Assembly (NCBI GenBank): GCA_963920705.1
Contig: OY987234.1
Coordinates: forward strand, 1,302,001 to 1,366,000
DNA length: 64,000 nucleotides
Source of the DNA: Odiellus spinosus
Taxonomy: Eukaryota; Arthropoda; Arachnida; Opiliones; Phalangiidae
Reading direction: 5' to 3'
Program-made: the position numbers and the translations under genes
Notes under the pieces: model-generated
Told to the model about the DNA's origin: nothing
The model's database searches: none
The model's input: the letters and a program-made list of their open reading frames with translations, nothing else
Shown: positions 1 to 64,000 of the stretch, piece by piece
How positions within the stretch are numbered: the stretch's first letter is position 1
Layout of the letters: each line of letters begins with the position of its first letter

Positions 1-1255
1 TCTACACTTGGGAAATTTGTGGATCTACATTTGGGAAATTTGTGGATCTACACTTGGGAAATTTGTGGATCTACACTTGGGAAATTTGGTGATCTACACT
101 TGGGAAATTTGGTGATCTACACTTGGGAAATTTGTGGATCTACATTTGGGAAATTTGTGGATCTACACTTGGGAAATTTGTGGATCTACACTTGGGAAAT
201 TTGTGGATCTACATTTGGGAAATTTGTGGATCTACACTTGGGAAATTTGTGGATCTACACTTGGGAAATATGTGGATCTACACTTGGGAAATTTGTGGAT
301 CTACACTTGGGAAATTTGATTATCTGCACTTGGAAAATTTGTGGATGTACACTTGGGAAATTTGTGGATCTGCACTTGGGAACATTGTGGATCTGCACTT
401 GGGAAAATTGTGGATCTGCACTTGGCAAATTTGTGGATCTGCACTTGGGAAATTTGTGGATCTACACTTGGGAAATTTGTGGATCTACATTTGGGAAATT
501 TGTGGATCTACACTTGGGAAATTTGTGGATCTGCACTTGGGAAATTTGTTGATCTACATTTGGGAAATTTGTGGATCTACACTTCGGAAATTTGTGGATC
601 TACACTTGGGAAATTTGTGGATCTGCGCTTGGGAAATTTGTGGATCTGCACTTGGAAAATTTGTGGATCTACACTTGGGAAATTTGTGGATCTACATTTG
701 GGAAATTTGTGGATCTACACTTGGGAAATTTGTGGATCTACACTTGGGAAATTTGTGGGTCTACACTTGGGAAATTTGTGGATCTACACTTGGGAAATTT
801 GTGGATCTACACTTGGGAAATTTGGTGATCTACACTTGGGAAATTTGGTGATCTACACTAGGGAAATTTGTGGATCTACATTTGGGAAATTTGTGGATCT
901 ACACTTGGGAAATTTGTGGATCTACACTTGGGAAATTTGTGGATCTACATTTGGGAAATTTGTGGATCTACACTTGGGAAATTTGTGGATCTACACTTGG
1001 GAAATATGTGGATCTACACTTGGGAATTTTGTGGATCTACACTTGGGAAATTTGATTATCTGCACTTGGAAAATTTGTGGATGTACACTTGGGAAATTTG
1101 TGGATCTGCACTTGGGAAATTTGTGGATCTGCACTTGGAAAATTTGTGGATCTGCACTTGGAAAATTTGTGGATCTACACTTGGGAAATTTGTGGATCTA
1201 CATTTGGGAAATTTGTGGATCTACACTTGGGAAATTTGTGGATCTACACTTGGGA
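1..1255 (+). repeat. 1.25-kb block, partner of 39,025-40,279
   Basis: Bases 1 to about 1,255 match 39,025 to about 40,279 at a constant offset of 39,024. The shared private variants are CTTCGG (near 583 and 39,607) and GGGAATTTTG (near 1,025 and 40,048). Conceptual translations of the two blocks agree in all three frames over the parts I compared. The match stops where this copy has TTTATGGATC (near 1,258) and the partner has TTTGTGGATCAACATC. The block probably extends upstream beyond the window start. Confidence 0.85.
318..1053 (+). repeat. 32-monomer A module, 736 bp (reference copy)
   Basis: I parsed this copy monomer by monomer. The order of distinguishing features is GATTATC, GATGT, AACATT, AAAATT, GGCAAA, CTGCAC, plain, ACATTT, plain, CTGCAC, TTGATC, CTTCGG, plain, CTGCGC, CTTGGAAAA, plain, ACATTT, plain, plain, GGGTCT, plain, plain, GTGATC, GTGATC with CTAGGG, ACATTT, plain, plain, ACATTT, plain, AAATATG, GGGAATTTT, plain. 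That makes 32 monomers. CTTCGG and GGGAATTTT are private to this copy and its relatives at 39,342 and 42,995. Confidence 0.9.
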
Positions 1256-2779
1256 AATTTATGGATCTACACTTGGGAAATTTGTGGATCTATACTAGGG
1301 AAATTTGTGGGTCTACACTTGGGAAATTTGTGGGTCTACACTTGGGAAATTTGTGGATCTACACTTGGGAAATTTGTGGATCTACACTTGGGAAATTTGG
1401 TGATCTACACTTGGGAAATTTGGTGATCTACACTTGGGAAATTTGTGGATCTACATTTGGGAAATTTGTGGATCTACACTTGGGAAATTTGTGGATCTAC
1501 ACTTGGGAAATTTGTGGATCTACATTTGGGAAATTTGTGGATCTACACTTGGGAAATTTATGGATCTACACTTGGGAAATATGTGGATCTACAATTGGGA
1601 AATTTGTGGATCTACATTTGGGAAATTTGTGGATCTACACTTGGGAAATTTGTGGATCTACACTTGGGAAATTTGGTGATCTACACTTGGGAAATTTGGT
1701 GATCTACACTTGGGAAATTTGTGGATCTACATTTGGGAAATTTGTGGATCTACACTTGGGAAATTTGTGGATCTACACTTGGGAAATTTGTGGATCTACA
1801 TTTGGGAAATTTGTGGATCTACACTTGGGAAATTTGTGGATCTACACTTGGGAAATATGTGGATCTACACTTGGGAAATTTGTGGATCTACACTTGGGAA
1901 ATTTGATTATCTGCACTTGGAAAATTTGTGGATGTACACTTGGGAAATTTGTGGATCTGCACTTGGGAACATTGTGGATCTGCACTTGGGAAAATTGTGG
2001 ATCTGCACTTGGGAACATTGTGGATCTGCACTTGGGAAAATTGTGGATCTGCACTTGGCAAATTTGTGGATCTGCACTTGGGAAATTTGTGGATCTACAC
2101 TTGGGAAATTTGTGGATCTACATTTGGGAAATTTGTGGATCTACACTTGGGAAATTTGTGGATCTGCACTTGGGAAATTTGTTGATCTACATTTGGGAAA
2201 TTTGTGGATCTACACTTGGGAAATTTGTGGATCTACACTTCGGAAATTTGTGGATCTACACTTGGGAAATTTGATTATCTGCACTTGGAAAATTTGTGGA
2301 TGTACACTTGGGAAATTTGTGGATCTGCACTTGGGAACATTGTGGATCTGCACTTGGGAAAATTGTGGATCTGCACTTGGGAACATTGTGGATCTGCACT
2401 TGGGAAAATTGTGGATCTGCACTTGGGAAAATTGTGGATCTGCACTTGGCAAATTTGTGGATCTACACTTGGGAAATTTGTGGATCTGCACTTGGGAAAT
2501 TTGTGGATCTACACTTGGGAAATTTGTGGATCTACATTTGGGAAATTTGTGGATCTACACTTGGGAAATTTGTGGATCTACACTTGGGAAATTTATGGAT
2601 CTACACTTGGGAAATATGTGGATCTACACTTGGGAAATTTGTGGATCTACATTTGGGAAATTTGTGGATCTACACTTGGGAAATTTGTGGATCTACACTT
2701 GGGAAATTTGGTGATCTACACTTGGGAAATTTGTGGATCTACATTTGGGAAATTTGAGGATCTACACTTGGGAAATTTG

Positions 2780-4235
2780 TGGATCTACACTTGGGAAATT
2801 TGTGGATCTACATTTGGGAAATTTGTGGATCTACACTTGGGAAATTTGTGGATCTACACTTGGGAAATATGTGGATCTACACTTGGGAAATTTGTGGATC
2901 TACACTTGGGAAATTTGATTATCTGCACTTGGAAAATTTGTGGATGTACACTTGGGAAATTTGTGGATCTGCACTTGGGAACATTGTGGATCTGCACTTG
3001 GGAAAATTGTGGATCTGCACTTGGCAAATTTGTGGATCTGCACTTGGGAAATTTGTGGATCTACACTTGGGAAATTTGTGGATCTACATTTGGGAAATTT
3101 GTGGATCTACACTTGGGAAATTTGTGGATCTGCACTTGGGAAATTTGTTGATCTACATTTGGGAAATTTGTGGATCTACACTTGGGAAATTTGTGGATCT
3201 ACACTTGGGAAATTTGTGGATCTGCGCTTGGGAAATTTGTGGATCTGCACTTGGAAAATTTGTGGATCTACACTTGGGAAATTTGTGGATCTACATTTGG
3301 GAAATTTGTGGATCTACACTTGGGAAATTTGTGGATCTACACTTGGGAAATTTGTGGGTCTACACTTGGGAAATTTGTGGATCTACACTTGGGAAATTTG
3401 TGGATCTACACTTGGGAAATTTGGTGATCTACACTTGGGAAATTTGGTGATCTACACTAGGGAAATTTGTGGATCTACATTTGGGAAATTTGTGGATCTA
3501 CACTTGGGAAATTTGTGGATCTACACTTGGGAAATTTGTGGATCTACATTTGGGAAATTTGTGGATCTACACTTGGGAAATTTGTGGATCTACACTTGGG
3601 AAATATGTGGATCTACACTTGGGAAATTTGTGGATCTACACTTGGGAAATTTGATTATCTGCACTTGGAAAATTTGTGGATGTACACTTGGGAAATTTGT
3701 TCATCTACACTTGGGAAATTTGTGGATCTGCACTTGGGAAATTTGTGGATCTGCACTTGGAAAATTTGTGGATCTGCACTTGGAAAATTTGTGGATCTAC
3801 ACTTGGGAAATTTGTGGATCTACATTTGGGAAATTTGTGGATCTACACTTGGGAAATTTGTGGATCTACACTTGGGAAATTTGTGGATCTACACTTGGGA
3901 AATTTGTGGATCTATACTAGGGAAATTTGTGGGTCTACACTTGGGAAATTTGTGGGTCTACACTTGGGAAATTTGTGGATCTACACTTGGGAAATTTGTG
4001 GATCTACACTTGGGAAATTTGGTGATCTACACTTGGGAAATTTGGTGATCTACAGTTGGGAAATTTGTGGATCTACATTTGGGAAATTTGTGGATCTACA
4101 CTTGGGAAATTTGTGGATCTACACTTGGGAAATTTGTGGATCTACATTTGGGAAATTTGTGGATCTACACTTGGGAAATTTATGGATCTACACTTGGGAA
4201 ATATGTGGATCTACAATTGGGAAATTTGTGGATCT
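2780..4235 (+). repeat. 1.45-kb block, copy also at 12,693-14,148
   Basis: This block matches 12,693-14,148 at a constant offset of 9,913 (431 monomers). It spans a 32-monomer module and most of the next module, up to the ACAATTGGG monomer. The only difference I noticed is CAGTTGGG near 4,051 against CACTTGGG in the partner. After ACAATTGGG the two diverge (ACATTT here, ACACTT there). Confidence 0.75.
2917..3652 (+). repeat. 32-monomer A module, 736 bp
   Basis: This has the same variant order and length as the unit at 318, but without the CTTCGG and GGGAATTTT changes. It is followed by a GATGT monomer and TTGTTCATC, then a 38-monomer module. Copies at the same spacing occur at 8299 (offset 5,382) and 12830 (offset 9,913). 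Confidence 0.85.
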
Positions 4236-4526
4236 ACATTTGGGAAATTTGTGGATCTACACTTGGGAAATTTGTGGATCTACACTTGGGAAATTTGGTG
4301 ATCTACACTTGGGAAATTTGGTGATCTACACTTGGGAAATTTGTGGATCTACATTTGGGAAATTTGTGGATCTACACTTGGGAAATTTGTGGATCTACAC
4401 TTGGGAAATTTGTGGATCTACATTTGGGAAATTTGTGGATCTACACTTGGGAAATTTGTGGATCTACACTTGGGAAATATGTGGATCTACACTTGGGAAA
4501 TTTGTGGATCTACACTTGGGAAATTT
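3653..4526 (+). repeat. 38-monomer A module, 874 bp
   Basis: This module begins with GATTATC, GATGT and TTGTTCATC and contains a CTATACTAGGG monomer near 3,912 and an ACAATTGGG monomer near 4,213. The same 874-bp spacing recurs at 11,036. At 18,787 and 24,351 the spacing is the same but the content differs. Paired with the preceding 32-monomer unit it makes a 70-monomer (1,610 bp) block at 2,917-4,526. A private CTACAGTTGGG change is present near 4,051. Confidence 0.75.
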
Positions 4527-7500
4527 GATTATCTGCACTTGGAAAATTTGTGGATGTACACTTGGGAAATTTGTGGATCTGCACTTGGGAACATTGTGGA
4601 TCTGCACTTGGGAAAATTGTGGATCTGCACTTGGGAACATTGTGGATCTGCACTTGGGAAAATTGTGGATCTGCACTTGGCAAATTTGTGGATCTGCACT
4701 TGGGAAATTTGTGGATCTACACTTGGGAAATTTGTGGATCTACATTTGGGAAATTTGTGGATCTACACTTGGGAAATTTGTGGATCTGCACTTGGGAAAT
4801 TTGTTGATCTACATTTGGGAAATTTGTGGATCTACACTTGGGAAATTTGTGGATCTACACTTGGGAAATTTGTGGATCTGCGCTTGGGAAATTTGTGGAT
4901 CTGCACTTGGAAAATTTGTGGATCTACACTTGGGAAATTTGTGGATCTACATTTAGGAAATTTGTGGATCTACACTTGGGAAATTTGTGGATCTACACTT
5001 GGGAAATTTGTGGATCTACACTTGGGAAATTTGTGGGTCTACACTTGGGAAATTTGTGGATCTACACTTGGGATATTTGTGGATCTACACTTGGGAAATT
5101 TGAGGGTCTACACTTGGGAAATTTGTGGATCTACACTTGGGAAATTTGTGGATCTACACTTGGGAAATTTGTGGATCTACACTTGGGAAATTTGTGGATC
5201 TACACTTGGGAAATTTGTGGATCTGCACTTGGGAAATTTGTGGATCTACACTTGGGAAATTTGTGGATCTACATTTGGGAAATTTGTGGATCTACACTTG
5301 GGAAATTTGTGGATCTACACTTGGGAAATTTATGGATCTACACTTGGGAAATATGTGGATCTACACTTGGGAAATTTGTGGATCTACATTTGGGAAATTT
5401 GTGGATCTACACTTGGGAAATTTGTGGATCTACACTTGGGAAATTTGGTGATCTACACTTGGGAAATTTGGTGATCTACACTTGGGAAATTTGTGGATCT
5501 ACATTTGGGAAATTTGTGGATCTACACTTGGGAAATTTGTGGATCTACACTTGGGAAATTTGTGGATCTACATTTGGGAAATTTGTGGATCTACACTTGG
5601 GAAATTTGTGGATCTACACTTGGGAAATATGTGGATCTACACTTGGGAAATTTGTGGATCTACACTTGGGAAATTTGATTATCTGCACTTGGAAAATTTG
5701 TGGATGTACACTTGGGAAATTTGTGGATCTGCACTTGGGAACATTGTGGATCTGCACTTGGGAAAATTGTGGATCTGCACTTGGCAAATTTGTGGATCTG
5801 CACTTGGGAAATTTGTGGATCTACACTTGGGAAATTTGTGGATCTACATTTGGGAAATTTGTGGATCTACGCTTGGGAAATTTGTGGATCTGCACTTGGG
5901 AAATTTGTTGATCTACATTTGGGAAATTTGTGGATCTACACTTGGGAAATTTGTGGATCTACACTTGGGAAATTTGTGGATCTACACTTGGGAAATTTGT
6001 GGATCTACACTTGGGATATTTGTGGATCTACACTTGGGAAATTTGAGGGTCTACACTTGGGAAATTTGTGGATCTACACTTGGGAAATTTGTGGATCTAC
6101 ACTTGGGAAATTTGTGGATCTACACTTGGGAAATTTGTGGATCTACACTTGGGAAATTTGTGGATCTACACTTGGGAAATATGTGGATCTACACTTGGGA
6201 AATTTGTGGATCTACACTTGGGAAATTTGATTATCTGCACTTGGAAAATTTGTGGATGTACACTTGGGAAATTTGTGGATCTGCACTTGGGAACATTGTG
6301 GATCTGCACTTGGGAAAATTGTGGATCTGCACTTGGCAAATTTGTGGATCTGCACTTGGGAAATTTGTGGATCTACACTTGGGAAATTTGTGGATCTACA
6401 TTTGGGAAATTTGTGGATCTACGCTTGGGAAATTTGTGGATCTGCACTTGGGAAATTTGTTGATCTACATTTGGGAAATTTGTGGATCTACACTTGGGAA
6501 ATTTGTGGATCTACACTTGGGAAATTTGTGGATCTACACTTGGGAAATTTGTGGATCTACACTTGGGATATTTGTGGATCTACACTTGGGAAATTTGAGG
6601 GTCTACACTTGGGAAATTTGTGGATCTACACTTGGGAAATTTGTGGATCTACACTTGGGAAATTTGTGGATCTACACTTGGGAAATTTGTGGATCTACAC
6701 TTGGGAAATTTGTGGATCTGCACTTGGGAAATTTGTGGATCTACACTTGGGAAATTTGTGGATCTACATTTGGGAAATTTGTGGATCTACACTTGGGAAA
6801 TTTGTGGATCTACACTTGGGAAATTTATGGATCTACACTTGGGAAATATGTGGATCTACACTTGGGAAATTTGTGGATCTACATTTGTGAAATTTGTGGA
6901 TCTACACTTGGGAAATTTGTGGATCTACACTTGGGAAATTTGGTGATCTACACTTGGGAAATTTGGTGATCTACACTTGGGAAATTTGTGGATCTACATT
7001 TGGGAAATTTGTGGATCTACACTTGGGAAATTTGTGGATCTACACTTGGGAAATTTGTGGATCTACATTTGGGAAATTTGTGGATCTACACTTGGGAAAT
7101 TTGTGGATCTACACTTGGGAAATATGTGGATCTACACTTGGGAAATTTGTGGATCTACACTTGGGAAATTTGATTATCTGCACTTGGAAAATTTGTGGAT
7201 GTACACTTGGGAAATTTGTGGATCTGCACTTGGGAACATTGTGGATCTGCACTTGGGAAAATTGTGGATCTGCACTTGGGAACATTGTGGATCTGCACTT
7301 GGGAAAATTGTGGATCTGCACTTGGCAAATTTGTGGATCTGCACTTGGGAAATTTGTGGATCTACACTTGGGAAATTTGTGGATCTACATTTGGGAAATT
7401 TGTGGATCTACACTTGGGAAATTTGTGGATCTGCACTTGGGAAATTTGTTGATCTACATTTGGGAAATTTGTGGATCTACACTTGGGAAATTTGTGGATC

Positions 7501-8298
7501 TACACTTGGGAAATTTGTGGATCTGCGCTTGGGAAATTTGTGGATCTGCACTTGGAAAATTTGTGGATCTACACTTGGGAAATTTGTGGATCTACATTTG
7601 GGAAATTTGTGGATCTACACTTGGGAAATTTGTGGATCTACACTTGGGAAATTTGTGGATCTACACTTGGGAAATTTGTGGGTCTACACTTGGGATATTT
7701 GTGGATCTACACTTGGGAAATTTGAGGGTCTACACTTGGGAAATTTGAGGATCTACACTTGGGAAATTTGTGGATCTACACTTGGGAAATTTGTGGATCT
7801 ACACTTGGGAAATTTGTGGATCTACACTTGGGAAATTTGTGGATCTGCACTTGGGAAATTTGTGGATCTACACTTGGGAAATTTGTGGATCTACATTTGG
7901 GAAATTTGTGGATCTACACTTGGGAAATTTGTGGATCTACACTTGGGAAATTTATGGATCTACACTTGGGAAATATGTGGATCTACACTTGGGAAATTTG
8001 TGGATCTACATTTGGGAAATTTGTGGATCTACACTTGGGAAATTTGTGGATCTACACTTGGGAAATTTGGTGATCTACACTTGGGAAATTTGGTGATCTA
8101 CACTTGGGAAATTTGTGGATCTACATTTGGGAAATTTGTGGATCTACACTTGGGAAATTTGTGGATCTACACTTGGGAAATTTGTGGATCTACATTTGGG
8201 AAATTTGTGGATCTACACTTGGGAAATTTGTGGATCTACACTTGGGAAATATGTGGATCTACACTTGGGAAATTTGTGGATCTACACTTGGGAAATTT

Positions 8299-9034
8299 GA
8301 TTATCTGCACTTGGAAAATTTGTGGATGTACACTTGGGAAATTTGTGGATCTGCACTTGGGAACATTGTGGATCTGCACTTGGGAAAATTGTGGATCTGC
8401 ACTTGGCAAATTTGTGGATCTGCACTTGGGAAATTTGTGGATCTACACTTGGGAAATTTGTGGATCTACATTTGGGAAATTTGTGGATCTACACTTGGGA
8501 AATTTGTGGATCTGCACTTGGGAAATTTGTTGATCTACATTTGGGAAATTTGTGGATCTACACTTGGGAAATTTGTGGATCTACACTTGGGAAATTTGTG
8601 GATCTGCGCTTGGGAAATTTGTGGATCTGCGCTTGGAAAATTTGTGGATCTACACTTGGGAAATTTGTGGATCTACATTTGGGAAATTTGTGGATCTACA
8701 CTTGGGAAATTTGTGGATCTACACTTGGGAAATTTGTGGGTCTACACTTGGGAAATTTGTGGATCTACACTTGGGAAATTTGTGGATCTACACTTGGGAA
8801 ATTTGGTGATCTACACTTGGGAAATTTGGTGATCTACACTAGGGAAATTTGTGGATCTACATTTGGGAAATTTGTGGATCTACACTTGGGAAATTTGTGG
8901 ATCTACACTTGGGAAATTTGTGGATCTACATTTGGGAAATTTGTGGATCTACACTTGGGAAATTTGTGGATCTACACTTGGGAAATATGTGGATCTACAC
9001 TTGGGAAATTTGTGGATCTACACTTGGGAAATTT
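8299..9034 (+). repeat. 32-monomer A module, 736 bp
   Basis: This copy matches the module at 2917 at offset 5,382 (234 monomers). A private change turns the CTTGGAAAA monomer from CTGCAC to CTGCGC near 8,630, placing two CTGCGC monomers side by side. The same doubled CTGCGC occurs near 10,610 and 38,570, which suggests those copies share ancestry. Confidence 0.85.
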
Positions 9035-10964
9035 GATTATCTGCACTTGGAAAATTTGTGGATGTACACTTGGGAAATTTGTTCATCTACACTTGGGAAA
9101 TTTGTGGATCTGCACTTGGGAAATTTGTGGATCTGCACTTGGAAAATTTGTGGATCTGCACTTGGAAAATTTGTGGATCTACACTTGGGAAATTTGTGGA
9201 TCTACATTTGGGAAATTTGTGGATCTACACTTGGGAAATTTGTGGATCTACACTTGGGAAATTTGTGGATCTACACTTGGGAAATTTGTGGATCTATACT
9301 AGGGAAATTTGTGGGTCTACACTTGGGAAATTTGTGGGTCTACACTTGGGAAATTTGTGGATCTACACTTGGGAAATTTGTGGATCTACACTTGGGAAAT
9401 TTGTGGATCTACATTTGGGAAATTTGTGGATCTACACTTGGGAAATTTGTGGATCTGCACTTGGGAAATTTGTTGATCTACATTTGGGAAATTTGTGGAT
9501 CTACACTTGGGAAATTTGTGGATCTACACTTGGGAAATTTGTGGATCTGCGCTTGGGAAATTTGTGGATCTGCACTTGGAAAATTTGTGGATCTACACTT
9601 GGGAAATTTGTGGATCTACATTTGGGAAATTTGTGGATCTACACTTGGGAAATTTGTGGATCTACACTTGGGAAATTTGTGGATCTACACTTGGGAAATT
9701 TGTGGGTCTACACTTGGGATATTTGTGGATCTACACTTGGGAAATTTGAGGGTCTACACTTGGGAAATTTGAGGATCTACACTTGGGAAATTTGTGGATC
9801 TACACTTGGGAAATTTGTGGATCTACACTTGGGAAATTTGTGGATCTACACTTGGGAAATTTGTGGATCTGCACTTGGGAAATTTGTGGATCTACACTTG
9901 GGAAATTTGTGGATCTACATTTGGGAAATTTGTGGATCTACACTTGGGAAATTTGTGGATCTACACTTGGGAAATTTATGGATCTACACTTGGGAAATAT
10001 GTGGATCTACACTTGGGAAATTTGTGGATCTACATTTGGGAAATTTGTGGATCTACACTTGGGAAATTTGTGGATCTACACTTGGGAAATTTGGTGATCT
10101 ACACTTGGGAAATTTGGTGATCTACACTTGGGAAATTTGTGGATCTACACTTGGGAAATTTGTGGATCTACATTTGGGAAATTTGTGGATCTACACTTGG
10201 GAAATTTGTGGATCTACACTTGGGAAATATGTGGATCTACACTTGGGAAATTTGTGGATCTACACTTGGGAAATTTGATTATCTGCACTTGGAAAATTTG
10301 TGGATGTACACTTGGGAAATTTGTGGATCTGCACTTGGGAACATTGTGGATCTGCACTTGGGAAAATTGTGGATCTGCACTTGGCAAATTTGTGGATCTG
10401 CACTTGGGAAATTTGTGGATCTACACTTGGGAAATTTGTGGATCTACATTTGGGAAATTTGTGGATCTACACTTGGGAAATTTGTGGATCTGCACTTGGG
10501 AAATTTGTTGATCTACATTTGGGAAATTTGTGGATCTACACTTGGGAAATTTGTGGATCTACACTTGGGAAATTTGTGGATCTGCGCTTGGGAAATTTGT
10601 GGATCTGCGCTTGGAAAATTTGTGGATCTACACTTGGGAAATTTGTGGATCTACATTTGGGAAATTTGTGGATCTACACTTGGGAAATTTGTGGATCTAC
10701 ACTTGGGAAATTTGTGGGTCTACACTTGGGAAATTTGTGGATCTACACTTGGGAAATTTGTGGATCTACACTTGGGAAATTTGGTGATCTACACTTGGGA
10801 AATTTGGTGATCTACACTAGGGAAATTTGTGGATCTACATTTGGGAAATTTGTGGATCTACACTTGGGAAATTTGTGGATCTACACTTGGGAAATTTGTG
10901 GATCTACATTTGGGAAATTTGTGGATCTACACTTGGGAAATTTGTGGATCTACACTTGGGAAAT

Positions 10965-11000
10965 ATGTGGATCTACACTTGGGAAATATGTGGATCTACA
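10965..11000 (+). repeat. Doubled AAATATG monomer (one-monomer gain)
   Basis: Two consecutive monomers end in GGGAAATATG here, whereas related modules have one. This makes the 10,277-11,036 module 33 monomers instead of 32. It is a single-monomer duplication, the smallest copy-number change seen in the array. Confidence 0.8.
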
Positions 11001-11035
11001 CTTGGGAAATTTGTGGATCTACACTTGGGAAATTT

Positions 11036-11909
11036 GATTATCTGCACTTGGAAAATTTGTGGATGTACACTTGGGAAATTTGTTCATCTACACTTGGGAA
11101 ATTTGTGGATCTGCACTTGGGAAATTTGTGGATCTGCACTTGGAAAATTTGTGGATCTGCACTTGGAAAATTTGTGGATCTACACTTGGGAAATTTGTGG
11201 ATCTACATTTGGGAAATTTGTGGATCTACACTTGGGAAATTTGTGGATCTACACTTGGGAAATTTGTGGATCTACACTTGGGAAATTTGTGGATCTATAC
11301 TAGGGAAATTTGTGGGTCTACACTTGGGAAATTTGTGGGTCTACACTTGGGAAATTTGTGGATCTACACTTGGGAAATTTGTGGATCTACACTTGGGAAA
11401 TTTGGTGATCTACACTTGGGAAATTTGGTGATCTACACTTGGGAAATTTGTGGATCTACATTTGGGAAATTTGTGGATCTACACTTGGGAAATTTGTGGA
11501 TCTACACTTGGGAAATTTGTGGATCTACATTTGGGAAATTTGTGGATCTACACTTGGGAAATTTATGGATCTACACTTGGGAAATATGTGGATCTACAAT
11601 TGGGAAATTTGTGGATCTACATTTGGGAAATTTGTGGATCTACACTTGGGAAATTTGTGGATCTACACTTGGGAAATTTGGTGATCTACACTTGGGAAAT
11701 TTGGTGATCTACACTTGGGAAATTTGTGGATCTACATTTGGGAAATTTGTGGATCTACACTTGGGAAATTTGTGGATCTACACTTGGGAAATTTGTGGAT
11801 CTACATTTGGGAAATTTGTGGATCTACACTTGGGAAATTTGTGGATCTACACTTGGGAAATATGTGGATCTACACTTGGGAAATTTGTGGATCTACACTT
11901 GGGAAATTT
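11036..11909 (+). repeat. 38-monomer A module, 874 bp
   Basis: This is a copy of the module at 3,653 at offset 7,383 (321 monomers), including TTGTTCATC, CTATACTAGGG near 11,296 and ACAATTGGG near 11,596. The correspondence runs on past the module to about 12,300. It lacks the CAGTTGGG change seen near 4,051. Confidence 0.75.
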
Positions 11910-12692
11910 GATTATCTGCACTTGGAAAATTTGTGGATGTACACTTGGGAAATTTGTGGATCTGCACTTGGGAACATTGTGGATCTGCACTTGGGAAAAT
12001 TGTGGATCTGCACTTGGGAACATTGTGGATCTGCACTTGGGAAAATTGTGGATCTGCACTTGGCAAATTTGTGGATCTGCACTTGGGAAATTTGTGGATC
12101 TACACTTGGGAAATTTGTGGATCTACATTTGGGAAATTTGTGGATCTACACTTGGGAAATTTGTGGATCTGCACTTGGGAAATTTGTTGATCTACATTTG
12201 GGAAATTTGTGGATCTACACTTGGGAAATTTGTGGATCTACACTTGGGAAATTTGTGGATCTGCGCTTGGGAAATTTGTGGATCTGCACTTGGAAAATTT
12301 GTGGATCTACACTTGGGAAATTTGTGGATCTACACTTGGGAAATTTGTGGGTCTACACTTGGGATATTTGTGGATCTACACTTGGGAAATTTGAGGGTCT
12401 ACACTTGGGAAATTTGAGGATCTACACTTGGGAAATTTGTGGATCTACACTTGGGAAATTTGTGGATCTACACTTGGGAAATTTATGGATCTACACTTGG
12501 GAAATATGTGGATCTACACTTGGGAAATTTGTGGATCTACATTTGGGAAATTTGTGGATCTACACTTGGGAAATTTGTGGATCTACACTTGGGAAATTTG
12601 GTGATCTACACTTGGGAAATTTGGTGATCTACACTTGGGAAATTTGTGGATCTACATTTGGGAAATTTGTGGATCTACACTTGGGAAATTTG

Positions 12693-14148
12693 TGGATCTA
12701 CACTTGGGAAATTTGTGGATCTACATTTGGGAAATTTGTGGATCTACACTTGGGAAATTTGTGGATCTACACTTGGGAAATATGTGGATCTACACTTGGG
12801 AAATTTGTGGATCTACACTTGGGAAATTTGATTATCTGCACTTGGAAAATTTGTGGATGTACACTTGGGAAATTTGTGGATCTGCACTTGGGAACATTGT
12901 GGATCTGCACTTGGGAAAATTGTGGATCTGCACTTGGCAAATTTGTGGATCTGCACTTGGGAAATTTGTGGATCTACACTTGGGAAATTTGTGGATCTAC
13001 ATTTGGGAAATTTGTGGATCTACACTTGGGAAATTTGTGGATCTGCACTTGGGAAATTTGTTGATCTACATTTGGGAAATTTGTGGATCTACACTTGGGA
13101 AATTTGTGGATCTACACTTGGGAAATTTGTGGATCTGCGCTTGGGAAATTTGTGGATCTGCACTTGGAAAATTTGTGGATCTACACTTGGGAAATTTGTG
13201 GATCTACATTTGGGAAATTTGTGGATCTACACTTGGGAAATTTGTGGATCTACACTTGGGAAATTTGTGGGTCTACACTTGGGAAATTTGTGGATCTACA
13301 CTTGGGAAATTTGTGGATCTACACTTGGGAAATTTGGTGATCTACACTTGGGAAATTTGGTGATCTACACTAGGGAAATTTGTGGATCTACATTTGGGAA
13401 ATTTGTGGATCTACACTTGGGAAATTTGTGGATCTACACTTGGGAAATTTGTGGATCTACATTTGGGAAATTTGTGGATCTACACTTGGGAAATTTGTGG
13501 ATCTACACTTGGGAAATATGTGGATCTACACTTGGGAAATTTGTGGATCTACACTTGGGAAATTTGATTATCTGCACTTGGAAAATTTGTGGATGTACAC
13601 TTGGGAAATTTGTTCATCTACACTTGGGAAATTTGTGGATCTGCACTTGGGAAATTTGTGGATCTGCACTTGGAAAATTTGTGGATCTGCACTTGGAAAA
13701 TTTGTGGATCTACACTTGGGAAATTTGTGGATCTACATTTGGGAAATTTGTGGATCTACACTTGGGAAATTTGTGGATCTACACTTGGGAAATTTGTGGA
13801 TCTACACTTGGGAAATTTGTGGATCTATACTAGGGAAATTTGTGGGTCTACACTTGGGAAATTTGTGGGTCTACACTTGGGAAATTTGTGGATCTACACT
13901 TGGGAAATTTGTGGATCTACACTTGGGAAATTTGGTGATCTACACTTGGGAAATTTGGTGATCTACACTTGGGAAATTTGTGGATCTACATTTGGGAAAT
14001 TTGTGGATCTACACTTGGGAAATTTGTGGATCTACACTTGGGAAATTTGTGGATCTACATTTGGGAAATTTGTGGATCTACACTTGGGAAATTTATGGAT
14101 CTACACTTGGGAAATATGTGGATCTACAATTGGGAAATTTGTGGATCT
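12693..14148 (+). repeat. 1.45-kb block, copy also at 2,780-4,235
   Basis: This is the partner of the block at 2,780-4,235 and includes CTATACTAGGG near 13,826 and ACAATTGGG near 14,127. Beyond it a deletion relative to 4,235 onward brings the next GATTATCTG to 29 monomers (14,233) instead of 38. Confidence 0.75.
12830..13565 (+). repeat. 32-monomer A module, 736 bp
   Basis: This copy matches the module at 2917 at offset 9,913 and the one at 8299 at offset 4,531, both exact multiples of 23. It has the single CTGCGC form, like 2917, and is followed by the same TTGTTCATC monomer. Confidence 0.85.
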
Positions 14149-16279
14149 ACACTTGGGAAATTTGTGGATCTACACTTGGGAAATATGTGGATCTACACTT
14201 GGGAAATTTGTGGATCTACACTTGGGAAATTTGATTATCTGCACTTGGAAAATTTGTGGATGTACACTTGGGAAATTTGTGGATCTGCACTTGGGAACAT
14301 TGTGGATCTGCACTTGGGAAAATTGTGGATCTGCACTTGGGAACATTGTGGATCTGCACTTGGGAAAATTGTGGATCTGCACTTGGCAAATTTGTGGATC
14401 TGCACTTGGGAAATTTGTGGATCTACACTTGGGAAATTTGTGGATCTACATTTGGGAAATTTGTGGATCTACACTTGGGAAATTTGTGGATCTGCACTTG
14501 GGAAATTTGTTGATCTACATTTGGGAAATTTGTGGATCTACACTTGGGAAATTTGTGGATCTACACTTGGGAAATTTGTGGATCTGCGCTTGGGAAATTT
14601 GTGGATCTGCACTTGGAAAATTTGTGTATCTACACTTGGGAAATTTGTGGATCTACATTTAGGAAATTTGTGGATCTACACTTGGGAAATTTGTGGATCT
14701 ACACTTGGGAAATTTGTGGATCTACACTTGGGAAATTTGTGGGTCTACACTTGGGAAATTTGTGGATCTACACTTGGGATATTTGTGGATCTACACTTGG
14801 GAAATTTGAGGGTCTACACTTGGGAAATTTGTGGATCTACACTTGGGAAATTTGTGGATCTACACTTGGGAAATTTGTGGATCTACACTTGGGAAATTTG
14901 TGGATCTACACTTGGGAAATTTGTGGATCTGCACTTGGGAAATTTGTGGATCTACACTTGGGAAATTTGTGGATCTACATTTGGGAAATTTGTGGATCTA
15001 CACTTGGGAAATTTGTGGATCTACACTTGGGAAATATGTGGATCTACACTTGGGAAATTTGTGGATCTACATTTGGGAAATTTGTGGATCTACACTTGGG
15101 AAATTTGTGGATCTACACTTGGGAAATTTGGTGATCTACACTTGGGAAATTTGGTGATCTACACTTGGGAAATTTGTGGATCTACATTTGGGAAATTTGT
15201 GGATCTACACTTGGGAAATTTGTGGATCTACACTTGGGAAATTTGTGGATCTACATTTGGGAAATTTGTGGATCTACACTTGGGAAATTTGTGGATCTAC
15301 ACTTGGGAAATATGTGGATCTACACTTGGGAAATTTGTGGATCTACACTTGGGAAATTTGATTATCTGCACTTGGAAAATTTGTGGATGTACACTTGGGA
15401 AATTTGTGGATCTGCACTTGGGAACATTGTGGATCTGCACTTGGGAAAATTGTGGATCTGCACTTGGCAAATTTGTGGATCTGCACTTGGGAAATTTGTG
15501 GATCTACACTTGGGAAATTTGTGGATCTACATTTGGGAAATTTGTGGATCTACGCTTGGGAAATTTGTGGATCTGCACTTGGGAAATTTGTTGATCTACA
15601 TTTGGGAAATTTGTGGATCTACACTTGGGAAATTTGTGGATCTACACTTGGGAAATTTGTGGATCTACACTTGGGAAATTTGTGGATCTACACTTGGGAT
15701 ATTTGTGGATCTACACTTGGGAAATTTGAGGGTCTACACTTGGGAAATTTGTGGATCTACACTTGGGAAATTTGTGGATCTACACTTGGGAAATTTGTGG
15801 ATCTACACTTCTGAAATTTGTGGATCTACACTTGGGAAATTTGTGGATCTGCACTTGGGAAATTTGTGGATCTACACTTGGGAAATTTGTGGATCTACAT
15901 TTGGGAAATTTGTGGATCTACACTTGGGAAATTTGTGGATCTACACTTGGGAAATTTATGGATCTACACTTGGGAAATATGTGGATCTACACTTGGGAAA
16001 TTTGTGGATCTACATTTGTGAAATTTGTGGATCTACACTTGGGAAATTTGTGGATCTACACTTGGGAAATTTGGTGATCTACACTTGGGAAATTTGGTGA
16101 TCTACACTTGGGAAATTTGTGGATCTACATTTGGGAAATTTGTGGATCTACACTTGGGAAATTTGTGGATCTACATTTGGGAAATTTGTGGATCTACACT
16201 TGGGAAATTTGTGGATCTACAATTGGGAAATATGTGGATCTACACTTGGGAAATTTGTGGATCTACACTTGGGAAATTT

Positions 16280-16440
16280 GATTATCTGCACTTGGAAAAT
16301 TTGTGGATGTACACTTGGGAAATTTGTGGATCTGCACTTGGGAACATTGTGGATCTGCACTTGGGAAAATTGTGGATCTGCACTTGGGAAATTTGTGGAT
16401 CTACACTTGGGAAATTTGTGGATCTACACTTGGGAAATTT
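16280..16440 (+). repeat. Shortest A module, 7 monomers (161 bp)
   Basis: Two GATTATCTG starts lie only 161 bp apart. The first module is truncated after GATGT, AACATT, AAAATT, CTGCAC and plain monomers, and the second (16,441 onward) restarts the full order. The nearby copy at 17,384 has the same truncated head without the immediate restart. This looks like an internal deletion plus duplication. Confidence 0.8.
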
Positions 16441-17469
16441 GATTATCTGCACTTGGAAAATTTGTGGATGTACACTTGGGAAATTTGTGGATCTGCACTT
16501 GGGAACATTGTGGATCTGCACTTGGGAAAATTGTGGATCTGCACTTGGCAAATTTGTGGATCTGCACTTGGGAAATTTGTGGATCTACACTTGGGAAATT
16601 TGTGGATCTACATTTGGGAAATTTGTGGATCTACACTTGGGAAATTTGTGGATCTGCACTTGGGAAATTTGTTGATCTACATTTGGGAAATTTGTGGATC
16701 TACACTTGGGAAATTTGTGGATCTACACTTGGGAAATTTGTGGATCTACACTTGGGAAATTTGTGGATCTACACTTGGGATATTTGTGGATCTACACTTG
16801 GGAAATTTGAGGGTCTACACTTGGGAAATTTGTGGATCTACACTTGGGAAATTTGTGGATCTACACTTGGGAAATTTGTGGATCTACACTTGGGAAATTT
16901 GTGGATCTACACTTGGGAAATTTGTGGATCTGCACTTGGGAAATTTGTGGATCTACACTTGGGAAATTTGTGGATCTACATTTGGGAAATTTGTGGATCT
17001 ACACTTGGGAAATTTGTGGATCTACACTTGGGAAATTTATGGATCTACACTTGGGAAATATGTGGATCTACACTTGGGAAATTTGTGGATCTACATTTGG
17101 GAAATTTGTGGATCTACACTTGGGAAATTTGTGGATCTACACTTGGGAAATTTGGTGATCTACACTTGGGAAATTTGGTGATCTACACTTGGGAAATTTG
17201 TGGATCTACATTTGGGAAATTTGTGGATCTACACTTGGGAAATTTGTGGATCTACACTTGGGAAATTTGTGGATCTACATTTGGGAAATTTGTGGATCTA
17301 CACTTGGGAAATTTGTGGATCTACAATTGGGAAATATGTGGATCTACACTTGGGAAATTTGTGGATCTACACTTGGGAAATTTGATTATCTGCACTTGGA
17401 AAATTTGTGGATGTACACTTGGGAAATTTGTGGATCTGCACTTGGGAACATTGTGGATCTGCACTTGGG

Positions 17470-20165
17470 AAAATTGTGGATCTGCACTTGGGAAATTTGT
17501 GGATCTACACTTGGGAAATTTGTGGATCTACATTTGGGAAATTTGTGGATCTACACTTGGGAAATTTGTGGATCTACACTTGGGAAATTTGTGGGTCTAC
17601 ACTTGGGAAATTTGTGGATCTACACTTGGGAAATTTGTGGATCTACACTTGGGAAATTTGGTGATCTACACTTGGGAAATTTGGTGATCTACACTAGAGA
17701 AATTTGTGGATCTACATTTGGGAAATTTGTGGATCTACACTTGGGAAATTTGTGGATCTACACTTGGGAAATTTGTGGATCTACATTTGGAAAATTTGTG
17801 GATCTACACTTGGGAAATTTGTGGATCTACACTTGGGAAATATGTGGATCTACACTTGGGAAATTTGTGGATCTACACTTGGGAAATTTGATTATCTGCA
17901 CTTGGAAAATTTGTGGATGTACACTTGGGAAATTTGTTCATCTACACTTGGGAAATTTGTGGATCTGCACTTGGGAAATTTGTGGATCTGCACTTGGAAA
18001 ATTTGTGGATCTGCACTTGGAAAATTTGTGGATCTACACTTGGGAAATTTGTGGATCTACATTTGGGAAATTTGTGGATCTACACTTGGGAAATTTGTGG
18101 ATCTACACTTGGGAAATTTGTGGATCTACACTTGGGAAATTTGTGGATCTATACTAGGGAAATTTGTGGGTCTACACTTGGGAAATTTGTGGGTCTACAC
18201 TTGGGAAATTTGTGGGTCTACACTTGGGAAATTTGTGGATCTACACTTGGGAAATTTGTGGATCTACACTTGGGAAATTTGGTGATCTACACTTGGGAAA
18301 TTTGGTGATCTACACTTGGGAAATTTGTGGATCTACATTTGGGAAATTTGTGGATCTACACTTGGGAAATTTGTGGATCTACACTTGGGAAATTTGTGGA
18401 TCTACATTTGGGAAATTTGTGAATCTACACTTGGGAAATTTATGGATCTACACTTGGGAAATATGTGGATCTACACTTGGGAAATTTGTGGATCTACATT
18501 TGGGAAATTTGTGGATCTACACTTGGGAAATTTGTGGATCTATACTTGGGAAATTTGGTGATCTACACTTGGGAAATTTGGTGATCTACACTTGGGAAAT
18601 TTGTGGATCTACATTTGGGAAATTTGTGGATCTACACTTGGGAAATTTGTGGATCTACACTTGGGAAATTTGTGGATCTACATTTGGGAAATTTGTGGAT
18701 CTACACTTGGGAAATTTGTGGATCTACACTTGGGAAATATGTTGATCTACACTTGGGAAATTTGTGGATCTACACTTGGGAAATTTGATTATCTGCACTT
18801 GGAAAATTTGTGGATGTACACTTGGGAAATTTGTGGATCTGCACTTGGGAACATTGTGGATCTGCACTTGGGAAAATTGTGGATCTGCACTTGGCAAATT
18901 TGTGGATCTGCACTTGGGAAATTTGTGGATCTACACTTGGGAAATTTGTGGATCTACATTTGGGAAATTTGTGGATCTACACTTGGGAAATTTGTGGATC
19001 TGCACTTGGGAAATTTGTTGATCTACATTTGGGAAATTTGTGGATCTACACTTGGGAAATTTGTGGATCTACACTTGGGAAATTTGTGGATCTGCGCTTG
19101 GGAAATTTGTGGATCTGCACTTGGAAAATTTGTGGATCTACACTTGGGAAATTTGTGGATCTACACTTGGGAAATTTGTGGGTCTACACTTGGGAAATTT
19201 GTGGATCTATACTTGGGATATTTGTGGATCTACACTTGGGAAATTTGAGGGTCTACACTTGGGAAATTTGTGGATCTACACTTGGGAAATTTGTGGATCT
19301 ACACTTGGGAAATTTGTGGATCTACACTTGGGAAATTTGTGGATCTGCACTTGGGAAATTTGTGGATCTACACTTGGGAAATTTGTGGATCTACACTTGG
19401 GAAATTTATGGATCTACACTTGGGAAATATGTGGATCTACACTTGGGAAATTTGTGGATCTACATTTGGGAAATTTGTGGATCTACATTTGGGAAATTTG
19501 TGGATCTACACTTGGGAAATTTGTGGATCTACACTTGGGAAATTTGTGGATCTACATTTGGGAAATTTGTGGATCTACACTTGGGAAATTTGTGGATCTA
19601 CACTTGGGAAATATGTGGATCTACACTTGGGAAATTTGTGGATCTACACTTGGGAAATTTGATTATCTGCACTTGGAAAATTTGTGGATGTACACTTGGG
19701 AAATTTGTGGATCTGCACTTGGGAACATTGTGGATCTGCACTTGGGAAAATTGTGGATCTGCACTTGGCAAATTTGTGGATCTGCACTTGGGAAATTTGT
19801 GGATCTACACTTGGGAAATTTGTGGATCTACATTTGGGAAATTTGTGGATCTACACTTGGGAAATTTGTGGATCTGCACTTGGGCAATTTGTTGATCTAC
19901 ATTTGGGAAATTTGTGGATCTACACTTGGGAAATTTGTGGATCTACACTTGGGAAATTTGTGGATCGGCGCTTGGGAAATTTGTGGATCTGCACTTGGAA
20001 AATTTGTGGATCTACACTTGGGAAATTTGTGGATCTACATTTGGGAAATTTGTGGATCTACACTTGGGAAATTTGTGGATCTACACTTGGGAAATTTGTG
20101 GATCTACACTTGGGAAATTTGTGGGTCTACACTTGGGAAATTTGTGGATCTACACTTGGGATATT
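17470..20165 (+). repeat. 2.7-kb block, copy also at 23,034-25,729
   Basis: This block matches 23,034-25,729 at a constant offset of 5,564 (242 monomers minus 2 bp). Module starts 17,890, 18,787 and 19,661 correspond to 23,454, 24,351 and 25,225. Four difference sites were found: TATACTTGGG near 18,541 against CACACTT, GGGCAATTTG near 19,885 against GGGAAATTTG, and two paired GG changes in the partner. Shared private markers include CACTAGAGAAA, TTGTGAATC, ATATGTTGATC and GATCGGCGC. Confidence 0.85.
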
Positions 20166-23100
20166 TGTGGATCTACACTTGGGAAATTTGAGGGTCTACA
20201 CTTGGGAAATTTGTGGATCTACACTTGGGAAATTTGTGGATCTACACTTGGGAAATTTGTGGATCTACACTTGGGAAAATTGTGGATCTGCACTTGGGAA
20301 ATTTGTGGATCTACACTTGGGAAATTTGTGGATCTACATTTGGGAAATTTGTGGATCTACACTTGGGAAATTTGTGGATCTACACTTGGGAAATTTGTGG
20401 GTCTACACTTGGGAAATTTGTGGATCTACACTTGGGAAATTTGTGGATCTACACTTGGGAAATTTGGTGATCTACACTTGGGAAATTTGGTGATCTACAC
20501 TAGAGAAATTTGTGGATCTACATTTGGGAAATTTGTGGATCTACACTTGGGAAATTTGTGGATCTACACTTGGGAAATTTGTGGATCTACATTTGGAAAA
20601 TTTGTGGATCTACACTTGGGAAATTTGTGGATCTACACTTGGGAAATATGTGGATCTACACTTGGGAAATTTGTGGATCTACACTTGGGAAATTTGATTA
20701 TCTGCACTTGGAAAATTTGTGGATGTACACTTGGGAAATTTGTTCATCTACACTTGGGAAATTTGTGGATCTGCACTTGGGAAATTTGTGGATCTGCACT
20801 TGGAAAATTTGTGGATCTGCACTTGGAAAATTTGTGGATCTACATTTGGGAAATTTGTGGATCTACATTTGGGAAATTTGTGGATCTACACTTGGGAAAT
20901 TTGTGGATCTACACTTGGGAAATTTGTGGATCTACACTTGGGAAATATGTGAATCTATACTTGGGAAATTGGTGGATATACTTGGGAAATTGGTGGATCT
21001 ATACTTGGAAAATTTGTGGATCTGCACTTGGAAAATTTGTGGATCTACATTTGGGAAATTTGTGGATCTACATTTGGGAAATTTGTGGATCTACATTTGG
21101 GAAATTTGTGGATCTACACTTGGGAAATTTGTGGATCTACACTTGGGAAATATGTGGATCTACACTTGGGAAATTTGTGGATCTACACTTGGGAAATTTG
21201 ATTATCTGCACTTGGAAAATTTGTGGATGTACACTTGGGAAATTTGTGGATCTGCACTTGGGAACATTGTGGATCTGCACTTGGGAAAATTGTGGATCTG
21301 CACTTGGCAAATTTGTGGATCTGCACTTGGGAAATTTGTGGATCTACACTTGGGAAATTTGTGGATCTACATTTGGGAAATTTGTGGATCTACACTTGGG
21401 AAATTTGTGGATCTGCACTTGGGCAATTTGTTGATCTACATTTGGGAAATTTGTGGATCTACACTTGGGAAATTTGTGGATCTACACTTGGGAAATTTGT
21501 GGATCGGCGCTTGGGAAATTTGTGGATCTGCACTTGGAAAATTTGTGGATCTACACTTGGGAAATTTGTGGATCTACATTTGGGAAATTTGTGGATCTAC
21601 ACTTGGGAAATTTGTGGATCTACACTTGGGAAATTTGTGGATCTACACTTGGGAAATTTGTGGGTCTACACTTGGGAAATTTGTGGATCTACACTTGGGA
21701 TATTTGTGGATCTACACTTGGGAAATTTGAGGGTCTACACTTGGGAAATTTGTGGATCTACACTTGGGAAATTTGTGGATCTACACTTGGGAAATTTGTG
21801 GATCTACACTTGGGAAAATTGTGGATCTGCACTTGGGAAATTTGTGGATCTACACTTGGGAAATTTGTGGATCTACATTTGGGAAATTTGTGGATCTACA
21901 CTTGGGAAATTTGTGGATCTACACTTGGGAAATTTGTGGGTCTACACTTGGGAAATTTGTGGATCTACACTTGGGAAATTTGTGGATCTACACTTGGGAA
22001 ATTTGGTGATCTACACTTGGGAAATTTGGTGATCTACACTAGAGAAATTTGTGGATCTACATTTGGGAAATTTGTGGATCTACACTTGGGAAATTTGTGG
22101 ATCTACACTTGGGAAATTTGTGGATCTACATTTGGAAAATTTGTGGATCTACACTTGGGAAATTTGTGGATCTACACTTGGGAAATATGTGGATCTACAC
22201 TTGGGAAATTTGTGGATCTACACTTGGGAAATTTGTGGATCTACACTTGGGAAAATTGTGGATCTGCACTTGGGAAATTTGTGGATCTACACTTGGGAAA
22301 TTTGTGGATCTACATTTGGGAAATTTGTGGATCTACACTTGGGAAATTTGTGGATCTACACTTGGGAAATATGTGGATCTACACTTGGGAAATTTGTGGA
22401 TCTACACTTGGGAAATTTGATTATCTGCACTTGGAAAATTTGTGGATGTACACTTGGGAAATTTGTGGATCTGCACTTGGGAACATTGTGGATCTGCACT
22501 TGGGAAAATTGTGGATCTGCACTTGGCAAATTTGTGGATCTGCACTTGGGAAATTTGTGGATCTACACTTGGGAAATTTGTGGATCTACATTTGGGAAAT
22601 TTGTGGATCTACACTTGGGAAATTTGTGGATCTGCACTTGGGCAATTTGTTGATCTACATTTGGGAAATTTGTGGATCTACACTTGGGAAATTTGTGGAT
22701 CTACACTTGGGAAATTTGTGGATCGGCGCTTGGGAAATTTGTGGATCTGCACTTGGAAAATTTGTGGATCTACACTTGGGAAATTTGTGGATCTACATTT
22801 GGGAAATTTGTGGATCTACACTTGGGAAATTTGTGGATCTACACTTGGGAAATTTGTGGATCTACACTTGGGAAATTTGTGGGTCTACACTTGGGAAATT
22901 TGTGGATCTACACTTGGGATATTTGTGGATCTACACTTGGGAAATTTGAGGGTCTACACTTGGGAAATTTGTGGATCTACACTTGGGAAATTTGTGGATC
23001 TACACTTGGGAAATTTGTGGATCTACACTTGGGAAAATTGTGGATCTGCACTTGGGAAATTTGTGGATCTACACTTGGGAAATTTGTGGATCTACATTTG

Positions 23101-23453
23101 GGAAATTTGTGGATCTACACTTGGGAAATTTGTGGATCTACACTTGGGAAATTTGTGGGTCTACACTTGGGAAATTTGTGGATCTACACTTGGGAAATTT
23201 GTGGATCTACACTTGGGAAATTTGGTGATCTACACTTGGGAAATTTGGTGATCTACACTAGAGAAATTTGTGGATCTACATTTGGGAAATTTGTGGATCT
23301 ACACTTGGGAAATTTGTGGATCTACACTTGGGAAATTTGTGGATCTACATTTGGAAAATTTGTGGATCTACACTTGGGAAATTTGTGGATCTACACTTGG
23401 GAAATATGTGGATCTACACTTGGGAAATTTGTGGATCTACACTTGGGAAATTT
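19661..23453 (+). repeat. Three successive related modules with GGGCAATTTG and GATCGGCGC
   Basis: Modules starting at 19,661, 21,200 and 22,419 share two rare markers, GGGCAATTTG (near 19,883, 21,422 and 22,641) and GATCGGCGC (near 19,965, 21,504 and 22,723). The offsets are 1,539 (67 monomers minus 2 bp) and 1,219 (53 monomers). GATCGGCGC also occurs near 25,529 without GGGCAATTTG, so GATCGGCGC arose first and GGGCAATTTG later. CACTAGAGAAA (near 17,695, 20,504, 22,039 and 23,257) marks the same lineage. Confidence 0.8.
20945..21015 (+). repeat. Degenerate patch with a 2-bp deletion
   Basis: Four consecutive monomers here are unusually divergent: AAATATGTGAATC, CTATACTTGGG, AAATTGGTGG twice, and a 21-bp monomer in which GGATCTACACTT is reduced to GGATATACTT. 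This is the only 2-bp length change in the window and accounts for the 504-bp (22 monomers minus 2) interval between 20,696 and 21,200. The flanks are ordinary monomers. Confidence 0.9.
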
Positions 23454-25729
23454 GATTATCTGCACTTGGAAAATTTGTGGATGTACACTTGGGAAATTTG
23501 TTCATCTACACTTGGGAAATTTGTGGATCTGCACTTGGGAAATTTGTGGATCTGCACTTGGAAAATTTGTGGATCTGCACTTGGAAAATTTGTGGATCTA
23601 CACTTGGGAAATTTGTGGATCTACATTTGGGAAATTTGTGGATCTACACTTGGGAAATTTGTGGATCTACACTTGGGAAATTTGTGGATCTACACTTGGG
23701 AAATTTGTGGATCTATACTAGGGAAATTTGTGGGTCTACACTTGGGAAATTTGTGGGTCTACACTTGGGAAATTTGTGGGTCTACACTTGGGAAATTTGT
23801 GGATCTACACTTGGGAAATTTGTGGATCTACACTTGGGAAATTTGGTGATCTACACTTGGGAAATTTGGTGATCTACACTTGGGAAATTTGTGGATCTAC
23901 ATTTGGGAAATTTGTGGATCTACACTTGGGAAATTTGTGGATCTACACTTGGGAAATTTGTGGATCTACATTTGGGAAATTTGTGAATCTACACTTGGGA
24001 AATTTATGGATCTACACTTGGGAAATATGTGGATCTACACTTGGGAAATTTGTGGATCTACATTTGGGAAATTTGTGGATCTACACTTGGGAAATTTGTG
24101 GATCTACACTTGGGAAATTTGGTGATCTACACTTGGGAAATTTGGTGATCTACACTTGGGAAATTTGTGGATCTACATTTGGGAAATTTGTGGATCTACA
24201 CTTGGGAAATTTGTGGATCTACACTTGGGAAATTTGTGGATCTACATTTGGGAAATTTGTGGATCTACACTTGGGAAATTTGTGGATCTACACTTGGGAA
24301 ATATGTTGATCTACACTTGGGAAATTTGTGGATCTACACTTGGGAAATTTGATTATCTGCACTTGGAAAATTTGTGGATGTACACTTGGGAAATTTGTGG
24401 ATCTGCACTTGGGAACATTGTGGATCTGCACTTGGGAAAATTGTGGATCTGCACTTGGCAAATTTGTGGATCTGCACTTGGGAAATTTGTGGATCTACAC
24501 TTGGGAAATTTGTGGATCTACATTTGGGAAATTTGTGGATCTACACTTGGGAAATTTGTGGATCTGCACTTGGGAAATTTGTTGATCTACATTTGGGAAA
24601 TTTGTGGATCTACACTTGGGAAATTTGTGGATCTACACTTGGGAAATTTGTGGATCTGCGCTTGGGAAATTTGTGGATCTGCACTTGGAAAATTTGTGGA
24701 TCTACACTTGGGAAATTTGTGGATCTACACTTGGGAAATTTGTGGGTCTACACTTGGGAAATTTGTGGATCTATACTTGGGATATTTGTGGATCTACACT
24801 TGTTAAATTTGAGGGTCTACACTTGGGAAATTTGTGGATCTACACTTGGGAAATTTGTGGATCTACACTTGGGAAATTTGTGGATCTACACTTGGGAAAT
24901 TTGTGGATCTGCACTTGGGAAATTTGTGGATCTACACTTGGGAAATTTGTGGATCTACACTTGGGAAATTTATGGATCTACACTTGGGAAATATGTGGAT
25001 CTACACTTGGGAAATTTGTGGATCTACATTTGGGAAATTTGTGGATCTACATTTGGGAAATTTGTGGATCTACACTTGGGAAATTTGTGGATCTACACTT
25101 GGGAAATTTGTGGATCTACATTTGGGAAATTTGTGGATCTACACTTCTGAAATTTGTGGATCTACACTTGGGAAATATGTGGATCTACACTTGGGAAATT
25201 TGTGGATCTACACTTGGGAAATTTGATTATCTGCACTTGGAAAATTTGTGGATGTACACTTGGGAAATTTGTGGATCTGCACTTGGGAACATTGTGGATC
25301 TGCACTTGGGAAAATTGTGGATCTGCACTTGGCAAATTTGTGGATCTGCACTTGGGAAATTTGTGGATCTACACTTGGGAAATTTGTGGATCTACATTTG
25401 GGAAATTTGTGGATCTACACTTGGGAAATTTGTGGATCTGCACTTGGGAAATTTGTTGATCTACATTTGGGAAATTTGTGGATCTACACTTGGGAAATTT
25501 GTGGATCTACACTTGGGAAATTTGTGGATCGGCGCTTGGGAAATTTGTGGATCTGCACTTGGAAAATTTGTGGATCTACACTTGGGAAATTTGTGGATCT
25601 ACATTTGGGAAATTTGTGGATCTACACTTGGGAAATTTGTGGATCTACACTTGGGAAATTTGTGGATCTACACTTGGGAAATTTGTGGGTCTACACTTGG
25701 GAAATTTGTGGATCTACACTTGGGATATT
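23034..25729 (+). repeat. 2.7-kb block, copy also at 17,470-20,165
   Basis: This is the partner of the block at 17,470. Its own differences are CTTGTTAAATTTG near 24,802 and CTTCTGAAATTTG near 25,146, each replacing the GG of CTTGGG with another dinucleotide. The block ends near 25,729, where a GGATATTTG monomer is doubled. Confidence 0.85.
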
Positions 25730-28640
25730 TGTGGATCTACACTTGGGATATTTGTGGATCTACACTTGGGAAATTTGAGGGTCTACACTTGGGAAATTTG
25801 TGGATCTACACTTGGGAAATTTGTGGATCTACACTTGGGAAATTTGTGGATCTACACTTGGGAAATTTGTGGATCTGCACTTGGGAAATTTGTGGATCTA
25901 CACTTGGGAAATTTGTGGATCTACATTTGGGAAATTTGTGGATCTACACTTGGGAAATTTGTGGATCTACACTTGGGAAATTTGTGGATCTGCACTTGGG
26001 AAATTTGTGGATCTGCACTTGGAAAATTTGTGGATCTGCACTTGGAAAATTTGTGGATCTACACTTGGGAAATTTGTGGATCTACATTTGGGAAATTTGT
26101 GGATCTACACTTGGGAAATTTGTGGATCTACACTTGGGAAATTTGTGGATCTACACTTGGGAAATTTGTGGATCTACACTTGGGAAATTTGTGGATCTAC
26201 ACTTGGGAAAATTGTGGGTCTACACTTGGGAAATTTGTGGATCTACACTTGGGAAATTTGTGGATCTACACTTGGGAAATTTGGTGATCTACACTTGGGA
26301 AATTTGGTGATCTACACTTGGGAAATTTGGTGATCTACACTAGGGAAATTTGTGGATCTACATTTGGGAAATTTGTGGATCTACACTTGGGAAATTTGTG
26401 GATCTACACTTGGGAAATTTGTGGATCTACACTTGGGAAATTTGTGGATCTACACTTGGGAAATTTATGGGTCTACACTTGGGAAATTTGTGGATCTACA
26501 CTTGGGAAATTTGTGGATCTACACTTGGGAAATTTGGTGATCTACACTTGGGAAATTTGGTGATCTACACTTGGGAAATTTGTGGATCTACATTTGGGAA
26601 ATTTGTGGATCTACACTTGGGAAATTTGTGGATCTACACTTGGGAAATTTGTGGATCTACACTTGGGAAATTTGTGGATCTACACTTGGGAAATTTGGTG
26701 ATCTACACTAGGGAAATTTGTGGATCTACATTTGGGAAATTTGTGGATCTACACTTGGGAAATTTGTGGATCTACACTTGGGAAATTTGTGGATCTACAT
26801 TTGGGAAATTTGTGGATCTACACTTGGGAAATTTGTGGATCTACACTTGGGAAATATGTGGATCTACACTTGGGAAATTTGTGGATCTACACTTGGGAAA
26901 TTTGATTATCTGCACTTGGAAAATTTGTGGATGTACACTTGGGAAATTTGTGGATCTACACTTGGGAAATTTGTGGATCTGCACTTGGGAAATTTGTGGA
27001 TCTGCACTTGGAAAATTTGTGGATCTGCACTTGGAAAATTTGTGGATCTACACTTGGGAAATATGTGGATCTAAACTTGGGAAATTTGGTGATCTACACT
27101 TGGGAAATTTGGTGATCTACACTTGGGAAATTTGTGGATCTACACTTGGGAAATTTGTGGATCTACATTTGGGAAATTTGTGGATCTACACTTGGGAAAT
27201 TTGTGGATCTACATTTGGGAAATTTGTGGATCTACACTTGGGAAATTTGTGGGTCTACACTTGGGAAATTTGTGGATCTACACTTGGGAAATTTGTGGAT
27301 CTAAACTTGGGAAATTTGGTGATCTACACTTGGGAAATTTGGTGATCTACACTTGGGAAATTTGTGGATCTACATTTGGGAAATTTGTGGATCTACACTT
27401 GGGAAATTTGTGGATCTACACTTGGGAAATTTGTGGATCTACATTTGGGAAATTTGTGGATCTACACTTGGGATATTTGTGGATCTACACTTGGGAAATA
27501 TGTGGATCTACACTTGGGAAATTTGTGGATCTACACTTGGGAAATTTGATTATCTGCACTTGGAAAATTTGTGGATGTACACTTGGGAAATTTGTGGATC
27601 TGCACTTGGGAACTTTGTGGATCTGCACTTGGGAAAATTGTGGATCTGCACTTGGCAAATTTGTGGATCTGCACTTGGGAAATTTGTGGATCTACACTTG
27701 GGAAATTTGTGGATCTACATTTGGGAAATTTGTGGATCTACATTTGGGAAATTTGTGGATCTACACTTGGGAAATTTGTGGATCTGCACTTGGGAATTTT
27801 GTTGATCTACATTTGGGAAATTTGTGGATCTACACTTGGGAGATTTGTGGATCTACACTTGGGAAATTGGTGGATCTGCGCTTGGGAAATTTGTGGATCA
27901 GCACTTGGAAAATTTGTGGATCTACACTTGGGAAATTTGTGGATCTACATTTGGGAAATTTGTGGATCTACACTTGGGAAATTTGTGGATCTACACTTGG
28001 GAAATTTGTGGATCTACACTTGGGAAATTTATGGGTCTACACTTGGGAAATTTGTGGATCTACACTTGGGATATTTGTGGATCTACACTTGGGAAATTTG
28101 AGGGTCTACACTTGGGAAATTTGTGGATCTACACTTGGGAAATTTGTGGATCTTCACTTGGGAAATTTGTGGATCTACACTTGGGAAATTTGTGGATCTG
28201 CACTTGGGAAATTTGTGGATCTACACTTGGGAAATTTGTGGATCTACATTTGGGAAGTTTGTGGATCTACACTTGGGAAATTTGTGGATCTACACTTGGG
28301 AAATTTGTGTATCTGCACTTGGGAAATTTGTGGATCTGCACTTGGAAAATTTGTGGATCTGCACTTGGAAAATTTGTGGATCTACACTTGGGAAATTTGT
28401 GGATCTACATTTGGGAAATTTGTGGATCTACACTTGGGAAATTTGTGGATCTACACTTGGGAAATTTGTGGATCTACACTTTGGAAATTTGTGGATCTAC
28501 ACTTGGGAAATTTGTGGGTCTACACTTGGGAAATTTGTGGATCTACACTTGGGAAATTTGTGGATCTACACTTGGGAAATTTGGTGATCTACACTTGGGA
28601 AATTTGGTGATCTACACTTGGGAAATTTGGTGATCTACAT
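25730..28640 (+). repeat. Transition zone between domains A and B
   Basis: The 23-bp array continues, but the module order of domain A is lost: GATTATCTG starts occur only at 26904 and 27548. Private or rare variants cluster here: GATCTAAAC at about 27,071 and 27,301 (10 monomers apart), GGGAATTTTG near 27,790, GGAGATTTG near 27,840, AAATTGGTGG near 27,865, GATCAGCAC near 27,897, GATCTTCACTT near 28,150, GGGAAGTTTG near 28,253 and GTGTATCTGC near 28,308. Triple runs of TTGGTGATC occur near 26,280-26,335 and 28,580-28,635 instead of the usual pair. GGGAACTTTG, the domain B form of the domain A GGGAACATTG monomer, first appears near 27,608. Both limits are approximate. Confidence 0.6.
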
Positions 28641-29109
28641 TTGGGAAATTTGTGGATCTACACTTGGGAAATTTGTGGATCTACACTTGGGAAATTTGTG
28701 GATCTACATTTGGGAAATTTGTGGATCTACATTTGGGAAATTTGTGGATCTACACTTGGGAAATTTGTGGATCTACACTTGGGAAATATGTGGATCTACA
28801 CTTGGGAAATTTGTGGATCTACACTTGGGAAATTTGATTATCTGCACTTGGAAAATTTGTGGATGTACACTTTGGAAATTTGTGGATCTGCACTTGGGAA
28901 CTTTGTGGATCTGCACTTGGGAAAATTGTAGATCTCCACTTGGCAAATTTGTGGATCTGCACTTGGGAAATTTGTGGATCTACACTTGGGAAATTTGTGG
29001 ATCTGCACTTGGGAAATTTGTTGATCTACATTTGGGAAATTTGTGGATCTACACTTGGGAAATTTGTGGATCTACACTTGGGAAATTTGTGGATCTGCGC
29101 TTGGGAAAT

Positions 29110-30290
29110 TTGTGGATCTGCACTTGGAAAATTTGTGGATCTACACTTGGGAAATTTGTGGATCTACATTTGGGAAATTTGTGGATCTACACTTGGGAAA
29201 TTTGTGGATCTACACTTGGGAAATTTGTGGATCTACACTTGGGAAATTTGTGGGTCTACACTTGGGAAATTTGTGGATCTACACTTGGGAAATTTGTGGA
29301 TCTACACTTGGGAAATTTGTGGATCTACACTTGGGAAATTTGTGGATCTACACTTGGGAAATTTGCTGATCTACACTTGGGAAATTTGTGGATCTACATT
29401 TGGGAAATTTGTGGATCAACACTTGGGAAATTTGTGGATCTACACTTGGGAAATTTGTGGATCAACATTTGGGAAATTTGTGGATCCACACTTGGGAAAT
29501 TTGTGGATCTACACTTGGGAAATTTGTGGATCTACACTTGGGAAATTTGTGGATCTACACTTGGGAAATTTGATTATCTGCACTTGAATAATTTGTGGAT
29601 GTGCACTTGGGAAATTTGTGGATCTGCACTTGGGTACTTTGTGGATCTGCACTTGGGAAAATTGTGGATCTGCACCTGGCAAATTTGTGGATCTGCACTT
29701 GGGAACTTTGTGGATCTACACTTGGGAAATTTGTGGATCTACATTACGGAAATTTGTGGATCTACACTTGGGAAATTTGTGGATCTGCACTTGGGAAATT
29801 TGTGGATCTACATTTGGGAAATCTGTGGATCTACACTTGGGAAATTTGTGGATCTACACTTGGGAAATTTGTGGATCTACACTTGGGAAATTTGTGGATC
29901 TGCACTTGGAAATTTGTGGATCTACACTAATGAAATTTGTGGATCTACATTTGGGAAATTTGTGGATCTACACTTGGGAAATTTGTGGATATACACTTGG
30001 GAAATTTGATTATCTGCACTTGGAAAATTTGTGGATGTACACTTGGGAAATTTGTGGATCTACACTTGGGAAATTTGTGGATCTACATTTGGGAAATATG
30101 TGGATCTACACTTGGGAAATTTGTGGATCTACACTTGGGAAATTTGATTATCTGCACTTGGAAAATTTGTGGATGTACACTTGGGAAATTTGTGGATCTA
30201 CACTTGGGAAATTTGTGGATCTGCACTTGGAAAATTTGTGGATCTGCACTTGGAAAATTTGTGGATCTACACTTGGGAAATTTGTGGATC
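29110..30290 (+). repeat. 1.18-kb B block, first of three copies
   Basis: This block matches about 30,696-31,876 at offset 1,586 (69 monomers minus 1 bp), and its right part recurs near 33,340-34,240 at a further 2,299. Shared markers are GATCAACATTT followed by GGATCCACAC (GGATCC at 29,482, 31,068 and 33,367), GGGTACTTTG, ACATTACGG and CACTAATGAAA. It contains the first 22-bp monomer (near 29,901). GGGAAATCTG near 29,818 is private to this copy. Confidence 0.8.
29895..29945 (+). repeat. 22-bp monomer followed by CACTAATG/CACTAAGG: domain B phase marker (first copy)
   Basis: A CTGCAC monomer with CTTGGAAATTTG in place of CTTGGGAAATTTG is one base short. The next monomer carries CACTAATG or CACTAAGG. 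I count 20 copies, all in domain B, starting near 29,901, 31,487, 33,786, 35,602, 37,970, 40,729, 42,798, 43,832, 46,269, 48,316, 49,396, 50,177, 50,958, 52,727, 54,680, 56,657, 57,668, 58,932, 60,288 and 62,770. The first three are followed by CACTAATG and the rest by CACTAAGG. The pairing points to a single origin. Confidence 0.9.
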
Positions 30291-30695
30291 TACATTTGGG
30301 AAATTTGTGGATCTACACTTGGGAAATTTGTGGATCTACACTTGGGAAATTTGTGGATCTACACTTGGGAAATTTGGTGATCTACACTTGGGAAATTTGG
30401 TGATCTACACTTGGGAAATTTGTGGATCTACACTTGGGAAATTTGTGGATCTACACTTGGGAAATTTGTGGATCTACACTTGGGAAATTTGTGGATCTAC
30501 ATTTGGGAAATTTGTGGATCTACACTTGGGAAATATGTGGATCTACACTTGGGAAATTTGTGGATCTACACTTGGGAAATTTGTGGATCTACACTTGGGA
30601 AATTTGATTATCTGCACTTGGAAAATTTGTGGATGTACACTTGGGAAATTTGTGGATCTACACTTGGGAAATTTGTGGATCTGCACTTGGAAAAT

Positions 30696-31876
30696 TTGTG
30701 GATCTGCACTTGGAAAATTTGTGGATCTACACTTGGGAAATTTGTGGATCTACATTTGGGAAATTTGTGGATCTACACTTGGGAAATTTGTGGATCTACA
30801 CTTGGGAAATTTGTGGATCTACACTTGGGAAATTTGTGGGTCTACACTTGGGAAATTTGTGGATCTACACTTGGGAAATTTGTGGATCTACACTTGGGAA
30901 ATTTGTGGATCTACACTTGGGAAATTTGTGGATCTACACTTGGGAAATTTGCTGATCTACACTTGGGAAATTTGTGGATCTACATTTGGGAAATTTGTGG
31001 ATCAACACTTGGGAAATTTGTGGATCTACACTTGGGAAATTTGTGGATCAACATTTGGGAAATTTGTGGATCCACACTTGGGAAATTTGTGGATCTACAC
31101 TTGGGAAATTTGTGGATCTACACTTGGGAAATTTGTGGATCTACACTTGGGAAATTTGATTATCTGCACTTGAATAATTTGTGGATGTGCACTTGGGAAA
31201 TTTGTGGATCTGCACTTGGGTACTTTGTGGATCTGCACTTGGGAAAATTGTGGATCTGCACCTGGCAAATTTGTGGATCTGCACTTGGGAACTTTGTGGA
31301 TCTACACTTGGGAAATTTGTGGATCTACATTACGGAAATTTGTGGATCTACACTTGGGAAATTTGTGGATCTGCACTTGGGAAATTTGTGGATCTACATT
31401 TGGGAAATTTGTGGATCTACACTTGGGAAATTTGTGGATCTACACTTGGGAAATTTGTGGATCTACACTTGGGAAATTTGTGGATCTGCACTTGGAAATT
31501 TGTGGATCTACACTAATGAAATTTGTGGATCTACATTTGGGAAATTTGTGGATCTACACTTGGGAAATTTGTGGATATACACTTGGGAAATTTGATTATC
31601 TGCACTTGGAAAATTTGTGGATGTACACTTGGGAAATTTGTGGATCTACACTTGGGAAATTTGTGGATCTACATTTGGGAAATATGTGGATCTACACTTG
31701 GGAAATTTGTGGATCTACACTTGGGAAATTTGATTATCTGCACTTGGAAAATTTGTGGATGTACACTTGGGAAATTTGTGGATCTACACTTGGGAAATTT
31801 GTGGATCTGCACTTGGAAAATTTGTGGATCTGCACTTGGAAAATTTGTGGATCTACACTTGGGAAATTTGTGGATC
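30696..31876 (+). repeat. 1.18-kb B block, second copy
   Basis: This is the partner of 29,110-30,290 with all the listed markers, including GGATCC at 31,068 and the 22-bp monomer at about 31,487. After about 31,876 this copy continues with a plain monomer where the first has ACATTT. Confidence 0.8.
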
Positions 31877-33339
31877 TACACTTGGGAAATTTGTGGATCT
31901 ACATTTGGGAAATTTGTGGATCTACACTTGGGAAATTTGTGGATCTACACTTGGGAAATATGTGGATCTACACTTGGGAAATTTGTGGATCTACACTTGG
32001 GAAATTTGTGGATCTACACTTGGGAAATTTGATTATCTGCACTTGGAAAATTTGTGGATGTACACTTGGGAAATTTGTGGATCTGCACTTGGGAACTTTG
32101 GTGATCTACACTTGGGAAATTTGTGGATCTGCACTTGGGAAAATTGTGGATCTCCACTTGGCAAATTTGTGGATCTGCACTTGGGAAATTTGTGGATCTA
32201 CACTTGGGAAATTTGTGGATCTACATTTGGGAAATTTGTGGATCTACACTTGGGAAATTTGTGGATCTGCACTTGGGAAATTTGTTGATCTACATTTGGG
32301 AAATTTGTGGATCTACACTTGGGAAATTTGTGGATCTACACTTGGGAAATTTGTGGATCTGCGCTTGGGAAATTTGTAGATCTGCACTTGGAAAATTTGT
32401 GGATCTACACTTGGGAAATTTGTGGATCTACATTTGGGAAATTTGTGGATCTACACTTGGGAAATTTGTGGATCTACACTTGGGAAATTTGTGGATCTAC
32501 ACTTGGGAAATTTGTGGGTCTACACTTGGGAAAAATGTGGATCTACACTTGGGAAATTTGTGGATCTACACTTGGGAAATTTGTGGATCTACACTTGGGA
32601 AATTTGTGGATCTACACTTGGGAAATTTGCTGATCTACACTTGGGAAATTTGTGGATCTACATTTGGGAAATTTGTGGATCTACACTTGGGAAATTTGTG
32701 GATCTACACTTGGGAAATTTGTGGATCAACATCTGGGAAATTTGTGGATCTACACTTGGGAAATTTGTGGATCTACACTTGGGAAATTTGTGGATCTACA
32801 CTTGGGAAATTTGTGGATCTACACTTGGGAAATTTGATTATCTGCACTTGAATAATTTGTGGATGTGCACTTGGGAAATTTGTGGATCTGCACTTGGGAA
32901 CTTTGTGGATCTGCACTTGGGAAAATTGTGGATCTGCACCTGGCAAATTTGTGGATCTGCACTTGGGAACTTTGTGGATCTACACTTGGGAAATTTGTGG
33001 ATCTACATTACGGAAATTTTTGGATCTACACTTGGGAAATTTGTGGATCTACACTTGGGAAATTTGTGGATCTACACTTGGGAAATTTGATTATCTGCAC
33101 TTGGAAAATTTGTGGATGTACACTTGGGAAATTTGTGGATCTACACTTGGGAAATTTGTGGATCTGCACTTGGAAAATTTGTGGATCTGCACTTGGAAAA
33201 TTTGTGGATCTACACTTGGGAAATTTGTGGATCTACACTTGGAAAATTTGTGGATCTACACTTGGGAAATTTGTGGATCTTCATTTGGGAAATTTGTGGA
33301 TCTACACTTGGGAAATTTGTGGATCTACACTTGGGAAAT

Positions 33340-34240
33340 TTGTGGATCAACATTTGGGAAATTTGTGGATCCACACTTGGGAAATTTGTGGATCTACACT
33401 TGGGAAATTTGTGGATCTACACTTGGGAAATTTGTGGATCTACACTTGGGAAATTTGATTATCTGCACTTGAATAATTTGTGGATGTGCACTTGGGAAAT
33501 TTGTGGATCTGCACTTGGGTACTTTGTGGATCTGCACTTGGGAAAATTGTGGATCTGCACCTGGCAAATTTGTGGATCTGCACTTGGGAACTTTGTGGAT
33601 CTACACTTGGGAAATTTGTGGATCTACATTACGGAAATTTGTGGATCTACACTTGGGAAATTTGTGGATCTGCACTTGGGAAATTTGTGGATCTACATTT
33701 GGGAAATTTGTGGATCTACACTTGGGAAATTTGTGGATCTACACTTGGGAAATTTGTGGATCTACACTTGGGAAATTTGTGGATCTGCACTTGGAAATTT
33801 GTGGATCTACACTAATGAAATTTGTGGATCTACATTTGGGAAATTTGTGGATCTACACTTGGGAAATTTGTGGATATACACTTGGGAAATTTGATTATCT
33901 GCACTTGGAAAATTTGTGGATGTACACTTGGGAAATTTGTGGATCTACACTTGGGAAATTTGTGGATCTACATTTGGGAAATATGTGGATCTACACTTGG
34001 GAAATTTGTGGATCTACACTTGGGAAATTTGATTATCTGCACTTGGAAAATTTGTGGATGTACACTTGGGAAATTTGTGGATCTACACTTGGGAAATTTG
34101 TGGATCTGCACTTGGAAAATTTGTGGATCTGCACTTGGAAAATTTGTGGATCTACACTTGGGAAATTTGTGGATCTACATTTGGGAAATTTGTGGATCTA
34201 CACTTGGGAAATTTGTGGATCTACACTTGGGAAATTTGTG
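33340..34240 (+). repeat. B block, third partial copy
   Basis: This copy shares GATCAACATTT, GGATCC at 33,367, GGGTACTTTG near 33,519, ACATTACGG, the 22-bp monomer near 33,786 and CACTAATGAAA with the copies at 29,110 and 30,696. The offset from the second copy is 2,299 (100 monomers minus 1 bp). It is preceded by GATCTTCATT near 33,270, the first clear copy of that B marker. Confidence 0.75.
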
Positions 34241-35272
34241 GATCTACACTTGGGAAATTTGGTGATCTACACTTGGGAAATTTGTGGATCTACACTTGGG
34301 AAATTTGTGGATCTACACTTGGGAAATTTGTGGATCTACACTTGGGAAATTTGTGGATCTACATTTGGGAAATTTGTGGATCTACACTTGGGAAATTTGT
34401 GGATCTACACTTGGGAAATATGTGGATCTACACTTGGGAAATTTGTGGATCTACACTTGGGAAATTTGTGGATCTACACTTGGGAAATTTGATTATCTGC
34501 ACTTGGAAAATTTGTGGATGTACACTTGGGAAATTTGTGGATCTGCACTTGGGAACTTTGGTGATCTACACTTGGGAAATTTGTGGATCTGCACTTGGGA
34601 AAATTGTGGATCTCCACTTGGCAAATTTGTGGATCTGCACTTGGGAAATTTGTGGATCTACACTTGGGAAATTTGTGGATCTACATTTGGGAAATTTGTG
34701 GATCTACACTTGGGAAATTTGTGGATCTGCACTTGGGAAATTTGTTGATCTACATTTGGGAAATTTGTGGATCTACACTTGGGAAATTTGTGGATCTACA
34801 CTTGGGAAATTTGTGGATCTGCGCTTGGGAAATTTGTAGATCTGCACTTGGAAAATTTGTGGATCTACACTTGGGAAATTTGTGGATCTACATTTGGGAA
34901 ATTTGTGGATCTACACTTGGGAAATTTGTGGATCTACACTTGGGAAATTTGTGGATCTACACTTGGGAAATTTGTGGGTCTACACTTGGGAAAAATGTGG
35001 ATCTACACTTGGGAAATTTGTGGATCTACACTTGGGAAATTTGTGGATCTACACTTGGGAAATTTGCTGATCTACACTTGGGAAATTTGTGGATCTACAT
35101 TTGGGAAATTTGTGGATCTACACTTGGGAAATTTGTGGATCTACACTTGGGAAATTTGTGGATCAACATCTGGGAAATTTGTGGATCTACACTTGGGAAA
35201 TTTGTGGATCTACACTTGGGAAATTTGTGGATCTACACTTGGGAAATTTGTGGATCTACACTTGGGAAATTT

Positions 35273-37341
35273 GATTATCTGCACTTGAATAATTTGTGGA
35301 TGTGCACTTGGGAAATTTGTGGATCTGCACTTGGGAACTTTGTGGATCTGCACTTGGGAAAATTGTGGATCTGCACCTGGCAAATTTGTGGATCTGCACT
35401 TGGGAACTTTGTGGATCTACACTTGGGAAATTTGTGGATCTACATTACGGAAATTTTTGGATCTACACTTGGGAAATTTGTGGATCTGCACTTGGGAAAT
35501 TTGTGGATCTACATTTGGGAAATTTGTGGATCTACACTTGGGAAATTTGTGGATCTACACTTGGGAAATTTGTGGATCTACACTTGGGAAATTTGTGGAT
35601 CTGCACTTGGAAATTTGTGGATCTACACTAAGGAAATTTGTGGATCTACATTAGGGAAATTTGTGGATCTACACTTGGGAAATTTGTGGATATACACTTG
35701 GGAAATTTGTGGATCTGCACTTGGGAAATTTGTGGATCTGCACTTGGGAAATTTGTGGATCTGCACTTGGGAAATTTGTGGATCTACACTTGGGAAATTT
35801 GTGGATCTACACTTGGGAAATTTGTGGATCTACACTTGGGATATTTGTGGATCTACACTTGGGAAATTTGTGGATCTACACTTGGGAAATTTGTGGATCT
35901 ACACTTGGGAAATTTGTGGATCTACACTTGGGAAATTTGTGGATCTGCGCTTGGGAAATTTGTGGATCTGCACTTGGAAAATTTGTGGATCTACACTTGG
36001 GAAATTTGTGGATCTTCATTTGGGAAATTTGTGGATCTACACTTGGGAAATTTGTGGATCTACACTTGGGAAATTTGTGGATTTACACTTGGGAAATTTG
36101 TGGGTCTACACTTGGGAAATTTGTGGATCTACACTTGGAAAATTTGTGGATCTACACTTGGGAAATTTGTGGATCTTCATTTGGGAAATTTGTGGATCTA
36201 CACTTGGGAAATTTGTGGATCTACACTTGGGAAATTTGTGGATCTACACTTGGGAAATTTGTGGGTCTACACTTGGGAAATTTGTGGATCTACACTTGGG
36301 AAATTTGTGGATCTACACTTGGGAAATTTGTGGATCTACATTTGGGAAATTTGTGGATCTACACTTGGGAAATTTGTGGATCTACACTTGGGAAATTTGT
36401 GGATCTGCACTTGGGAAATTTGTGGATCTACACTTGGGAAATTTGTATATCTACATTTGGGAAATTTGTGGATCTACACTTGGGAAATTTGTGGATCTAC
36501 ACTTGGGAAATATGTGGATCTACACTTGGGAAATTTGTGGATCTACACTTGGGAAATTTGATTATCTGCACTTGGAAAATTTGTGGATGTACACTTGGGA
36601 AATTTGTGGATCTGCACTTGGGAACTTTGGTGATCTACACTTGGGAAATTTGTGGATCTGCACTTGGGAAAATTGTGGATCTCCACTTGGCAAATTTGTG
36701 GATCTGCACTTGGGAAATTTGTGGATCTACACTTGGGAAATTTGTGGATCTACATTTGGGAAATTTGTGGATCTACACTTTGGAAATTTGTTGATCTGCA
36801 CTTGGGAAATTTGTTGATCTACATTTGGGAAATTTGTGGATCTACACTTGGGAAATTTGTGGATCTACACTTGGGAAATTTGTGGATCTGCGCTTGGGAA
36901 ATTTGTAGATCTGCACTTGGAAAATTTGTGGATCTACACTTGGGAAATTTGTGGATCTACATTTGGGAAATTTGTGGATCTACACTTGGGAAATTTGTGG
37001 ATCTACACTTGGGAAATTTGTGGATCTACACTTGGGAAATTTGTGGGTCTACACTTGGGAAAAATGTGGATCTACACTTGGGAAATTTGTGGATCTACAC
37101 TTGGGAAATTTGTGGATCTACACTTGGGAAATTTGCTGATCTACACTTGGGAAATTTGTGGATTTACATTTGGGAAATTTGTGGATCTACACTTGGGAAA
37201 TTTGTGGATCTACACTTGGGAAATTTGTGGATCAACATTTGGGAAATTTGTGGATCTACACTTGGGAAATTTGTGGATCTACACTTGGGAAATTTGTGGA
37301 TCTACACTTGGGAAATTTGTGGATCTACACTTGGGAAATTT
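35273..37341 (+). repeat. B higher-order unit, 2,069 bp (90 monomers minus 1 bp)
   Basis: This is one of three units with identical length between AATAATTTG landmarks (35,273, 40,400 and 43,503). Its marker order includes GGGAACTTTG, CACCTGGCAA, ACATTACGG, AAATTTTTGG, the 22-bp monomer, CACTAAGG, ACATTAGGG, GGATATACAC, GGATATTTG, CTGCGC, GATCTTCATT (twice), GGATTTACAC, GTATATC, an A-like GATTATC/GATGT pair (36,560), GGGAAAAATG, TTGCTGATC and GATCAACATT. It closes at TTATTATCTG (37,342). Confidence 0.8.
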
Positions 37342-37755
37342 TATTATCTGCACTTGAATAATTTGTGGATGTGCACTTGGGAAATTTGTGGATCTGCACT
37401 TGGGAACTTTGTGGATCTGCACTTGGGAAAATTGTGGATCTGCACCTGGCAAATTTGTGGATCTGCACTTGGGAACTTTGTGGATCTACACTTGGGAACT
37501 TTGTGGATCTGCACTTGGGAAATTTGTGGATCTACACTTGGGAAATTTTATTATCTGCACTTGAATAATTTGTGGATGTGCACTTGGGAAATTTGTGGAT
37601 CTGCACTTGGGAACTTTGTGGATCTGCACTTGGGAAAATTGTGGATCTGCACCTGGCAAATTTGTGGATCTGCACTTGGGAAATTTGTGGATCTGCACTT
37701 GGGAACTTTGTGGATCTGCACTTGGGAAAATTGTGGATCTGCACCTGGCAAATTT
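37342..37755 (+). repeat. Local 9-monomer (207 bp) duplication
   Basis: TTATTATCTG with AATAATTTG occurs at 37,342 and again at 37,549. Each copy is followed by GATGTGCAC, GGGAACTTTG, GGGAAAATTG and CACCTGGCAA. The equivalent region at 42,469 has a single copy, so this is a local gain. Confidence 0.8.
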
Positions 37756-38144
37756 GTGGATCTGCACTTGGGAACTTTGTGGATCTACACTTGGGAAATT
37801 TGTGGATCTACATTACGGAAATTTTTGGATCTACACTTGGGAAATTTGTGGATCTGCACTTGGGAAATTTGTGGATCTACATTTGGGAAATTTGTGGATC
37901 TACACTTGGGAAATTTGTGGATCTACACTTGGGAAATTTGTGGATCTACACTTGGGAAATTTGTGGATCTGCACTTGGAAATTTGTGGATCTACACTAAG
38001 GAACTTTGTGGATCTACACTTGGGAAATTTGTGGATCTACATTACGGAAATTTTTGGATCTACACTTGGGAAATTTGTGGATCTGCACTTGGGAAATTTG
38101 TGGATCTACATTTGGGAAATTTGTGGATCTACACTTGGGAAATT

Positions 38145-40270
38145 TGGTGATCTACACTTGGGAAATTTGTGGATCTACACTTGGGAAATTTGTGGATCTA
38201 CACTTGGGAAATTTGATTATCTGCACTTGGAAAATTTGTGGATGTACACTTGGGAAATTTGTGGATCTGCACTTGGGAACATTGTGGATCTGCACTTGGG
38301 AAAATTGTGGATCTGCACTTGGGAAAATTGTGGATCTGCACTTGGCAAATTTGTGGATCTGCACTTGGGAAATTTGTGGATCTACACTTGGGAAATTTGT
38401 GGATCTACATTTGGGAAATTTGTGGATCTACACTTGGGAAATTTGTGGATCTGCACTTGGGAAATTTGTTGATCTACATTTGGGAAATTTGTGGATCTAC
38501 ACTTGGGAAATTTGTGGATCTACACTTGGGAAATTTGTGGATCTGCGCTTGGGAAATTTGTGGATCTGCGCTTGGAAAATTTGTGGATCTACACTTGGGA
38601 AATTTGTGGATCTACATTTGGGAAATTTGTGGATCTACACTTGGGAAATTTGTGGATCTACACTTGGGAAATTTGTGGATCTACACTTGGGAAATTTGTG
38701 GATCTACACTTGGGAAATTTGTGGGTCTACACTTGGGATATTTGTGGATCTACACTTGGGAAATTTGAGGGTCTACACTTGGGAAATTTGAGGATCTACA
38801 CTTGGGAAATTTGTGGATCTACACTTGGGAAATTTGTGGATCTACACTTGGGAAATTTGTGGATCTACACTTGGGAAATTTGTGGATCTGCACTTGGGAA
38901 ATTTGTGGATCTACACTTGGGAAATTTGTGGATCTACATTTGGGAAATTTGTGGATCTACACTTGGGAAATTTGTGGATCTACACTTGGGAAATTTATGG
39001 ATCTACACTTGGGAAATATGTGGATCTACACTTGGGAAATTTGTGGATCTACATTTGGGAAATTTGTGGATCTACACTTGGGAAATTTGTGGATCTACAC
39101 TTGGGAAATTTGGTGATCTACACTTGGGAAATTTGGTGATCTACACTTGGGAAATTTGTGGATCTACATTTGGGAAATTTGTGGATCTACACTTGGGAAA
39201 TTTGTGGATCTACACTTGGGAAATTTGTGGATCTACATTTGGGAAATTTGTGGATCTACACTTGGGAAATTTGTGGATCTACACTTGGGAAATATGTGGA
39301 TCTACACTTGGGAAATTTGTGGATCTACACTTGGGAAATTTGATTATCTGCACTTGGAAAATTTGTGGATGTACACTTGGGAAATTTGTGGATCTGCACT
39401 TGGGAACATTGTGGATCTGCACTTGGGAAAATTGTGGATCTGCACTTGGCAAATTTGTGGATCTGCACTTGGGAAATTTGTGGATCTACACTTGGGAAAT
39501 TTGTGGATCTACATTTGGGAAATTTGTGGATCTACACTTGGGAAATTTGTGGATCTGCACTTGGGAAATTTGTTGATCTACATTTGGGAAATTTGTGGAT
39601 CTACACTTCGGAAATTTGTGGATCTACACTTGGGAAATTTGTGGATCTGCGCTTGGGAAATTTGTGGATCTGCACTTGGAAAATTTGTGGATCTACACTT
39701 GGGAAATTTGTGGATCTACATTTGGGAAATTTGTGGATCTACACTTGGGAAATTTGTGGATCTACACTTGGGAAATTTGTGGGTCTACACTTGGGAAATT
39801 TGTGGATCTACACTTGGGAAATTTGTGGATCTACACTTGGGAAATTTGGTGATCTACACTTGGGAAATTTGGTGATCTACACTAGGGAAATTTGTGGATC
39901 TACATTTGGGAAATTTGTGGATCTACACTTGGGAAATTTGTGGATCTACACTTGGGAAATTTGTGGATCTACATTTGGGAAATTTGTGGATCTACACTTG
40001 GGAAATTTGTGGATCTACACTTGGGAAATATGTGGATCTACACTTGGGAATTTTGTGGATCTACACTTGGGAAATTTGATTATCTGCACTTGGAAAATTT
40101 GTGGATGTACACTTGGGAAATTTGTGGATCTGCACTTGGGAAATTTGTGGATCTGCACTTGGAAAATTTGTGGATCTGCACTTGGAAAATTTGTGGATCT
40201 ACACTTGGGAAATTTGTGGATCTACATTTGGGAAATTTGTGGATCTACACTTGGGAAATTTGTGGATCTA
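38145..40270 (+). repeat. Island of A-type satellite inside domain B
   Basis: Immediately upstream (37,997-38,140) are B markers: CTAAGG, ACATTACGG and AAATTTTTGG. From about 38,145 the sequence switches to A markers: TTGGTGATC, GGGAACATTG near 38,273 and 39,408, doubled CTGCGC near 38,570, GGATATTTG, TTGAGGG and paired TTGGTGATC. B markers resume at GATCAACATCTGGG near 40,289. Both junctions keep the 23-bp register, as expected for exchange between misaligned copies of the same repeat. Confidence 0.8.
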
Positions 40271-40279
40271 CACTTGGGA
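39025..40279 (+). repeat. 1.25-kb block, partner of 1-1,255
   Basis: This is the second copy of the window's first 1.25 kb, located within domain B. It carries the same CTTCGG and GGGAATTTTG markers and the same 32-monomer module (39,342-40,077). It ends at the switch to B-type GATCAACATCTGGG near 40,289. Confidence 0.85.
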
Positions 40280-42795
40280 AATTTGTGGATCAACATCTGG
40301 GAAATTTGTGGATCTACACTTGGGAAATTTGTGGATCTACACTTGGGAAATTTGTGGATCTACACTTGGGAAATTTGTGGATCTACACTTGGGAAATTTG
40401 ATTATCTGCACTTGAATAATTTGTGGATGTGCACTTGGGAAATTTGTGGATCTGCACTTGGGAACTTTGTGGATCTGCACTTGGGAAAATTGTGGATCTG
40501 CACCTGGCAAATTTGTGGATCTGCACTTGGGAACTTTGTGGATCTACACTTGGGAAATTTGTGGATCTACATTACGGAAATTTTTGGATCTACACTTGGG
40601 AAATTTGTGGATCTGCACTTGGGAAATTTGTGGATCTACATTTGGGAAATTTGTGGATCTACACTTGGGAAATTTGTGGATCTACACTTGGGAAATTTGT
40701 GGATCTACACTTGGGAAATTTGTGGATCTGCACTTGGAAATTTGTGGATCTACACTAAGGAAATTTGTGGATCTACATTAGGGAAATTTGTGGATCTACA
40801 CTTGGGAAATTTGTGGATATACACTTGGGAAATTTGTGGATCTGCACTTGGGAAATTTGTGGATCTGCACTTGGGAAATTTGTGGATCTGCACTTGGGAA
40901 ATTTGTGGATCTACACTTGGGAAATTTGTGGATCTACACTTGGGAAATTTGTGGATCTACACTTGGGATATTTGTGGATCTACACTTGGGAAATTTGTGG
41001 ATCTACACTTGGGAAATTTGTGGATCTACACTTGGGAAATTTGTGGATCTACACTTGGGAAATTTGTGGATCTGCGCTTGGGAAATTTGTGGATCTGCAC
41101 TTGGAAAATTTGTGGATCTACACTTGGGAAATTTGTGGATCTTCATTTGGGAAATTTGTGGATCTACACTTGGGAAATTTGTGGATCTACACTTGGGAAA
41201 TTTGTGGATTTACACTTGGGAAATTTGTGGGTCTACACTTGGGAAATTTGTGGATCTACACTTGGAAAATTTGTGGATCTACACTTGGGAAATTTGTGGA
41301 TCTTCATTTGGGAAATTTGTGGATCTACACTTGGGAAATTTGTGGATCTACACTTGGGAAATTTGTGGATCTACACTTGGGAAATTTGTGGGTCTACACT
41401 TGGGAAATTTGTGGATCTACACTTGGGAAATTTGTGGATCTACACTTGGGAAATTTGTGGATCTACATTTGGGAAATTTGTGGATCTACACTTGGGAAAT
41501 TTGTGGATCTACACTTGGGAAATTTGTGGATCTGCACTTGGGAAATTTGTGGATCTACACTTGGGAAATTTGTATATCTACATTTGGGAAATTTGTGGAT
41601 CTACACTTGGGAAATTTGTGGATCTACACTTGGGAAATATGTGGATCTACACTTGGGAAATTTGTGGATCTACACTTGGGAAATTTGATTATCTGCACTT
41701 GGAAAATTTGTGGATGTACACTTGGGAAATTTGTGGATCTGCACTTGGGAACTTTGGTGATCTACACTTGGGAAATTTGTGGATCTGCACTTGGGAAAAT
41801 TGTGGATCTCCACTTGGCAAATTTGTGGATCTGCACTTGGGAAATTTGTGGATCTACACTTGGGAAATTTGTGGATCTACATTTGGGAAATTTGTGGATC
41901 TACACTTTGGAAATTTGTTGATCTGCACTTGGGAAATTTGTTGATCTACATTTGGGAAATTTGTGGATCTACACTTGGGAAATTTGTGGATCTACACTTG
42001 GGAAATTTGTGGATCTGCGCTTGGGAAATTTGTAGATCTGCACTTGGAAAATTTGTGGATCTACACTTGGGAAATTTGTGGATCTACATTTGGGAAATTT
42101 GTGGATCTACACTTGGGAAATTTGTGGATCTACACTTGGGAAATTTGTGGATCTACACTTGGGAAATTTGTGGGTCTACACTTGGGAAAAATGTGGATCT
42201 ACACTTGGGAAATTTGTGGATCTACACTTGGGAAATTTGTGGATCTACACTTGGGAAATTTGCTGATCTACACTTGGGAAATTTGTGGATTTACATTTGG
42301 GAAATTTGTGGATCTACACTTGGGAAATTTGTGGATCTACACTTGGGAAATTTGTGGATCAACATTTGGGAAATTTGTGGATCTACACTTGGGAAATTTG
42401 TGGATCTACACTTGGGAAATTTGTGGATCTACACTTGGGAAATTTGTGGATCTACACTTGGGAAATTTTATTATCTGCACTTGAATAATTTGTGGATGTG
42501 CACTTGGGAAATTTGTGGATCTGCACTTGGGAACTTTGTGGATCTGCACTTGGGAAAATTGTGGATCTGCACCTGGCAAATTTGTGGATCTGCACTTGGG
42601 AACTTTGTGGATCTACACTTGGGAAATTTGTGGATCTACATTACGGAAATTTTTGGATCTACACTTGGGAAATTTGTGGATCTGCACTTGGGAAATTTGT
42701 GGATCTACATTTGGGAAATTTGTGGATCTACACTTGGGAAATTTGTGGATCTACACTTGGGAAATTTGTGGATCTACACTTGGGAAATTTGTGGA
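39890..42795 (+). repeat. 2.9-kb tandem duplication, left copy
   Basis: This copy begins inside the A-type island, crosses the A/B junction near 40,285 and continues through a full B unit. The right copy at 42,993-45,920 follows almost directly, at offset 3,103 then 3,126. Because the A/B junction is present in both copies, this duplication is younger than the event that placed the island. Confidence 0.75.
40400..42468 (+). repeat. B higher-order unit, 2,069 bp
   Basis: This copy matches the unit at 35,273 at offset 5,127 (223 monomers minus 2 bp). The match begins about 190 bp upstream (near 40,212) and runs to about 42,625, for a 2.4-kb shared block with 35,085-37,498. Confidence 0.8.
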
Positions 42796-42964
42796 TCTGC
42801 ACTTGGAAATTTGTGGATCTACACTAAGGAACTTTGTGGATCTACACTTGGGAAATTTGTGGATCTACACTTGGGAAATTTGTGGGTCTACACTTGGGAA
42901 ATTTGTGGATCTACACTTGGGAAATTTGTGGATCTACATTTGGGAAATTTGTGGATCTACACTT

Positions 42965-43385
42965 GGGAAATTTGGTGATCTACACTAGGGAAATTTGTGG
43001 ATCTACATTTGGGAAATTTGTGGATCTACACTTGGGAAATTTGTGGATCTACACTTGGGAAATTTGTGGATCTACATTTGGGAAATTTGTGGATCTACAC
43101 TTGGGAAATTTGTGGATCTACACTTGGGAAATATGTGGATCTACACTTGGGAATTTTGTGGATCTACACTTGGGAAATTTGATTATCTGCACTTGGAAAA
43201 TTTGTGGATGTACACTTGGGAAATTTGTGGATCTGCACTTGGGAAATTTGTGGATCTGCACTTGGAAAATTTGTGGATCTGCACTTGGAAAATTTGTGGA
43301 TCTACACTTGGGAAATTTGTGGATCTACATTTGGGAAATTTGTGGATCTACACTTGGGAAATTTGTGGATCTACACTTGGGAAAT
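42965..43385 (+). repeat. Second A-type fragment inside domain B
   Basis: This short A-type stretch contains the CTAGGG monomer after TTGGTGATC near 42,980, AAATATG, GGGAATTTTG near 43,150, GATTATC, GATGT and two CTTGGAAAA monomers. It then switches to B-type GATCAACATCTGGG near 43,392. It matches 39,862-40,282 at offset 3,103 and is part of a tandem duplication of that region. The left junction is uncertain to about 100 bp. Confidence 0.7.
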
Positions 43386-45920
43386 TTGTGGATCAACATC
43401 TGGGAAATTTGTGGATCTACACTTGGGAAATTTGTGGATCTACACTTGGGAAATTTGTGGATCTACACTTGGGAAATTTGTGGATCTACACTTGGGAAAT
43501 TTGATTATCTGCACTTGAATAATTTGTGGATGTGCACTTGGGAAATTTGTGGATCTGCACTTGGGAACTTTGTGGATCTGCACTTGGGAAAATTGTGGAT
43601 CTGCACCTGGCAAATTTGTGGATCTGCACTTGGGAACTTTGTGGATCTACACTTGGGAAATTTGTGGATCTACATTACGGAAATTTTTGGATCTACACTT
43701 GGGAAATTTGTGGATCTGCACTTGGGAAATTTGTGGATCTACATTTGGGAAATTTGTGGATCTACACTTGGGAAATTTGTGGATCTACACTTGGGAAATT
43801 TGTGGATCTACACTTGGGAAATTTGTGGATCTGCACTTGGAAATTTGTGGATCTACACTAAGGAAATTTGTGGATCTACATTAGGGAAATTTGTGGATCT
43901 ACACTTGGGAAATTTGTGGATATACACTTGGGAAATTTGTGGATCTGCACTTGGGAAATTTGTGGATCTGCACTTGGGAAATTTGTGGATCTGCACTTGG
44001 GAAATTTGTGGATCTGCACTTGGGAAATTTGTGGATCTACACTTGGGAAATTTGTGGATCTACACTTGGGAAATTTGTGGATCTACACTTGGGATATTTG
44101 TGGATCTACACTTGGGAAATTTGTGGATCTACACTTGGGAAATTTGTGGATCTACACTTGGGAAATTTGTGGATCTACACTTGGGAAATTTGTGGATCTG
44201 CGCTTGGGAAATTTGTGGATCTGCACTTGGAAAATTTGTGGATCTACACTTGGGAAATTTGTGGATCTTCATTTGGGAAATTTGTGGATCTACACTTGGG
44301 AAATTTGTGGATCTACACTTGGGAAATTTGTGGATTTACACTTGGGAAATTTGTGGGTCTACACTTGGGAAATTTGTGGATCTACACTTGGAAAATTTGT
44401 GGATCTACACTTGGGAAATTTGTGGATCTTCATTTGGGAAATTTGTGGATCTACACTTGGGAAATTTGTGGATCTACACTTGGGAAATTTGTGGATCTAC
44501 ACTTGGGAAATTTGTGGGTCTACACTTGGGAAATTTGTGGATCTACACTTGGGAAATTTGTGGATCTACACTTGGGAAATTTGTGGATCTACATTTGGGA
44601 AATTTGTGGATCTACACTTGGGAAATTTGTGGATCTACACTTGGGAAATTTGTGGATCTGCACTTGGGAAATTTGTGGATCTACACTTGGGAAATTTGTA
44701 TATCTACATTTGGGAAATTTGTGGATCTACACTTGGGAAATTTGTGGATCTACACTTGGGAAATATGTGGATCTACACTTGGGAAATTTGTGGATCTACA
44801 CTTGGGAAATTTGATTATCTGCACTTGGAAAATTTGTGGATGTACACTTGGGAAATTTGTGGATCTGCACTTGGGAACTTTGGTGATCTACACTTGGGAA
44901 ATTTGTGGATCTGCACTTGGGAAAATTGTGGATCTCCACTTGGCAAATTTGTGGATCTGCACTTGGGAAATTTGTGGATCTACACTTGGGAAATTTGTGG
45001 ATCTACATTTGGGAAATTTGTGGATCTACACTTTGGAAATTTGTTGATCTGCACTTGGGAAATTTGTTGATCTACATTTGGGAAATTTGTGGATCTACAC
45101 TTGGGAAATTTGTGGATCTACACTTGGGAAATTTGTGGATCTGCGCTTGGGAAATTTGTAGATCTGCACTTGGAAAATTTGTGGATCTACACTTGGGAAA
45201 TTTGTGGATCTACATTTGGGAAATTTGTGGATCTACACTTGGGAAATTTGTGGATCTACACTTGGGAAATTTGTGGATCTACACTTGGGAAATTTGTGGG
45301 TCTACACTTGGGAAAAATGTGGATCTACACTTGGGAAATTTGTGGATCTACACTTGGGAAATTTGTGGATCTACACTTGGGAAATTTGCTGATCTACACT
45401 TGGGAAATTTGTGGATTTACATTTGGGAAATTTGTGGATCTACACTTGGGAAATTTGTGGATCTACACTTGGGAAATTTGTGGATCAACATTTGGGAAAT
45501 TTGTGGATCTACACTTGGGAAATTTGTGGATCTACACTTGGGAAATTTGTGGATCTACACTTGGGAAATTTTATTATCTGCACTTGAATAATTTGTGGAT
45601 GTGCACTTGGGAAATTTGTGGATCTGCACTTGGGAACTTTGTGGATCTGCACTTGGGAAAATTGTGGATCTGCACCTGGCAAATTTGTGGATCTGCACTT
45701 GGGAACTTTGTGGATCTACACTTGGGAAATTTGTGGATCTACATTACGGAAATTTTTGGATCTACACTTGGGAAATTTGTGGATCTGCACTTGGGAAATT
45801 TGTGGATCTACATTTGGGAAATTTGTGGATCTACACTTGGGAAATTTGTGGATCTACACTTGGGAAATTTGTGGATCTACACTTGGGAAATTTGTGGATC
45901 TACACTTGGGAAATTTGTGG
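42993..45920 (+). repeat. 2.9-kb tandem duplication, right copy
   Basis: This copy contains the duplicated A/B junction near 43,388, GGGAATTTTG near 43,150 and the B unit of 43,503. It has one more CTGCAC monomer near 44,010 than the left copy. The homology ends near 45,920, where it enters a second TTATTATCTG start (45,940). Confidence 0.75.
43503..45571 (+). repeat. B higher-order unit, 2,069 bp
   Basis: This is a third equal-length unit. It matches 40,400 at offset 3,103, then at 3,126 after gaining one CTGCAC monomer near 44,010 (four in a row against three). The total stays 2,069 because a monomer is missing near its right end, where one GATTATC start was re-joined. Confidence 0.65.
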
Positions 45921-46307
45921 ATCTACACTTGGGAAATTTTATTATCTGCACTTGAATAATTTGTGGATGTGCACTTGGGAAATTTGTGGATCTGCACTTG
46001 GGAACTTTGTGGATCTGCACTTGGGAAAATTGTGGATCTGCACCTGGCAAATTTGTGGATCTGCACTTGGGAACTTTGTGGATCTACACTTGGGAAATTT
46101 GTGGATCTACATTACGGAAATTTTTGGATCTACACTTGGGAAATTTGTGGATCTGCACTTGGGAAATTTGTGGATCTACATTTGGGAAATTTGTGGATCT
46201 ACACTTGGGAAATTTGTGGATCTACACTTGGGAAATTTGTGGATCTACACTTGGGAAATTTGTGGATCTGCACTTGGAAATTTGTGGATCTACACTAAGG
46301 AAATTTG
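45572..46307 (+). repeat. Local 16-monomer (368 bp) duplication
   Basis: TTATTATCTG with AATAATTTG occurs at 45,572 and 45,940, each with GGGAACTTTG, CACCTGGCAA, ACATTACGG and AAATTTTTGG in order. The first copy lacks the 22-bp monomer and CACTAAGG, which follow only the second copy (near 46,269). Confidence 0.8.
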
Positions 46308-49300
46308 TGGATCTACATTAGGGAAATTTGTGGATCTACACTTGGGAAATTTGTGGATATACACTTGGGAAATTTGTGGATCTGCACTTGGGAAATTTGT
46401 GGATCTGCACTTGGGAAATTTGTGGATCTACACTTGGGAAATTTGTGGATCTACACTTGGGAAATTTGTGAATCTACACTTGGGATATTTGTGGATCTAC
46501 ACTTGGGAAATTTGTGGATCTACACTTGGGAAATTTGTGGATCTACACTTGGGAAATTTGTGGATCTACACTTGGGAAATTTTTGGATCTGCGCTTGGAA
46601 AATTTGTGGATCTGCACTTGGAAAATTTGTGGATCTACACTTGGGAAATTTGTGGATCTTCATTTGGGAAATTTGTGGATCTACACTTGGGAAATTTGTG
46701 GATCTACACTTGGGAAATTTGTGGATCTACACTTGGGAAATTTGTGGGTCTACACTTGGGAAATTTGTGGATCTACACTTGGAAAATTTGTGGATCTACA
46801 CTTGGGAAATTTGTGGATCTTCATTTGGGAAATTTGTGGATCTACACTTGGGAAATTTGTGGATCTACACTTGGGAAATTTGTGGATCTACACTTGGGAA
46901 ATTTGTGGGTCTACACTTGGGAAATTTGTGGATCTACACTTGGGAAATTTTTGGATCTACACTTGGGAAATTTGTGGATCTACATTTGGGAAATTTGTGG
47001 ATCTACACTTGGGAAATTTGTGGATCTACACTTGGGAAATTTGTGGATCTGCACTTGGGAAATTTGTGGATCTACACTTGGGAAATTTGTGGATCTACAT
47101 TTGGGAAATTTGTGGATCTACACTTGGGAAATTTGTGGATCTACACTTGGGAAATATGTGGATCTACACTTGGGAAATTTGTGGATCTACACTTGGGAAA
47201 TTTGATTATCTGCACTTGGAAAATTTGTGGATGTACACTTGGGAAATTTGTGGATCTGCACTTGGGAACTTTGGTGATCTACACTTGGGAAATTTGTGGA
47301 TCTGCACTTGGGAAAATTGTGGATCTCCACTTGGCAAATTTGTGGATCTGCACTTGGGAAATTTGTGGATCTACACTTGGGAAATTTGTGGATCTACATT
47401 TGGGAAATTTGTGGATCTACACTTGGGAAATTTGTTGATCTGCACTTGGGAAATTTGTTGATCTACATTTGGGAAATTTGTGGATCTACACTTGGGAAAT
47501 TTGTGGATCTACACTTGGGAAATTTGTGGATCTGCGCTTGGGAAATTTGTAGATCTGCACTTGGAAAATTTGTGGATCTACACTTGGGAAATTTGTGGAT
47601 CTACATTTGGGAAATTTGTGGATCTACACTTGGGAAATTTGTGGATCTACACTTGAGAAATTTGTGGATCTACACTTGGGAAATTTGTGGGTCTACACTT
47701 GGGAAAAATGTGGATCTACACTTGGGAAATTTGTGGATCTACACTTGGGAAATTTGTGGATCTACACTTGGGAAATTTGCTGATCTACACTTGGGAAATT
47801 TGTGGATTTACATTTGGGAAATTTGTGGATCTACACTTGGGAAATTTGTGGATCTACACTTGGGAAATTTGTGGATCAACATTTGGGAAATTTGTGGATC
47901 TACACTTGGGAAATTTGTGGATCTACACTTGGGAAATTTGTGGATCTACACTTGGGAAATTTGTGGATCTACACTTGGGAAATTTGATTATCTGCACTTG
48001 AATAATTTGTGGATGTGCACTTGGGAAATTTGTGGATCTGCACTTGGGAACTTTGTGGATCTGCACTTGGGAAAATTGTGGATCTGCACCTGGCAAATTT
48101 GTGGATCTGCACTTGGGAACTTTGTGGATCTACACTTGGGAAATTTGTGGATCTACATTACGGAAATTTTTGGATCTACACTTGGGAAATTTGTGGATCT
48201 GCACTTGGGAAATTTGTGGATCTACATTTGGGAAATTTGTGGATCTACACTTGGGAAATTTGTGGATCTACACTTGGGAAATTTGTGGATCTACACTTGG
48301 GAAATTTGTGGATCTGCACTTGGAAATTTGTGGATCTACACTAAGGAAATTTGTGGATCTACATTTGGGAAATTTGTGGATCTACACTTGGGAAATTTGT
48401 GGATATACACTTGGGAAATTTGTGGATCTGCACTTGGGAAATTTGTGGATCTGCACTTGGGAAATTTGTGGATCTACACTTGGGAAATTTGTGGATCTAC
48501 ACTTGGGAAATTTGTGGATCTACACTTGGGATATTTGTGGATCTACACTTGGGAAATTTGTGGATCTACACTTGGGAAATTTGTGGATCTACACTTGGGA
48601 AATTTGTGGATCTACACTTGGGAAATTTGTGGATCTGCGCTTGGGAAATTTGTGGATCTGCACTTGGAAAATTTGTGGATCTACACTTGGGAAATTTGTG
48701 GATCTTCATTTGGGAAATTTGTGGATCTACACTTGGGAAATTTGTGGATCTACACTTGGGAAATTTGTGGATCTACACTTGGGAAATTTGTGGGTCTACA
48801 CTTGGGAAATTTGTGGATCTACACTTGGGAAATTTGTGGATCTACACTTGGGAAATTTGTGGATCTACACTTGGGAAATTTGGTGATCTACACTTGGGAA
48901 ATTTGTGGATCTACATTTGGGAAATTTGTGGATCTACACTTGGGAAATTTGTGGATCTACACTTGGGAAATTTGTGGATCAACATTTGGGAAATTTGTGG
49001 ATCTACACTTGGGAAATTTGTGGATCTACACTTGGGAAATTTGTGGATCTACACTTGGGAAATTTGTGGATCTACACTTGGGAAATTTGATTATCTGCAC
49101 TTGAATAATTTGTGGATGTGCACTTGGGAAATTTGTGGATCTGCACTTGGGAACTTTGTGGATCTGCACTTGGGAAAATTGTGGATCTGCACCTGGCAAA
49201 TTTGTGGATCTGCACTTGGGAACTTTGTGGATCTACACTTGGGAAATTTGTGGATCTACATTACGGAAATTTTTGGATCTACACTTGGGAAATTTGTGGA

Positions 49301-49599
49301 TCTGCACTTGGGAAATTTGTGGATCTACATTTGGGAAATTTGTGGATCTACACTTGGGAAATTTGTGGATCTACACTTGGGAAATTTGTGGATCTGCACT
49401 TGGAAATTTGTGGATCTACACTAAGGAAATTTGTGGATCTACATTTGGGAAATTTGTGGATCTACACTTGGGAAATTTGTGGATATACACTTGGGAAATT
49501 TGTGGATCTGCACTTGGGAAATTTGTGGATCTGCACTTGGGAAATTTGTGGATCTGCACTTGGGAAATTTGTGGATCTACACTTTGGAAATTTGTGGAT

Positions 49600-51161
49600 C
49601 TACACTTGGGAAATTTGTGGATCTACACTTGGGATATTTGTGGATCTACACTTGGGAAATTTGTGGATCTACACTTGGGAAATTTGTGGATCTACACTTG
49701 GGAAATTTGTGGATCTACACTTGGGAAATTTGTGGATCTGCGCTTGGGAAATTTGTGGATCTGCACTTGGAAAATTTGTGGATCTACACTTTAGAAATTT
49801 GTGGATCTTCATTTGGGAAATTTGTGGATCTACACTTGGGAAATTTGTGGATCTACACTTGGGAAATTTGTGGATCTACACTTGGGAAATTTGTGGGTCT
49901 ACACTTGGGAAATTTGTGGATCTACACTTGGGAAATTTGTGGATCTGCACCTGGCAAATTTGTGGATCTGCACTTGGGAACTTTGTGGATCTACACTTGG
50001 GAAATTTGTGGATCTACATTACGGAAATTTTTGGATCTACACTTGGGAAATTTGTGGATCTGCACTTGGGAAATTTGTGGATCTACATTTGGGAAAATTG
50101 TGGATCTACACTTGGGAAATTTGTGGATCTACACTTGGGAAATTTGTGGATCTACACTTGGTAAATTTGTGGATCTGCACTTGGAAATTTGTGGATCTAC
50201 ACTAAGGAAATTTGTGGATCTACATTTGGGAAATTTGTGGATCTACACTTGGGAAATTTGTGGATATACACTTGGGAAATTTGTGGATCTGCACTTGGGA
50301 AATTTGTGGATCTGCACTTGGGAAATTTGTGGATCTACACTTGGGAAATTTGTGGATCTACACTTGGGATATTTGTGGATCTACACTTGGGAAATTTGTG
50401 GATCTACACTTGGGATATTTGTGGATCTACACTTGGGAAATTTGTGGATCTACACTTGGGAAATTTGTGGATCTACACTTGGGAAATTTGTGGATCTACA
50501 CTTGGGAAATTTGTGGATCTGCGCTTGGGAAATTTGTGGATCTGCACTTGGAAAATTTGTGGATCTACACTTGGGAAATTTGTGGATCTTCATTTGGGAA
50601 ATTTGTGGATCTACACTTGGGAAATTTGTGGATCTACACTTGGGAAATTTGTGGATCTACACTTGGGAAATTTGTGGGTCTACACTTGGGAAATTTGTGG
50701 ATCTACACTTGGGAAATTTGTGGATCTGCACCTGGCAAATTTGTGGATCTGCACTTGGGAACTTTGTGGATCTACACTTGGGAAATTTGTGGATCTACAT
50801 TACGGAAATTTTTGGATCTACACTTGGGAAATTTGTGGATCTGCACTTGGGAAATTTGTGGATCTACATTTGGGAAAATTGTGGATCTACACTTGGGAAA
50901 TTTGTGGATCTACACTTGGGAAATTTGTGGATCTACACTTGGTAAATTTGTGGATCTGCACTTGGAAATTTGTGGATCTACACTAAGGAAATTTGTGGAT
51001 CTACATTTGGGAAATTTGTGGATCTACACTTGGGAAATTTGTGGATATACACTTGGGAAATTTGTGGATCTGCACTTGGGAAATTTGTGGATCTGCACTT
51101 GGGAAATTTGTGGATCTACACTTGGGAAATTTGTGGATCTACACTTGGCATATTTGTGGAT
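49600..51161 (+). repeat. Two tandem copies of a 781-bp B sub-unit
   Basis: Offset 781 (34 monomers minus 1 bp) aligns 49,600-50,380 with 50,381-51,161. Shared markers are GATCTTCATT, CACCTGGCAA, ACATTACGG, ACATTTGGGAAAATTG (GGGAAAATTG at 50,091 and 50,872), CTTGGTAAATTTG, the 22-bp monomer (about 50,177 and 50,958) and CACTAAGG. Differences include CTTTAGAAATTTG near 49,790 and GGCATATTTG near 51,148. The GATTATC/AATAATTTG start is absent, so these are internally deleted units. Confidence 0.75.
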
Positions 51162-51589
51162 CTACACTTGGGAAATTTGTGGATCTACACTTGGGAAATT
51201 TGTGGATCTACACTTGGGAAATTTGTGGATCTACACTTGGGAAATTTGTGGATCTGCGCTTGGGAAATTTGTGGATCTGCACTTGGAAAATTTGTGGATC
51301 TACACTTGGGAAATTTGTGGATCTTCATTTGGGAAATTTGTGGATCTACACTTGGGAAATTTGTGGATCTACACTTGGGAAATTTGTGGATCTACACTTG
51401 GGAAATTTGTGGGTCTACACTTGGGAAATTTGTGGATCTACACTTGGGAAATTTGTGGATCTACACTTGGGAAATTTGTGGATCTACACTTGGGAAATTT
51501 GGTGATCTACACTTGGGAAATTTGTGGATCTACATTTGGGAAATTTGTGGATCTACACTTGGGAAATTTGTGGATCTACACTTGGGAAA

Positions 51590-51620
51590 TTTGTGGATCT
51601 GCACTTGGGAATTTGTGGAT
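51590..51620 (+). repeat. Singleton 22-bp monomer
   Basis: GCACTTGGGAATTTGTGG lacks one A relative to the consensus. It is not followed by CACTAAGG and is not copied elsewhere, so it is independent of the domain B phase marker. Confidence 0.85.
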
Positions 51621-52829
51621 CTACACTTGGGAAATTTGTGGATCAACATTTGGGAAATTTGTGGATCTACACTTGGGAAATTTGTGGATCTACACTTGGG
51701 AAATATGTGGATCTACACTTGGGAAATTTGTGGATCTACACTTGGGAAATTTGATTATCTGCACTTGAAAAATTTGTGGATGTACACTTTTGAAATTTGT
51801 GGATCTGCACTTGGGAACTTTGGTGATCTACACTTGGGAAATTTGTGGATCTGCACTTGGGAAATTTGTTGATCTACATTTGGGAAATTTGTGGATCTAC
51901 ACTTGGGAAATTGGTGGATCTACACTTGGGAAATTTGTGGATCTGCGCTTGGGAAATTTGTAGATCTGCACTTGGAAAATTTGTGGATCTACACTTGGGA
52001 AATTTGTGGATCTACATTTGGGAAATTTGTGGATCTACACTTGGGAAATTTGTGGATCTACACTTGGGAAATTTGTGGATCTACACTTGGGAAATTTGTG
52101 GGTCTACACTTGGGAAAAATGTGGATCTACACTTGGGAAATTTGTGGATCTACACTTGGGAAATTTGTGGATCTACACTTGGGAAATTTGCTGATCTACA
52201 CTTGGGAAATTTGTGGATCTACATTTGGGAAATTTGTGGATCTACACTTGGGAAATTTGTGGATCTACACTTGGGAAATTTGTGGATCAACATTTCTGAA
52301 ATTTGTGGATCTACACTTGGGAAATTTGTGGATCTACACTTGGGAAATTTGTGGATCTACACTTGGGAAATTTGTGGATCTACACTTGGGAAATTTGATT
52401 ATCTGCACTTGAATAATTTGTGGATGTGCACTTGGGAAATTTGTGGATCTGCACTTGGGAACTTTGTGGATCTGCACTTGGGAAAATTGTGGATCTGCAC
52501 CTGGCAAATTTGTGGATCTGCACTTGGGAACTTTGTGGATCTACACTTGGGAAATTTGTGGATCTACATTACGGAAATTTTTGGATCTACACTTGGGAAA
52601 TTTGTGGATCTGCACTTGGGAAATTTGTGGATCTACATTTGGGAAATTTGTGGATCTACACTTGGGAAATTTGTGGATCTACACTTGGGAAATTTGTGGA
52701 TCTAGACTTGGGAAATTTGTGGATCTGCACTTGGAAATTTGTGGATCTACACTAAGGAAATTTGTGGATCTACATTTGGGAAATTTGTGGATCTACACTT
52801 GGGAAATTTGTGGATATACACTTGGGAAA

Positions 52830-54806
52830 TTTGTGGATCTGCAATTGGGAAATTTGTCGATCTGCACTTGGGAAATTTGTGGATCTACACTTGGGAAATT
52901 TGTGGATCTACACTTGGGAAATTTGTGGATCTACACTTGGGATATTTGTGGATCTAAACTTGGGAAATTTGTGGATCTACACTTGGGAAATTTGTGGATC
53001 TACACTTGGGAAATTTGTGGATCTACACTTGGGAAATTTGTGGATCTGCGCTTGGGAAATTTGTGGATCTGCACTTGGAAAATTTTTGGATCTACACTTG
53101 GGAAATTTGTGGATCTTCATTTGGGAAATTTGTGGATCTACACTTGGGAAATTTGTGGATCTACACTTGGGAAATTTGTGGATCTACACTTGGGAAATTT
53201 GTGGGTCTACACTTGGGAAATTTGTGGATCTACACTTGGGAAATTTGTGGATCTACACTTGGGAAATTTGTGGATCTACACTTGGGAAATTTGTGGATCT
53301 ACACTTGGGAAATTTGTGGATCTACACTTGGGAAATTTGTGGATCTACACTTGGGAAATTTGTGGGTCTACACTTGGGAAAAATGTGGATCTACACTTGG
53401 GAAATTTGTGGATCTACACTTGGGAAATTTGTGGATCTACACTTGGGAAATTTGCTGATCTACACTTGGGAAATTTGTGGATCTACATTTGGGAAATTTG
53501 TGGATCTACACTTGGGAAATTTGTGGATCTACACTTGGGAAATTTGTGGATCAACAATTGGGAAATTTGTGGATCTGCACTTGGGAAATTTGTGGATCTA
53601 CACTTGGGAAATTTGTGGATCTACACTTGGGAAATTTGTGGATCTACACTTGGGAAATTTGTGGATATACACTTGGGAAATTTGTGGATCTGCACTTGGG
53701 AAATTTGTGGATCTGCACTTGGGAAATTTGTGGATCTACACTTGGGAAATTTGTGGATCTACACTTGGGAAATTTGTGGATCTACACTTGGGATATTTGT
53801 GGATCTAAACTTGGGAAATTTGTGGATCTACACTTGGGAAATTTGTGGATCTACACTTGGGAAATTTGTGGATCTACACTTGGGAAATTTGTGGATCTGC
53901 GCTTGGGAAATTTGTGGATCTGCACTTGGAAAATTTGTGGATCTACACTTGGAAAATTTGTGGATCTTCATTTGGGAAATTTGTGGATCTACACTTGGGA
54001 AATTTGTGGATCTACACTTGGGAAATTTGTGGATCTACACTTGGGAAATTTGTGGGTCTACACTTGGGAAATTTGTGGATCTACACTTGGGAAATTTGTG
54101 GATCTACACTTGGGAAATTTGTGGATCTACACTTGGGAAATTTGGTGATCTACACTTGGGAAATTTGTGGATCTACATTTGGGAAATTTGTGGATCTACA
54201 CTTGGGAAATTTGTGGATCTACACTTGGGAAATTTGTGGATCAACATTTGGGAAATTTGTGGATCTACACTTGGGAAATTTGTGGATCTACACTTGGGAA
54301 ATTTGTGGATCTACACTTGGGAAATTTGTGGATCTACACTTGGGAAATTTGATTATCTGCACTTGAATAATTTGTGGATGTGCACTTGGGAAATTTGTGG
54401 ATCTGCACTTGGGAACTTTGTGGATCTGCACTTGGGAAAATTGTGGATCTGCACCTGGCAAATTTGTGGATCTGCACTTGGGAACTTTGTGGATCTACAC
54501 TTGGGAAATTTGTGGATCTACATTACGGAAATTTTTGGATCTACACTTGGGAAATTTGTGGATCTGCACTTGGGAAATTTGTGGATCTACATTTGGGAAA
54601 TTTGTGGATCTACACTTGGGAAATTTGTTGATCTACACTTGGGAAATTTGTAGATCTACACTTGGGAAATTTGTGGATCTGCACTTGGAAATTTGTGGAT
54701 CTACACTAAGGAAATTTGTGGATCTACATTTGGGAAATTTGTGGATCTACACTTGGGAAATTTGTGGATATACACTTGGGAAATTTGTGGATCTGCACTT
54801 GGGAAA
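52830..54806 (+). repeat. 1,977-bp B unit, left tandem copy
   Basis: Offset 1,977 (86 monomers minus 1 bp) aligns this copy with 54,807-56,783. Shared rare markers include GCAATTGGG (52,841 and 54,818), TTGTCGATC, GATCTAAAC, CTTGGAAAATTTTTGG, GATCAACAATTGGG and TTGTAGATCTACAC. The three-frame translations I compared show no difference over this block. Confidence 0.85.
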
Positions 54807-56783
54807 TTTGTGGATCTGCAATTGGGAAATTTGTCGATCTGCACTTGGGAAATTTGTGGATCTACACTTGGGAAATTTGTGGATCTACACTTGGGAAATT
54901 TGTGGATCTACACTTGGGATATTTGTGGATCTAAACTTGGGAAATTTGTGGATCTACACTTGGGAAATTTGTGGATCTACACTTGGGAAATTTGTGGATC
55001 TACACTTGGGAAATTTGTGGATCTGCGCTTGGGAAATTTGTGGATCTGCACTTGGAAAATTTTTGGATCTACACTTGGGAAATTTGTGGATCTTCATTTG
55101 GGAAATTTGTGGATCTACACTTGGGAAATTTGTGGATCTACACTTGGGAAATTTGTGGATCTACACTTGGGAAATTTGTGGGTCTACACTTGGGAAATTT
55201 GTGGATCTACACTTGGGAAATTTGTGGATCTACACTTGGGAAATTTGTGGATCTACACTTGGGAAATTTGTGGATCTACACTTGGGAAATTTGTGGATCT
55301 ACACTTGGGAAATTTGTGGATCTACACTTGGGAAATTTGTGGGTCTACACTTGGGAAAAATGTGGATCTACACTTGGGAAATTTGTGGATCTACACTTGG
55401 GAAATTTGTGGATCTACACTTGGGAAATTTGCTGATCTACACTTGGGAAATTTGTGGATCTACATTTGGGAAATTTGTGGATCTACACTTGGGAAATTTG
55501 TGGATCTACACTTGGGAAATTTGTGGATCAACAATTGGGAAATTTGTGGATCTGCACTTGGGAAATTTGTGGATCTACACTTGGGAAATTTGTGGATCTA
55601 CACTTGGGAAATTTGTGGATCTACACTTGGGAAATTTGTGGATATACACTTGGGAAATTTGTGGATCTGCACTTGGGAAATTTGTGGATCTGCACTTGGG
55701 AAATTTGTGGATCTACACTTGGGAAATTTGTGGATCTACACTTGGGAAATTTGTGGATCTACACTTGGGATATTTGTGGATCTAAACTTGGGAAATTTGT
55801 GGATCTACACTTGGGAAATTTGTGGATCTACACTTGGGAAATTTGTGGATCTACACTTGGGAAATTTGTGGATCTGCGCTTGGGAAATTTGTGGATCTGC
55901 ACTTGGAAAATTTGTGGATCTACACTTGGAAAATTTGTGGATCTTCATTTGGGAAATTTGTGGATCTACACTTGGGAAATTTGTGGATCTACACTTGGGA
56001 AATTTGTGGATCTACACTTGGGAAATTTGTGGGTCTACACTTGGGAAATTTGTGGATCTACACTTGGGAAATTTGTGGATCTACACTTGGGAAATTTGTG
56101 GATCTACACTTGGGAAATTTGGTGATCTACACTTGGGAAATTTGTGGATCTACATTTGGGAAATTTGTGGATCTACACTTGGGAAATTTGTGGATCTACA
56201 CTTGGGAAATTTGTGGATCAACATTTGGGAAATTTGTGGATCTACACTTGGGAAATTTGTGGATCTACACTTGGGAAATTTGTGGATCTACACTTGGGAA
56301 ATTTGTGGATCTACACTTGGGAAATTTGATTATCTGCACTTGAATAATTTGTGGATGTGCACTTGGGAAATTTGTGGATCTGCACTTGGGAACTTTGTGG
56401 ATCTGCACTTGGGAAAATTGTGGATCTGCACCTGGCAAATTTGTGGATCTGCACTTGGGAACTTTGTGGATCTACACTTGGGAAATTTGTGGATCTACAT
56501 TACGGAAATTTTTGGATCTACACTTGGGAAATTTGTGGATCTGCACTTGGGAAATTTGTGGATCTACATTTGGGAAATTTGTGGATCTACACTTGGGAAA
56601 TTTGTTGATCTACACTTGGGAAATTTGTAGATCTACACTTGGGAAATTTGTGGATCTGCACTTGGAAATTTGTGGATCTACACTAAGGAAATTTGTGGAT
56701 CTACATTTGGGAAATTTGTGGATCTACACTTGGGAAATTTGTGGATATACACTTGGGAAATTTGTGGATCTGCACTTGGGAAA
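54807..56783 (+). repeat. 1,977-bp B unit, right tandem copy
   Basis: This is the partner of 52,830-54,806. The match ends near 56,790, where this array has GCACTTGGG in the position corresponding to GCAATTGGG. The preceding junction gained one CTGCAC monomer, which is why the interval 52,397-54,351 is 1,954 bp and 54,351-56,328 is 1,977 bp. Confidence 0.85.
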
Positions 56784-57209
56784 TTTGTGGATCTGCACTT
56801 GGGAAATTTGTGGATCTGCACTTGGGAAATTTGTGGATCTACACTTTGGAAATTTGTGGATCTACACTTGGGAAATTTGTGGATCTACACTTGGGATATT
56901 TGTGGATCTACACTTGGGAAATTTGTGGATCTACACTTGGGAAATTTGTGGATCTACACTTGGGAAATTTGTGGATCTACACTTGGGAAATTTGTGGATC
57001 TGCGCTTGGGAAATTTGTGGATCTGCACTTGGAAAATTTGTGGATCTACACTTGGGAAATTTGTGGATCTTCATTTGGGAAATTTGTGGATCTACACTTG
57101 GGAAATTTGTGGATCTACACTTGGGAAATTTGTGGATCTACACTTGGGAAATTTGTGGGTCTACACTTGGGAAATTTGTGGATCTACACTTGGGAAATTT
57201 GTGGATCTA

Positions 57210-58473
57210 CACTTGGGAAATTTGTGGATCTACACTTGGGAAATTTGGTGATCTACACTTGGGAAATTTGTGGATCTACATTTGGGAAATTTGTGGATCT
57301 ACACTTGGGAAATTTGTGGATCTACACTTGGGAAATTTGTGGATCAACATTTGGGAAATTTGTGGATCTACACTTGGGAAATTTGTGGATCTACACTTGG
57401 GAAATTTGTGGATCTACACTTGGGAAATTTGTGGATCTACACTTGGGAAATTTGATTATCTGCACTTGAATAATTTGTGGATGTGCACTTGGGAAATTTG
57501 TGGATCTGCACTTGGGAACTTTGTGGATCTGCACTTGGGAAAATTGTGGATCTGCACCTGGCAAATTTGTGGATCTGCACTTGGGAACTTTGTGGATCTA
57601 CACTTGGGAAATTTGTGGAACTACATTACGGAAATTTGTGGATCTACACTTGGGAAATTTGTGGATCTGCACTTGGAAATTTGTGGATCTACACTAAGGA
57701 AATTTGTGGATCTACATTTGGGAAATTTGTGGATCTACACTTGGGAAATTTGTGGATATACACTTGGGAAATTTGTGGATCTGCACTTGGGAAATTTGTG
57801 GATCTGCACTTGGGAAATTTGTGGATCTGCACTTGGGAAATTTGTGGATCTACACTTTGGAAATTTGTGGATCTACACTTGGGAAATTTGTGGATCTACA
57901 CTTGGGATATTTGTGGATCTACACTTGGGAAATTTGTGGATCTACACTTGGGAAATTTGTGGATCTACACTTGGGAAATTTGTGGATCTACACTTGGGAA
58001 ATTTGTGGATCTGCGCTTGGGAAATTTGTGGATCTGCACTTGGAAAATTTGTGGATCTACACTTGGGAAATTTGTGGATCTTCATTTGGGAAATTTGTGG
58101 ATCTACACTTGGGAAATTTGTGGATCTACACTTGGGAAATTTGTGGATCTACACTTGGGAAATTTGTGGGTCTACACTTGGGAAATTTGTGGATCTACAC
58201 TTGGGAAATTTGTGGATCTACACTTGGGAAATTTGTGGATCTGCACCTGGCAAATTTGTGGATCTGCACTTGGGAACTTTGTGGATCTACACTTGGGAAA
58301 TTTGTGGATCTACATTACGGAAATTTTTGGATCTACACTTGGGAAATTTGTGGATCTGCACTTGGGAAATTTGTGGATGTACATTTGGGAAATTTGTGGA
58401 TCTACACTTGGGAAATTTGTGGATCTACACTTGGGAAATTTGTGGATCTACACTTGGTAAATTTGTGGGTCTA
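57210..58473 (+). repeat. 1,264-bp B unit, left copy
   Basis: Offset 1,264 (55 monomers minus 1 bp) aligns 57,210-58,405 with 58,474-59,669. The shared private marker GTGGAACTACATTACGG (near 57,617 and 58,881) replaces GTGGATC. GGATGTACATTT (near 58,375 and 59,639) is also shared. The unit carries one 22-bp monomer (about 57,668). Confidence 0.8.
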
Positions 58474-59669
58474 CACTTGGGAAATTTGTGGATCTACACT
58501 TGGGAAATTTGGTGATCTACACTTGGGAAATTTGTGGATCTACATTTGGGAAATTTGTGGATCTACACTTGGGAAATTTGTGGATCTACACTTGGGAAAT
58601 TTGTGGATCAACATTTGGGAAATTTGTGGATCTACACTTGGGAAATTTGTGGATCTACACTTGGGAAATTTGTGGATCTACACTTGGGAAATTTGTGGAT
58701 CTACACTTGGGAAATTTGATTATCTGCACTTGAATAATTTGTGGATGTGCACTTGGGAAATTTGTGGATCTGCACTTGGGAACTTTGTGGATCTGCACTT
58801 GGGAAAATTGTGGATCTGCACCTGGCAAATTTGTGGATCTGCACTTGGGAACTTTGTGGATCTACACTTGGGAAATTTGTGGAACTACATTACGGAAATT
58901 TGTGGATCTACACTTGGGAAATTTGTGGATCTGCACTTGGAAATTTGTGGATCTACACTAAGGAAATTTGTGGATCTACATTTGGGAAATTTGTGGATCT
59001 ACACTTGGGAAATTTGTGGATATACACTTGGGAAATTTGTGGATCTGCACTTGGGAAATTTGTGGATCTGCACTTGGGAAATTTGTGGATCTGCACTTGG
59101 GAAATTTGTGGATCTACACTTTGGAAATTTGTGGATCTACACTTGGGAAATTTGTGGATCTACACTTGGGATATTTGTGGATCTACACTTGGGAAATTTG
59201 TGGATCTACACTTGGGAAATTTGTGGATCTACACTTGGGAAATTTGTGGATCTACACTTGGGAAATTTGTGGATCTGCGCTTGGGAAATTTGTGGATCTG
59301 CACTTGGAAAATTTGTGGATCTACACTTGGGAAATTTGTGGATCTTCATTTGGGAAATTTGTGGATCTACACTTGGGAAATTTGTGGATCTACACTTGGG
59401 AAATTTGTGGATCTACACTTGGGAAATTTGTGGGTCTACACTTGGGAAATTTGTGGATCTACACTTGGGAAATTTGTGGATCTACACTTGGGAAATTTGT
59501 GGATCTGCACCTGGCAAATTTGTGGATCTGCACTTGGGAACTTTGTGGATCTACACTTGGGAAATTTGTGGATCTACATTACGGAAATTTTTGGATCTAC
59601 ACTTGGGAAATTTGTGGATCTGCACTTGGGAAATTTGTGGATGTACATTTGGGAAATTTGTGGATCTAC
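58474..59669 (+). repeat. 1,264-bp B unit, right copy
   Basis: This is the partner of 57,210. It is followed from about 59,662 by a further partial repeat of 552 bp (24 monomers), shown by GGATGTACATTT recurring near 60,191. The first monomer of that extension has CTTTGGAAATTTG, as in the equivalent internal position near 59,118. Confidence 0.75.
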
Positions 59670-62600
59670 ACTTTGGAAATTTGTGGATCTACACTTGGGA
59701 AATTTGTGGATCTACACTTGGGATATTTGTGGATCTACACTTGGGAAATTTGTGGATCTACACTTGGGAAATTTGTGGATCTACACTTGGGAAATTTGTG
59801 GATCTACACTTGGGAAATTTGTGGATATACACTTGGGAAATTTGTGGATCTGCACTTGGAAAATTTGTGGATCTACACTTGGGAAATTTGTGGATCTTCA
59901 TTTGGGAAATTTGTGGATCTACACTTGGGAAATTTGTGGATCTACACTTGGGAAATTTGTGGATCTACACTTGGGAAATTTGTGGGTCTACACTTGGGAA
60001 ATTTGTGGATCTACACTTGGGAAATTTGTGGATCTACACTTGGGAAATTTGTGGATCTGCACCTGGCAAATTTGTGGATCTGCACTTGGGAACTTTGTGG
60101 ATCTACACTTGGGAAATTTGTGGATCTACATTACGGAAATTTTTGGATCTACACTTGGGAAATTTGTGGATCTGCACTTGGGAAATTTGTGGATGTACAT
60201 TTGGGAAATTTGTGGATCTACACTTGGGAAATTTGTGGATCTACACTTGGGAAATTTGTGGATCTACACTTGGTAAATTTGTGGATCTGCACTTGGAAAT
60301 TTGTGGATCTACACTAAGGAAATTTGTGGATCTACATTTGGGAAATTTGTGGATCTACACTTGGGAAATTTGTGGATATACACTTGGGAAATTTGTGGAT
60401 CTGCACTTGGGAAATTTGTGGATCTGCACTTGGGAAATTTGTGGATCTACACTTGGGAAATTTGTGGATCTACACTTGGGAAATTTGTGGATCTACACTT
60501 GGGATATTTGTGGATCTACACTTGGGAAATTTGTGGATCTACACTTGGGAAATTTGTGGATCTACACTTGGGAAATTTGTGGATCTACACTTGGGAAATT
60601 TGTGGATCTGCGCTTGGGAAATTTGTGGATCTGCACTTGGAAAATTTGTGGATCTACACTTGGGAAATTTGTGGATCTTCATTTGGGAAATTTGTGGATC
60701 TACACTTGGGAAATTTGTGGATCTACACTTGGGAAATTTGTGGATCTACACTTGGGAAATTTGGTGATCTACACTTGGGAAATTTGTGGATCTACATTTG
60801 GGAAATTTGTGGATCTACACTTGGGAAATTTGTGGATCTACACTTGGGAAATTTGTGGATCTGCACTTGGGAAATTTGTGGATCTACACTTGGGAAATTT
60901 GTGGATCTACATTTGGGAAATTTGTGGATCTACACTTGGGAAATTTGTGGATCTACACTTGGGAAATATGTGGATCTACACTTGGGAAATTTGTGGATCT
61001 ACACTTGGGAAATTTGATTATCTGCACTTGGAAAATTTGTGGATGTACACTTGGGAAATTTGTGGATCTGCACTTGGGAAATTTGTGGATCTGCACTTGG
61101 GAAATTTGTGGATCTACACTTGGGAAATTTGTGGATCTACACTTGGGAAATTTGTGGATCTACACTTGGGATATTTGTGGATCTACACTTGGGAAATTTG
61201 TGGATCTACACTTGGGAAATTTGTGGATCTACACTTGGGAAATTTGTGGATCTACACTTGGGAAATTTGTGGATCTGCGCTTGGGAAATTTGTGGATCTG
61301 CACTTGGAAAATTTGTGGATCTACACTTGGGAAATTTGTGGATCTTCATTTGGGAAATTTGTGGATCTACACTTGGGAAATTTGTGGATCTACACTTGGG
61401 AAATTTGTGGATCTACACTTGGGAAATTTGGTGATCTACACTTGGGAAATTTGTGGATCTACATTTGGGAAATTTGTGGATCTACACTTGGGAAATTTGT
61501 GGATCTACACTTGGGAAATTTGTGGATCTGCACTTGGGAAATTTGTGGATCTACACTTGGGAAATTTGTGGATCTACATTTGGGAAATTTGTGGATCTAC
61601 ACTTGGGAAATTTGTGGATCTACACTTGGGAAATATGTGGATCTACACTTGGGAAATTTGTGGATCTACACTTGGGAAATTTGATTATCTGCACTTGGAA
61701 AATTTGTGGATGTACACTTGGGAAATTTGTGGATCTGCACTTGGGAACTTTGGTGATCTACACTTGGGAAATTTGTGGATCTGCACTTGGGAAAATTGTG
61801 GATCTCCACTTGGCAAATTTGTGGATCTGCACTTGGGAAATTTGTGTATCTACACTTGGGAAATTTGTGGATCTACATTTGGGAAATTTGTGGATCTACA
61901 CTTTAGAAATTTGTGGATCTGCACTTGGGAAATTTGTTGATCTACATTTGGGAAATTTGTGGATCTACACTTGGGAAATTTGTGGATCTACACTTGGGAA
62001 ATTTGTGGATCTGCGCTTGGGAAATTTGTAGATCTGCACTTGGAAAATTTGTGGATCTACACTTGGGAAATTTGTGGATCTACATTTGGGAAATTTGTGG
62101 ATCTACACTTGGGAAATTTGTGGATCTACACTTGGGAAATTTGTTGGTCTACACTTGGGAAAAATGTGGATCTACACTTGGGAAATTTGTGGATCTACAC
62201 TTGGGAAATTTGTGGATCTACACTTGGGAAATTTGCTGATCTACACTTGGGAAATTTGTGGATCTACATTTGGGAAATTTGTGGATCTACACTTGGGAAA
62301 TTTGTGGATCTACACTTGGGAAATTTGTGGATCAACATTTGGGAAATTTGTGGATCTACACTTGGGAAATTTGTGGATCTACACTTGGGAAATTTGTGGA
62401 TCTACACTTGGGAAATTTGTGGATCTACACTTGGGAAATTTGATTATCTGCACTTGAATAATTTGTGGATGTGCACTTGGGAAATTTGTGGATCTGCACT
62501 TGGGAACTTTGTGGATCTGCACTTGGGAAAATTGTGGATCTGCACCTGGCAAATTTGTGGATCTGCACTTGGGAACTTTGTGGATCTACACTTGGGAAAT

Positions 62601-64000
62601 TTGTGGATCTACATTACGTAAATTTTTGGATCTACACTTGGGAAATTTGTGGATCTGCACTTGGGAAATTTGTGGATCTACATTTGGGAAATTTTGGATC
62701 TACACTTGGGAAATTTGTGGATCTACACTTGGGAAATTTGTGGATCTACACTTGGGAAATTTGTGGATCTGCACTTGGAAATTTGTGGATCTACACTAAG
62801 GAAATTTGTGGATCTACATTTGGTAAATTTGTGGATCTACACTTGGGAAATTTGTGGATATACACTTGGGAAATTTGTGGATCTGCACTTGGGAAATTTG
62901 TGGATCTGCACTTGGGAAATTTTTGGATCTACACTTGGGAAATTTGTGGATCTACACTTGGGAAATTTGTGGATCTACACTTGGGATATTTGTGGATCTA
63001 CACTTGGGAAATTTGTGGATCTACACTTGGGAAATTTGTGGATCTACACTTGGGAAATTTGTGGATCTACACTTGGGAAATTTGTGGATCTGCGCTTGGG
63101 AAATTTGTGGATCTGCACTTGGAAAATTTGTGGATCTACACTTGGGAAATTTGTGGATCTTCATTTGGGAAATTTGTGGATCTACACTTGGGAAATTTGT
63201 GGATCTACACTTGGGAAATTTGTGGATCTACACTTGGGAAATTTGTGGGTCTACACTTGGGAAATTTGTGGATCTACACTTGGGAAATTTGTGGATCTAC
63301 ACTTGGGAAATTTGTGGATCTACACTTGGGAAATTTGGTGATCTACACTTGGGAAATTTGTGGATCTACATTTGGGAAATTTGTGGATCTACACTTGGGA
63401 AATTTGTGGATCTACACTTGGGAAATTTGTGGATCAACATTTGGGAAATTTGTGGATCTACACTTGGGAAATTTGTGGATCTACACTTGGGAAATTTGTG
63501 GATCTACACTTGGGAAATTTGTGGATCTACACTTGGGAAATTTGATTATCTGCACTTGAATAATTTGTGGATGTGCACTTGGGAAATTTGTGGATCTGCA
63601 CTTGGGAACTTTGTGGATCTGCACTTGGGAAAATTGTGGATCTGCACCTGGCAAATTTGTGGATCTGCACTTGGGAACTTTGTGGATCTACACTTGGGAA
63701 ATTTGTGGATCTACATTACGGAAATTTTTGGATCCACACTTGGGAAATTTGTGGATCTGCACTTGGGAAATTTGTGGATCTACATTTGGGAAATTTGTGG
63801 ATCTACACTTGGGAAATTTGTGGATCTACACTTGGGATATTTGTGGATCTACACTTGGGAAATTTGTGGATCTACACTTGGGAAATTTGTGGATCTACAC
63901 TTGGGAAATTTGTGGATCTACACTTGGGAAATTTGTGGATCTGCGCTTGGGAAATTTGTGGATCTGCACTTGGAAAATTTGTGGATCTACACTTGGGAAA
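59670..64000 (+). repeat. Right-hand B array including a mixed A-like segment
   Basis: The array runs to the window edge. GATTATC starts at 61,016 and 61,683 are followed by TTGGAAAATTTG (A-like), and those at 62,442 and 63,544 by TTGAATAATTTG (B). 22-bp monomers lie near 60,288 and 62,770. Private changes include GTTGGTC near 62,143, ACATTACGTAAA near 62,616, a one-base deletion AAATTTTGGATC near 62,692 and GGATCC at 63,730. Nothing other than the satellite is present. Confidence 0.75.
62685..62705 (+). repeat. Singleton 22-bp monomer
   Basis: AAATTTTGGATC replaces AAATTTGTGGATC and loses one base at the monomer boundary. The related copies near 48,230 and 52,645 have the full-length form. 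Confidence 0.85.

Follow-up and report, generated by a model that had tools for sequence, protein, structure and literature searches.

The window analysed here, a stretch of 64 kb (G000:C12:1302001-1366000), consists of a 23-bp satellite repeat and contains, at 38112..40284, an A-type island of 2,173 bp within a B-type domain, which is a copy of C12:1301111-1303260, 39 kb away, with one extra 23-bp monomer. Judging from the sequence, we propose that the island probably (at a probability of about 0.83) arose by a recent, homology-guided and non-reciprocal copy of A sequence into B in the one assembled haplotype, through either ectopic gene conversion or template switching. Positions are given in window coordinates (w-numbers, with w0 corresponding to C12:1302000), and all features described are on the + strand.

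Tandem Repeats Finder reports the whole 64-kb window as a single 23-bp array of the unit TCTACACTTGGGAAATTTGTGGA, with 2,783.7 copies and 92% matches. The array also occupies the entire 100 kb analysed on the left side, where every 2-kb bin has a 23-bp self-match of at least 0.865, and reaches rightwards to about C12:1386.6 kb, where about 15 kb of other DNA separates it from a further stretch of array; the first 600 bases of C12 hold a diverged version of the repeat. Across the 443-Mb assembly of 286 contigs, which served for all genome-wide exact-pattern counts, exact three-monomer matches numbered 8,023 in forward and 1,226 in reverse orientation, and another array is located near the start of C11. 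The mitochondrial COX1 gene is translated with no stop codon when the invertebrate code is applied, so the host is an invertebrate, presumably an arthropod. The 23-bp satellite was found in the literature neither by searches with literal strings nor among titles and abstract openings dealing with satellites, centromeres or rearrangements. Scans for long matches covered direct repeats within 264 kb, that is, the 64-kb window plus 100 kb on either side.

The A domain was taken as w-6500..26000 and the B domain as 34000-64000. Both are built on the same monomer and have many monomer variants in common, and four A-diagnostic and 12 B-diagnostic monomer types were defined outside the island and the partial copy of it that is described below. 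Six of the 94 monomers of the island are A-diagnostic and none is B-diagnostic, and throughout the 1-kb bins of 29-64 kb no A-diagnostic monomer was detected, apart from the two bins at 38-40 kb.

The initial annotation had aligned bases 1-1255 with 39025-40279 at a constant offset of 39024, an alignment that we reproduced with 0 mismatches in 1,255 bp, but which is incomplete because the edge of the window cuts the match; when the left flank is included, it becomes longer. The source block, whose right part occupies 1..1260 of the window, starts 890 bp before the window, at C12:1301111, and its 2,150 bp (C12:1301111-1303260) differ from the island by one 23-bp indel. As many differences between the two blocks would speak against a transfer, they were looked for, and not a single substitution was found. 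The longest uninterrupted match between island and source amounts to 1,644 bp (w-383..1260 = 38641-40284, offset 39024), and the left part of the island, 38112-38617, equals w-889..-384 at offset 39001 with 0 mismatches. Between both parts lies the extra monomer (38618..38640), a single 23-bp insertion with respect to the source that is private to the island, although the run does not reveal which of its copies was added; the 264 kb contain a single instance of a 161-bp word spanning the extra monomer. From the 1,644-bp match, the left part and the extra monomer, the extent of the island is therefore 38112-40284, so its original placement at 38145-40289 was approximately right and only the exact bounds had to be moved.

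The source is duplicated in tandem, and this twin, 5,152 bp to its left, shows one difference from it in 5,144 bp. At this sole difference the island carries the base of the source, leaving the twin one base further from the island. Gapped scoring against 3.45-kb tiles of array 1, excluding those overlapping the island, ranked the source tile first (2140.6 of a maximum of 2173), followed by the tandem twin (2137.6) and the next A block (2100.8). A block near 4.5 kb, which an ungapped scan had presented as the closest to the left part of the island, was rejected, as the source gives 0 mismatches when a 23-bp indel is allowed. A whole-genome similarity search with a 1,255-bp island query produced full-length matches that were all on C12 and 92-96% identical, among the 15 scored out of 1,528 candidates; the window's own two copies were absent from those 15. 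Because only 15 of the 1,528 candidates were scored, the counts of this search are lower bounds, and exact-pattern counts were used instead. Genome-wide, a 121-bp word around CTTCGG has three exact copies (source twin, source and island), and a 131-bp word around GGGAATTTTG has four (source twin, source, island and the partial, younger copy). The two short motifs had been put forward as private markers of the blocks, shared only with the younger copy, and this supporting detail was wrong: CTTCGG sits at 582, 2238 and 39606 and is absent from the younger copy, and GGGAATTTTG is located at 1022, 27792, 40046 and 43149. The core observation of the initial annotation was nevertheless confirmed and extended.

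At the left joint (38112..38146), 35 bp are common to the source, the island and the B references; mismatches between source and island resume at 38111, and the identity between island and B stops at 38146 in the 8 out of 8 B references tested, taken from 18 other places with the left-joint B motif. The right joint (40196..40284) consists of 89 bp common to the source, the island and the B sequence that flanks the island on its left (B copy a), with the island being equal to B copy a from 40196 onward and mismatches to the source resuming at 40285. The island thus appears as a sharp tract of near-identity, with 0 substitutions inside, between divergent flanks. As already noticed for both junctions, the 23-bp register is kept, since the monomers of the island and of the joints are all 23 bp long. 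By simple arithmetic, blind joining would preserve the register at both joints in one of 529 cases. In 20,000 random in-register A/B pairs, the base chosen lay within an identity run of at least 35 bp in 30% of the cases; for runs of 89 bp or more the proportion was 1.6%, whereas the longest identity run among out-of-register pairs was 21 bp (n = 20,000), and therefore the joining followed homology. The 35 bp of the left joint are typical of in-register chance, and the 89 bp of the right joint are longer than usual.

In the 264 kb there are 459 pairs of exact direct repeats with a length of 400 bp or more, and 31 of them reach at least 1,000 bp. Twenty-nine of these 31 pairs are spaced within 10 kb, one (1,003 bp) is spaced 15 kb, and island and source are 39 kb apart, the only pair of at least 1 kb with a spacing above 20 kb (31 pairs, 264 kb). 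If pairs of 400 bp or longer are restricted to those whose two members lie on one side of the interruption and over 20 kb apart, 54 remain, of which 23 include the island, and only 12 of 1,836 1-kb windows have a 100% ungapped match more than 20 kb away, six from the source and six from the island. Once the island and the partial island were excluded, the longest exact match between the A and B domains was 229 bp, and the scan of the A against the B domain found no exact match of at least 400 bp. Over 1 kb, other A blocks, near 7.6 and 12.5 kb, reach 99.8-99.9% identity with parts of the island, because the A domain is itself homogeneous, and only the full length of the island singles out the source and its twin. 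A further scan looked for 500-bp windows with a far (more than 8 kb) match of at least 99.4% and near matches of at most 97%. It detected in array 1 two runs from the island and two others at offsets of 11.1 and 16.9 kb, and in array 2 (64 kb fetched) 11 runs at offsets of 8.8-20.1 kb, some of which are the two ends of one pair; the non-island runs of both arrays are 500 to 800 bp long each. The island is the longest and farthest such case in the 264 kb, yet it is not unique. The absence of substitutions over 2,150 bp, compared to exact A-B matches of at most 229 bp elsewhere, supports the proposal of a recent long-range transfer within the array.

This transfer had been described as "gene-conversion-like or unequal exchange", of which the first part fits. 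An unequal exchange in the form of a single misaligned crossover over 39 kb is insufficient, because it would duplicate or delete the interval and no trace of a 39-kb duplicate was found; a deletion resulting from a single crossover would leave no island. Two successive unequal crossovers, in which a 39-kb duplication between sister chromatids would be followed by the deletion of about 37 kb to leave 2.15 kb of A, are an unlikely origin. Unequal crossover is a standard satellite model in the sections of PMC8997354 that deal with it, many local tandem duplications are present in the array, and both joints are in register. However, this scheme requires two large events with nested ends, and no remnant of it was found, given that the longest exact A-B match outside the island is the 229-bp one and none reaches 400 bp.

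The sequence around the island reveals a partial order of events. The left flank (B copy a, 35158..38111) has its first 2,341 bp repeated exactly to the right of the island, where B copy b (40285..42953) begins at the right joint. Copy b has 0 substitutions with respect to copy a through 42869, with one 299-bp indel, and six mismatches in the final 84 bp, and the order of B monomers across the two sides of the island is not consecutive. Next to copy b is the partial island (42954..43387), a copy of 39851-40284 generated by a local tandem duplication at an offset of 3103. It had been recognised as a younger copy at 42995-43385; it does exist, with the corrected bounds given here, and matches just the final 434 bp of the island. 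Past the partial island, B copy c (43388..46080) aligns to copy b with 2,629 identical positions, 17 mismatches, three gaps of 23 bp and one of 1 bp. The right joint is spanned by an exact match of 1,062 bp, made up of the island's final 434 bp plus 628 bp of B. As the duplication at offset 3103 already carries the right joint and the end of the island, the transfer predates the local duplication. The stretch corresponding to the left joint has a different arrangement in copies b and c, and therefore further events took place there.

The exact right joint was found genome-wide in two places, 40120-40315 and 43223-43418, 3,103 bp apart, and the exact left joint in one. An assembly artefact, by which A-domain sequence would have been spliced into the B domain, could be suspected from this single left joint and from the exact identity that a misplaced read would give. 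Against it, the right joint is present twice, in two settings whose shared sequence extends leftwards from the joint for just 434 bp, beyond which they differ, and misassembly is disfavoured because an error would not normally recreate the same joint in a second setting. The extra monomer of the island, which is absent from the source, and the in-register joints also argue against an artefact, which we consider quite improbable.

The direction of the transfer, from A to B, is suggested by the context: the source is embedded in continuous A sequence, the island lies between B flanks, and the extra monomer looks derived, because it is missing from the shorter form found in the source, its twin and an A block near 7.1 kb. 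The blocks near 4.4 and 12.0 kb show other differences. Because the exact private words are found only on C12, the donor should be local, and as the twin differs from the island by only one base more, it may be the source, the twin or their ancestor. The donor copy was retained, with source and twin both present on C12. The 5,152-bp direct duplication around the source could release an extrachromosomal circle, and reinsertion of satellite circles has been proposed (PMC8122249, in the part dealing with such circles). Nonetheless, a circle excised from A and reinserted in B is very improbable here, since the island is collinear with the source and not permuted, matches 2,150 bp instead of 5,152 bp, and has different homologies at its two ends. 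That the island represents ancient A sequence kept in B while A and B diverged around it would agree with the monomer and the many variants common to both domains, but it can practically be dismissed in view of the 0 substitutions in 2,150 bp versus exact matches of at most 229 bp in the rest of the domains.

For the homology-guided copy from A into B, we infer the following enzymatic route. The donor would be on the same chromosome, the sister chromatid or the homologue, and a 2.15-kb A block would be copied 39 kb away into B while the donor is kept. A broken or stalled B end would pair with A in 23-bp register over about 35 bp, and homology-dependent DNA synthesis would copy 2.15 kb of A before returning to B via about 89 bp of identity. 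This could proceed in two ways: (i) ectopic gene conversion would overwrite B sequence, or (ii) template switching like that of break-induced replication (BIR) would lead from B to A and back to the start of the B unit at 35158, generating the insertion of the A block and a B duplication of about 3 kb at once. Later on, a local tandem duplication would have involved the last 434 bp of the island and its right flank, and one monomer would have been gained by the island at an unspecified time. Route (i) would agree with the B flanks because the B order across the island is not consecutive. Route (ii) predicts a copy b that starts at the end of the island and matches copy a exactly over 2,341 bp, in line with the observation. 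The same arrangement would result if conversion had overwritten an older B duplication, and replacement and insertion would both fit the flanks. The further local rearrangements beside the left joint in copies a, b and c weigh against either route. That one replicative event with two template switches gave rise to both the A island and the adjoining B duplication of about 3 kb is thus a possible but tentative reading.

How satellites are homogenised is debated, with local unequal crossover, gene conversion or replication template switching being considered (PMC8997354 and PMC11034957, as far as their discussions of the subject go). The island offers a clean test case, with a known donor, joints mapped to 35 and 89 bp and a partial order of events provided by the local duplication, and it can be typed in other individuals with long reads. 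If the one-event reading were true, template switching of the type proposed for centromeric satellites would be recorded base by base in a 23-bp satellite, over tens of kb, and the shorter far-match blocks of both arrays (8.8-20.1 kb) would then suggest that satellite sequence is homogenised in this way repeatedly.

Gene conversion, unequal crossover and circle reinsertion are standard or proposed models for satellites, as outlined in parts of PMC8122249. Ectopic gene conversion within an array resembles the present case in that the donor is kept, the tract is identical, its ends are sharp and in register, and the recipient domain is divergent; in such conversion the recipient is replaced, whereas here the insertion of a block beside a duplicated flank would explain the data equally well. 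For human alpha-satellite, break-induced replication with out-of-register re-initiation or template switching has been proposed (in passages of PMC8997354 and PMC11034957), the latter naming RAD52 and PIF1 as factors of break-induced replication. Shared with this model are the homology at both joints and the duplication of a B unit beside the inserted block; it differs in that it was put forward for centromeric alpha-satellite, and the present case concerns a 23-bp satellite with a 39-kb reach. FoSTeS/MMBIR produces templated insertions at the joints of human complex rearrangements (PMC5120786), alike in that a segment from elsewhere lies at a rearrangement joint. The joints described in the relevant part of that report are blunt, carry insertions or have 2-18 bp of microhomology, in contrast with the 35 and 89 bp found here, as a satellite provides. 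Unequal crossing over, according to the Smith model as presented in PMC8997354, explains the local tandem duplications of this array, but alone it cannot place a 2.15-kb island 39 kb away without duplicating or deleting the interval. Rather than revealing a new kind of system, the island is a well-resolved member of a type of process that is already known.

The source block, that is, the stretch of domain A matched by the A-type island within domain B, was found to lie within a 5,152-bp tandem duplication, the two copies of which lie at C12:1295465 and C12:1300617 (w-6535 and w-1383 in window coordinates, C12 being the contig that carries the window) and differ from each other at a single position in 5,144 bp. 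Between the two domains, positions 26000-34000 of the window form a transition in which A-type and B-type satellite are mixed, and one 22-bp monomer type, with no occurrence in A, appears three times in this transition and 17 times in B.

Further blocks of 500 to 800 bp were detected for which a far match, at 8.8-20.1 kb, surpassed all near matches, as if they had been copied across distance. Such blocks are found at w61601-62100 and w-19899 to -19400 in array 1, to which the window belongs, and within C12:1406501-1450800 in array 2, where the satellite resumes to the right of an interruption. Three other segments (w20201-20800, w61901-62500 and w-26399 to -25800) showed weak local matches, their best matches being one another at 41.7 or 88.4 kb, with 88-92% identity in 1-kb windows, and are possibly old long-range relatives.

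Because the first bases of contig C12 (C12:1-600) already belong to a diverged version of the satellite, of TTTGTGAATCTATACTTGGAAAA type, the satellite may extend to the chromosome end. On contig C17, COX1 copies occur at several places (nine of 13 listed), several of them with internal TAG stops, and probably represent mitochondrial DNA copied into the nuclear genome.

Outside the window, three ORFs adjoin the satellite at the start of contig C11 (C11:436-1657). One gave an Adeno_PX match under the cut-off (20.1 vs 25 bits), and the other two had no Pfam match; we take all three to be virus-like in appearance, adintovirus or Maverick-like.

The interruption, likewise outside the window, consists of about 15 kb of non-satellite DNA at about C12:1386600-1401500, covered by sequence pieces L021 (about 600-10000) and L022 (1 to about 5600). 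Repetitive ORFs of one kind lie on the plus strand in L021 and on the minus strand in L022, which suggests inverted ends. At L022:1640-3436 lies an ORF of 598 aa that had no Pfam match. Another, at L021:2027-2389, gave a BEN-domain match of 19.3 bits, under the cut-off of 23.2 bits. The interruption may be akin to a large DNA transposon whose ends carry sub-repeats.
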